From: Stereum hirsutum FP-91666 SS1
Taxonomy: Eukaryota; Basidiomycota; Agaricomycetes; Russulales; Stereaceae
Length of the DNA: 64,000 nt
Direction of reading: 5' to 3'
Assembly: GCF_000264905.1 (NCBI RefSeq)
Contig: NW_006763146.1
Location: 770,884 to 834,883 of the forward strand
Shown: positions 1 to 64,000 of the stretch, piece by piece
Numbering within the stretch: the first letter of the stretch is position 1
Layout: each line of letters begins with the position of its first letter
The notes under the pieces: model-generated
What the model was told of the DNA's origin: nothing
Databases searched by the model: none
What the model saw: only the letters and a program-made list of their open reading frames with translations
Program-made: the position numbers and the translations under genes

Positions 1-548
1 AACACCTACCCCTGCAATCCATTCGCTCTGAATCACAAAACTCACAAAGTTACCAAAACACCCCCAGATCACCCCATTTCCCCTACCAATCCACCCCCAC
101 AGTACCTGATATACCAATCCTAGCATTCCTACTATTATTTCCGTATTTTTCCGTATTTTTATCGCCCATCATTCTATCCCTATTCCTCTATGTATCTACC
201 CTAGCTCCAGAGCCCATACCTAGCCCCATACATCCTCCCCATACCCTGCATCCAGCTATCCTAGCCCTACTGCACAATTACCCCCCATTTTCCTACCCTA
301 TCCTACCCCCTACCCCATCCCCTACCCATCCCCAAACCACCCCCTACCCCGGGGCCACACCCCATACCTACCCACCCATTTTTTCACGCATTTTTTGCCT
401 ATTTTTTCGCCCATTTTTCCAGCCAGAATACCCACCAGCACCACTGCTCTTTAATAAAGAGCCCTTATTAGCATGGGCCAGTAAGATGATGGGCTCTCTG
501 TATAGAGTCCCAGTCTTACTATAGGGACTCTTTATAAACAGGCTACAG
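1..548. other. C-rich non-coding left edge with an inverted-repeat block
   Basis: No gene is seen. Positions 1-420 are strongly C-rich on the plus strand with short CCCTA/CCCCTACC-like tracts. Positions about 450-545 hold a compact set of inverted repeats: an AGAGCCC...GGGCTCT pair, an AGAGTCCC...GGGACTCT pair, and an AGTAAGA...TCTTACT pair linking them. A near-palindrome sits at the junction with the LINE ORF (about 541-559). The block abuts the point where the reverse transcriptase is cut off, so it may be the end of a second element inserted there. That is inference; no target duplication can be tested because the other end is outside the window. Confidence 0.4.
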
Positions 549-2837
549 CTACGCCTGTATCAATTCCGTTTGGTTAAATATTGCCCGCCCTGGTACGAAA
601 CCGGCTTGACTTTCGTTGATGATTTTCGGGACAACTTGTGCGAGGCGTAGGGCTAGCGCCTTGGTGTAAAGTTTGTAGTCGGTGTTGAGGAGCGTAATCG
701 GCCGGTAGTTCTCAATGTTTCTAGGGTCGTTTTTCTTGTGAATTGGGTTCATCCAGCCCGCGCTAAATTGCGCGATGGTACTGGCGCCGTGGACTTCGAG
801 GTCTCGGTATGCATGGTGGAGGAGGGCGAGGACATCGAAGCTCGGAAGGTTGCGTTGTTTCCTTTCTTTATGTCGCTCCCAGAGATTTTTCCATAGCTCA
901 TACGGGATGCCATCGATTCCGGGTGCCGAGTCGCATTTAGAAAGCTTGAGGGCGTTTTCGAGCTCCTCGATTGATACGGGCCTAGATAGCCTCTCGCTGT
1001 CTTCTTCGTCCAGGGTTTTCTCAACAGCGCGAAGGACATCGTCAATATATCGGGTATGTTGTACTGGGTCGCACTCTATTTCGTCGTCGCGTTGTAGGTT
1101 TTTATGGTATTCTTTTGCCATCTCGGTCATTTTCTTTGTCTTTCCGATGTACTTTGGTGGGTCAGACTCGGGGATCTTCATGGTGAACATGATGTCTCTT
1201 GGTTTTTTTGTCTCATGGATTCTCGAGGTATATTTGTTAACCTGGCCGCCTAATACACGGTCCATGGCAGCTACAGTCGTCTTCGTTGTCATGTGTCGTC
1301 GCTGCTCTAGATCTTTGATCCGCTTATCAATATTAGTGAGCTGAAGAGCCCAATCTCCTCTAGTCTCTGCTCGCAGCAGGTGATCCCTCTTCTTTTTGAG
1401 GTTTTGGATCTGCCCTGCAAAGGTCCTGGGTTTGACAGAGCGTGCGTATTCCTTGGCCGTTTCCTTTATCCACAGTTTGAAAGCATGGAGTTCCACCTGT
1501 GCGTTCCTATTTTGGGTTCGCGAGGCCGGCTCGAAGCTCTGTACTTTTGTAAGTGTTTCCTGTCCTCTTTCTTCTATCATTCTCATCAACGTTGTGTGGT
1601 TTAGATAGTCCAGGCGAAACTTCCATCTGCCCTGTCCGACAAATGGGGCTTTTGGGTTAACGATGTCAACCGATACTAGTTTGTGGTCGGTGAGTAGCCC
1701 AGTCTCATCAATTGACCAGTTCAGAGCCGTATCACATACCTCTTGGGTCGCATAGATCCGATCGATTCGCGAGAAGCTTCCCTCATGTCGCCCTGATTGG
1801 AAGGAGAAGTCTCTCCTGTCGGGGAAGGTATCGCGCCAGCCGTCAATGAGCCCAAATTCCTCTTTCATTGCTCTGAGGGCTTCGGTTGCCTTTTTATCAT
1901 CGGGTTTCGGTCTCGATTGCAGGCGATCTTTCATCTGTTCAACAATATTGAAGTCACCGAGTACCAGGTCCGGGAGTGGCTCATTATGATCTCTGAACCA
2001 GAGGGTCACCTCATTCCAAAACTCCTCGTTATTCCTCATTGAGTCGTTTGGGGCATATACGGCTAACAGTGTAATGGATAAGTTTGCGTGCCATGCTAAC
2101 GTGAGGAGCAATGCCCGCCCAGGGACTACCTCCCTTGTCACTATGTCTTGGACGTTTGTTTTATCTTTGTTTAGGACAAACGCCACGCCCCCCGCCGACG
2201 ACTCGCGGTCGGGAAGTGGTGAGTTGAAGATTACTAGCCTTTTGCCGAACAGTTGGTTTAGGTTGTCGAGGTTTTCGTCTGTTAGATGAGTTTCTTGGAC
2301 AGCAAGGACACCAATATTCCTGTCCCTCATGATGGAGTTGATGTTCATCCACTTCCCGGAGTGGAGTTGCTCTGAGCCGACGCCGTTCATGTTGAGTGTT
2401 GAGATCCTCAGCCATGCTTTCGTCTTCTTTTTTATCTTCGTTCTGCGTTGTTTTTTCCGTCGTGCTCGCTCTCCGGGTGGTAGTCTCCTGTTGATCTGAT
2501 CCGGATCGTTGTTTGTCCATTGTTGCGTGCCTGTTTGGGCCTCGCGTCTGACACCATTGTCTGGTCGCCTACTCCTAGTTGTACCACTAGGATGAGTGGG
2601 TCGGTGGCCCGACTCTACGCCGCGGGTAGCGGCGTCTTCGTGCCTTGTAGGGCCCGGTACTCTTATATCTACATTGAGCCCGTCACCATTCTCTCCGAGA
2701 CCTTCCCTGAGGGCATTATTGACGGTGGAGTTTCTGCCCTCTCCGGAATCGGGGAGGCGAATACCAGAACCGTTATCAAGCACCGAAGGTTGTTCATTTA
2801 TATTTGTTTCAGGAGGTGAGCGTGCTTGACCCAACAC
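549..2837 (-). pseudogene. LINE ORF2, 3'-truncated: endonuclease plus first part of reverse transcriptase
   Basis: This open frame of 762 codons encodes the front part of a non-LTR retrotransposon ORF2 of the type common in Agaricomycetes (Tad1-like). After a basic, disordered N-terminus comes an exonuclease-endonuclease-phosphatase domain (about residues 140-400). Its active-site segments are visible: STLNMNG, the catalytic Glu in AVQETHL, LGDFN, SRIDRIY and TDHKLV. The RT domain starts near residue 630 (APGIDGIPYELW, NYRPITLLN, SQAGFVPGRAI) but stops at a TAG right after FNQTELIQA. The catalytic YxDD palm, thumb and any RNase H are therefore absent, so this copy cannot reverse transcribe. 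The frame opens with GTG and stays open upstream to about 2,891, with a possible 3' splice site at 2,874, so the true N-terminus may be spliced. The ORF1-like gene lies upstream on the same strand at 5,408-8,288. Confidence 0.85.
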
Positions 2838-3608
2838 GGGTGACTGGAGATGAGAGTGGTCAGGCCCTTCCCGCTGGAAACCGTCGCACTGTCATCCCGG
2901 GGACCTCTCGGCCAGCGCCAGTCAAACCTTAATAGGCTTTCGCTATTGGGGAGTTTCAATCCCGGCCTGAGTGGGGCACCGTTAGGGTTGTTCGGGCTAG
3001 CGAACCGCCGGACAACCCCGCGTCTGGTCCCCCACTTTCAACCACTCAGCGGGAGCGGTTCAAGAAAAACATCTTCCCTTTACCCCTATGCCTCGGCTGC
3101 TCTTCGCCTCCCGTAGGATTGATGGGGCTCCAGGCATTCCTGTTTGCGCATTGTCAAACAGGAAGGCCTGGAGTTCCTCCAATCTTGGCGGGGGTGAAGA
3201 CCAGTTCAGGCTGCTGTCAGTGCACATGCTCTGTGCCGCGATAGTCGGCCTTCCATCCCTGAGTCGTGTCTTTTAGTGACATGGTGTGGATCATGGGGTG
3301 GGTTTGGTGACAGTCAGTGGTGTGCCTTCAATTCACTTCTTCATGCGGTGGGTCATGAATAAATGCATCTTTTACGTATTATATCCACATATAAGCGGCG
3401 CAGTCTCAGTTCAGGTGAGTTCCTATGGCGCAGGGGTGCGCAGTCTCTACGGCATGTTGTCACCGTCAGCTCCTTCGAATTCATGTCAAGCGCTCTGCCA
3501 AGCGGACCAGGATTTAAAGGGTTGGTGTATCGCTACTTTGCTCCTCTTTCACCTCAGCTCTCTCTCCCATTCTGTTGTTCCAAGATTTTCACATACTGCC
3601 CCATTATT

Positions 3609-4542
3609 ATGGAAACCCCTGGTGCGTCTCATCTTTGTCCATTTACGAGTCTGTGAGGGTAAACTGTGAGCTGCGGTATGTTCAGATTTCGGAGACCTAC
3701 TGGTTGTCATCGGCCGGTTTGCCATCAGGCATGACCATGTCGCATCCGCCATCAGCTCGCGCACTGGTGAGGTTGATCCTCGACGTGTGCTCGACCCCGA
3801 CAAGCCCTATACTTTCACTCTGACCGTGGTGGAGTTACCTAACTCTGGCGAGGTCGAGGTTCCTGGTGTGTCGACTGGGCGGGTTTTCTGTGTCAGTCCA
3901 TGGGCACTTGCCGCGTACGACTTCACCATGGGGTCTTGGCTTTATACCGTTCGTGACACCGCCATCGTCAGCTGTTTTGCCAATTATAATTCCGGGGTGT
4001 ACAACGAAGGCGAGGCGGGGCTCCTCCGTCTTCCGAAAGAGCTTGTCATTCCCTACTTTGGTCAGGCCGTCCCGACTCCCACCGACGTCGAGAGCCCTGC
4101 CCTTGTGGACCTCTGGCGTCGAATCGACCCATACGATCATCGCTTCGTTGGCCTCTTATTTCCCCTTTCTTACCCTCTCGCGGCGATTACCGGTCAATGG
4201 GATATCGAGCCAGCCGGTGCCCGCTTGGATCAGTTCGCTGGGACGTGGGAGGCTGAGAAGGCTAGGAGGGAAATCCTGTATTCCCCGGAGGAGAGGGCGA
4301 GTATGTTGGCGGCGGCGGATAAGGAGCGGCAGGAGTTGGCTCGGATCGATCAGGAGATGAAGGAGCTTTTGAGGGATCCCCCGGAGGGTAGTTCGGTTAG
4401 CGACGAGGACGGAGCCGAGGCGGAGGAAGATGGCAATGACGAGGGTAGTGAGGTCTCCAGTTCGCCCATAAGGTGTGTTTCTTTACATTCCGGGCTCCGA
4501 ATGCCTTACTGATTCCGGATTTGGCCCAGGGTTGAGGAGTAA
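3609..4542 (+). CDS. hypothetical protein, 3 exons, 270 aa, inside the retroelement region
   Basis: I do not recognise this gene. Exons read 3609-3621, 3686-4472 and 4530-4542. The phases agree (13+787+13 nt = 271 codons), and both introns (64 and 57 nt) have GTGCGT or GTGTGT donors and CAG acceptors. The product begins METPDFGDLLVVIGRF and has a compact mixed hydrophobic/polar body to about residue 215. A Glu/Arg-rich helical segment follows (EERASMLAAADKERQELARI), then a Ser/Asp/Glu acidic tail. There is no signal peptide or membrane segment. It runs opposite to, and between, the LINE ORF2 (549-2837) and the ORF1-like gene (5408-8288). It could be an independent gene split from its neighbours by insertions or cargo of a mobile element. 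The long unbroken exon and clean splice phases support real coding sequence. Confidence 0.5.
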
Positions 4543-5407
4543 TTCCTGAGATTGTCTCGTTGTCCCGAGGGCCGGCTGCTTTCAGGGTAAGTCTCTTCCG
4601 GGTTTGGCGATGTTAATCATACGCGGACTCACAGTTACCCCTAGGGGTGGTTGTCTGTTGTTTTGGGTATGGTCGGTTCCTTTGTTCTTCCATGCAGAGG
4701 TGCCACTCCGTCTATTTGCACCCCTTCGGACTTAGTTCGTAGTCTGCTTACTTTTGTTTGTGCTACCTCGTTTCCGTTAACCATAACTCGGAGTTTATCT
4801 CTGTCCAGTGTCGCTCTTTGTTTCAGTTTCACCCGTACTTTCGTTTACTCAGTTTTGTTGCTGCGTCACTCGTTAATAATTTCGTTGAGGACTTTCTATA
4901 GTTTCGTTCCTGTTCCGGCCGTACCCGTTCGTGATTGTGGTTCCTTCCATATTTAGGCTCCGTTCAAATTGATGCGTTTGTTCCGGCCACAGGCTATGGT
5001 CCCTGCATTGCGTGCGATATCGAAGGAGGGCCCCTTTGTTCGTCTTCACGTTGGGGTGTGCCTCTACTGGTTCACTCGTTGCATTCCGTGGGGTCTCGTA
5101 TACCGTATGGAATATCATCCTGGCATTACGAGTGTATAAGGCGTCAAAACACATGCTATGTCATAAGGAGAGGAACGTAAATAGGCGTGGTCGTAGCGGT
5201 TGCTCACGACCTCATCAGTGCATCATGTATGACCTAGACGTGGCGCGGGTGATCGTGTTTTCAAGGGCGAAGGAGTGGGAAAGAGGTGTAGCGGTACTGG
5301 GCATAAAAAGATGAGGGGGAAGCGGGAGAACAGAAGGTTTAGTCAAAGCGTGATTCTCGTAGGTATCCTTAGCTCGGTCGTATATGGGAGTCCTCAGCGG
5401 GGCGGCC
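4543..5407. other. no gene seen between the 270-aa gene and the ORF1-like gene
   Basis: The stretch is T/G-rich on the plus strand and has only short scattered ORFs with no recognisable domain. It covers the 3' flank of the plus-strand gene and the 3' end of the minus-strand ORF1-like gene. I see no repeat or RNA gene. Confidence 0.4.
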
Positions 5408-8288
5408 TCAGGCGTCCCCGTTCGTCGGGCCGCCTCCTCTGCCTCCACCGGCCCCTCCTCTCCTACCCGGTCTGCCTCCTCGGCCTCGATTCCGGTTCCG
5501 GTTGGTTACGGTCGGTTGCGGCGGTGCTTGCGTGGTTGGTCCCAGGTCCGGAGGCATATCGGGGATGATTTGGGCGCTGGGGCTTTGCAATGCGAGTTGG
5601 GTTTGCGTCGTTTGTGGCTGCGAAGGGATCGGGGGCGGGCCCCTCCATCCGGCTTGGAGCGGGAAGGGGCAAAGTCCGCTCGGGTGGTCGCGTGCGTGAC
5701 ATCTCGTGCATCTATACCCGGGGTGTACTTCTACCCATCCAAGGAGAGGGTTCGTTGGTGTGAGACGGCGAATGCGCCTGGTGACCGCTAGTCGATGTGT
5801 CGGGTTATTGGACGGGATTCTGGCGTGGATATTGAAGGTGGTACGTGTCCCTCCCCCACCGCTCCTCGTCTCCCATCGAACACCCCAGATCGAGTCCAGG
5901 AAGAAGCGGAAGGTCTCCAGGGGGTCATGGGTCTCCGGGGTCATGTCATCGAAGATCGATTTGAGCTCATTGTCAGCGACGAACAACTCTCGTACCGTCC
6001 TCTCGACCTCTGCTACGTCCTCCGTTGCGAAGCCTGTGAAGGATACGAGGTATGTCTGAATCTCAGGGTCAGCGAGACCGACTGCCGAAGTGTGGATAGC
6101 GTCTGTGTCATGGTAGATGGTTGCGGTCGCCAGTAGTCGTTCGCGCTCGCTTTGCGTAATTCCCGAGACGAGGAAATTGAATGGGCCGTCGCTGAGGGCC
6201 TCGGCGGAGGTATCCTGTGGTTTCGGAGGGGAGACGCGGATGTCCTTGCGTTGGAGGAAGCTTTCAATCGCTCTCTGGATTCGACCGGCGTCGGCCGAGG
6301 CGGTAGCCTGCGTGGGGGCACGACCGTCGAAGATTGCGGCTGAGATTCCTGGGTTGGTGAGGCAGAACTTGGCGAAGGATTGCATGTAGGCCCGATCGAG
6401 GTTGCTGACGTTGTGCCAGTCAGTAAGGCCCTGGGGGTAGTACCGTCTGCCCTGGACTATGGGAACGTTTGGCGTGATACTCGTTCCCGGAGAGGGGGCG
6501 GGTGAGTTGTCTCGGTCGGTGTCGAGATTGGGGAGCTCTGGGGAGGGGGAGTGTCGGCGTTGGCGGTGTCGCGGTCGGAGGGAGGCATCACGGTTCTTGC
6601 TGCGATTCCGTTTCCTTCCCCGTGATTTGGAAGAGGGCGCTGCGGACTCTGAGTCAGTCTCGGTAATTAGCTGGGTGTGGTCCCGTTAGTTGGGCTCACC
6701 ATCGTTGTCGTTGGACTGGTCTGGGGCGTCTGCTTCCGGCTCGGGGTCATCGAGGTTGGGTGCGCGGGTTCGCTGGCGTGTCACTGGTCTGTCCTCGTCT
6801 GGGGATTGATCGATCCGTGTCCTTTTCCGGGAGGGCGGGGTATGGGAGGGACCTGCGCGTGTCCGGTTAGGTACGGTGAGGGGTGCGGGTGATGAGGGGT
6901 GATTAGACTATCTGCTTAATATTCACGGGAGATGGGGACATTTGGAGATTTACTGACCTCGCTCGACGGGGTCCTGGAAGGGGTATTCCTCGTTATCGTT
7001 GTCGTAGACGAAGGCGTAAGGGCTTCTACGCCTCCGTATATAGTTGATTTGTCGTAGTCCGGATGACGTGCCTACGCCCTCTTCCGCCTCTTCGAAAAAG
7101 GCCGGGTCATAGGGTTCGAAGAGGTCAGAGCTGTTGTCTTCCACTTGCTCCTCGATTGCGGCATCATGGTGCGAGGGAGGAGGGGTCGGGCTACGTTCGA
7201 GCAGAGGCGACGGGTCGCGCTGGCGCCTCTTCCCCTTCCCGCGTTTCTTCGGTTCCTAGTTGGCATGGTTAGCTGAGGGTCGTCTCAGGGTAGCGGAGAC
7301 ATAGAGGCAAAGAGATAATGCGGCTAACCTGCACCGGCTGGGAGGTTGCTCGCTGCTTCCCCTTCGACTTAGCCCCGTTTGGAGGGCTCTGGGGAGATGG
7401 GTCGCGTTCCTCGGTTCGCGGTTGGGGTGTTCCTCTCCGGGCTGGCGGCGACTGGGGGTACGGAGGGGCGTCGATGGAGGCACCGTCGTCCTCAGCGTTC
7501 GTGGCATTAGCGGCAGCCCGCTCCGCCGCCGCTTCTTCAGCGGCCATCTGCTCTTTAGTCTCCTCTATGATCTTGAGCCGTATCAGTCTCCCCTCCTCTC
7601 TCTTCTGGTCCTTGGCTGCTTTGTTGGCTGCCGCCCTTTTGGTGTTCTCCTTCGCCGCCGCCGCCTTCTCAGCTTTCTCAATCGCCTCTCTCTCTGCTTT
7701 CGCAGCGCGGGCCTCTTCCTTCTTCCTCGCCTCCTTCTCCCTCTCCGCCCTCGCTTCTAATTCCCGCGCCTTCTTCGCACCGGTGGTGAGCGAGTGCTTG
7801 GCTGCGTACTGTTCTGCGGAGGAGTTCGTGACGGCGGTGTTTGTATTGGTGGGGAGAGGGGGATGGGAGGTACTGGAGGCGTGGGGTTGGGGAGGGATAC
7901 CTGACTCTTGGGGTTGCGAGGGGCGCGGTGCCGTCGTAGCCGACCGGGCTGCTCTGGTGTTTGGGTAGGGGGTGGCAGGTCGCGTGGACGCGTCGTTTGC
8001 CGATGGTCTACCTCCCGATTGAGCGGTTGACTGTCTGGGCTTGGGTTTAGTGGTGGCCGGGCGTGCGGGCGTGCTCGTCTGGAGGGACGAGTTCCTTCTT
8101 TGGGTGCTCGTCGTCTGGGACGTGTCGTTCCTCGCGACGGTACGTGGCGCGGGGTTAGAGCTGGCTGGGTTAGACGGGGTACGAGAGGTGGTATTCACAG
8201 GTGCGTTGGCTTGGGTCGGCGGGGAGGGGGACCGGCTTGCTGCTTGCGCGTAAGACTGTTTTGCTGGACGATCTTGGTCAGAAGGCAT
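5408..8288 (-). CDS. LINE ORF1-like (gag-like) protein with CCHC zinc knuckle, interrupted by three introns
   Basis: Exons 8288-7329, 7255-6958, 6852-6700 and 6648-5408 join with matching phases (960+298+153+1241 nt) into 883 aa. The three introns (73, 105 and 51 nt) each have a GT donor, a CTAAC branch site and an AG acceptor. Residues 1-160 are Ser/Thr/Pro/Ala-rich. Residues about 165-260 form a highly charged Ala/Lys/Glu coiled coil. Basic low-complexity sequence follows, then a folded region from about residue 545 (YYPQGLTDWHNVSNLDRAYM) and one CX2CX4HX4C knuckle (CTRCHARDHPSGLC, near residue 790). The C-terminus is an Arg/Gly-rich tail. This layout matches nucleic-acid-binding ORF1 proteins of fungal LINEs, and the same-strand ORF2 fragment lies 2.6 kb downstream. 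Introns in such an ORF are unexpected, because a spliced template would lose them. It may instead be a host gene derived from an ORF1. Confidence 0.65.
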
Positions 8289-11200
8289 AGTGAAGTGGAG
8301 GAGGACGGACGGAGTGGTCTGTGCGGGTAGTAAGAGCAGTGTTTAGCAGGGCTCAGCACTGGGATACCTTGTCTGTAAGGTCAGCCTAAATATTCTCGTA
8401 CCAGATCGTTTACACCTGAGTCTTCCGTCATTGCCTTGGGACACTTTGGTTCGTCTGGTGAGGCTGTTGTTCTCGTCTTTCCCTGTGGGTTCCCCGCTGC
8501 TGCGCTGGGCCATTGGGTCATTCGCGTTCAGGTCTCGGTTGGATGGGGGGAGGGGCGTACTGCTGCGGGTTAGAGCATCCCGTAGGGATCGGGTCTTCCC
8601 CGTTAACGTTAACATCTTGCTACCTGTTGGTGACATTTGCTTTATGGGGAATATTAGCCAGGTAGCCCGCGCTTGTCCTTCCCTATGCTTTGCGTACCGG
8701 CGGGATTGCCAGCTCATCGTTGACGGACGGTGGTCCATTTGCGGTCCTCGACCCCGTACTTGGGGAGAGAGAGCTTGGTCTGCGGGTCTTGTAGGTTCGT
8801 TGGTTGTTGGGTTAATGGGTCAGTTCTGGTTGTGCGTGCATAGTCGCTGTAGTTCCCTCGTAGTGGGGGATTGTATGGTCTTGCGGGCTGCGTTCTCCTC
8901 GCATTCTGGTGTGGGGTCTTGCGGGCTCATAGTGTCCTGAGTGTCGTTCACGAGGTTGGTAGAGGGAGGTTTGAGGGTAGGTGGCAGGTGTGTGGGTGTG
9001 TGTTTGTCGGGGGGAGTTGGTTGTTGGGAGGAGCTCATGGCTGCTGGTACCCATCTTGGACGCGTGTGGCGTCCTTAGGACCTGGATTAGGGTTAGGTTA
9101 ACCCTACCATGTTCGACTTTGTGTTTGGGACGTCTGCTTGTGGTCGTCGTCGTCGTCGTCTATGGTTGTCGTACATTATTATCGTCTATTTGTGTGTTCC
9201 CTTCTTCTGTTTCACGCATGTGGGTGTCGACTCCACGCTGTTGGTGAGGTGGGTTTGGTATCTGTTCCGACTTTATATCTTACGGTGAGCTCAGTCTATC
9301 GTGTCGGGCGATCGTTTGAGTCGATTTGTGGGCCTCCTTGGTGGTTGAAGCTGGTACGGCCTCTTGGCTACAGTGAGAGGTCTGCAGTGGGCCTTACTCG
9401 TTGCGGGGTCTGTAGTATTGCAGGTAGTACACAGTGCGCGTATACAGGCTCACGCAAGCTATCGGTTGAGGGTTTCCCCTTGCCAGTGCTGGCTGCGTTA
9501 TGGTGGACGCTCACCACTGCGTCAGACGCAGCAGTGGGAGCGGTTTTGTCAACTCCAGCATCCTCTATGGCTTTAGTTAGGGACACCTAAGTGTCCGCTG
9601 TCTGTTGCGCATAGAGGGTGCCGCCTTGGACCGTGAGAAAACACCTGATGATGGTGGTTCGGGTCCAAAGAGCTCGGGGCTTTGGTGTTTTGCCGGCTAC
9701 ACATCATCTTGTGCGCCCTTGGGCCGTACGGCTGTTGATTCCGGTGTTCGCTTGTTCTTGTCGGCACGTCTGGCCTTGGTGTTCGACGGCGGCACATCTC
9801 TTAAGCGCTCTTGGGCCGTATTGTTGTTGGCTTTGGTTTCGGGTTTGTCTTCGTCGGTGGTCTCGGCGTCCTCTTCGACCTCGTTGGTGGCTTCGGTGTC
9901 CTCTTCGTCCCGTTGGCACGTCTTTTGATGGCGCTCTTCGGGCGGTGTCTTCGCGTCTTGACGCTACAGGGGGCGAACCCAATCGTCATCAAGATGAAGT
10001 CAGCCACTTACTCGCGAACACAGAGAAAAAGAAAAATATGACACACCTTGGGCAGAGGCAAAGCCAGCCCTCCGGTGCTATCTCCCGGCGCACCCATGTA
10101 TCTAGACCACACTTGCACTGGAGAGAAGTGGACCAGTCGAGCATGACGGACGTCGGTTGGTCGCAGGGACCACCCTAAGTACCGTATCCGCTGTGTCACA
10201 CTCTCAATCCAGCAGATCCTGTGGGAAAGCGGACCAACAGCCGTCGCGTAACTCCTGACTCCCGGCGCGCCTGACCGAAGTCGAGCATTGCCTGTCGGCG
10301 ATAGGCACTTATAGCCCCGACTGGGCTGTCACGGCCCAGCCAGAACCTGTCCGAGGACAAAGCCACCCTCGTACCGACGTGAGATGAGCCCTAGCTTGAT
10401 ATACGCCTTCGTGTCATCGACGCGTCGAGCCAGCCGGAGCCGGAACGGACACAATCTAGACAAACGTCTGTTGTTGGTGTACGACGACCGGTTCGCAGAC
10501 CTCGGGTGACTAGGCCGAAAGTGGTCGTTGAACCGGAAGCCTCCCGCGGTGGAGGTTAAAACAACAAAGTCTGCCAGGTTTCATGCAGTTGACTCGGGGG
10601 TAAGAGCTTAGTCGCCGGGGTCGCAAAGCGATACAACCTTGCCTAAGTTAACCCGTGGGTGCTAGACATGTGGCCTCTGAGGACCATGGCTAGACAGAGC
10701 AGCTAATGAACAAGAGGGAGAGAGAGGGAGTTCGTCAGTAGAAGGAAGGATATGAGATGGTTGACGGGAACGCACCACGACCACCATCGTGGCCGCCGAC
10801 GATCCTCAGGATAGCCAAGTTTTTCGTGGAACGACTACGCCAGAGACAACCTCGCCATGACTGCACTAAGACAGCAATGGCCCACGAGGGAACCATTAAC
10901 GAGGAGGGCTGACGGTGTTGAACACGCGGTACGAAGACCATGACCAGAGCAAGAGGATGCCCTGTGAAGAAGCTAGATGAGTGCCTGCCGATCATAAGCA
11001 CAAGGGTGGAGAGACGTACGACGACCAGCGCTAATGAGGCTACCCAAGGACTACCAGCCTAAACTTGAGGTGCCTTGATGTTGGTGTGCTTTAATGTTGC
11101 TGTGTCTTGGTGTTGCTTAGGCTTGAGGTCTATCAAGCGAAATCGCGATATGTTAGCATAAGAGCAGACTCGACATGAGAGAGAAGATGGAAAGGAGGGA

Positions 11201-11663
11201 AGGGGAGGAGTTATCAGACGTTGGAAAAGAAAGGATCGACAAGTTTAACGAGTGGCGCAAACAACAGCAGCGAAAAGAAACAATAGAAGAAGTATGAGAA
11301 GGGAGCTACGCACCTGTCAATCTATAAGCGGCCGGTGGGCAGAGGAGAGAAGTGCTACTTCAGATGGACGTCAGCGCAAGAGATGGGAAAAACAGGAGGA
11401 TGAATGCGACACTTCTTATATACTCTTGGACACATGCATGTTCAAACTCCGCTGCATTGTTCGGCAGCATCGATATCGCACAAAAGGGTACGTAGCGTGC
11501 CATAATCTGATGGAAACACTGATCGAAGCAGATACGAGGGAAGCGCATGGAACAGCCCAGAAGGTCGCCACTTTCAAGAGAATGTCTGCTTTTAGCCGAA
11601 CAAAGGTCATGTTGTCAATAGCACTGCCTCGCTCGTCCTTTGTGTACTTTTTGGGAGACAAGT
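8289..11663. other. unassigned region; minus strand A/C-rich with possible decayed coding pieces
   Basis: No intact gene is supported. From about 8.4 to 10.0 kb the plus strand is G/T-rich, so minus-strand frames read as Thr/Pro/Ser-rich peptides. One piece looks more like real coding sequence: on the minus strand 9,966-9,703 reads as an 87-codon Glu/Asp/Thr-rich frame. It is preceded by a plausible 48-nt intron (GTAAGT...GTAG, 10,014-9,967), and similar low-complexity frames continue beyond its TAG. Positions 10.2-11.2 kb are broken in all frames, and 11,252-11,713 carries a 153-codon plus-strand frame with no recognisable feature. Decayed transposon sequence is the simplest reading. Confidence 0.35.
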
Positions 11664-11665
11664 TA

Positions 11666-11931
11666 CTGTACTTTTTCGACCAAGTGTTCGTGGGAGAATT
11701 ATGTCAGCCGTGACCACCGCTGGGCCACGGTTCGTTCGGGCGGGCCACGCGTGACGAACAAGCGGAATTGTTCGCATTAGTTCCCAAAAATTGAATTTTG
11801 GGTGATTTTCAGCGCAGATTCGTCACGATTTTCTGTTCGTGAACCCGTGTGTATGCGTGACCCCGGGACCAAAACTGTTCGCCGACGCCCTCTGCGTGAT
11901 GTGTGACGAACACTTGGTCGAAAAAGTACAG
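11666..11931. mobile_element. MITE copy A (266 bp, TA-flanked, 26-bp perfect TIRs)
   Basis: A short non-coding element has 26-bp perfect terminal inverted repeats at 11666-11691 and 11906-11931. The repeat begins CTGTACTTTTTCGACCAAGT. It is flanked by TA on both sides (11664-11665 and 11932-11933). The interior is dense in TTCGTCACG/CGTGACGAA-type motifs in both orientations. TA flanks and short TIRs are typical of Tc1/mariner-pogo-type non-autonomous elements. No transposase is encoded. Confidence 0.8.
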
Positions 11932-11933
11932 TA

Positions 11934-12198
11934 CTGTAGTTTTTCGACCATATGTTCGTCACGCATCACGCAGGGTGCGCCGGCGAACATATTTGACCCA
12001 ATGGTCACGCAGATACGCGGGCCCACGAACAGTAAATCGTGACCAATTTGCACCGAAATTGTCCGAAAATCAATTTTTGGGTCGTACTGCGAACAATTTC
12101 ATTGGTTCGTCACGCGTGGCCCAGCCAAACGAACCGTGGCCTGGCGAGTGTCACGTCTGACATAATCTTCCCACGAACTTATGGTCGAAAAACCACAG
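11934..12198. mobile_element. MITE copy B (265 bp), inverted relative to copy A and sharing its TA
   Basis: This second copy of the same MITE family starts immediately after the TA that ends copy A and finishes before another TA (12199-12200). Its terminal repeats match each other at about 24 of 26 positions and begin CTGTRGTTTTTCGACCATA. The body aligns with the reverse complement of copy A along nearly its whole length, though with many substitutions, so 11,664-12,200 forms one long imperfect palindrome of about 535 bp. It would extrude as a foldback in single strands. Confidence 0.8.
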
Positions 12199-12204
12199 TA
12201 AGAA

Positions 12205-13241
12205 CAGGCCAAGATGGCACCTGGCCGCGGCCGATCTTCACTTGCATTAGTCCTGAAGTCAAGGTGTCTTTCGGTAGGTTGTCGCGCACCCTCCACCCGC
12301 CTCGGATTGAACTTCGTTGGGATGGTAAGTTATGGGAGAGTGAGAAAGGAAAGACCCGATTGGGATAGATCTGGGCCTGAAGATGCGGCCACGTGGATGA
12401 CCCGGCATATTCCGGTATTGTGTTCTCTGATTTGGACCGTGTCCTGACGTCGACTTGCACTTGACTTGCACCCAAGCACTGGGTTTTCTATTTCCACGGC
12501 CTAAGCTCATCGTGTGTGCTTTTCTGCCAAAGACTCTAAGCATGTCTTCACTCTGGTTGGATGACTTCTGTCGATTATTTTACCCAGAAACGCTATCCGA
12601 AAGACTCGTCCAAGTTCCTGACGCAAGCGACTGCCTGTCCATGCCAAATATACCTCGTCCGGCGTCCCGAGTTGTCAACTTTCCTCTTCTTCAAGGACTA
12701 TATTATCAGATGTTCTGCATAACCCGCCATGCAACATTGAAATCGGACCAAGAGCCTCACGGTAAGCTGTGTTCAAGCTGTCCATAATTATAAGTATTCT
12801 GTCCCTCTCCGCTCTGTCGGCTCAGAGTACAAACTCTACTTCTCCCCCGTACTTCTTGTCTCATTGACGTGGCATTAAATATTCGGATTTATATACTCGC
12901 ATCGTTCGTCTTAATAACGTCCTGAGGCAAGGAGACGAGAACAACATCGAAGGTGAAGATGGGGCCACACAGGCTCCCAGGGGCTTAATGGCGTGTGGTC
13001 CCTCTGCGAAATCTGGCTTTCTGCGATGCGGCAAACATCCTGGAACCTCCTCACACAGTCATCACTTGCAAGACGTCGCACCACTTTCTCGCCCGTGAAC
13101 ATCTGGATGATGCAATGCATATATCTACCCTCTTACATACGGAACAAATACTTCTCTTAATCGTATGGACTAATAGTGGTCACGCGTTAGCCTTCCCGGA
13201 TATCTGCCTCTCTCCTTTTACCAACGGCTGCGAGCTCCTAG
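12205..13241. other. intergenic, no gene seen
   Basis: Only short frames without domains are present between the MITE pair and the first dienelactone hydrolase. A plus-strand frame at 12,455-12,787 (110 codons) has no recognisable family feature or convincing splice partners. Confidence 0.4.
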
Positions 13242-14645
13242 TTAGAGCTTGGCGATCAAGAACTCAACACATTTCTTGAAGCATCCCTCCTTTGACGCCT
13301 TGATCTTAGGGTCGGACTGGAACATGAAGCACAGCAGTCAGTCGTCGGTCCACATTGGATCCAGAAATCATGAACGGAGAAGGCGAGTAAATGTTGCAGG
13401 GGCGTCAACTCGATACGGGAGGAGAAAAACAAGAGGAAAGGCCAAACAAGGGAGAAAGACGTACGATATCGCCCCTGACCGCAAACCCGTGCGTACATCC
13501 TTCCCAGTGCACCCTCTCATACCCAGGTGCGAACTTCCCACCGCCCAAAATCCTATCCGCCGCCTCGATCTTCTCCGGAGGGAATTGAGGGTCCGTCGTG
13601 CAAGAGTTGATGAGGAGAGGAGCTTTCGAGACTTCCAAGTATTTCTGGAGATCTTCGACCTGAATCATTGTTGGGTGGGCGGTCACGGAGACAGAGATCT
13701 TGTTTTCGAACGCGAGGTTGAAGACGTAGCGAGCTATAGATGTATCGAAAATCAGTATGAAATGTGTCAACATGTATGTACGAAGTGCTGAGGAGGAAGG
13801 TGGCCGAAAAAGCAAGATGAACACATACCTCCAAAGCAATAACCAACACCTGCGAAGATCTTGAAACCTTGCTCATTAGCGGCAGCAATGACGTTGTCGA
13901 TTATAGGTGTGATGATCTGGGGTCCGTGGCGTCCAAACCACTCCATAAGGTCGAAGTTTGACTGTGAGAGGCTTAATATTAATATCTGAGAGGACTATGC
14001 GGAAATAAATAGCGATATGTACCCCTGGATTGAGAGCATCGGCTGCGACGGAGTCACCATCGAACAAGTCAGGCATGAAGACCTTGAAGCCATTCTTCGC
14101 GTACGCATCGGCGAGCAACTGTTCCGAGCGAGTTGCAGTCTATCAGTACTCGACAATAACTGAGAGATGCGAATAATACGCACACGGTTGTTGTTCAGCT
14201 CAAGGCCAAATACATCAGTGAGGATGAGCACGGCTTTGTCCTTAGGGAAGTCTTGCGATGGGGTGGCGATATATGTCCTGACCCCTCCAATGGTCTCGAT
14301 AGTACCTGCAGGCAACGAGCCAATAATTAAGTACCGTATGCCTCACATGCGAAGTAGGAGAGGAACGCACCAGTGGTCTCGCCCTCATGAACAACACCTA
14401 TACAGCATAGTCATTCAAGTTGAACTCCTAATCAGTTTCGAACTCCTTCGACATTGAGAACAAAGTCAAAAAGTCAAAGTTCTAGGCGTCATCGAGGCCT
14501 CTAGACTCTCAAAACAATGCGGTGTCGGCCCCGTGCATTTCCTGAGATGATGGAATGCTGGCTTCGCTTCTCCACGAAATGAAACGAACTAAGAAGCTTC
14601 AAAGCGTCGAGACTCACCCTCGATGCAGTGCTTGCAGAAGCTCAT
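13242..14645 (-). CDS. dienelactone hydrolase family protein, 249 aa, 7 exons
   Basis: Exons 14645-14618, 14397-14371, 14305-14184, 14118-14023, 13961-13829, 13733-13465 and 13316-13242 join in phase to 249 aa, the usual length for the family. The start MSFCKHCIEG... with the following VHEGETTG matches fungal members. The alpha/beta-hydrolase triad is visible: the Cys nucleophile in GYCFGG (about C133), the Asp in SCTTDP (about D184) and the His in CTHGF (about H218). The family hydrolyses ester and lactone substrates, classically dienelactone in aromatic degradation; the fungal substrate is unknown. There is no signal peptide, so it is probably cytosolic. A paralogue with the same intron positions and equal exon sizes at several places lies at 42,258-43,663. 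Confidence 0.9.
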
Positions 14646-15241
14646 CTCGATACGTCCTTTGTGCTGGTGTTAGTGGTGATTTACAGCGTCGTCTGGTGGG
14701 AAGCGTCGATGGGGTGGATGAGAAAGCCGAGTATGCTTTATAGCAGCTCCATGAACACTTCGGCCGGGATCCATAATGCTATCGGATCTCCGATCCGGGT
14801 GAATCTGTCCCATGTTGAGCCCGAATTCGGACAATTATTCTTGCGTCGCTCAGAGTCGACCAATCGTCGTCATCGTAATGATTCGTAAAGCAGTCTGGTC
14901 TGGAAAATGTGGTACCGATGGCGCCGGCGGTAGGAAACCCGACGGTGCGCCGACGGTCGTGGGGTGGTGTTGAGAACAATTCGTGACGTTTCTATTTTTT
15001 TTTTGAATCATTTACTGTGGCCACCACGAGAGAACGCACGCCTCAAATACGGAGAAGCATTCTTCAGTGTAATTACGCAAGAGAGAGCCCGAGCCTGTGT
15101 GCGGAAGGATTTGGGAAGGATGATGGTCAGGACCCGGAGTCAGAGTCTTGGCCGCGTTAGGGTCATAGATACCAGAAGACAGAACGCGAGCAAAACAAAG
15201 TAGTTAAGGGTCGGGAGACATGAAGAACACAAGTGTGAGTG
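14646..15241. other. intergenic promoter region of the dienelactone hydrolase; no other gene seen
   Basis: This holds the 5' flank of the hydrolase and the 3' flank of the F-box-like gene, both on the minus strand. Short plus-strand frames show no domain. A T-run lies near 14,995-15,004. Confidence 0.4.
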
Positions 15242-16531
15242 CTACGACCTATACTGGAGGTCCATGATTGCCCAGTTTAGAGGCCATACTCCGTCTGACG
15301 AAGTATTCCGTCTCCAAATTCCATCGTTCCCCTTGAACATATCACAACCTAGAAAATCAAACCTCTCTACGGATGGCATAACCGCAGAGACAACACGCGC
15401 CACGCGGAGGGCGACTTCCGTCGTAGGTGGCCATCTCTCCACCTCATCCTCACCAGAGTCATCATCGCAAGGAATGAGCCCGGGGCGAACAACTTGAAAC
15501 GTGCGCAGCGTCTTCGGAATAAAAGGTCGAATATCCGAGGGTGGCTCTATCAGGGTGGAAGTATCGAGGAACCAGCAGTCGACGCGCAAGTGCTGAAGGG
15601 AGGGCGTCCTCGGTAAGATGTTCCTCACGATCCAGAGGAACGAGTCCCAGCGGCCCGGTCCTGGGGTGCTCATGCGCCATGTAGTGGGGAAGTGGCGACT
15701 ATAGAAGAGGCTGACTAGGCCTTTTCCACAAACAGAGAGAGCGCCTAGTTCGGTTCGAAGTGCGGCGCCGTAAGCTGCTTCGTCCAAGGTCTCCTTGAAA
15801 GAAGCCGAATGGGAGAGGGAGAGGTGAGCAAGGTTGGTCATCCCGCGAAGGAGAGTGGCTGTCTTTTCGGCATCCGTTATGGCAGCATCGTAGTGGGTAA
15901 TTCGAGACAGGACATGAGCGGGGACAGGAACTTCGGGTTCCATTAGAAAGCCGTTGCCTGTTCCGTGATGCCAGACTTTGAGGTTGGGGTGGGTTTCGAG
16001 GAACGAGATGAATTTTGGGGAAAGTCCGAGAGATTTTGAAGAGAAGGAACGAATAGATGGGGTAACGCGAGAAAGCACGGACACATCATCGTCGTCCCAT
16101 CCCCCCATTGCTGATGTGATCGACAGAGTGAGGAGGTTCGGCATGGTGAGGAACATCTCCTTCAACTCGTCCCATTCGAGCTCCATAGACACTTCGTTGA
16201 TCTCCAAAGACTTGAGAAGAGGGCCAAAGTGGAATGGTTTGCGCATGAGCGTTTTGCGAAATAGCGAAAACGAAGTGGGGCCGTCCAGGGTCTCCAAGTC
16301 GCTTTCCGATATGTTTTCCGTTGTATTGATGAAACCTCGAGCACGTCGAGAATCTATAAGCGCCATCATTCGATCCTCGGAGGCCTGGTCATCTATGATT
16401 ACTTCGCGGTAGAGGATGGGCTCGACGATGCGGTGAATATGCGAGGATGTACACATCAATGAGACAAGGGTGGTTTTCGGAGCATGCTTGTAAACGAGCA
16501 TCTGGAGCTCGAGTGGGAGGTCGAGTAGCAT
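15242..16531 (-). CDS. F-box-like protein, 429 aa
   Basis: The frame opens MLLDLPLELQMLVYKHAPKT, a typical N-terminal F-box-like helix pair (LPLELQ...L...). It continues with SLMCTSSHIHRIVEPILYREV, the pattern seen at the start of many basidiomycete F-box proteins. The rest has leucine-rich, weakly repeated segments (LSITSA..., LSLSHS..., LQHLRVDCWF) consistent with a degenerate LRR surface. The likely role is substrate recognition in an SCF ubiquitin ligase via Skp1, inferred from family only. The ATG at 16531 is preferred over an upstream one because a CTCCAG acceptor lies just before it (16,541), so the upstream in-frame sequence is probably intron. The subfamily differs from the three larger F-box genes nearby. 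Confidence 0.65.
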   Translation of the reverse strand: MLLDLPLELQMLVYKHAPKTTLVSLMCTSSHIHRIVEPILYREVIIDDQASEDRMMALIDSRRARGFINTTENISESDLETLDGPTSFSLFRKTLMRKPFHFGPLLKSLEINEVSMELEWDELKEMFLTMPNLLTLSITSAMGGWDDDDVSVLSRVTPSIRSFSSKSLGLSPKFISFLETHPNLKVWHHGTGNGFLMEPEVPVPAHVLSRITHYDAAITDAEKTATLLRGMTNLAHLSLSHSASFKETLDEAAYGAALRTELGALSVCGKGLVSLFYSRHFPTTWRMSTPGPGRWDSFLWIVRNILPRTPSLQHLRVDCWFLDTSTLIEPPSDIRPFIPKTLRTFQVVRPGLIPCDDDSGEDEVERWPPTTEVALRVARVVSAVMPSVERFDFLGCDMFKGNDGIWRRNTSSDGVWPLNWAIMDLQYRS

Positions 16532-17171
16532 TTTGTCTACCTGGAGAAAATCGGTTATATTTCGAACGTACATTCGAAATATGCCTTCCTTACCTCGAGC
16601 GTTGTTCTGCGCAGATATATATGTTTCAGAATCAGTTTCGTATTCCTGATCTCAATAAACCTGTGGAGGCACCTTAGGCTCTGATATCATTAACGCCAAG
16701 AATCAGCAAGAGAGTCCTGTGATTCATTGATCCCCATCGAGAGTAGATATGTTGATATACGATAGAGAGCGCACGTACCTACTGAGGTTCATAGACCCAA
16801 GGGAAAGGTACACGAAGTTGACACTGACGTCGCAGTCCAACGTACACCGGCAAAAATTCAAACGCCAAACAAAATTCGACAGTCTTGGCCAACCACGGTT
16901 TCTGGTTAGGGCTTAGAGTGAAGCGGCTGCTGTGGCACCCGGATGCGTCGCCACACAGTACGAGTCTCTCCCCTCTTCCATCACCATCGTGGAGGAAATG
17001 ATTGCATCGCCTAATATCTGGTCCTTGCCTGATTTTGTTTCGCTCTATCTAGTATATGCACAGCTATTCTGATCAAGCTGTCGACTGGGGAGACGTTATA
17101 AAGCGTGGACTACCTCATTTGTGTACCACCGTCCTTGTCTTCGTACATCTATCTCTGTCACAGAAGCCGCT
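16532..17171. other. intergenic between divergent genes; no gene seen
   Basis: The upstream regions of the minus-strand F-box-like gene and the plus-strand 364-aa gene meet here. No ORF, repeat or RNA gene is apparent. Confidence 0.45.
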
Positions 17172-18686
17172 ATGAGACGTCTTCTGGCTGAGAACTCTCA
17201 GCGTCGCAGAACAGTTCGTCAAACATCTAGTAACGATGACGGAGCATCGATAGCTTCAAACTCGACTGTTCTTCCAAGGTCTCTGATTCCTCTATGTAAA
17301 CTATGCGGATTGGAGGCCAGTATTATCACGGAAAGCTGACTCACGTTCTTGGCCGCACACCTAGTTATACCTCTTTTCAAAACCATTCAGACGACACGGG
17401 TGCAGCCTTTGATCTGTCTGCTAACGACTCTCAGGTGCCTGGTGGCGGTGACGAGGTGTCAATTGCGTCGCATGCGACCTATCCTCCGAGGTTTGAATGC
17501 CAGTTTTGCTCATAGGCCAGCCTAACTCTCGTGATCATAACATAAACACTTACCACCGCTCACGCTCATTCATCTAGTTACGCCACTGTTGAAGACGCCT
17601 CCGAAATTGTCGCTGCCGCTGATGACGGCCTGGTCCTCGGTAGAGAGAGGACGCCGAGAACAACGCCTGCTTCTCTCGAACCTCCTTCAGAACATCCTGA
17701 AACACCGTTTTCCGGATTTGATCGTCCTCGGGATGTGAGCACTGGTCTAGATCAACGCACCGGGCATCTTCCCCCTCCCTCAGAAGTAGTGCTATCATGG
17801 GACGGTACTCAAACCCCTGCGCCATCGCAAGAACCTCAATCCCACACTATTGGACCAACCACGTATACGTTTTCCACACTTTCCTTCAACTCCATGCTTC
17901 TGTTACCGCCATCGGATGCGACAGACACTCGACCGCTGTACCATGTTTCTGTGGCCCACAATTGTTTCATGCCTTTGTCTTACATCACAACCGTTAGGAA
18001 AGGGGGGACCGAAAACGGAGAGTTTGTGGGTGATTTCGAGTAGGTTTTACATTTGTTGAGCACTCAAGCAACATAGGTGGTCCCCTCGTGACACTCACTA
18101 AAGGCACATTTGACAGAATGGGGTTGTCGCAAGCTAAATCTCGAATCTGCATTGGCGACCATCAGACATTTTTGAACGTTTTCGTTAGTGGGACACCGCA
18201 GTCATCCGTTCGCTCATCCCACCATCTTTATTCCCTTATAAATTGTCACGGTGCGCTATCTCGCTTCTCTTATAAATCAGACTTGGGTATGCAACTTCCC
18301 CGACTCCCGCTTCCGTTGGGTAAGATCAACCAGGGCTCCAAATGCTCAAGTACGTATTACTTTTTTTAGTCCCGTCATGCAGAAGACATAAAACTTGCTC
18401 ATATTGGTGTTACCTCTCCCAGATTATGAGCTGTTACAAGATCAGACTCACAGACTCAGGCTCACCGCTTAAATGGCAGCTCCTTGCGACTTTCACTCCA
18501 TCCGATCTGTTACCTTCTTCATTCAAACGTAGTGCGAGTGGAGCAAGCGGGGCGCAAGAGCTGGTCGTTTTCCCAGAAGCCAGAGAGAAGGTTGGAGAAC
18601 GGTCAGACAGGGATCTGTTAGATCTGATCGTGTTCAGCTTGTTGGTCGTAGAAAGGATGAGGTTATCCGTCACTCTAGAAAACTGA
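17172..18686 (+). CDS. Agaricomycete-type protein of unknown function (DUF6593-like), 364 aa, 6 exons
   Basis: Exons 17172-17278, 17365-17490, 17578-18029, 18077-18183, 18281-18319 and 18423-18686 join with consistent phases into 365 codons. The N-terminal 150 residues are Ser/Asp-rich and disordered. The folded part starts around TYTFSTLSFNSMLLLPPS, followed by DTRPLYHVSVAHNCFMP. It ends with the segment DLLDLIVFSLLVVERMRL. That combination (a disordered head, an RPLY-HV core and a C-terminal I/L-V-V-E-R strand) resembles the DUF6593-type proteins abundant in mushrooms. I recognise it only by pattern. No catalytic motif, signal peptide or membrane segment is seen. Exons 1 and 2 each end in a similar Ser-Ile-Ala-Ser...Pro-Arg segment, suggesting exon duplication. 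Confidence 0.65.
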
Positions 18687-19079
18687 ACAGGGGTATCATC
18701 AGACGCAGGGAAATATCCGAATCAGCAAGAGGCCATAATTGTTCATAACTTATGAAGTTGATCCACAGCTAGATGTACACGCAACGGGTAGCTATATATC
18801 CCGGAGTACCTTATGGCAGCCTATCCTACGCTAGAATTATATACTTATACCGATCTCTGATTGTGTAGTTATAACAGGAAAAACCACGAGTGATGAGAAG
18901 GACAGCGTAGGTAGACGACGCCAGAAAACGATGTCGCGTTTCCGCTCGCTCCGTATCTTTTGACTTTATAATGCCAATGCTCCAGCTCAATGACTCCTCC
19001 ATATGTTCTCCAGTTCCAGTACTCGTAACATACAGCAAGGCCTTCGGATCGCTACATTTGAACTGACTTGTGGACAGAG
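18687..19079. other. intergenic; possible extra 3' exon of the adjacent F-box gene
   Basis: Nothing certain is present. On the minus strand the F-box gene could splice at a GTATGT donor near 19,119 to an acceptor near 19,060 and extend its C-terminus, but no paralogue comparison supports this. Confidence 0.3.
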
Positions 19080-21236
19080 TCAGACTCGGCCAGCCACAAA
19101 CAAAAACACGAGACATACCTCGTCCGACTCGTCATCGTCCGCCTCGTCATCGTCCGACTCGCCATCGGTGTTCGTTGATAGGACATCCGTCCCTTCCGTC
19201 TTCCCGTCCCACTCAACCGAGTCCGCGATCCCCATACCCCACAATGACTGCACCTGCTCTACCGTAATCTCGCAATCGATGAGGTGGAGTTCGCGGAGCG
19301 CGAGACCATTGTCTTCACGTCTTGGTCGAGCAGCGATGGCTCGCAGGCACTCGAGGAATTCTTGGGGAAGGGGAGCGGTGGGATCGAATTTCCATTCTCT
19401 GAGATAGAGAGAGGACAAGAGCGGAAGAAGAATTGGAATGTCAGTTGTTGCCTTTGGATTATCGTCCGGAACAGGAGGACTGCTCTTTGTCGACCATGTC
19501 AGGATAGGACTGTTGGCGGGCTCGAAGTACGATGCGAAATGCACCGGCGAGGCAATCAAGTGGAGGATGGGCAAACAATACGAAGCGGATCGACAGAGAA
19601 CCAACTTCTCCACTGATGACAGAAGACGTAGCACAGCAGGCCAAAAACCGAACCGTTCCATTTCTATAGTCCCCTTCTGATCGATGACGAGGTCCTGTAG
19701 CGTCTCCAAGCGCAAATGCTGCAAGACCTTGGTCACCACTTCATAAGCCAAGTCCACAGAGTCCTGTGGCTGTATTTCGTGCGCACTCTGATAACCAAGG
19801 TCAATCCGTTTGCCGGTTTTCATGTTGACTGTATCAGCATGACTGCTGCCAGCGGAAAGAAAGGCATCGGCTGGTAGACGGGTGTCCCAACAAGCCGTTA
19901 CGTGCTCCAGGTCGCCAGAGCTGACACTCATGTAGAATGTGCGGATGGGGATTTCTGGAGAGTCCGGAATGACGCTGAAGAGAGGGGATACGGTATCGGA
20001 AGCTGCGTACTCGTCCTCGTAGTGGTCATAGACCATCCAGTACTCCAGACGGCATTCGGGGTGAAGACGTATATATTGGGCGAAATTGGCGCATCCTGCC
20101 GCGTCACCACGCAGGCTGAAACGGGAGATGTTGGGAAATAGAAAGAGATCGGTGGAACGATGGTGAGACGTGGTAGAAGTACGCAGCTGAAGAGGCTCTA
20201 TAGGGTGACAACACTCGATGTTCAATATTTGCAGGCGGGGCATCTGATTGAGCGCATGGAGGAGATCAAGGGTAGATGGAAGGAGGGACCATGGCCTTGC
20301 ATCATCGGTTACCAGCTCGAGATACTTCAGGTTGTGCACAATGGGAGATCGAAGTATGTCGCCGAGGTAATAATTTCCTTCGATACGCAGATGTCGTAAT
20401 CGCGGGGCAATCCCGGCAAACAGGTCAGAAGGAATGGGGGTTTCTTCAGGATCATCTTGATAGTCATATTTATCGTCTCGGGAGTCGCATTCTATGTGTG
20501 CGACTTCCAGCCAGGGTGCAGGCTGCGACAGTACCTCTGCTAGAGTGTCGACGCTGGACATGTTGATGCATAACCGTCTGTAGGGCAAGCCACTAGCGAG
20601 CACACCACGCAGCCACGCAGTGTATTCATCGCCACGAGGGTGATATATCTCCAGAGGAGCTTGTCGTGTGGATGCCCGCGCCTGCATCTCCGTTCTCCAT
20701 CGAGGGTTCTCGGTCCATAGATTAGCCCACAAACCCCCGCTATGTAGGGCGATAATTCTCCAGCGGCGACAGACCTGCGACGCAGAGATGAGAGATTCGA
20801 TATCCCGGATCTCTTGCTCTCTCCACTCGTCAAAATGGCTCTCGCAAGACTCTTTGGACAGCCCAATCCACGCTGCGGCTTCGTCGCTGGTGCGTGAATC
20901 CATGAGTGGCGCGACGTGAGCGAAGATGGCAGTGATGATTTCGGGCGGAAGGCGGGAGATGGGGGTAAGTCGATTCTTCAGAGACGCTAGTGATAGAGCA
21001 TAGCTCTTTATATTCAAGGCCTCCCTGGCGAGGAATTGTCGGGCCAGCATAACTTGTGAGTTATCCAAAGCCGGGCCGTTTTGTAGGCCCTCGCTGATGA
21101 AGGCTAGTCTTTGCCTTGCTACGGACCAGAGATCATCACTGCGCAAAAAGTAACAATTCAAAGCAAATACTATCAGCCACATATACTTATGTTTAATTGA
21201 ATCTCAATAATATGAGAACGCGTACTTCATCGACAT
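19080..21236 (-). CDS. F-box protein with LRR-like body, 689 aa
   Basis: A first exon of 11 nt (21236-21226, ATGTCGATGAA) splices over an 87-nt intron to 21138-19080, giving MSMNDDLWSVARQRLAFI. An N-terminal helical region is followed by an F-box core (LPPEIITAIFAHVAPLM ... SQVCRRWRIIALHSGGLWANLW). The body has irregular leucine-rich repeats (LRHLRIEGNYYLG, MPRLQILNIECCHP, LRELHLIDCEI) and an acidic Asp/Glu-rich tail. This is the standard Agaricomycete F-box architecture, inferred to be a substrate receptor of SCF ubiquitin ligases. It is paralogous to the genes at 27,329 and about 30,043, which share the intron position before (N)DDxW. A GTATGT donor 40 nt before the stop leaves an alternative C-terminus possible. 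Confidence 0.85.
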
Positions 21237-22205
21237 GACTAGTAAATCCTCGAGTGCTTGATCGTGAACAAAAGTCAAGTGGCGTCGGCGATGATCTAAC
21301 GCTGCAGGGTCAGTGGACTATGAGTATTTCGCGACTCAAAAATCTCGATACTCACTCTGATACTGAAGGTGACAGTAGACGGGGGAACAAGTGTCCTGGA
21401 TGTGTTGTCAGCACGTCTGGTTCAAAAGAAGATGAAGGGAAGAATGGGGCATTGCTTTGTCTCCCAAAGCGGAGCTCAAAGCTGAGCTCAAATTAAATCT
21501 TGTGTGGCATTGTGGCCCAGCTGCTGGCCATCAGCGAAACTGCAAGCACAGCGAAGGAGCCTCTTTTCTGCCAACGCAGAAATGAATCTCGATTAAATTC
21601 TGCTGTCACAGAACACATACACCCTTTGTCCGGACGAGTTCTGAGCGTGCAGAACAAGATTGTTCTCGTTTCTACCCGTACAGAAAACAGGATCTGGCGC
21701 TGTGAAGAGAGTTACGTGCACTCATGAGTGGCTGGAATCGCTCATGACTGACTAAGTACTCATTCGTGAAATTTAAGTTGCGAGATAGAGAGAAGCTGGA
21801 TAAAATGAGCAAGAAACCTCATCTATCCAGACTCCTAGTGCGCCACAGTATCACACATTTGCTGCGTATGTATGTTTCGTGGGCCATTGCACTTCGGGAA
21901 GCCACCTACCGTTCACGTTCCTCACTCAAAAATACCGGCAGCACTCTAATTACTGTGCACACACAATAGTAGAAGCAACATCAGTCCATTATAACGTCCA
22001 GTAGTAAGTAAGTCACAAGCAAAGCTAACGCTACAAAGTTCGTCTCGACTCAGAACTGCTCAGCAGTCAAAGTCCGAATATCTAAAGTCATAAGAAGAAA
22101 GATAGTCCATGTTAATACAGTTCCTCCTGCCCTCCACCTTCTTCCCGTCCATTCTTGCCTCTATGAACGACGCCGAACCACTCCCTATCCATCTATATGG
22201 CTCGC
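21237..22205. other. intergenic, no gene seen
   Basis: This is the upstream region of the F-box gene and the 3' flank of the Ser/Ala-rich protein. Short frames only. An AAAGC.GAGCTCAAA direct repeat is visible near 21,466-21,491. Confidence 0.4.
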
Positions 22206-23558
22206 TCACAAAGTCTGCGTCAACAAAGAGGACAAATCCAAACTACTCGCAGTGGCAGAGGAAGGCGCAGAAGTGATCGTAGCGCTAGCGCTCGCAGCTG
22301 CGGCGGTGGAGAGGGAGAATCTGTCGACCGAGCTTGAACTTGAGCTTGCAACGGCGGAGGCCGAGGCGGCGACAGCGGATGAGGTGGTGGGAATGCCGGA
22401 ATCGAATGCGATGCTTGATGACGCAGATACGGTTGGGAAGGCGGCGGCGGAGGAAGCGAGAACAGACGCAGATGCACTGGCACTGGCACTGGCAGACGGA
22501 GCGACTGAACTGAAAGCGGCTGACGAGGGGGCCGCCGTCGCACTAACACCAGTAACGCTCGCAGCGCCCGAAGCAGCAGCAGCACTCGCACGCGCAGCCG
22601 CGACACCAGAACTCACAGCACCCCCAAACACACTCTCGAAATCGAACGACGCGCTCGAGCTCGCAGTAGCAGAGGCAGCGCCCGAATTGAGGTTGATGAC
22701 GGTGGCGAACGATGAATTCGAAGATGCGGAGGATGTAGGCGCTGCGGCTGCGACACCGAATGCGGAGCTGGCGGCAGCTTGGGCTGAGGATGTGGAGACG
22801 GCGGAGAGAGGGATGGAGGAGAGGCCGGTGGAGAGTGCGATGGCGGAGCTGGCGCTAGCACCCGTAGCCACAACGGCACTCGCAGAGCTCGCTCCAGATG
22901 CGCTGAGCACAGAGTTCACGCCGGATGCCCCAATGACTGACGAGCTCGCTCCAGATGCTCCTGATACGACAGCACTTCCTGTAGCGGTGGCGTTTGTGGC
23001 ACCGGCGCTGACGGTGACGGTGGAGAAGATGTAGACTGTGGGTATACCGTCTGTCCCTGTGGATGTGGTGGTAGAAGCTGCTGCGACGGCGGATGAAGAA
23101 GCGGAGGGAACGGCAGTGATGGAACCAGAGGCTGCAGCGACAGTCGCACTCGCTGCCCCAATCGCACTACCACTGGCAGTAACAGCCGCAGAACCAACAA
23201 CTGACGACGATCCCAGCACTGTACCCATAGCAGACGCAGCAGCAGCCGTAGAGCTGACTATACCTCCGAACGAGAACGATTCCGCGGCGGAGGAAGAGGT
23301 GAGTTGACGGCGGTTGAGATGAATGGTGGTGGGGTCGTCTGGGGAAGCATTGAACGCGGCAGCGCCGGGGTTGATTATGGAGTCTGATGCGACTGAGTTG
23401 AGATATCCCATATGTTAGAGTATGAATAATGTGGAAATTGTATTGAACGCACCATCAGCGGTATCTCGTACAACAGGTTCGGCGCGCGGTGTAGGGGCAG
23501 CGAGGGCTTGAGACGCAAGAACGGCAAGGAGGAACGAGTGGGAAGTCGTGAAGTGCAT
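22206..23558 (-). CDS. secreted Ser/Ala/Val-rich low-complexity protein, 430 aa
   Basis: Exon 1 (23558-23453) encodes MHFTTSHSFLLAVLASQALA, a clear signal peptide with an Ala-X-Ala end, then TPRAEPVVRDTAD. It splices (GTGCGT donor, CTCTAAC branch, CTCAG acceptor) to exon 2 (23392-22206). After SIINPGAAAFNASPDDPTTIHLNRRQ the protein is almost entirely Ser, Ala, Val, Thr and Gly in no fixed register. A few islands are less biased, such as DGIPTVYIFSTVTVSAG and FDFESVFGG. There is no C-terminal hydrophobic GPI signal or further membrane segment, and few Cys. A cell-wall or extracellular, probably O-mannosylated role is plausible from composition, but no family is recognised. The reverse strand carries a 260-codon frame that is only a GC-bias shadow. 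Confidence 0.75.
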
Positions 23559-24165
23559 CTTGAGTATCGATAATGTCTAATCGTTCAAACGAATGCTGTT
23601 GCAGGATAATATTTTCAAGAAAAATGAGAGAGGTGCAAGCTGGAGAAAGAGCACCGGGCTCAAGAGTCTCGCGGTCTAGGTGAAGAGAGTGGTGGGACGA
23701 AAGAAACCTGAACCATTCTATATTGCTCGATGGCAGGGATTATATACACTGGAGAATACAACAATAGGACCTAGCTGGAAACAATGAGCAGACGTGGGAC
23801 AAGAACCGGGGACTGTGGCTGTGGACAATGCGCGAGTCTGAAGCGTGCCGGCGCCAAAGGGAACAAAGGACGTGATAGCCGGAAACGGAAGTCCGAGGGC
23901 TTCCATCTTTATCTCTGTGTGGACCGCTCCGGTTACCGACGGCGCCGCCACCCGACGCCATTTATACCTACCTGCGCGAACTAGAGAAATATCGAGAATA
24001 TCCGTGCCAGACGACTGCAGCGACGACGACGCCGACGACAGGAGACTGTGGTGCGATCCAGCGACCAGATCAACAAAACCTAACCCTCGATTGGGGCTTC
24101 GGACTGTTCCGCCGACAATTGTACAGGCGCCCTCCTTAAATTTGCTGACAGCCGATCCGTTTGCG
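23559..24165. other. divergent promoter region between the Ser/Ala-rich gene and SHMT
   Basis: The two genes are transcribed away from each other. A TATATAA-type sequence on the minus strand near 23,740-23,746 lies about 185 bp upstream of the secreted protein's ATG. No separate gene is supported, though a GC-rich minus-strand frame crosses the region. Confidence 0.4.
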
Positions 24166-26509
24166 ATGTTGCGTCTCTCTTCGTCTCTACTCTCTCGTTC
24201 TCTTCCCCTTCGCTCCTCTCTTCCCCTTCTTTCCACTGCCCGTAGGACCATGGCTTCCACTCCCGACTTTGTGAGTGTTCCGATTTGTTTTGTTGTGTTG
24301 TTCGTTCCTTTTCCCCGCATTGGCGTTCATATGCTTTGATATGACTCACCGAGCTGGTTTGCGGGGTTCTGAGCAATTTTTGGGGATTTTTGCTCCGGAC
24401 TTGAATGCTATTGAAGGCATAAGTCTTGTAGGACAGAAGCGGCGCTGTCTTTGTCCTGTTGTTTGGACTGGCTGAGCTTGCGAGGACGAGCAAGACTTTG
24501 TCCGGCACGAATTGTGGCGACTGCCCCCCAGTCTCTCAGCACTCGGTGGGGTCACGAATGGTCTTTTGGGGTGGTGACAGCATATTGCAGAAGGCAGACG
24601 GCATGCGTTACGTACACCTCTCGCCCGCTGTATGATCCGAATAGCTCCTATGTTTTTTGGAGTTCACCACTTAGGAGTCTCTTATGCTCAAAGTGGCCCT
24701 CCCTAAGGGCTGCAATCTATTGCTTTGACCTAGGATACTGACATGTACCCTTAACTACAGAACAAGTGCCTCTACGCCCCTCTCTCCGAAATCGATCCCG
24801 AAGTCCAAAACATCATCGACAAGGAAACATGGCGGCAGTACTCTGGTCTCGAACTCATCGCTTCTGAGGTATGGAATTCCTCTTTTCGTACACACTCCAC
24901 TCGACCTCACTTATTCACGTCATGGAATTAGAACTTGACCAGTCGGGCAACCATGGAAGCCAACGGCTCCATTCTTACCAACAAGTACTCCGAGGGTCTC
25001 CCCAACGCTCGTTACTACGGTGGTAACGAGTGGATCGACGAGCTTGAGATTCTCTGCAGGAAGCGTGCTCTTGAGGCATTCCATCTCGACCCAAAAATAT
25101 GGGGTGTTAACGTCCAGCCCTACTCCGGCTCGACTGCTAAGTGCGTCTTTTCCTATACTCCCCCGCAAGGACTCTGCGCTGACGTGCGTGTGCCGATTGT
25201 AGCTTCGCTGCCCTCACTGCGCTCCTTCAACCGCAGGACCGTCTCATGGGTCTCGGTCTCCCTGACGGTGGCCATCTCACCCACGGTTACTACGTACGTC
25301 CCCTATCCTCCATTCCCTCACACTTCGCCTCAACTGAATCCACCACTACCCTTCCATACAGACCGCCAAAAAGAAAATGACCGCCTCCTCCATCTACTTC
25401 CAATCCTTCCCCTACGGCCTCGACCCCGACACCCAGCTCATCGACTACCCCAAACTCGCCTCCCAAGCCCGCATCTTCAAACCCAAACTCATCATCTGCG
25501 GTGCCTCGGCTTACCCCCGCGACTGGGACTACGCCAGTTTGAGGAAGACGGCGGACGAGCACGGCGCGTACTTGATGGCCGATATCGCACACACGAGCGG
25601 TCTGGTCGCGGCGCAGGAGTTGGCGGATCCATTTGAGTTCTGTGATGTCGTTACGACTACTACGTGAGTCTCTCCTCCCTTATCTCCTCTCGCTTCGTCG
25701 ACTTGTTAAATGTTAAACTGTGTATAGGCATAAAACCCTCCGTGGTCCCCGTGCCGGTCTCGTCTTCTTCCGCAAAGACGGCCCCACGCGCGCCGACCTC
25801 GAAAAACGCGTGAACGACGCCGTCTTCCCTGCCTGCCAAGGCGGACCTCACAACAACACCATCGCCGGTATCGCCACCGCTCTCAAGCAGGCCGCCGACC
25901 CGTCCTGGAAAGCCTACGCGAAACAGGTCGTGGCGAACGCGAGGGCACTGGCGGACGAGCTCGTCAAGGAGGGATATAAGCTGCAGACTGGCGGGACGGA
26001 CAACCATTTGGTGCTTTGGGATTTGAGGCCTCTTGGGTTGACGGGCAGTAAGGTGGAGAAGGTCGGCGATATGTTGGGCATTACTATCAACAGTGCGTCT
26101 CGCTCTCTACCCTCTTCATTTTCTCTCTTCTTCTCGAATAGGTTGGTGCTGACCGTGCTATGAATTGTGTCGAATAGAGAACGCCGTCTCCGGTGACGTC
26201 TCCGCCCAAGTCCCTGGTGGAATCCGCCTCGGCACCTCCGCCCTCACCTCCCGCAACATGCTCGAATCCGACGTGCGCACCGTCGCCCAATTCCTGCACC
26301 GCTCCGTTCAGCTCTCGCTCGCACTGCAGAAAGAGGCCGGGACGAAGCTGTTGAAGGATTTCGTGAGGGTCGCGTCGGAGGGTGAGGGCGAGGGCGCGAA
26401 GCAGGTGAAGGTGTTGGCGAGGGAGGTTAGGGAGTTTGCGAGGAGGTGGCCGTTGCCGGGTGTTGTGGGCGAGATTAAGAAGCCGGCGGGGATTGAGGAG
26501 GAGGATTAG
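24166..26509 (+). CDS. serine hydroxymethyltransferase with possible mitochondrial and cytosolic start sites
   Basis: This PLP enzyme converts serine and tetrahydrofolate to glycine and 5,10-methylene-tetrahydrofolate. Seven exons: 24166-24270, 24761-24868, 24932-25140, 25203-25293, 25362-25663, 25728-26092 and 26178-26509, all in phase. From the second ATG (24250, [15 protein letters not shown]) the protein is 475 aa; from the first ATG (24166) it is 503 aa. The 28-residue extension is rich in Leu, Ser and Arg with no acidic residue, a good mitochondrial presequence. Family landmarks are intact: [47 protein letters not shown] [12 protein letters not shown], and the PLP lysine in [14 protein letters not shown] (K246 in the short form). 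Intron 1 is long (490 nt). The C-terminus WPLPGV...[10 protein letters not shown] is normal. One gene may serve both compartments. Confidence 0.95.
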
Positions 26510-27328
26510 AGGATTAGACTCTCGGGTAGAGAGTCGGTCGCGGAAGGCGGACTGTTCATCCAGTTCGTGGTTTTGTGACGATGGGACCGGATGGTCGCGG
26601 GGCAGTAGCGATCTGCTCATCCAGTTCGCGGGCGTCGTTCATTGATTCAGTTGGTTTTTGGTCCGTTGAGGTTGGAGTTCGACGTGGAGGGTGAGTCGAG
26701 TTTGGGCTGGGTTGCGTGTATGATTTTGCGGCAGCTTCACTGTATTATCTCAGAAGATTCAACGTCGTTGGATGGATGAACCAAAACGGACTTCAACATC
26801 GTCCGGTATCGCTCCTTTCACGCTATACGTCACTTGTAGATTACAGTACATCCACCGTCGTTTGCGCACGAATGCATACGTAGATGGTTTTCTTGCGTAC
26901 ATCTGGAGCTGAATCTTTCCGAGCGGGGTCCGGCAAAGAGGTAAAAATGAATTGTTCTATGTGTGGCACCTGTACGCCACACCGAGCGCCGGTATTTTCG
27001 AGCTCCGCTTCGGTTCACCGGACCACCGACCGCGAGTCCATGACACGCTGATCAGTTCCTCCTCGCGAACTTGTCGACTCCTCACCAAGTCTTCAGGCCT
27101 CAGCTTTCATCGACCCTCTATCTCGCGCCACTGCACCTGAAATCCACTCAGTCGCAGACCCTTTGACATAGTAGAAGTAGGCCCGGAAGAGGTGAGCGAT
27201 TTACAAGTCGTTCATCGGTGATCAGATCAATATCCCCAACTTCAAGCTACTCAATGAAACTCTATTTGTTCCCACATGTCTTAGAGGATCAACCTCAGAA
27301 CCCAAGCGCCTACCAAGCAACCTCACAG
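26510..27328. other. intergenic, no gene seen
   Basis: SHMT 3' flank and F-box 5' flank. A phrase close to GACTGTTCATCCAGTTCG recurs at about 26,549 and 26,612, giving a short direct repeat. No gene or RNA is supported. Confidence 0.4.
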
Positions 27329-29312
27329 ATGACGACAAAGTATGTTTTCTGTATCTTCTCTTCAACGATTCACTCCGTTTTGACGACCACGTTATCGTCG
27401 TTGTATTAACTGATGGTATAGCGATGATTTCTGGACCACGGCGCCACGATATAGACTGGATGCCATTACAGAGCGTATTCATACAAGTCTTTCCAAGGCT
27501 ATGGATCCGTTGCTCGTCGAACGGGACATCGATGCTGAACTTCGACACATAGACGAGTACAGGCAACAAATCCTCGCTCAGAAGAATCTTCTCGCCCCTG
27601 CCGCACGTCTCCCTCCTGAAATACTCATGACTATCTTCTCCCACATTGCACCAGTCGTGAGCTCCCGTGATAACGACGGAGCTGTCACTATGTACCAAGA
27701 TATTGAAAACTCCAGCGAAAGCCACGAGGTTGAAGATCGTGAGCAGGATATCGAGGACATTTTATCCATCATTTCCATCTCGCAAGTCTGCCGCCGTTGG
27801 AGAGACGTGGCTCTGCATTACCCGAGCCTGTGGGTCAATATATGGACCGAGAATATCGCGTGGTCTCAGCAGATGCTGACTCGCGCGCAAGACATGGCCC
27901 TGGAGCTCTACGGTTCTGACGAACTCAATAGATTGGATTTCATATCCGCCTGCCTGGCTTCTATGCGATGCCGACGACTTTGTATATTTATTCCTACCAG
28001 TCGCAGCGTGGCAGACATACTTGCGCGACCTGCGCCGTGGCTGGAAATCCTGCACATCGAGCTGGAAGGCATATATAACTACCAGCGACCGAATATCAAT
28101 GTCTCATCTCAATTTTTCTCTCAGGAGTCCCCTCGCCTACGCCACCTCCGCATCGCAGGGAACCATGGCTACCGCGAGCTACTTCTCTCCCCTGTTTTAC
28201 ACAATTTAACCTCCCTCGAACTGTTCTCCGAAGAACCGCTATCGCCCATTCCCTCGATTCCCGCGTTGCTGGATGCGCTCAAACGGATGCCACGCCTTAA
28301 TAATCTGGCTCTCGATAATGTCCTTCCCACCAAACCTTTGAGGCTTCTTCCCTCTGCATCCTTGTCGTCCTCTGACATTGTACAACTCCCTTCCATGTCA
28401 TGTCTTACTCTCGCTGGATATTCTTCTTCGTGCGCCAATTTCACGCAACACATACGGCTTCCGCCCGATTGTCGTATCAGATATCGTCTGACCTACCGGA
28501 ACGAAGACGACGGATGTTCACCGCAAGACACTGTGCCCTATCTTTTCGGCGCAGCTCCTCGGCTCATGTCTTTACCTATACAGACCCTTTGGATGCGTAT
28601 CGAGACATATAATCTATGTTATCACTTTATGTGTTGGGATGTCGTCTTTTCGCCAAATCTGTTGTTCGCAGGCGTTGAGGAAGAGGATGTACCGCCGAAA
28701 CAAGTCGGCAACAGGCTAGATTTCCGGTTCGAAGACGATACACTTGGAGATGAAGACATTAACTTCGAGATGGTCAAACCTACGTGTGAGCGTCTATGCT
28801 TGGACGAGCTCAAGGATCTCATCATCGATTATACACCGTATATGCGTATGCATGACTTCGGCCTTTGGTCTACTATATTCGAGAGGATGCGCCGCCTGGA
28901 GAACCTCGTACTCAGACATGCAGCTTATTTCGAAATTCTCGAGATTATCGCTATGCCGTCACGTTTTGCCTCTCAACACAAAACTACATATCCGTCGGAT
29001 GAGGATGGAAACCTGAATAATGAAGAAGGGGACAAGGGGAACACAAGTATGATCCTTCTTCCTTGTCTGTCCTCCATCTGTCTCCAACGGTGGCACTTCA
29101 ACGATGAAAGACCTCTACCCCAAAACCTCCTCGACTGTCTTCACGCGATCTCCTCTCGTCCGGTAGAAGGCGCACAACGTCGTACGGCATTACGAGAGCT
29201 TCGTATCGTCAACTGCACGATCACTGCTGCCCAGATCGCCGCATTGGAAAGTCTAGGGATCGCCGAGGCGATTATTTGGGATGGTAGGACTAAGTCGAAG
29301 AGATGGGATTGA
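27329..29312 (+). CDS. F-box protein with LRR-like body, 633 aa
   Basis: A first exon of 11 nt (27329-27339, ATGACGACAAA) is joined across an 82-nt intron (GTATGT...TATAG) to 27422-29312, giving MTTNDDFWTTAPRYRLDAI. The F-box segment LPPEILMTIFSHIAPVV ... SQVCRRWRDVALHYPSLWVNIW sits near residue 60-130. Leucine-rich strands follow (LRHLRIAGNHGYRE, MPRLNNLALDNVLP, LRELRIVNCTITAAQI). It is the closest visible relative of the genes at 19,080-21,236 (minus) and 30,043-31,999 (plus), sharing exon layout, segment order and ending (SLGIAEAIIWDGRTK). The inferred role is an SCF substrate receptor. Confidence 0.85.
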
Positions 29313-30042
29313 GGGATATGATCTAAGATTGATGGGTTGAAGGTGAGATGGGAAGGGGAGTGAAAACGAAGGTTGAACAGTGTGCATTTCGACGCATCTT
29401 TTTCCTAGTTCGAGCGGGGGTGTTCATCCAGCGTGCACCAGCGATAATTGCGATAGTAGAACTCTGTTGTGTCCATCCAGTGTGTATCCCTCACTGTCAA
29501 TCTTATTTAGATGCTTTTGCAGACCGTTTCCGTATTTATCAGTCGCTCCAGGTGTGTTCAGTCGATGCTCTTCCGCTCAACAGATTGCACGAAAGATGTA
29601 CGATCTCACTTCCCGTATTGAATCTGAATTTTCGTTGTCTACCTCGCTGTGAATCATGCGACTAGAAGTGCTCTGCAAGAACATAATTCGAAAGATTTCT
29701 CAGGAAGCCGCACTTCTCTTGGTGGCCACGTGGCAATATTCCTTTGTTCGACTCCGCACAAATAGCGCTTGCAATGCCAAATTCATCATTGTTCTTGACT
29801 TCTACCAGCAGCCCCAGCTTATCGACCTCCTCAACACATATTCGACTACCAGTGAGTGAGATAAATACCACTGCTAGACAGCATGACTCACGAACCAATA
29901 CTGTATCTAAACAGAGCCGTAGGGACCCGCCAAGGAGTCCGTTGTGAAGGTCCACCGTTGGGTGCCTTTGTTCACGGTTGAGCAACTCGAGTCCGAAGAT
30001 CAATAACCGACAGATTCTCTGTTATGTGTGCAGCGACGGGGT
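29313..30042. other. intergenic between tandem F-box genes; no gene seen
   Basis: The spacer contains scattered short frames. An alternative first exon for the next F-box gene, ATG at 29,883 followed by a GTATCT donor, is possible here. Confidence 0.35.
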
Positions 30043-31999
30043 ATGGATCTCCTATTCCCTCTTAGCTTAGCAGATCGGTGTTGATTCCCTCTTTCTTCTC
30101 GTCGTGTCTTACCGTCACAGCGATGACTTTTGGTCCACAGCGGCAAGACACAGGCTGACTGTGATCCGAGATCGACATCGTGTCAACGTTTCTCGGCACG
30201 AGACACTGTTCGCCTCACAGCACCTTGATGCTGAGCTCAGCAATCTGGACGCTTATAGGCAGCAGATTCTCACTATGAAGAACGACCTTGTTCCTGTCTG
30301 CTGCCTTCCACCGGAGATTCTCGTCACCATATTGTCCAACGTCGCGCCACTTATGGACTTCCGGGACGATGTTGATCCTACGTTCTTGGCCGTGAACCTC
30401 CCTGCCGAGCGTGGGAAGGAGGTTGACGATATAATATCGCTCATAGCTACCTCGCAAGTTTGTCGCTATTGGAGAAATGTGGCTTTAAACTGTGCATCGA
30501 TCTGGGCGAATATCTGGGTGGAAAATCCCCTGTGGACGCAGGAGATGGCGAAGCGCGTGAGAGGCGTGCCACTGGAGCTTAGCGGACCCTTTGAGGACCC
30601 TGACACGTTTCAGTCCATCTGTTCTCTGCTGTCATCGTCGTCACCCTATCGGAGGTTGGGTATCTACATACCTGATACTTGCAGCATAGATGACTTGCTT
30701 TCGCGCCCGGCACCGACGCTTGAAGCCGCAGTCATCGAGGTTAACAGCAGCTCACACGGTCCCTTCCCCTCTCAAATCTTTTCACAGAACGCTCCTCATC
30801 TTCGACATTTGCGACTCGAAGGAGAACTTAAATACCACGAGATCCTGCGGTCGCCCATCATGCGCAATCTCATCCATTTAGAGCTCCGCTGCTCCGATTA
30901 TGCTGAGCTCGTGCCATGCCAATCTGAATTATTGGATGCCATAGGTCAGATGCCACACTTAGAAAACTTATGTCTCTCCAATGTCTTATGTGACGAGCCG
31001 TTCCAGTTGCGCGTATCTAGTCCTACTTCACCCCCCTCCGATATCGTGCAACTCCCGAACATTTATACTCTTGTTCTCTGCGGATTCTCGGGGTCGTGTG
31101 CTAATTTCGCTCAACAGATCCGTGTCCATCCCGAGTGTCGTTTCGAGTTTGAAGTTGACCATAACATTGAGTACGAGGAAGTACCACCATCGGCAACCGT
31201 CATCCCTCTGCTCAGCGCTATCCCATCCATCTCATCCCCCCCTATACGAGCGCTCTTGGTGGATATTAGCTCCCCCTCCGTAACCTTATGGAACCTTCCA
31301 CTGCATGTGGACATGATTCACACTGATATGAGTCACATTCATAACCTCACTCAAAAAGCAATGCGGGCGGCCATTCACTATGTAGATTCCGGCGGTTCTG
31401 CGCCTGGGCCCGAGTGGGACGAGCAAGAGCTCAATCGTGATATCGTTACTACGATATGCGAGCAATTGCATTTGGATCAGTTACAAGATCTTGTGATACA
31501 ATATCATTTGCCTACCTTGAAATTCCGACTCGCTTTCTGGATTCAGTTCCTGCGCAATATGCCTCGGTTGGAGAGGCTGGTGCTACATGGATCGCCCTCC
31601 CTCCCTGTTCTCGCTCTCGTAGCCAGTTCATCCTGCTTCATCTCGGGCCTTATCACGGTCAGCTCACTGGAAGAGGAAGACCTTTCGTCCAACACAAACG
31701 GGAGTAGCATCCCCGTAGAGCTTCCACTTCTTCCGCATTTATCCTCTCTCTGCCTGCGATATTGGCGATTCCGTCCGGACACTCCTTTCCCCAACTGCTT
31801 CATGGACTGCATCTATGCCATCTCCTCACGTACTGTAATCGATAGGCAGTACGCACTACAGGAGCTCGTCCTAGTCGATTGCGAGGTTACCGAAGCGCAG
31901 GTCATAGTATTGAGGGAAATGGGCATCGCAGAGTCCGTAACGTGGGATGGAAAGACGACAACGAGTATATTACCGCAGAATTATGTAGAGGAGGTTTAG
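30043..31999 (+). CDS. F-box protein with LRR-like body, about 637 aa; first exon uncertain
   Basis: The main exon 30121-31999 starts after a CACAG acceptor and reads DDFWSTAARHRLTVIRDRHR. It then has the F-box (LPPEILVTILSNVAPLM ... SQVCRYWRNVALNCASIWANIW) and LRR-like strands (LRHLRLEGELKYHE, MPHLENLCLSNVLC, LQELVLVDCEVTEAQV). It ends REMGIAESVTWDGKT..., like the paralogues. Exon 1 is my best guess: 30043-30077, with a short 43-nt intron and matching phase. An ATG at 29,883 with a longer intron also fits, so the first residues are not certain. It sits head-to-tail 0.7 kb behind its paralogue, consistent with local duplication. Confidence 0.8.
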
Positions 32000-33907
32000 T
32001 TTGGCTGGATTGATATACATAGTCTAAGTCATCCAGGTTATGGTATTCTCTATCGTAGGAACAGTACATTTATGTAGCCAAGACAAGTTATGTTGCAGTT
32101 CCGTTGTGGCACGACGCCACATCAGGCTTGAATCGATAGGGCATCCTCCGCATATTTGAAGCGGAGCTTAAAATCATTTTGTTGAAAACACCTCGGACGC
32201 GTCTTTCGCAGCGGTGACCATCTTGGATGAACTTGTCAAACTCTGGTCGTGTCTATTCGTCTCTCATGCGTGTTGTAATTTCATTTCCTAGTCACTTTTC
32301 TCGATGTTTTACACAGCTCTCCCAAAGCTAGCGTGTTCGAGCGTACGCGACGCTTCGCGTGCATTGATCGTTGCAAGGTTTTGTCTGGGGCGAGTGCCAG
32401 ACACGGCCCGATCATGCTGAACTTATCCATGCACATATCCTACTAATAGGTGTGTATAAAGATGGTACAAACAACTTCCAGTACGTACTGTGTTATATCG
32501 ATGTCGGGTGTTCGGTACGCTTGACGTTTGAGGTGAGTCGTTTCTCTTCACAATTTACACAAGGTGGCGCTCATTTTCGCGGTCAGAGTTTGCATAGGTC
32601 AAATATGTCATACGAAAACGGATGTGCAGATGTACGCGATCCTTCACGCAGACTGCAATGTTTCGATAATCTGGAAGCCACAGGATGCGTTTAATCCTGG
32701 TTGCCACAAGAAGTACGCTATATGCGTTCCGACTATCGACATCGCTTCTTAAAGATTGTCGGCCTCCCGGGGCGCTCCTCTTGCTCAATGGGAATACCGC
32801 GACGGCTCACACCATCCAATCATATAAGGGTATGGTTCGTTGGTCTGTGATGTGGACTCTCCTCTTGCAACGTCTTCTTCTCTGCTTGACGTAGCGGCGT
32901 CGACGTACTTGCATACATGCGCAATGACAGCCTTGACCGGTTGACCCCGCTCATCATGCATCATGTCTGCTTTCTATGTCCAGGCCAAGCCCAGATCCAG
33001 AAGGATGGGCGGTGTCCCCGTACATTCTCCGGATCTTCTGCGAAGGCTCAGGAAGTGTGGCGTGCGACGAATACCTTACTATCTTTGGTAGGCATTCCCG
33101 TGTCCACGAGCATCATTCAGTGTTAACTGTATTCTGGTCATGCTTGTTATGTGCACTGAAATATACTGTCGTTGCGTTAGTCCCTAACGCGCCATTGCTT
33201 TTTGCGCTTCAGTACTTGCCCTACTCCTGCGTCATCACGCTGTCATCGGTTCTTCACTCCTTCGGTGGCCCCATGCTAACTGATTGTACTGCGCTGGGCG
33301 GGAGGAATCACGCGCGGGGCCGATGTCCTCACTCGGGGCATGTCGGACATTCCTTTGCCCAACATTCTGACTTCGACCATCTCGACGGCATGGGTGGGCC
33401 TGGCAGGTGCCCCATCTCGGCAGCATCCGTACTCAATTAGGGGCTGGGGCGGTTTTGTTAACGCTACCGGGCAATTGTTGCCCCCATTCACCTGTATTAT
33501 GTCTTTGCTGTGTCGTCGGCAGACGCTGTTTGGTCAGCCTTGTAGTATATTCTCGAGGATGACGCCCATGAGCTCGAGACTGCAGCCCAGACGCGAAGGA
33601 TCCGGAAGGGAACGGGATCACGTGTCTCTGGTCTTGGTGCGGGGCTTCCTCTTTCGGCGGACGACTTGAGTTTCTTCAAGTCCATGACCAGATGTGACGC
33701 TGGATCAGATGCTTGTTCGCGAAGCGTTCCCGAGAAACAGTCCATCATCCATCATCCTGAGAGTATGACCTCGCCCCTTATAGACCTCCCTCTCCCTCTC
33801 CCTACTCCACCTCTTTCCCCTCTTCCCCCCTTCACCCCGCACTCTGTACTTCTACCCCACATTCTCGCTGGCCCCTATCGCTCTCCCTCGTCGCTCGCAG
33901 TCCCGCT
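32000..33907. other. 1.9-kb intergenic stretch with weak coding hints
   Basis: No gene model can be supported. Plus-strand segments at about 33,118-33,260 read as hydrophobic helices and resemble a fragment of a membrane protein, but frames break within 150 nt and no consistent splice set was found. It could be a decayed gene. Confidence 0.3.
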
Positions 33908-36063
33908 ATGCCCGCACATGTGGTATCTCAGCCTGTCGTTCGCCACACGACGCTGAAGACGACGTTTACCGGCATACCACACGCAGCTTCTACTCCAGAA
34001 GTTTCAATACACCAGTATAGGGGTATCAAGTATGCCAGCATACCTGGACGATTTCGACAGTCCAAGTTGTTCAGCACATATATGTCTCGTACTGATGCCA
34101 CACGCTTTGGGTGCGTTTCATTCATCGTGTTCTTCGCCTGTTATTCTGATCGTTCATTTCATTTTGCGTAGACCAATATGTCCCCAGCCTCACGGGAAAA
34201 CCATGGAGGAAGAACTCATTAATGTATCCGAGGAAGATTTTCCACCACAAAACTTCAAGCAGATCGAGTCTGAATGCTTGAATCTCAACATCACCTGCCC
34301 AGGAGGTCTGACGCGGGATTCGAGGCTACCTGTGATGCTGTGGATCCATGGGTGCGTCCACGTCTTCTACTTCTATTATTGCTTGAACCCTAACCATCTT
34401 TCTCATTAAAAGAGGAGGAAACCGTGGTTCTGGTTCCCACTGGCTTTATGATGGCGGTGCATTCGTCCAGAATAGTATCACGCTGGGGAAGCCTATAATC
34501 CTGGTCACGATCAAGTACGCCTCCACCTTGTGTTATATTTGTCATATCACTATATTTACCATTGGCGTGGGCAGTTATCGCCTTGGTTTGCTAGGATTCG
34601 CTGCGAGTCCACAACTTCGAGTGGAGAACGAAGCAGCGGGCGACGAAGGTGTTGGGAACTACGGCTTGCGCGATCAACAGGTGGCGTTTCAGTGGGTCAA
34701 CCATTTCATCCTCGACTTCGGTGGCGACCCTTCAAATGTCACTGTTTTTGGCGAGTCGACGGGCGCTGCAGACATTCTATGCCATCTTCACTCTTCCAGT
34801 AACGCTGCGTATCCCTTATTCCAGCGCGCCATCCTTCAAAGCCCACTCATCGACCATAATATCCCCGAAGTCCACGCCGCGGGGTCCAATCTATCGCGAG
34901 TCATGTCGCTCCTTCGGGTCTCTTCAGTAGAGGAACTCCGGAAGATCGACGCTTCCAAGCTCGTGAGCGTTACCTTCAGCTCGCGGGCTGTTGATGATGG
35001 AATCTTCTTCGTTCATGGGTGGAGGGAGAGGATGTTCCCGCATCATGGTCACCATCACCACCATCACTCACCGCCACATTCTACGACATATCCACTCGCC
35101 GGTCACTCTGTCATTGATCAGCACGTCGCCTCTCATCACATTCCCTGCCCTTCCAACTTCATCGCACCTAAACACTTCCATTTGTCTCCTCACACTCACC
35201 CACCACCAATTCACCAGCCAATCATGATCGGCGACTGCTCCTTCGAATCCTTCCTTTACTCTGGCTCCGCCTCCCTCTGGACCCCGTCCAGTGTCACCCG
35301 TCGAATAAAAGCCATATGTGGCTCACTGACCAAAGCATCCGTCCTTCTCCGGGTTTACGACATATCTGCACATACTCCGGAGGAAGACCTACCTGACCGC
35401 ATCCTCGACCTGATAAACGACACACGCTTCGCGTGGCCTACCGAGTGCACTGCCGAAGCCCATCGGAAAGTGAAAGTGGCACCTGGTCCATCAGTAAAAG
35501 AGCTCGGTGGTGCCACAGCACACGCTAACGGGGGAGTGTGGCGTTACGTCTTCGACCAAGAGAGCCCTAAGCGTGGCATTCCACACCATGCTTCTGACCT
35601 CGTATACCTTTTCGATAACGCACGTCCTGCCTCCGTCGATGCTGGTGATTCTACTTCCTTCGAATGCCCTACCTCCTACGACGACTTCCCAGATTCTTTC
35701 TCCGACTCGGACGACTCTTATTCTGAAGACTCCTCAACGGGCCCCGTCTCTGACGAGTCGTGGGGCGTCCCCGTCGTTACCCCATGGACGTACACCCATA
35801 TCCGAGATACGATTCAATCAAAATGGTTGGCTTTCGCGTATGGCGAGGCGCCATGGAGAGAGAATAGCGTGTTCGTCTTTGGACCGGAAGGTGAGACAGG
35901 GGAGAGAAGTGAGGGGATCTTCGAGGGTAGGCGGAGGAGGGCTATGTGGAAGCGAGCGTTGGAACCGTTAGGGAGGGAAATGGTGCAGAAGATCGGTGTC
36001 GAATTGGGCAATGGGCCGGTCGGTGGTGCGGTCAATGTGCCCGAGGCGGACTCCTGGCCATAG
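33908..36063 (+). CDS. type-B carboxylesterase/lipase family protein, 657 aa, 4 exons
   Basis: Exons 33908-34110, 34172-34351, 34413-34514 and 34575-36063 join in phase. The alpha/beta-hydrolase features of the family are present. The oxyanion-hole motif is WIHGGGNRGSG (split by intron 2), and the strand is VTINYRLGLLGF. The catalytic serine lies in FGESTGA (about S223), and the probable catalytic His is in HHASDLVYLFD. The N-terminal IHQYRGIKYASIPGRF is typical. No signal peptide is seen, so it is likely intracellular, unlike secreted fungal lipases of this family. Two oddities are a His-rich insert after the mid-domain (HHGHHHHHHSPPH, near residue 320) and an acidic Ser/Asp-rich stretch near residue 540. 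The substrate cannot be inferred. Confidence 0.88.
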
Positions 36064-37289
36064 GACTGTCCGCGTCGCGTAACACTGATGGTATGACGAT
36101 TGATTCTTGCATTCTTTTGTCTATGTTCTCGTTTCTTTTTCCGTCATCTCTTTCATCCTTCCCATCATCTCTGGCATGGCAGACACGGGCTAAACTATAT
36201 TCTTTCCCTATATGCATAACGCCTCGGCTCCGCAAAGTTAGAGACGAGGCTGATAACAACTCGTCAGTGTCAATCCCTTTCTTCTCCTCGTGGTTTTCAA
36301 TACATCATTCCTCATCCATACTCCCGTCTTCACCATCTTTATTTCTTTCATCGTTCTTCGTCTCGAGCGTCACCCACGTTTACGCGTGAGTCTCGCTCTC
36401 TTAGGTTCTAATGGGTTTTGTGTCTGTTCATTTTGCATCCGGTCATCAATTGGTCTCAACATACCGTATATCCCCCATCCCTCATTTCTCTACCCACCAC
36501 CTCATCCCTCATTCATCCCCACCCCTTCTTCTCACTTACTCATGATCTCCACCATCCGCTCTCGTGTCATGTCACTGTCATTGCTGTCATCGATCACACT
36601 GTACCTTACTGTATTATGTCAATGCTATCTTGCTACTGTTGTGTTGAAGGCGTTGTGCTCAAGCTTGCGTGGCTCGTGTGTGAGGCCAAGTAGCGTCGTT
36701 ACCATGTCCGCGAAATATCGCAGCGCGTTCTGAAAGTCATGTGTCCATTTTTAGGTTTTAGCTTGCAGCATCCAATGTGCGTCGATGTATACGAAAGAGG
36801 GGGAGCCCGGAGCGGAACGCTAGTTCAAATGATCACGTTTCTCACGGTTCCTCGCAAGTTTCTCAACCTGTGACCTTCTCATGCGACACGGCCAGCAGTG
36901 TGGCGCCACGGAAGAAACAGAAGAGTACGAACATGCTAAACATGTATACGCACCTAGAGATCTCAAGAGGAATTGTGTGCGGATCGTTCAGTGCTGCTAC
37001 AATGTAATTCAATGAAAGCGTGATACAGTCGTCTAATGTATACATGTAAGTAGTACTCTGATGACACGGAGTACTGAACGCATCTAATAGCCACGAACTT
37101 TCAGTATGTACTTGAAACCCGAAATGGAGGACGTTCGTCCTAAGCTGAAAGAAAAAGAAACACGGCCGGAGTTGAAAAGAAGAATAAACCATGCATATCG
37201 TTATCGTATGCGTGAACATGCGTCGTGCCCGTCACGGTGTCGTTGACTGGGCGTTGCGAGCATCAAGAGCGGGGGTGTCTTGTGTTATT
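36064..37289. other. convergent 3' flanks of carboxylesterase and ferric reductase; no gene seen
   Basis: The region is pyrimidine-rich near 36.1-36.6 kb and otherwise unremarkable. Short frames have no domains. Confidence 0.4.
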
Positions 37290-39856
37290 TTACTGCAGAA
37301 GCTTCTCGTCAGCATTGAATGCCTAAACATCGTAGAAGAATACTTACAGCCATGCCGAACGCTTCAACGAAGAGGTTTATGCTAGGGCCGCCGCGCAGAA
37401 CGGCCATGGGCCCTGCCTCGGAGGAACGAAGATGACGGCGTACGCGGTCCGTAAGACCCGAGGGGCCGCACACTGACGACGACGAGAACAAAGAAATTAG
37501 TGTCGGCACGATGCACAATAACTGAGGTAGAAGAGAACTGACCATTTACCGACATACTCCCACCCATCGTCAGCGACGCTGCCTCCGTCAACAACGCCTC
37601 GACATCCGGTCTGCCACTCGTGACGGTCGTATGCGGCATATGCTGCAGTTTCCACACCGCCTTTTCATCACCTTCGTGTGTGACACTGGCAGTGGATGAC
37701 GTTTCGCTATCGCGAGGCTGAGTGTTTCGAGACAGGGAAGAGGAATCGACATGGGGAGACGTGACAAAAACGCGGACTTCAACGTGTAGGGAGGTCGGGA
37801 TCTCGAGGAGGGCTTGCTGGAGGTCGGAGTATATGAGATTCATGTGGTCTAGATATATGATAGCGGAACGAGGTCAGCGAGGGAAGGCCCTAGGACGAGG
37901 GAATATGTAAGAGGACGTACCTGGGTGACGAATTGCCCAGATGAATACGACGCGAGAGCAGGCGGATGGGTTTTTGCGCACACGGCTATAAATCGAAGTT
38001 GGAGCTATAGTATCACAACTCAATGAAAAAGATCGACGTACTGGACAAGATCGACGAAGAGAGGGTTCGTGAATGTCACTCCAGAGCCACCTATGTTACC
38101 TGTTAGCTCTACAGTCTAGAATTATATAAGCGAAGAGAAACATACCAGCAATGAAAACAACGGTATCGTGTCCATCGACGCGCGGTGGCACACCGTATGG
38201 ACCATCCAAGAATACCTTCAGTGAGCCGCCCTTTTCCGCCAGATCCAGAAGCCTCTTCGTGAACCCTTGCCTCGCATTGATCAAGAACACGACATCCTTT
38301 CCATGCCCCTCAGCAGCCTCGACCATGTCGCCCTTCTCGTCGACAGACGACGTTGGCGTGGACTTCGCATAGTTGACATCGGCATTAGAAATGGTGAAGG
38401 GGTGGGACTCGAACGGCAGAAGGGAGGCACCCGGCATGGTGATGAAGGCGCTCTGGCCTGCGGACCAGCCGAAATGATTCGGCCTCCGGAGGGTGAGACG
38501 AACGAAGCCGGGAGCGGCGACTTCGGCTTTGGCGTTGAAGGTACCGAGGCCGGACTTGAAGCCGAAGTATGAATGGTTGAATACGACAACGCGAATAGCG
38601 CGGATAAGTCTGTCGAGACCCCAGAGGAGGAACGACGGCCACATGAACTGGTCATATCTGGCGAAGATCTCATTAGCTGGGAGAATAGGTAATATACAGG
38701 AGCTTTAAACACTGACCCTTTCGCCGCCGTATGAAAGTAGCTGCCAAGGAGGAAGACTCTGAAATATCGACCTTTCAGTGGCATCTTATAGAAGTATGGG
38801 CATGTGTACTCACAATATCAGCACAAAATGGAGGACGATGAAGACCTCGTAGTTCAGTTGGCGTGCTGGTCTGACAGAGACAATGCAGAGCAACGCAAAC
38901 GCGGACAAGCCGAAGATCCCACAAATCATCCATTTATGTTCTAGAGTGATAGTGTTATTTCCGGAAAGCCTGTGAAAATTGCATGGTTCAGTCGAAATAT
39001 GAGAGGTCTCAGTCTGATGGCTTACCCTATCTGGACCTATGCTGGAGGGTAAGATAGATTGTCAAGAGGAATATGGAATCACATGGACTTACCCTGCCAC
39101 CCATATGAATAAACAGAATAATACAGACAACACGAGCCGTCATTCGGTGAAGATAATTGAGCTGAGTAACAGCGTAAGCAAACACCGTTCCAGCATAGGC
39201 TAGTAGTATGTACCTTATCGAAGCCAACGCCTGTGATCACTGTTGTTGACGCGTGAGTGTCGATGCCAGAAGCTAAGAGAGGACTTGAGACGCACAAGAG
39301 ATAATATTATTTTTCATGGCTAACGCAACGATAAGGGGAGTCTGAAGCGTCGCGAGGATTCCAGCGCGATTACCCCAATACTGGGGGTCGAGCTTCGTGC
39401 CGTCTATATCACCCGCTGCAAGGAAGTATATGTGTCAGATGGAAGCACGGCATTAGCCAAGAAAGAGGACGAACAATTGATCAGAGTCCACGTGAACATG
39501 ATGATGATATATGTTCCCGTAAGGACGAGTTCAGCGACGTTCAGCGAGTGGCCACCTCCTATAGGCACGATGGATCTGAAGGCGACGACTCGGTATGCAT
39601 TGGCGATGGCGAGATGTAACCGTCTCAGAGAGATAGCGCCAGTAGAGCGAGAGGATGCGAGAGCTTCTGGGTCGTTTGTGAAGTGTCCGCGACGATGGAG
39701 ATAGGAGTATGTCTCGGAGACGACCCGGATGATACCAAGTAGGAAGATGAAGGCAGCAACAAAGTACCAGACCTCGTAAGGATACAATTTAGCCAGCTTC
39801 TTGCGGAGGACTTTGTCTGCAGCAGTCGTCGCAAGGACTTGAGCCTGAGCCACCAT
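37290..39856 (-). CDS. ferric reductase (FRE-type, NOX/FRE superfamily), 621 aa, 13 exons
   Basis: Exons 39856-39475, 39415-39296, 39239-39214, 39161-39093, 39036-39026, 38969-38814, 38758-38717, 38657-38146, 38090-38042, 37985-37921, 37848-37543, 37472-37348 and 37292-37290 join in phase (1,866 nt). It should pass electrons from cytosolic NADPH through FAD and two hemes to extracellular Fe3+ (or Cu2+). Visible parts are an N-terminal membrane segment, the ferric-reductase transmembrane domain (WGNRAGILATLQTPL..., NYLHRMTARVV, LHFVLI, GSYFHTA) and the FAD-binding HPFTIS. The glycine-rich NADPH loop AGGSGVTFTNP and VCGPSGL follow, then the terminal EAFGMA. His residues in LHRM, IHMGG, VLHF and YFHT are the heme-ligand candidates. 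Three ATCWGATAA-like sites lie 0.46-0.55 kb upstream. It pairs functionally with FTR1 and FET3 in this window. Confidence 0.92.
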
Positions 39857-42257
39857 TGCTGATACTGTACAGAGGAAGCGAAAAGGGACGATATGGCGGG
39901 AAGGGGTGGGGTCTGTCCTAAAGCCGCCAGGCGTCGAATCGCAATGGAGTCTTAAGAGGGGAAGGCATCACCCGCAGCCGAGAATGGGATTAGGAGGCTC
40001 GAGCGACTCGGAGAGGCGGCAATTGTCTGCAAGTCGGTTCGGTGCATCATCGCGTTGTTTCCCCGGCAGTCTCGTTCGTCGATAGCTAGCATTGGCAGGA
40101 ACCGAAAAAGAAGAGCATGGGGCAATTTCACCTGTCAACTTGAAAAGGGGATAGGCCTAGGTCGGGAAGGCTGAACACATCGGTCAAAGAAGTCGAAAAA
40201 CCTGTACGAGGATGTGAGGGAGGAGACGCCAACCTTTGGGGAACGCGAATCATGTCTGCCACGGTCAGATCTCCGCGCAAAGTTTCCAGGGAGGAGACGG
40301 GAAGTTGGCAAAACATATCATATCAGATAAAGACAGCCCACTGAAAAACTTTCTTCCAACAGCCAATCTGATAAAGAATGTCCCGAAAGAATATAAATCT
40401 AATCAGATAGGGCCTCGGAGGAGCTCCTCTTTTGCTCCCGAGCGGTTCTTCTTCCGTCCTGTGTATAATTAAACTGTGAAACGCTTTGGTGAGTTCGAGC
40501 TGCGTACGAGCTCATGGGACGATGGACAGACCGACGGACGAAAGCATTGAGGTAGAGTGTCCATTGTCATATTTCTGCGTCGGGTGTCCTCTCTAAGAAG
40601 TCGTATCGGTCGTGCGACTCCATTCGGACCAATGATAATGAGAGTCAGTGAGATAAGAACAGACGCTGGGTGGGGCGCGAATGAGGAGGTTTGGTTGTCT
40701 CGAAAAGAATGATTTGAAAACGTAATGGGCGATCATTGCAGCGGAGCCGGAACAATCTACAAAGGAGATCCCTGGAACATTTGCAACTGGTTACTATGTC
40801 GTTCGCCCTGGGAAGGATCTGGTCCAGTTATCTGATGCGATCTGAGCGTAGAAAAAAAAAGAGAAAAAACACGCCCACAAACACAAATGCTGCGAGAATG
40901 CTTGGCGAAAAAACACTGTGCCCTGATCGACAACTCGAGGCTTCTGTCGAGGTAACGAACGGGAAGTAGCAATCCCGAGTTCGAGTTTGGTTGAAAGAAA
41001 CGACTCTAGATCCGCAGGACAATAGTCATGATCCTGAGTCTGCTGCTGCCAGCACTATCATCTCGGAGGATCATTTACGAATTTCTCGTGACACACGAAG
41101 CCGAAGAGAACCGAAGACTGTCGGCAAAGCTGAAAGACGGCGATGCAAATAGAGGGTCAAAAAGTAGCATGATGCTCCTCCATGGACGGCATGGACGGTA
41201 AGGCTACAAGCCGAGAAGTTTAGGGAGGGCTGACGACGAGTGGGTTTCATGTGAACCTGTTGCTGCTATCATCCAACGAACCTCGCGGGAAAGATCACCA
41301 AGACCGCACACAACGAGGAAACCCCAAACTGGAGAAGCCAACACCGAGGCTCCTGTTTCCATCTTTCCTGTCGTAATGCAACTTGTAGTCCATTATCAGC
41401 GAACGAACCTCCTATCTCTATTCTAGACTACAAATACGAACGTACGCACCTTGTGGATGATACTGGCGGAAATGAGGAGCAGCATGGTATGTCCGCAACA
41501 CCTGTACTAGTAGGCGAGCATTCACATGAGTGCATATTGTTAGAACGCCATGAACCCCATTTGACCTAGACGAAGAAATGGTCTAGGAATGACCTCGTCT
41601 CAGATAACATATCACGAAAAACGCATGGCCACTCTTCGTTCCGTTCGGCTCTCGTATGGTCCATACGTCTTAGCTATGCAAAGGAAGAGTCGCGGAAGAC
41701 GTCCACCCCGAGGGACCCATTGCCTTCGCCTGGAGACGAACTTCTGCCCTAATAGTAACTGCACTCGAGTGAACCGGAGTACCTCAAGTGGTTAGATCTA
41801 TAATTATGCCAAGTATTTTCTCCGCAAAGAAGCTCGATGAGCGCATGGAGTGCGCTTCGTCATGCTATACTCAACTATCAGATATTGTGTTAGAACATGA
41901 AGTTTCGTCAGACGGAGACGTGGGTCGCAGACTTACATAGGGATCTCATGTGGATGTTAATGTCGACTGGTTCGGTACCAGAAAGAAGAGTCGAACTGTG
42001 CCCGCATGATTCGCAAGACTGCAGTAGCGACGGAGAGCCTGCCTCCAAGGCCTCTGCTGGTTATATCCGGTCCGAGCCCTAACACACGGACTGGTGTCGA
42101 CGGTACGAGCAGTCTTCAAGGTCTAGCCAAGAAATAATTGTGGCTGCGCGAGGGGTGAAGAGCCATGCGCCTTCCAATGCACTTTCTTTCTTGTAATACA
42201 TACAACAAAATATGCGTTCGCCACGACGACCGTGGAAATAAAGAGGTTTGGATGCGT
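39857..42257. other. 2.4-kb region upstream of the ferric reductase; regulatory sites, no gene seen
   Basis: It contains the ferric reductase promoter and the 3' flank of the second dienelactone hydrolase. Apart from the GATA-type sites listed separately, I see only short frames. A further TTATCTGAT (reverse ATCAGATAA) lies at 40,828-40,836, about 1 kb upstream. Confidence 0.4.
40322..40410. promoter_or_regulatory. cluster of iron-responsive GATA-type sites upstream of the ferric reductase
   Basis: ATCAGATAA at 40322-40330 and ATCTGATAA at 40366-40374 match the ATCWGATAA core bound by fungal iron-regulatory GATA repressors (the Urbs1/SreA/Cir1 group). ATCAGATAG at 40402-40410 is one mismatch off. 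They lie about 465-555 bp upstream of the ferric reductase ATG. The expected effect is repression when iron is plentiful, inferred from the family. Confidence 0.6.
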
Positions 42258-43663
42258 TCAAAGGTATTTCTGGAACCACTCGACAGCGTTCTTGAACGAT
42301 CCTTCCTTACCCGCCTTCACCTTCGGGTCACTCTGTGCGACACGAAGTAGATTAGTTGTACCGCTGGCGGGGAAATTTGACAATACAGATAAGAATAACG
42401 CACAATGTCACCACGGCACTGGACAAAATACGTCATCAGTATCCAAGGGATAATTCAGTGGCACGACAATGGATGGAACGTACAGCGAATCCATGCGTAC
42501 AGCCCTCCCAGTACACCTGGCTGTATCCCGGGGCAAACTTACCACCTCCGAGGAACTTGTCTGCGGCCTCTTGCTTCTCTTTGGGGAATTGCGGGTCTAC
42601 CTCGCAGCTGTTGATGAGGAGGGGAGCAGTGCATTCCACCGCGTATTTCTATGATTATATGGATGCGTTAATACCTGGTAGCAGACAATAGCCAATATTG
42701 AGGAGCAAAATATACCTCGAGGTCTGGAATCTCTAGGCGAGAAGGGTGGGTAACAACGGCCACGTCGATAATCTTCTCGAACGCGTAGTCAAACACGTAT
42801 CGCGCTAGGCAGATGCGACAGCAGTTAGGGCCGCCTTCTTCATTGTAAAAGATTTGAAAGGGTGGAAGAAGAACAAACCTCCAAAGCAATACCCCACAGC
42901 TCCAAACTTGGTGAGTCCTTGCTCCTTCATCGCCTTTACGACTTTATCCAAACGAGATCGCATCTCGGGGAGATGGCGAGGCCCCCAAGTCGCGCGGTCC
43001 CAAACGACCTACATCAACATCCACGGATAGTATTCAGCTTCAGAGTTAGAAACATAGCGGTCGATGACGTATGTACTCACGCCTGGTTCGCCAAGGTTGA
43101 GAGGAGCTGGATCACCGTTGAACAAATCGGGCATGTAGGTTTTGAATCCGTTCTTGGCATACGCGTCCGCAATCAACTGTAATGCAAACATGACATCGCG
43201 GTCAAGAAAAACGATTACAACAGTGGGTGGGTAAGACGCGTGTAAGTTCAAGTCCCGTTGTGAAGTTGAGTGTACGCACGAAATTGTTGTTCAAAGCATG
43301 CCCGAACACATCGCTGATGAAAAAGATCGCCTTGTCCTTTGGGTAGTCGGAGGTGGGCGTAGCGATATAGGTCTTGATGCCATCGAAGGTTTCAAATGTG
43401 CCTGCAGCGGACATTAGGCGTACGAAACCCATCATCATTCAACAAGTTGTCCTTCGAGAACGGATGGAATGAGCAACATACCTTCTGGCGTTCCCTCATG
43501 CTTCACCACTACAAGACCAGCATTCGCGCAGATCCAGGAGCATCAGCATTCCACTCTCGCTCAACGATGTACTATCACCCGCATACTCTCGATGTCATCA
43601 ATCCTCAAGAAAGAAAGACTCACGCTTGAAGCAATCGTCACAGAAACCGTCGCCAGAGCTCAT
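42258..43663 (-). CDS. dienelactone hydrolase family protein (paralogue), 247 aa, possible longer mitochondrial form
   Basis: Exons 43663-43624, 43508-43482, 43401-43280, 43176-43081, 43008-42879, 42804-42716, 42648-42484 and 42332-42258 join in phase to 248 codons. MSSGDGFCDDCFK...KHEGTPEG and DVFGHALNNN match the family. The nucleophile is in GYCFGG (about C136), with Asp in SCEVDP and His in CTHGF. The intron layout parallels the gene at 13.2-14.6 kb, with one extra intron. The residues VRGD that follow HGFA in the paralogue are missing in this splice model, because the donor (GTACGT) comes directly after HGFA. The frame stays open upstream to an ATG at 43843, which would add 60 Arg/Ser/Thr-rich residues, including RTFQTS, resembling a mitochondrial presequence. 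A TATA box at 43865-43871 argues that most transcripts start too late to use it. Confidence 0.88.
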
Positions 43664-43864
43664 CTTCGTAATAGCAGACGTCTGAAAGGTACGAGTTCGG
43701 CTTGACTTGTGAAAGCTTGTAACGTGAAGCGACTTGACAGCACAAAGTGAAAAAGGACCAGCTAGTTGAGATGATGGTGGATTGAGAACAACAGGGGTTG
43801 TGAACCGTGTGGAAAGATAGCGAAAGCGCAATTGACGGGACATCTGAGCTTGCTACGACCCCCC

Positions 43865-43871
43865 TTATATA
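43865..43871 (-). promoter_or_regulatory. TATA box of the second dienelactone hydrolase gene
   Basis: TATATAA on the minus strand lies 22 bp before the upstream in-frame ATG (43843) and about 200 bp before the ATG at 43663. At usual TATA-to-start spacing, transcription would begin near 43,835-43,840, just past the upstream ATG. Confidence 0.5.
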
Positions 43872-44584
43872 CCTTCAGTCGCAGGGCCAGAGCGTGCATG
43901 GGAATTAACGCAACTCCCTGCCTGCAGCGGATGTTGTCTAATGGAATGAGAGAGAACAGCACGAGTATGTCCTGGTGTAGCTGGGAAGTCGCCGATGGCT
44001 GCCAACGGACGGCCGATGGGATGTTCCGGTTAGGTGGAGGACTCGGATGCTGAAAGTGGTCTGTGCGCATATATTTTTGGTGTATCAGACAGGGAGATGG
44101 GACGCAATGCATCGGAAGATGTGGGTAGACATCCACATTACAGGTGGATCGAAATCCACACAAAATACCTATAGGTATGAGGGGGAAGAGGAGGAGTACT
44201 TGCGAGTCGCCCGCAACTTGAACTTCAAACATGCCGGGAACGTGACGGTAGATGCCGGATTGAGTGGCACAGGAAAGTATCGCGTGGCCCAAACATGTTC
44301 GCGCTGCCAGTGCACGAAGCTCTTACATGGTCATGAAGAAGCGGATATATGCAGACCGTACAGCAGGTGAAAGTATTTGGAGATAATATACTATGTCCCC
44401 CAAAAAATCACTCTGACCCCCTACGTACTACTGAATGCTCATCGAGTCGTGAGTCATACAACGCATTGATATAATACAGATAAATAGGCATACACAGAAA
44501 TACACAAAACAGACTGAAACAACCATAACCCCAGCACCGGGATAAAGTAATACAACAACTGGAACGACGACACCAATGGACCCC
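43872..44584. other. intergenic, no gene seen
   Basis: Between the hydrolase promoter and the 3' end of the serine carboxypeptidase only short frames occur. No repeat or RNA gene is recognised. Confidence 0.4.
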
Positions 44585-46742
44585 TCATGTACTGAACAGC
44601 CCCTGACCCGACATGACCTGTTCAAACATCTGAAGTGCAGCCTTTTCATACACCCATTCCAACGAAAGCAGTAGTTCAGAACGTGTTCTGAATATCAAGA
44701 GGATAGAAGTACACACCGCTCCTTTTTCGACATCCGTCCACTCATACGCAGGGACCTCATGTCCCGCTCCATAGAACCTAACATACGAGAAAGTGCCTGC
44801 AGTCTTGTATAGACCCGCAGGCTGACCGTTGACAGTAAAGTCTGTGAAGTCCTGCATTCGGTAGAGGTCGGAAAAGCGAGTCTCGAGACTGTCGATCATG
44901 GCTTCGACGCCTTTGTAGTTGAGGATGTAATCCTATAGTGAATTTTCGTGTGTGAGCGGACGTCTATAATATTATGAAATATCGTCGATACGTACCGCAT
45001 CGCCGTCATATAGTACTGTCCGGATCTGTAGCAACATCGCGAATATTATCAGTATACAGATCTCACTCCAAATCGTAGCCGTTGGAAGGACTCACCCCTT
45101 TATTAATGACCCTCTCCAATGACACCCTCGAACTCCTCATCTCATCCCCCGTCTGCGCAAAATTCCAATACACCTCATCACTCGTCATCGACCAGCTCAC
45201 ATTCGCGCCAATCGCCTCCATCAATCCCTCATCCGTAAGATATACGCTCAAATCCGCAGGGTATGGATCCGGGTTCTGCGAAGGCACATAGTAGTAGTCG
45301 TAAGGACCGGCCAGTGGCGCCAGGACGCGTTCGGTACAGTAGCTGAAGGCCGAAGAACAGACGTCGTCGGTTCCGGTGGTGCGATCGTTGCAGGCGATGA
45401 TCTGAGATTCGCAGCCGCCGGGGGCGTAGTAGGATGTGTTGGCTTCGAATAGGGTCGCGGAGTCGACTAAGGGGTGGTATGGGTTGCTTGCGGAATAGGC
45501 CATGTATCCCGGGTATTGCGTCAAGGGATCCTGACGGGCGGTGGTATATCTCAGTAAGGAACTGAAGTAGGATGAGGCAGAAGCTATGATACGTACAACT
45601 ATTCCATCACCGATGCCGAGGACCTGGAGGTTCAGAGGTGTCGCAATTATTTCACCCGCAAAGATTTTTGCATCTTGTTCGAGGAAGTATCTAGAAATTC
45701 CGCAGAGTTAGTCTCGAGATTTGAACAAGGAGCGACTAGCGTTCTCACTCCGCGAATATAGGCCCATAGTGTCCGCCATACCTGGATGAGGGTCAAGGGA
45801 GGTTAACGGTGAAAAGGAAGGAAACAGTAGACGACACATACGATTCAGTCCAAATACCGAAATCATTATTCTCATACGCAGCGAAACGTTTGTCTTTGAA
45901 CCATACTTGGAGGAACTTGGAAGTTTCGAGATGAGTACAACGATTCGCGGTTTAGTTCAGAGCCAAACAAAGTGCTCACCGTCCACACGTCCTTAGCCGC
46001 CTGCTGTGAAGTGCCCACCGTCGTGTTACCGAAACTGTAGCCGACTCCAATCGGCTGGTCGATGAAAAGACTGATTATCATAGTAAATATCAGGACGAAC
46101 AGAAAGAAAAAGATATCAATGTCAAGCTTACACGTTCGCGTTATTGTTCCAGGACATGGGGTTTGGAGAGACGCCCATGCTGTCGTTGTTCATCCGACAG
46201 GGACCGAGCTCCTGGAAGAGACCGATCATACTAGAGCTACCGGGCTGGCAATCCAAAGTATACATCAGTAATATATCATGTAAATGTGGTGTGAGATATA
46301 CATACACCACCATTGAACCACACAACGAGCGGATCCGTCTCGGCATTGTTACGAGACTCAAAGAACCAGAACCTGCGGGTATAGCTCGTTATAAGTAAAC
46401 TGATCCCCTACAGAGTAAATGTCAAACGTACCAAATACTCTTGTCCTGAGCAATATCTCCATACCCAGAAGCCTGGTAAACACCAGGTGTAGTCTCTGTA
46501 CCATCAACTGAGGATCAGCACTCATGACACAAAAGGCCGGTGACAGTTGAAAGGAAAAAATACATACCACAGACCCCCGAATTTTCCGTGACGCGCAGTT
46601 TCCCCGGTGTCCTCACCACTGGATCATCTCCGATGCTTTCTCCAGCAAGCTGGTCGTACTGCCGAGAACTCGGCACGCTTGCGCTCCTGGCATAGTCAGA
46701 GAGTGCAAGAGCAAGCGAGAGCGTGGTTACTAGTGAGAACAT
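44585..46742 (-). CDS. secreted serine carboxypeptidase (peptidase family S10), 486 aa, 12 exons
   Basis: Exons 46742-46568, 46507-46432, 46372-46306, 46244-46132, 46070-45980, 45915-45842, 45781-45749, 45690-45597, 45530-45096, 45025-44996, 44932-44717 and 44641-44585 join in phase. It removes C-terminal residues from peptides at acidic pH, in the vacuole or outside the cell. MFSLVTTLSLALALSDYARS is a signal peptide. Family landmarks in order are SIWFWFFESRNN, VWFNGGPGSSSM, DQPIGVGYSFG and the catalytic Ser in WTESYGGHYGP. The Asp is in LYDGDADYILNY and the His in FYGAGHEVPAYEW. Several Cys and N-X-S/T sites suit a secreted glycoprotein. The last intron (acceptor AAAAG) is the least certain junction. 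Confidence 0.92.
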
Positions 46743-46822
46743 GGAGGAAAAAGTGCACACCGGGCGGTCTCTGAGGTAGGGGGGATGAAGCGGTAGAGAG
46801 TCCAAGTGATTTACAGTGTAAG

Positions 46823-46829
46823 TTTTATA
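46823..46829 (-). promoter_or_regulatory. TATA box of the serine carboxypeptidase gene
   Basis: TATAAAA on the minus strand lies about 81 bp upstream of the carboxypeptidase ATG at 46742, a normal distance for a fungal core promoter. Confidence 0.5.
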
Positions 46830-49770
46830 TGGATAGTAGTGACACTGATTCAGAACGAGCCCAGTAGGCTCCTGAGGGGAACGGTATGGCCCAGATCATC
46901 CCGAGACATTTCTGACCCAGCGGTCGTATTGTGTCAGTCTTCCGCAGAGTCTGTTACTGTATGATGCGTTATCACTAGATTACGATACTTCCTAGGCCGA
47001 GAGGATCTGTACAAGATTCATGAAACATGACCTGGCGAGTTCCGGCTGCCAGACTCGTTGGCGTTGCGTTGGCGTTTTCCGAGGGTGAAAACACAGGTGA
47101 GCGAGGATTACCTATGAGCCATAACAACTATGTTCACAGTACAGTCCTATAAGATGAAGATGAGGCTGCCATAACCGCTCAGCTGTAAGTTTGCATGAAG
47201 TCAGAAGAGCAGGTGCATCACGGATTCCCGCCGACGTTTGCAATTGATTGTACCGAATAAATGGTGGCGCAAGGTGGCCGTGGGTTAACTGCAGTTATAT
47301 TGCACTTGAAAACACTTATTTACGCTGAAACAGGTTGTTAAAGCTTAGAAAGCTGTGAAATGTTGGATTGGCTTGGGATCAGCCCCATATCTAGACCGGC
47401 CGAGGTCGGCCGGAATCGATGCGTCACCAAAGAAGGTGCAGTTTGGGACTCAGCGTGGGACTCGCCAGCGCACTCATTATTTTCTTGTGCGGGCTGAATT
47501 CCTTTCGAGTTGTACCACCATCATCCTCTCTTCCCCCAAGTCTGAAGCCTTCGCTGGTCACTCTATCTTCAGCTCCAGCCTTTACTCTACGATGGCCAAA
47601 GCCTTTTCTTTCACATGGGGCTATACGGCTCGGATGCCCTTGGACTAGGTTCGCGAGGCGAGCGCGTGTTGACGCGACGGTGGCAGGTGGAGTCCGTTAG
47701 CGTTGTTGCGTTCGTTTCGTTCCGTCCCTGTTTGTTTCCCTGTTCGCGCTCGCTTTCGTCTTGCTCTCGTCCCTTTCCACATCCCCTCCGCACAAGACGA
47801 AGCAGACACTGTGCTTCGTCTTTGGACCAGGGGATGACATCATCAATTTACAGCGTGAACGTCGTACGCGACGCGCTGTCGTATGCGGGCAACTACCTAC
47901 ATTCGTACCTCATCTTGAGCACCTTTACGCACACTCGCATCTCCTGTCCGATGCCAGGAACTACTATATGTTTCTTACTTTCTTTGGTCTCGTCTCGTCT
48001 CTTGCTGCTGTTGCCCGATCTGTATAACGCCCCGCCTGTAATTGCTACCTCGGCCCTCTATGCTTATGTACCACTGTGTACTGTAGCGCTACCCAATACA
48101 CAACGCTATTGTCCGCGAACGGTTCATTGCTCGATTACGCTGTCAATATGGACACTCGAAAGTACAACCTGGGCTGAAGAGATGTGACCCTCGACAGATT
48201 TTGGGGGCCTATAGTAACTTGGGTACCTTTGCTATAGACCTTGCAATATGTGAATGAGCACGATAACCCAATTCACTTGTTGTAGGAGTATTTCAGCGAT
48301 TGGATCACATATATGACCTTGCGAGCGAAATATATGACCTTGCAGGACTCGGCAGATTTCCGTGATGTGTGTGCCAGGGTGGCGCGGCCGGCGTGAGACA
48401 CCGGACGTTTCCGGCATGGACACTTCTCCGGCGATCGGTCACGGCCGTGTTGAACTTGCCTTTGACCGTGACCACACCATCACCAAACGATTGTGGACTC
48501 TCTCCACGAATAAATTATGCGAAGTAGCAAAATCCTCCGTATATCTTCACTTCTTTTCAGTAGTAGATGTCCTTCGTTTTTCTAAATGCTTCAGGAGCGG
48601 TATTCAGACCATTAGTGCGCGTTGCAATCAGTGGGCTCCAGTGGACTGGCCAGGCTAAAGGCTTCACTCAGACATCGAGCTGTCCACCATTTCACTCAAG
48701 GTTATCACGGCACATAGACCTGCCGCTCTCCTAACTCGACATATCCACCCGAATCACATCCACGTCCCATGCCCGAGCTCTCCGAGTCGTGCACAACCAA
48801 ACCGAACCACCGCTCCCCCTCCTGCCTCATTCCGGGGTAGTAATCCACTCAGATAGAGCTCCGAGAAGTCAGGACTGGTACTCCCAGGACACTCGTTTAT
48901 TCCTGTGTCCTTCTTCTTACTTACCATTTTCCATCGTGACGAAGCATGCATGATAGAAGTGTCGCTTTCTCATCGGAAAACGGAGTCGAAGCGTTTACAG
49001 TCTCATGACGCTGATGCTGATCATGATGCTGGCATAAGTATGTCCGAGTCTTATTCATAGCTACACCAAAGCTACACCGTTATCAGATAACTCATCCAGC
49101 CCGCGGATAGACACATATGGGCCCGGGTGGTGTCCATTCATATCTCGTGCTTCGAAATTCGAAATTCAAGGAGGACGCGATGGTCGTGTGCTTTAATGGC
49201 TGAATGTTGCACGCTGCCAGTGGAGGCTACTTATTATTGTTATAATAATAACTAGTAGTAGCGTGATAGTACGGACGTCCTCGAACGGCGTCTTGTTCTA
49301 TTCAGAGTCTAAGAAGGTTGTCATGAGTATGGTAGGTCCGAGTTCAATGTTCAAACTCGACTCCTCCCTTCGAGTTCTTCGCCATGGTTCACTGATATGT
49401 GCAATATGGTAGAGTACTTGTGCGATGTGCAATGTGCGTATCACCTGCCCGTCCGTGTCCGGAGACCTACCTAGCTCACTGGTTGAACTCACCGCTGCCG
49501 CTGAGCTTTATCTCCATCTCCGTCGAATTCGAATCTATCCTTCTCAACTGACCTGCAACTCCAAGGACTTGTATTCTTGTATTATTCCACCACCATGAAC
49601 AGGCAAGGTCATGCTATGCTTACAAGCACACACTGGCGCTCGACCTCGCAATTGCAGGACAGCAGCCGACCTCACAATTGCAGAACAGCAGCAGAGTCAT
49701 CGCGACTCGGGAGTTATCTTATTAGTATGAATTATTAATTAAAGACTGCACACGGACGTTCATACCCCAG

Positions 49771-50105
49771 CATCGACTCGAGCAGAAAAGCGCAGAGAAA
49801 AGAGAATCGATTCGTTATATTCTTCACCACTCATCGCATCCCCATCACCATCATAAACTGAACGTGAACGTGGCATGGAAGTATATACACCAACACCGAC
49901 AAGTAGACAAGTACGAAGTGACACACATAAAACTTGAACTTGAAGAGGAACGGAGAACATCAACGTGACATCGACATCGACTCGAGCAGAAAAGCATAGA
50001 GAAAAGAGAATCGATTCGTTATATTCTTCATCGCATCGCATCACATCCCCATCACCATCATAAACTGAACGTGAACGTGAACGTGAACATGGCATGTATA
50101 TACAC
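49771..50105. repeat. direct repeat, two copies of about 120-130 bp
   Basis: Copy 1 (about 49,771-49,890) and copy 2 (about 49,975-50,105) both run from CATCGACTCGAGCAGAAAAG through AGAGAATCGATTCGTTATAT to TAAACTGAACGTGAACGTG. Differences are small, mainly extra CATCG and AACGTG units in copy 2. They are separated by about 85 bp and lie just downstream of the FTR1 stop. This looks like a local duplication, not a transposon. Confidence 0.7.
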
Positions 50106-50373
50106 TATACAACGACGACATAAAAACGAACGGCAAAGAGAAGAGAAAACAAGAAGTAGCGGATGAGAAATAAACAAGCATAAGACCCCAAGACAGCAAA
50201 CAGACAGACAGATTAAAACAAACAGACAAACAGACAAACGAAACGAAACGAGATAAAATGAAACGAAACAAAATGAAGAAATCGACCATCGACCATCGAC
50301 CGTCGATCATAGAGCTTCTAATTTTCTGCGCCACGCCACGCGCCACATTCTCCCTCTCCCTACCCACCACAAC

Positions 50374-51495
50374 CTACTTCCTCAACTCCTCGATCCCCTC
50401 CTTCTCTCCCACCCGCTCCCCCGAGCCCTCACCCGACGCAATACTCCTCTCCTTCTCTTTCTCTCCCTCAGTAGTAGCAGCCGCCGGAGAAGAAGAAGCA
50501 CGAGCAGCGCGTTTCTCCCTCCTCTGTCGCGCGATCGCGGATTCGTGCCCGAAGAAGGACATGCGGCCCTATAGGTACACACACAACACAACGCACGCAC
50601 AAAAAAACACACGCACACAAAAACACACAAAAAAAAATCAGCACTCCTCCCGAAAGCTGCACACACACACACGCGCTAGAAAACAGCAAGCACTCACCTC
50701 CTTCCACTTCAACCCCCCCAACGCCCCCATCACCGCCACCCAATACATCGCATATCCAATCACGCTCCCGTACGTCGCGCTGTTCGTCCAGCCGAAGATG
50801 GCGTTGAAGATCATCCAGCCGCCGTTGTCGTAGTTGTTTTCGGGGTTGCAGCAGTCGAGGTGCCACTGTGGGTATCCGAGGGGGGGGTCAGCATTCCCGA
50901 TTCTAGAACCGAAGGTAGGGGGAGGGGAGGAGCGGGAGCAAATGTGGAGGAAAGGTAAGGGGAGCAGAGGGAAGGAGCAGGGAGGTGAAGAAGCAAGCAA
51001 AAGAACATACAACCGAATTCCGAACATCGAACGACCCCGGCCCATCGCCGCTCGTATCATCAACATCAGACCCCACTATCTTCGCGAACGCATTGCTTTC
51101 AAACTCCCAGATAGAGCGGGAGAAGAGACCGGCGCCGATGAGGAGGATGAGGTTCGTCATTACGATCATGAAGATGCGGAGGGCTGTATTATACACAACA
51201 CACGCATCAATCAGCACTTGCTCTCGGGTGACAATGGGTAGGGCAGGGGGACGGATGTGGAAGGGAATAAGAGGGAGACTCACTACTCCTCGACGCAAAC
51301 GTATAAATCACAAACCCCACAATCAACCCCACGACCAATCCACATATCGCAGCGATAGGGATGGACGTCGCGGGCTCGCCGAGGGAGACACCGCCGACGA
51401 AGACGACGGCTTCGAGGCCTTCGCGGAGGACGGTTATGAAGGGGAGGAGGAAGAGGATCCAGCGGGAGGTGCGGGTGCGTTTGTCGACGCCTGGT

Positions 51496-51526
<31 letters not shown>

Positions 51527-52451
51527 GGTGTTTAGTTGATGAGTGATGTGCATGTGTGAGTAAGGTGAGATGGGAGGTGGGAGGGTGAGAGGGAGGGTGA
51601 GAGGAATGGAGGTGGGAGAGAAGGAGATGGGTGGGAGAGAGAAAGGGAGCAAAGACGTACGTTTGCCAGAAAACGCTTCAATAAGCTTGATACGCCACTT
51701 CGCCTTTGCGCGGTCCATCTTGAGCATCGTCACGCCCATGACGAAGATGATAATCGAGGCGATGAGCTCGAAGATGCCTATTGTTATTCCATCACCCCAT
51801 TACCATCAGTAATCAGACGAAGTAGTGGGTGAGGAGAGAGGGATGAGGGCTGATGGATGAGGGATGAGGGAGGAAAGAGAGAGAGAGGGACGAGATACGC
51901 ACCCTCCCAGAGATCCTCCGACGAAGCCCAGAGATCAGACGCTTGGGTGAACCAGACGGCGATGAAGGCTGCTCCGATGGCGAGGGCGCCGAGTAGGCCT
52001 AGTGCGCTACCCGCGAAGATCTATTATAGACAAACACGAACATATCAACATCGCGTCGTACAAGTGGTCAAGGAAAGGAGGGAAGGGAAGGGAAGGAGGA
52101 GAAGGAAGGATAAAAACCAACCTGAATCCGCATCTTCCTAATCAACTTCCTCTTTTCCTCCGCATTATCCTGCACCGCATCCACCTCGTCCCTCCCACTC
52201 TCCGAGTCTCTTGCGGCCATACCACCCTCATTACTATTACTAGCCGACTCTGACCTTTTCTCGTCAGTAGCTGCGGTAGTGGTGGCGGGAACGAGGGCGG
52301 GGAGCTGGTGTCTGAGATGCACTCCATGGACAGGCTCGTCGTACACGATCTGTTCGACGAGACCGAGGAGGACAGACACGATGATGGCGGCCTCGATGGT
52401 CTCGCGGAAGACGATGAAGAAGATGGGGACGGAGAAGAGGTCTTTGGCCAT
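50374..52451 (-). CDS. ftr1: high-affinity iron permease Ftr1, 435 aa, 7 exons
   Basis: Exons 52451-52122, 52020-51903, 51777-51661, 51490-51284, 51183-51011, 50865-50698 and 50568-50374 join in phase. Ftr1 is the plasma-membrane channel that imports the Fe3+ produced by its partner ferroxidase. Both family REXXE iron-binding motifs are present: RETIE at residues 16-20 in the first membrane helix, and REGLE in [19 protein letters not shown]. Seven hydrophobic segments can be seen, including [20 protein letters not shown], a helix starting [14 protein letters not shown], and [16 protein letters not shown]. The loop after helix 2 is long, acidic and Ser-rich. The C-terminus is a charged cytosolic tail. 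The intron before exon 4 contains an uninterrupted run of 32 G on the plus strand. It is divergent from FET3 across a 977-bp shared promoter. Confidence 0.95.
51496..51527. repeat. 32-nt G homopolymer inside an FTR1 intron
   Basis: The plus strand shows 32 consecutive G (C on the coding strand), ending six bases before the CAG acceptor of FTR1 exon 4, so it occupies the polypyrimidine-tract position. Its true length is uncertain, since such runs are often mis-sized in assemblies. Confidence 0.8.
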
Positions 52452-53428
52452 CTTGACTTACTTACGCTCACGGGGGGGAGGAGGAGGAGGAAGAGGGAAA
52501 GACCGGAGGGGGGACGGTCAGGAACACTGGTACTCAGAGCGAGATTGGTATAAAAAGGGAGGCATCGTATCGGGGCGTTCGGAGAAGACGCGTTGAGGTG
52601 TGGTTTGATGCAAGAGGGAGAGTCGAACCAGACAGAAGCGAAGCGGGGAAATTGGATGGATGAATGGTTCGAATCTGATAAGATTTCGGGGGCGCAATTC
52701 ATTCTATCATAGCCCAGGTCCGGATCTATAGTTATCTGCGGACATGCGCCTCGCTCTGCTGGACTTGATGCAGTATTATTAGCACCTTAAGCAGCACTTA
52801 TCAGAATCATGCCACCGATGCAAGCGCTCCAATACCCCGAAGATAACGCTAGCTCGCGATGGATACCGACCTCCCAATATCCAGTCCCTGTCTTTTGTTC
52901 TTCTGAGTTCGCAAACTGGATGAGCAGCCCGGACGCAGCAGAGTGTTTGACGTTGACAGCCCAGGAACGACAATGAGGCTTGAGGCATTTATGCACTGCG
53001 CTGCGCAACGGATCTGCATCCTTCCTTCACATCGAGTGCAGATCTCTGAATTCCAGATCTTGGCAGGGCGACGATCGCGCGTAAAACTCATATTCCAAAA
53101 AAAGACAATCAGATAACGGACGACAGCTCTGACAGCGATTATCTGATTATGGAATGGCCCGGGAACAGGAATAGGGGGACCTTCGCGGTCGGTTCGTTCG
53201 TCCGCGCGCAACTTGTTCTTCGCATGCATTCGGACTCGCTCGAATTCTACAGTAACGGTTTGATTGATTTGGGTTCTGAAGCGGCGCGAAAATGAAAAGG
53301 AGAAAGAGGAGACTTGAGTTGAGATTGTCCTCAAAACCTCGGCTCCCGCTTCCTTCCACCCTCCCCTTCCCCTTCCCCTTCCTCTCCTCATCCCTCCTCC
53401 GTAGCTTGAAGTAGCTGGGAAGCCAAAG
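52452..53428. promoter_or_regulatory. bidirectional FTR1/FET3 promoter with ATCWGATAA iron-regulatory sites
   Basis: The 977 bp between the two start codons contain ATCTGATAA at 52673-52681, ATCAGATAA at 53108-53116, and its reverse complement TTATCTGAT at 53139-53147. The last two form an inverted pair 22 bp apart. A further GATAA core (reverse) is near 52,731-52,736. These match the sites of fungal iron-responsive GATA repressors, so coordinated repression of permease and ferroxidase under iron sufficiency is inferred. No other gene is seen here. Confidence 0.7.
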
Positions 53429-56400
53429 ATGCGGTCCCCCTCCCCCTCACTTTCGACGCTCGCCGTCCTTCTCGCCGCCGTCGTCTCGCCCGTTATTGCG
53501 GGTACGAAGGAGATATGGTGGAATATCACCTATGTCGAGGACGCGAACCCGGATGGTCTGTATCCGAGGCGTGTTATTGGTGTTAATGGCACTTGGCCGT
53601 ATGTTATCCTCCCTCCCTCCTACTTCTCTCGTCTACTTGTCTGTTCTTGCACCCACTAATCGTTATGTTGGGACGGAATGGTATAGTCCGCCGATGATCG
53701 AAGTCAACTCGACCGACGACCTCCTCGTGCACGCTCTCAACTCGCTCGACGAGCCGACTTCGATACATCACCATGGCATGTTCTTCAATTCGACGTCGTG
53801 GATGGACGGTGCTGTTATGGTTTCTCAGTGGTTTGTCTTTCTCTCCATCTCTGCCTTCAGCTCCTACTATACTATACTCTTGATGGCATTGCGCTCTTGC
53901 TACTTCCTGCATCGCGCCCTTAACTGAATGAAACAATACTGTTATGGATGCTGATGCTGATGGAACTTGCTTTTGTTTTTTCGTTTATGTTGAGATAGCG
54001 GTATCCCCGTCGGCGAGTCGTTCGATTATACCGTTCCTATCAGTACTTCGGGCCAGCACGGCACTTACTGGGCGCACTCGCATTACTCCGTACGCGTCCC
54101 TTTAACGCCTTCACATATTCTTTCCCTCCGTCTTGCTCTATGTCCTGTCTCCCTTCCCTCCTCTCCACCTCCTCCCTCCTCCCTCCTCCCCTCTCACGCA
54201 CCTCCCTCCCATGACAAACTCCGACTAACCAACCTCACCCACCAAAAACAGGGCCAATACGTCGACGGCCTCCGCACCGGCGTCATCATCCACCCAGAAT
54301 CCGAAGTCCACGCTTACGACGCCGAATACACTATCATCCTCGGCGACTGGTATCATGACCAACAGTCTGATTTGCTCGAGCAGTTCATTAATATCGCGAA
54401 TCCGGGTGGGGCGGAGCCTGTTCCTGGTGCGTTGCCCTACCCTCCCTACCCATCCTCGTCCTCGTCCCCGTCCTCGTCTCCGTCCACTCGTCTGCTCACA
54501 AACTCACTGGACTGAATCCCCATTCACCTGAAACCACACTAAACAGATTCCGCCCTAATCTACTTCACCCAAAACTCTTCCTACCTCTCCCCCATCTCCG
54601 GCACCTCCCCCAGTGGTGGGCCCACATCGGCGGTCGGGTTCAACGAGAACGCGACGTTGCCGTTCGAAGGGGGGAAGACGTATAGGTTGAGGGTGATCAA
54701 TACTTCTGCGTTTGCGATGTTTTATTTTTGGATTGATGGGCATGAGATGAGGGTTGTTGAGGCGGATGGGGTATGTCCTTGCTTCCCTCAATGTTCCTTC
54801 CTTCCTTCCTTTGAGGTTGATTTTGGGTTTTGGGAGCGTTGATTCTGAGAGTGACGAATGCTGATTCGATTCACATCGTCACGCACAGATCGACACCGAA
54901 GAATATCCAACAGATATGCTCTCCATCACCGTCGCGCAGCGGTACTCTATCCTCGTCACGGCGAGGAACGATAGTAGTCCGAGTAATTGGGCGATTCATG
55001 CGAATATGGATACGGATATGTTTGATACGGTGCCTGATACTTTGAATCCTAGTAAGTTCTTTGTTCTCCCCTCTCCTTCACACCCACTACTCTCCCATCC
55101 CCCCATCACTCCCATCCCGCATGCCTCTCAGCACCAGCATTTCATCCGCATTTCATCCGCTATGCACCCATACTGACTCTATCTTTGTCTTTATGTGCGC
55201 TACTAGACGTGACCTCCTCAATAACATACGACTCCTCCGCCTCAACAACCGACTCCGGCTTCGTAGACGAATACGCAATGTTGAACGACACCGCGCTCGT
55301 GCCGAGTGAGGTCGTGGCGATGTATCCGCCGGCGGATGTTACGATTCCGTTGTTGGTGTTTTTTGATACTATGGATGATGGTGGGTTTTCCTCTGGCCCA
55401 CTCGCTGTTGTTACTGTCGTGGTTGGGTGCTGACTCTCTATCCTTGTCCTTTCCTATCATTGTTGTGGTTGGTCGTCATCGTCATGTGCTGATTGGTGAT
55501 ACTGCCGCACAAAAGGCACGAACCACGCGATGTTCAACGACATCACCTACAACGCCCCCCTCGTCCCCGGCATCCTCTCCGAGCTCACACTGGGCGAGAA
55601 CGCGACGGTGGTGAGCGCGTATGGACAGACGAGTTATGTGTGGAATCATTTGGATGTGATTGATATCGTGCTTATGAATGGGGATGCGGGGAAGCATCCT
55701 TTGTGGGTCTTTTCTCCTCCCTTCCTCTCCTTCTCTGCTCCTCCATGTTTCGCTTTAAGCTTGCTGACTGGCGCTCGTTTTCTGTGTGTGTGGGTAATAC
55801 AGCCACCTCCACGGCCACACCATGCAACTCATCAACCGCGCCGACGACTACACCTCCGACGACCCGACCCTCAACCCGCCCATCATAGAAGGCCAAGCGA
55901 ACCCGATGAGGCGGGACACGGTCCATGTCCCGTCTGGGTCGAGTGTCACGCTGAGAGTTGTGGCGGATAATCCGGGGGTTTGGTTCTTCCATTGTATGTC
56001 TCGTTTCTGCTCCTGCTCCTCCCCTTTCCCTCCACGCCCTCCACGGCCACGGCCACGGCCACCGCTCTCTTCCCCTTCTCCAAGGCTCTCGTCCTATCCT
56101 TTGCCTGGAGCCTAGAATGATTTAACTGACCTTTCGCCCTGTATACGAACCCAGGCCACATCGAATGGCACCTCGAAGTCGGCCTCGCCGTAACCTTCAT
56201 CGAAGCCCCGCTAATCGCCCAATCCCGCGCCTCGAACGTCTCCGACCCATACTACACCGGTCCATTACCCTCTTCCCTCACGGACCAGTGCGAGGCGCTC
56301 GGGTTCGCGACGAGCGGGAATGCGGTGGGCAAGGCGAGTACGACGGATTTGGAGGGGTTGCCTAGTGGGCCTTATGAGCAGAATAATGGGTGGCATGCGA

Positions 56401-56713
56401 AGGGGATTTGGGCGATGTTTGGGTGCGTTTTTCGTCTCCTTCCTCCTTCTTCCTTCTCCTTCCTCCTCGTCCTCCTCCGTTTTTGAGCCTGGGCCGACTC
56501 GGTTTGTTTGGTGCTGATGGTTTGACTTGACGACACGTAACGTGCAGATGCGTCCTCAGCGCCGTCCTCGGCATGTGCACCGTCGTGTGGTACTCCACCG
56601 GCGGACCGACCCTTTCCGAAGAAGAGATCGAGGACGAGGTCAGGCAGGCGAGGGCGGCGAAACAGGCGAGGGGGAAGTTCTTTGGGTTGGTTAAGCCGAG
56701 GGCGGCGGCTTGA
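53429..56713 (+). CDS. fet3: multicopper ferroxidase Fet3, 650 aa, 11 exons
   Basis: Exons 53429-53598, 53687-53830, 53999-54089, 54252-54426, 54547-54770, 54889-55051, 55207-55380, 55516-55702, 55803-55993, 56155-56422 and 56548-56713 join in phase. Fet3 oxidises Fe2+ to Fe3+ at the cell surface with O2, feeding Ftr1. MRSPSPSLSTLAVLLAAVVS starts a signal peptide. Three cupredoxin domains follow, with the four copper clusters TSIHHHGMF, YWAHSHYSGQY, HPFHLHGH and FFHCHIEWHLEVGL. Near the C-terminus GIWAMFGCVLSAVLGMCTVV is a single membrane anchor, which separates Fet3 from secreted laccases. An acidic, then basic, cytosolic tail ends in RAAA. The family's acidic iron-site residues were not mapped individually. 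It shares a promoter with FTR1. Confidence 0.95.
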
Positions 56714-57256
56714 GCTGGTTAAGCCGAGTGCGGCTGCTTGAGCTTGTCGAGGGTTTTGCGTTCGAGGGGTTTGTTGGGTCGGTTTTGAGTTTTGGGCGTT
56801 GCGTTGGGTGAGCTAGGAGACGGTGGTCCTTCAACGTCAGAGTACGAGTGCGAGGGTGAGCCTGCGGAGGCTTGTACTGTACATATGTTCCGGCATGGTG
56901 TCGACGACGAAGACGGAGAAAAGTAACCTGTGGGTTCGGGTTGGGGACATCCCTAGACATGCTGACGATGCGACGATGTATAGTAATGTTATTTGACGGC
57001 GTTACGGTTACGGCTACGTTTATGCTCTCTTTCTTTCTTTCTTTCTTTTTTTACCTCCTGTTTTCTTGTTTTTATGCGATTTTCTCAGTTTCAGTTTGTT
57101 TTTGGTACCGGTTGGTAGTTGTCGGTGGTCGTGTAATGGGAATTCGTGCGTTTGATAATCCGATGATTCACTGAAAACAACTCGAAGTCTTTTTCTGGGA
57201 ACGCAGACTGTGTTTGTATAAGTACGTGTAATGAATCATGAGCTGGTTGAAAGAGC
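56714..57256. other. FET3 3' flank up to the transposon insertion
   Basis: No gene. The first 35 bp repeat the end of the FET3 coding sequence imperfectly (GGTTAAGCCGAG.GCGGC.GCTTGAGC at 56,688 and again near 56,719), a small tandem duplication across the stop codon. Confidence 0.5.
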
Positions 57257-57264
57257 ACGAGATT
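57257..57264. repeat. 8-bp target site duplication, left copy
   Basis: ACGAGATT immediately precedes the left terminal inverted repeat and is repeated exactly at 63650-63657 immediately after the right one. An 8-bp duplication is typical of P-element-type and hAT-type insertion. Confidence 0.9.
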
Positions 57265-57281
57265 CAAGAGGCAAGCGGGAT
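57265..57281 (+). repeat. left terminal inverted repeat of the 6.4-kb transposon
   Basis: CAAGAGGCAAGCGGGAT is the exact reverse complement of 63633-63649. Confidence 0.9.
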
Positions 57282-57534
57282 CAAAATTCGTGATGCAGGA
57301 TGTTTTGGGACGCAGTACGTAATCAGGCCCGCCGGGCAGCTCCGTCGCCAAATGCGGCGGTGCCACACAGCGGCGAACAAACGCCACATTGCCTCCGTTG
57401 TTCCTCCATTCCCTGTATCTACCAGCCCTCATCCTTATACCCTCGATATATGCGCTTCATTATTTTTTCATTGCTCTCTAATGCTGTAATACATCTTACT
57501 CCGTCCACTTTAATGAGTTTCAACCATGGTCATG

Positions 57535-60500
57535 AAGGTATTGTCCGACTCTTCGGGTCTCTGCAAAATCTTAACCATTCTGATACTACTTTTGAACTTC
57601 ACGGTCAACGAAAAATCTAGCACTTGAAAATCAACGATCAACTGGTAAGAGTCCACTTGAACTCTCCGTAATATTTTTACTCACCATTCATAAGCCATCA
57701 ATTCCAGAAATCAGGACTCGGATGTATCATATTCTCGCATAGCTCCAGACTCGACCGTTGCACTAGGACTCGTGTTCGACTCGCATCAGCTTGGGCGCTC
57801 AGATCTTGTTCACTCTTCTCAGACCTTTGCATCCAGCTCCAGCTCGCCTAGTCCCCTCACTGTATTATCAGATTTACCTGCACACTTTGATCTTGGAGCC
57901 CGTGCTGCTAGCTTGCCACCTTCCTCGACGTCTCGGGCTCAGACTCATGCACAGATATCCTCATCCCTCTTGACACTTGATACATCGACGAGCTCTCTCT
58001 TAGATTCCTGGACTTCTGCATCACCACAGCGCTCGCATCTGCATCCAGACATACATAATTCACTTCGCTTTCTGACTCCCACTGATCCAACTACAGGACC
58101 TACTATCACATATAAGTCTCAGGAAGTCGAGACTCGCATTTTCAATAGCGCATGGCAGCTCCTCTGTAGTGGATGTGATAGATGGATATCTACACGCTTT
58201 GATGGACGTGTTGACTTCGGTACTATACCCGGCCACTTCATTGCTCTAGACAACCATCGCTCTGGACGATATGCCTGTCATGGGAAGACCCCGTCTCTTG
58301 TCGACGCACTGGCATCATACCGGACACGAAATACACGCTATACATCGACGACTAGTACTTCAGGAGACTCGCCATCGCCATCTTCATACCTCTTCACTCC
58401 CATGTCATCCGCCTCTACAGCATCATCCCCACTGGTATCTGCTCCACATTCTCTGTCTTGTTCGCCAGCCGGAGCTTCCATGACATTCTCTGATTCTTCC
58501 GAGTCATCCAACGCCTCACTGTCCTTGCATATACCCTCCCCAGCTGCTTCGTCTGGGTATACAACTCAGCTACATATGCTGGAACCACCTAGCTTCGATG
58601 CATCCGACTCATGCGGAGCTCTTAGAGGTTCTGCTACCACCTCCGAATCCCCGATACTTTCCCCATCCAGCGACCGCTCTCATCGTTCATCACTATCCGA
58701 TCATACCTCTCCTAACAACAATATCACCACCATAACAGAGAACGCATACAGCCCACTGCACAACCGTACAGATTCAAGTCGCTCCTGCTCTACCAACTCC
58801 ATGTCCTCTGCTCATGTCAAAGACTGTCCCGGCGTTTCTATAGAATGGCCTTATGATCTCGGCCGCTTCGAGGCTACATTCCCGCTTCATCGCTGTGGTC
58901 CGTTAGATCCAAATGACATCCGTCGATACCCAATCGAAATTACTATTGATCGAGCGAGGAACCGACGTGCGTACTCCGTGGAGTGCCGTCAGAAGTGGCT
59001 CGACGGGTCTTGGACCTGTCCGGCTTGTTCCAAAGTTCCTCGTATCATCGAAAGCATCGTCTCACGGGCACGGAGCGATAACCCACACTCCACTTCCATG
59101 AATCCAGAACAGCTTTCCACCGCACTACATGATGCAAAGGAACATAACCGACGAACGGACGTTGAGGTACGTTGAGTGTGACTTTGGTGTGACTTGTATC
59201 TTCGGTTTCAGTACTCATGTTGACTCTGTCATAGATTCTGAATCTAAAGCGCGACTTGAACACGGCGAACGAACACATTCAAGAGCGCAATCAACTCTTC
59301 GATACCCTTGTCACTCTCCATCCAAAGCGGGCCACAGCTCTACTCGAAGCTCGTAAACGGCAAGGCGACAGCATCGCCAAGATGACTGGCGCTCTCATTC
59401 TCGCCGATCAAGAAAAGTACATAGCCAGGAACTTCTCAAAGCTTGAGCTCGATCTCGGTCACCTCTGCCTCTTGAAGGGCGGCGCTGCTCTCACATACTC
59501 GCTCAATCATAGCCTCGGTCTCCCCTCCATCGACACGATCCGACGGAACTGCACACCGACCAAAGTCCACCCAAACTTTGGTCCAATCTCCGACGAAGTT
59601 CTCGACGCTAACCTTCGCGACATATTTCTGGTCTCGCGCAAAAATCTGGAGGTCGTTATTGCCCAATCCGATTACCCTAGCAGAGTCGTACCTCGTAAGG
59701 GTGGCTCTGTGGTCATCGACGACATCACTATTGAGCAAGAAGCGACGTGGCATTCGAATGGAAAGCGGATGGGAGGCGGGTGCTTCAATTGCACAGAGGA
59801 TCAAGCAACGTGCATGGCATGTCAGGCTGATGTTGAGGCTACCGTCGAGGATTTGGAGGAAGGGAGGATGCATTTGGGGAAGGAGATGATGATGGCCGCT
59901 TTGAAGGTCTTCGGAGAGGCTGGGGTCTCGGCGATCATGGCTGCTCCGACATGCAAGGCCACCACCGCTCCGGAGATGGTCGTCATCTTCCAGCAGTTCA
60001 TCGATGCCATTCTACGGAATCCCAATATATTGCAGTACTTTCAGCTATGGGCAGTCGTCACTGACGGTGACGCCGTTCGACGTCTCGCCGGCTTTTTGCT
60101 TTTGATGAAGCATCACTTAGCAGAGGTGGATCCCGAGTTGTATGACATGGTCAAGGGCATGGAGGGATTCAACTTTCAGACAGGGCTGGATGGAGTTACA
60201 ATCGAGTTCGATTGGAAGCACATCTGGAAGCGTACGTCCTCTAGCTCTCTTCTCCTGAGTCCTTTCGTTGTTCGAGTCCTATCGCTTTGAGGAACACTAA
60301 TTAAAGTCATAAATTATATTCTGTATTAGGCGACTGCACGCTGCTGTGTTCTCTTACCGGCTACCGACTGAACGGGGGCGTGATTTTGAACCGCCTATGT
60401 CTCGAACGTTGGCTTCTCCAAGTCGACGGCCTGGGAGCTGACGCGGTACATCGTCTTCTCAACCCGAAGGATGCACAAGACGTTCCGCGCGCTATCAAAC

Positions 60501-63348
60501 TCTTGAAAGGGGTCATCTCTATTCGTCAGATCCCTCCCTCCGACGACCCTCAAGACAATACGGAGTTGGATGCGCTGAAGCTATTGGGCTATGTTTTGGA
60601 GACTATTCTGGAGCCCTATACCAACCTCGACCTCTCGCTTGAAGACCAGCTCGTGTCGCTCAGCTGTCATGCTCACTTGCTCTATGCCTTCTTCGTCAAT
60701 GATCGAAACGAATTCATTCCCAACCAACTCTACTTCGATACACAGGCTCTCATCAAGAGTACTTTCCTCTCTGTGGCTAAGCAGCAGAGACTTGACCCTG
60801 ACGGCGAATTTGACATCACCGACACGGGAGATGACGACCTCGAAACGGAGTTTGGCATCATACACGAGGACAGCAAGCATAGAGGCAACTTCAACTACAA
60901 GCAGGGTCTCGAGTATATTGGACACGCCAACGACATTCGCCAGATATATGTCCGGCATCCCCATCTCGCACCTCCTCATCGCCGTCTCAACGTCAAACGA
61001 GACGAACACATGGATCACATCAGTCGAAAGCGTCGTCGAGGTAGCATTCACGTTCGACCGGTCAGCATCGTTCCAGTCTGGAGAAGAGGACGCGAAGAAG
61101 CCTATCCCATTCTTCGCAACCACTCTAAACTACCGATATTGTCATACGATTTCTCGACCAGATTTGCTGATCTCGAAAACGATATGATGCGCCCCTTCGC
61201 CGAAGGCATATATCCCGGTATCCACAAGGACTTTCAGGGCGAAGACGCTTCTGCTCTACCTGTCATCTCCTCTTCTGACGATAGCCCTACGACGAAGAAT
61301 GCTACCGCGGATCCAGGACTCGATGATACACTTGTTTCTCCCACCGATATCTCATCTCTACCGACTTCTGGGCCTCTCGGTGCTGCTTCTCCCCTTCCTC
61401 GTCCTATTGACACTGTCTCACAGAACATCGAACCTGAAAACGGTGCACATACCTGCTCCGCATCTTCAGGTACCCCCACAGCTCCTACCCCAATCGTCTC
61501 GACCTTGGAATGCAGCACAGACCTCGATACAATGGCGGCTCCAGGATCGGAAGCCCAAGTCAGTGTTGATGCTGTCCTTGCCGACTCAGATGATATCCTT
61601 GCTGCTCTTCGTGGTGGAGCATCGCCAGCAGAGGTGCTCGCTGCAATCGTAGGCAGATGTGGTACGACTGTGATGCCGCGTGGCTCAGGGATAGACCCAT
61701 TCGACTGGATGCTTTGGAGTGGGAAGTATGTTCACCGAGCGACCATCTGCCGTGTCTTCGTTACCGGCTGGCACGAGCGCAAATCACATAACCGACCCGA
61801 GCGTGTATCGACATTCACACAATTTCGACTCATGCTCATTGAATACCCCGGAAAGGACCTCCCTACTCGTCATCTACTCCGACTCAACGACACGGTCTCT
61901 ACTCTAGTCCAATCAGGGAAGACGCTTTCGCTCGCCTTGCTGCGAGTCACTGCTATTCGCGACTCCACGGACCGCTATCCATACATTCCTCTGTCTACTT
62001 TGACGGCTTCATCGTCTCGGACAGTGATCGACGGCCAAATCATGGTTATGCAACATAGCCGTGCTACACAGGGAGTGTCCTCTGCTCGTTCTGCATCCTC
62101 ATCGACTTCTTCGTCCACGGCATGGGTCTGGTCAGGTGGATATGCTGTGGGGGCACGTTCTATGAAGGGTTCTGCGACTATTAGGACGGACAGTTCTCCG
62201 GAAATCACAGTATCTGGGCCTCTGGTTCGTAAACTCATGCCCGGCTCGCATCTGTGCACGGTCCACGCAGCGGAACATCTCTCCCCAGAGCATATGCTCA
62301 ATGTCAACTCTCTGGGAAGTACATACAGCATAGATGAATGCGAGTTGGAGGTCATATCTAAGGAGATATGGAGTATAGTGGAGAAAGGGGACCGTCGGGG
62401 ACTATCGTTTCCGATTGCAAAGAGCTGCTCGGGCTTTCCTTACAGGACGAATAACGGTACTGTGCATTTCCTTTGCAGTGAAAGGTTTTATTACTAACGG
62501 TTCTTTCCTTTCGTCAGGTCAGCTTGCTCTTGAATGCGTACCCGGCTCACAGCAGTTGTCAAAACAAGGGTCGACAGGAAAACATGCGACTCTTTTTTGT
62601 CATCTCTGCCAGAAGGATGTCTCGAACGGGACTACGACTGATGCATTCAGGTCGCATGTCAGTCGGCACAACATACATCACATACTGAAGACCGGTGCAT
62701 GCGGATGCGTAGATTGCTCTGCCGTTCATTGGGTGAGTTCTTATCCAATTCTTATTGCTCATTATACGTTCCAACCAATCGAGTTGTCTGTAGACGACTA
62801 CCCACCCTATACTCTGTGCGTATTGTGGTGAACCGGATGATCCCGACTGTGCCGTTGTCCTTCGTGTCGAACCAGACGGAACCCGTCACTCACACGAGTG
62901 CAAATGTCGCTACAAACCTGAAGGAGGCCTTCCTTACATGCTTGCTGCGAAAGGGACGAAGAAGAATCAGTCACGGAATGTACCAATACCTTGCGAACTC
63001 TGCCCCGAATCCACAACCCTCAAGTCTCACCTTAGAGACGGGATATGGAGGTATAATATGGATAGTCATATTCGAGGGAAGCATTCCGAGTACGCATCCC
63101 CCAGCCTTAGAACCACCACTCTTAAACGACTACCGATGGCGTTGTGGGAGGATATGAGAACGACGCAGGAAGAGGAGGAGGCACTGGAGATTCCCAGACA
63201 TTTACGTTGGTCATCATTCACTCATTTCATTCAAGAGAGGGAAGGAGGCGACATCCATGATGGCGGGTTAGCTAAGCCTAACGGTAAAAGGGCTAATCCT
63301 GGGTATAGCGGGGGTAGCAGTGCTAAACGAGCGCGAAAAGTTGCTTGA
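57535..63348 (+). CDS. P-element/THAP9-like transposase with N- and C-terminal zinc-binding regions, about 1,780 aa
   Basis: Certain exons are 57715-59166, 59235-60231, 60330-62456, 62518-62732 and 62794-63348, in phase over 1,782 codons. The first exon is not certain; a model from the ATG at 57535 with one or two short exons fits. Counting from 57715, a Ser-rich head carries a Cys/His cluster (LLCSGCDRW ... YACHG). A second Cys region follows (YSVECRQKW, WTCPACSK), then a coiled coil (LNLKRDLNTANEHIQERNQL). The catalytic RNase H-like part has VVTDGDAVRR (about D761), EFDWKHIWKR (D810) and a late DDDLETEFG (E988). The last resembles the D-x-L-E-x-x-F motif of P/THAP9 transposases. LLNPKDAQDVPRAIKLL and RRLNVKRDEHMDHI also recall that superfamily. 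The C-terminus has C2H2 fingers (FCHLCQKDV...HVSRHNIHH; PCELCPES...HIRGKH) and a basic end. Assignment rests on motifs plus the flanking TIRs and 8-bp duplication. Confidence 0.75.
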
Positions 63349-63632
63349 GAGTTTGCTGCTTTGTTCTTGTACACGTTAAAAGATATTCATGGCTGCTGCC
63401 CATCGTACTTTATGCTTATATATTTTTGACTCATATCATGATATACGTTACAGTGGTCCCCAGAAAAAAAATCTGAGAACCTCGACTGCTGGAACACAAA
63501 CTACGGTACATGCGAGGGGGGAGCACACCCAGTGTGGCAACGGCTCGCCACTCGAGCCGGACCTGACGAGCGGCGCGAAGCCACGCGAGATTACGTACTC
63601 CGTCCGGAACAAAATACCTGTCACGGAATCGA

Positions 63633-63649
63633 ATCCCGCTTGCCTCTTG
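63633..63649 (-). repeat. right terminal inverted repeat of the 6.4-kb transposon
   Basis: On the minus strand this reads CAAGAGGCAAGCGGGAT, identical to the left end. Confidence 0.9.
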
Positions 63650-63657
63650 ACGAGATT
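63650..63657. repeat. 8-bp target site duplication, right copy
   Basis: ACGAGATT directly follows the right terminal repeat and equals 57257-57264. Confidence 0.9.
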
Positions 63658-64000
63658 GGAACGGTTCGTTCGTCGATAATTATAACATTAATAGCGCGAT
63701 ACGTGGGTCGTCAGGTGGAGACACTGGACAGGCAGGAAGGAGACATGCGTTGGTTGACCAGAAGGCCTCGAGCTCGCTGTTTCACGTCACGAAGAAGTTG
63801 TGCCGATGTAGGTCTTCTTGTCCGTGGATCACCTTGTGGCGCACACTACTACTAGCATTCTGCAACCGCGTCTTCTTCGAAGACAGGGCACACTGTCGCT
63901 CGCAAAAAGTACTCAAGGAGCTCCGTCGGCCGGCCAGCCATATGAGAAGACCAGTCTGAGACGAGTGAGAGGATGGTGAAGAGCTCGAAGCTTGAAGACT
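63658..64000. other. right edge, no gene seen
   Basis: Sequence beyond the transposon continues what followed FET3 before the insertion. Short frames only. Confidence 0.4.

Follow-up and report, generated by a model that had tools for sequence, protein, structure and literature searches.

P elements are a textbook animal transposon. The P transposase, which uses GTP, is called unique among transposases in passages of PMC7776569, where D528 and K400 are among the GTP contacts, and zfTHAP9 is described in portions of PMC10983969 as retaining GTP-contact residues and K400. Part of PMC3985635 reports that P has distant homologues among the Amoebozoa and Chromalveolata. A section of the survey PMC4438587 names the P-element among superfamilies of all groups, fungi included, so that a P-like annotation in fungi is in itself not new. 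In titles and abstract openings of the papers listed from the open-access literature, no P-type element is described in a mushroom, and the words "P element" are absent from the main text of a survey of fungal transposable elements (PMC6416283). A preliminary description of the locus analysed here had considered such elements little described in mushrooms; this agrees with the open-access titles and abstract openings listed, but that section of PMC4438587 does include fungi.

The locus lies in a 64-kb stretch of Stereum hirsutum FP-91666 SS1 DNA, the whole of which we call the window. We read positions 57265-63649 as an autonomous cut-and-paste DNA transposon with a predicted transposase that carries a P-element-type catalytic core, and we give this reading a probability of about 0.88.

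Boundaries of the element and other contents of the window

The element is bounded at 57265-63649, a length of 6385 bp (Table 1). Every position of the ends, of the ACGAGATT octamers and of the 17-bp terminal inverted repeats (TIRs) in the preliminary description was re-read and agrees. The 11-bp internal inverted repeat reported near each end was also located: AGTACGTAATC begins at position 50 from the left element end and at 51 from the right. The window was scanned for exact inverted repeats accompanied by flanking exact 8-bp direct repeats and lying 0.2-9.5 kb apart, ignoring octamers with fewer than three different letters. With an exact 14-bp inverted repeat, this element was the only pair in the 64 kb. 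Five order-1 Markov randomisations of the window gave no pairs at 14 bp and none at 10 bp; at 8 bp there was one pair, in one of the five. The transposon is well bounded and probably autonomous.

Elsewhere in the window, an open frame on the minus strand (549-2888) has endonuclease/exonuclease/phosphatase and reverse transcriptase matches and is likely part of a non-LTR retrotransposon. Four F-box-like frames between 15242 and 31996 (15242-16648, minus, below cut-off; 19080-21200, minus; 27414-29309, plus; 30071-31996, plus) are perhaps an F-box gene cluster. A Carboxylesterase family match covers part of a plus-strand frame at 34387-36060.

Table 1. Features of the element in the window, and further elements found in the genome
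Feature	Position or size	Strand	Basis or remark
Left copy of 8-bp target duplication, ACGAGATT	57257-57264	.	read from sequence
Right copy of 8-bp target duplication, ACGAGATT	63650-63657	.	read from sequence
Left TIR, 17 bp, CAAGAGGCAAGCGGGAT	57265-57281	+	end comparison
Right TIR, 17 bp, inverted, same as left	63633-63649	-	end comparison
Left subterminal inverted repeat, 17 nt, 94%, includes AGTACGTAATC	57308-57324	+	end comparison
Right subterminal inverted repeat, 17 nt, 94% vs left	63589-63605	-	end comparison
Exon 1, first open exon (upstream exon possible)	57694-59166	+	open from stop codon on
Exon 2, encoding a predicted HTH and predicted RNase H strands that bear D653 and D768; DWKH motif at the end	59235-60231	+	
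Exon 3	60330-62456	+	
Exon 4	62518-62732	+	splice pair 62456/62518 picked from three open options
Exon 5, carries stop codon	62794-63348	+	
Predicted helix-turn-helix (HTH)	59430-59549	+	aligned to the part of P0049 placed by hhalign on the P transposase HTH
D653 codon, predicted first catalytic Asp (P D230)	59718-59720	+	Asp in 52/52 relatives
Predicted zinc site within RNase H domain: C674, C677, H704, C731	59781-59954	+	
D768 codon, predicted second catalytic Asp (P D303)	60063-60065	+	Asp in 51/52 relatives, one gap
Predicted alpha-helical insertion domain between beta5 and alpha4	60210-60835	+	crosses intron 60232-60329
D992-E995: D992, GTP-contact D528 position; E995, predicted catalytic Glu (P E531)	60833-60844	+	
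Predicted C-terminal zinc array C2H2-C4-C2H2, 12/12 ligands	62598-63084	+	crosses intron 62733-62793
L029, more distant family	full-length, 7731 bp		duplication GTACAAAC
L030, more distant family	full-length, 7971 bp		duplication ACCTTCAA
L031, more distant family	full-length, 6822 bp, at 1021-7842		duplication CGCATCCC
L034, more distant family	full-length, 6463 bp, at 2681-9143		duplication AGCTGGCG
L059, ends resemble L030 ends	1232 bp		duplication AATCGGAC

The predicted transposase and its probable kinship to P

Five predicted exons, separated by GT-AG introns, join in frame into 1788 codons without a stop and a predicted protein of ~1790 aa; the structure is predicted splicing, and the fourth intron had three possible choices. 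The putative DDE triad (D653, D768 and E995) stands at P-type positions. At the position of the catalytic Glu, 49 of 52 aligned relatives have Glu and three have Lys, and D992 corresponds to Asp in all 52. Past the catalytic Glu, the window protein departs from several otherwise conserved positions, including R592 (to H) and G595 (to S). Each ligand of the C-terminal array is kept in 34-38 of 39 relatives; the site between both catalytic Asp residues is C, H, H, C in 37-38 of 39 relatives and C, C, H, C in the window. From this ligand pattern we infer that the C-terminal and the inter-Asp ligands bind zinc.

The fold of the window protein is transferred from AlphaFold models of its relatives. 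Drosophila P transposase is the top fold match of two such models, ~10-11 Z units above Transib and RAG1 in both, and in both the match spans the HTH, the RNase H domain and the insertion domain. The predicted architecture is of the P type: an HTH, then an RNase H domain that a helical insertion interrupts after beta5 and before alpha4. Judged by these models, the element can be assigned to the P type with confidence. 8-bp duplications and a large helical insertion within an RNase H fold would also be expected of a hAT-superfamily transposon, but hAT falls far behind P among the fold matches of both models, and we regard this assignment as very improbable. A KDZ (Zisupton/Dileera/Kyakuja) element would fit the 8-bp duplications, which Zisupton makes, and the host, since Kyakuja and Zisupton occur in Agaricomycetes according to portions of PMC12730594; however, no KDZ family turned up when the window frames and 36 relatives were matched to Pfam, and the fold favours P, so that we consider the chance of a KDZ element very small. 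Among the matches listed, both hAT and KDZ score low or are absent.

Sequence comparison gave a different result from the fold. The preliminary description had read the element as P-type and had credited its protein with P/THAP9-like motifs; the fold of the relatives' models supports the first, whereas kinship to P at the level of sequence did not emerge and the motifs are weak as evidence of that kind. A Pfam scan of the five window frames found no family at cut-off. A THAP domain was not found in these frames at E up to 1, in a gene that may have an upstream exon, nor at E up to 10 in 36 relatives, many of them partial. The profile comparison with P/THAP9 families proposed earlier turned out unfavourably: the P-type models TNP-like_RNaseH_N and TNP-like_RNaseH_C each matched one of the 36 relatives, at E 0.039 and 0.056, and were outscored by the unrelated families SCRL (two members, best E 2.2e-4) and NCAB2 (one of 36, E 8.1e-4). 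With hhalign, the comparison to the P core was not significant (probability <1%; the score was 21.5, and one of 20 shuffles scored 21.6), and neither P0001 nor the profiles A1 and A2 found a PDB sequence below E 0.4. PF21787 had no match in this genome and none in 14 control genomes, and the null is uninformative because the controls were blank too. Two other profile alignments to P were dropped: a semi-global one, which slid into a trivial 11-pair overlap, and a forced global one, which scored -6.3 and beat all 100 shuffles, the best of them at -11.5 (z 3.4), but had many gaps and did not capture D243 and E585. Because the sequence showed no significant similarity to P/THAP9 profiles, we file the element as a divergent P-type variant, outside the P/THAP9 family.

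These results bear on another explanation, that the element represents a separate, undescribed superfamily whose P-type fold reflects only the common descent of the P/RAG/Transib group. The non-significant sequence similarity to P transposase, the THAP domain not found, the C-terminal zinc array and an Asp at the tentative K400 position would all suit it. Against it stand the wide Z interval by which P leads Transib and RAG1, the coverage of all three domains by the P match in both models, and the duplication length and CA ends, which are the same as those of P. We hold a separate superfamily to be unlikely and prefer a P-type element, most likely from a divergent lineage in mushrooms whose DNA-binding parts have changed.

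In the model of P0044, residues 640-860 form a mostly confident beta-rich region ahead of the zinc array. Searched within the whole model, this region had no fold match among the matches listed.

Other copies in the genome and relatives in mushrooms

The genome (46 Mb, 38 contigs) has four exact occurrences of the 17-mer TIR, of which two fall beyond the window, on contigs C6 and C13. The search for other loci with these ends, suggested in the preliminary description, was thus successful. Two further places on C13 have the TIR with a one-base difference, and one of these is the right end of a second copy. With up to three mismatches there were 76 + 83 matches against 45 + 68 for a reversed-pattern control, a modest excess, so that distant TIR matches mean little.

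The second copy (L026, on C13) belongs to the same family as the window element and is internally deleted; it is 84-91% identical in aligned parts and is therefore not recent. On the right, the copy ends in front of CTTCCGGG; its left end, inverted and ~4 kb off, adjoins the reverse complement of that octamer. Because of this adjoining reverse complement, we read it as probably an insertion with an 8-bp duplication that was later broken by an inversion. Within the locus (3125-3257 and 5860-5867), the left 118 bp are inverted along with ~2.6 kb of flank, and GAACGAAC (element positions 111-118) is present at both inversion junctions, which looks like the trace of a filled-in staggered break. 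Another pair of loci, L028 and L041 (C13, ~1580-1590 kb), was rejected as an independent insertion, being a segmental duplication of the L026 site. L028 matches the right side of L026 at 94.9% over 2750 bp, comprising the right end and 2.7 kb of flank; ~9 kb away, L041 has 26 bp of the left end and the left flank, the flank match being judged by eye.

The further elements of Table 1 widen the comparison. All five full-length elements (the window element, L029, L030, L031 and L034) have CAAGAGG or CAAGGG at both ends, CAAGGG being found on L031 and L034, and seven loci including the window carry seven different perfect 8-bp octamers. Among the first 11 loci fetched, the scan found a duplication pair in four and inspection found one in L026; none was found at the remaining six (L027, L028, L032, L033, a third of which is N, L035 and L036). 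One of three candidates fetched further has an 8-bp duplication. The protein P0099 (Stereum hirsutum FP-91666 SS1, 642 residues) is a 100% match to L030, which lies on contig C8. Beyond the TIRs, the outer 400 bp of the other four full-length elements contain inverted matches of at most 9 bp. The parallels to P drawn in the preliminary description stand for the CA ends and the 8-bp duplication, and the 11-bp subterminal repeat is clear in one of the five full-length elements.

Several candidates were set aside. The C11 pair at 1618528/1625325 is an inverted duplication, both flanks extending as inverted repeats; L060 has TIR-like ends but no shared 8-mer; and L027 is a lone left end whose octamer has no second occurrence in the 9.9-kb locus. 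A nested pair inside the L030 TIRs (ATTGCAAT) and a 0.7-kb pair in L030 (6/20 mismatches) are chance-like. A 463-bp pair in L034 (9336-9798, with an 8-bp duplication GCCACCGT and inverted ends AGGCGCATGGCATATGC) has other ends and was counted as chance-like in the family scan; in its own right it is a small element with unrelated ends.

Three pooled searches yielded at least 150 distinct related proteins. Each search scored just the candidates with the most shared words and required 5-residue words, so the limits of the family are not set by them. The 144 relatives with a species name are all from Agaricomycetes, judged by genus names. NCBI calls them hypothetical or uncharacterized protein, one UniRef name adding a C2H2-type domain, and a precomputed Pfam domain is absent from 149 of the 150; domain annotation therefore misses these relatives. 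Alignment A2 holds 52 of the first 89 relatives, A3 36 of 150 and A4 39 of 150. In a tree of 57 rows, from which L029, L035 and L036 were omitted for translated cores under 250 residues, the L031 and L034 transposases form a pair separate from all others, with a long-branch warning for P0083 with L031 and L034; the branch of the window protein is long, at 1.97.

The long branch and the altered residues beyond the catalytic Glu raise the question of whether the element is a dead relic, with ends and gene kept and mobility lost. A single full-length copy of the window family was found, and the second copy is deleted, rearranged and diverged. On the other hand, neither the TIRs nor the octamers contain a mismatch, the reading frames remain open, and the protein retains its triad together with the full set of 12 C-terminal zinc ligands. 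A relic is a tentative possibility that we take seriously without favouring it.

For an active P-type element, we propose that binding to the TIRs and subterminal repeats would be the task of the HTH and probably also of the C-terminal zinc array, the latter taking the place of the THAP finger at the N-terminus of animal P elements. The protein would bring the two ends together, cut them with its D/D/E site and insert them at target points 8 bp apart; repair of the resulting gaps would then produce the 8-bp duplication. It would also move, in trans, internally deleted or short copies that share these ends. GTP use by the mushroom element is doubtful.

Comparison with known systems

The defined ends (CAAGRG, with an 8-bp duplication) are usable for annotating mushroom genomes, and the mushroom lineage may also help in asking where the P superfamily arose. 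Zebrafish Pdre2/THAP9, as described in portions of PMC10983969, is similar in its 8-bp duplication, short TIRs, subterminal repeats and internally deleted relatives.

The likeness to Drosophila P (PDB 6p5a, 6pe2; DNA features from passages of PMC7776569) lies in the 8-bp duplication, the CA-starting ends and, in the window copy, the 11-bp subterminal inverted repeat, together with the predicted HTH, split RNase H and helical insertion domain and the DDE positions. A 17-nt staggered cleavage and a GTP requirement are further marks of the P superfamily. The mushroom element has TIRs of 17 bp, compared with 31 in Drosophila P, and a size of 6.4 kb, compared with 2.9. Unlike the Drosophila protein, the mushroom protein has a predicted C-terminal zinc array, and no THAP was found; the family has a predicted zinc site between both Asp residues, and a relative's model has a beta-rich region ahead of the array. 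The putative GTP pocket may differ as well. With the register fixed by eye on a Q-x-V-x-x-A motif rather than by coordinates, the V401 position is Val in 48 of 52 relatives, and the tentative K400 position is Asp in 47 and Lys in none, unlike Drosophila P and, going by the portions of PMC10983969 cited above, zfTHAP9. A large mushroom lineage that shares the predicted core fold of P, in which no THAP was found and whose putative GTP pocket is altered, would offer a natural comparison for the role of GTP in P transposition.
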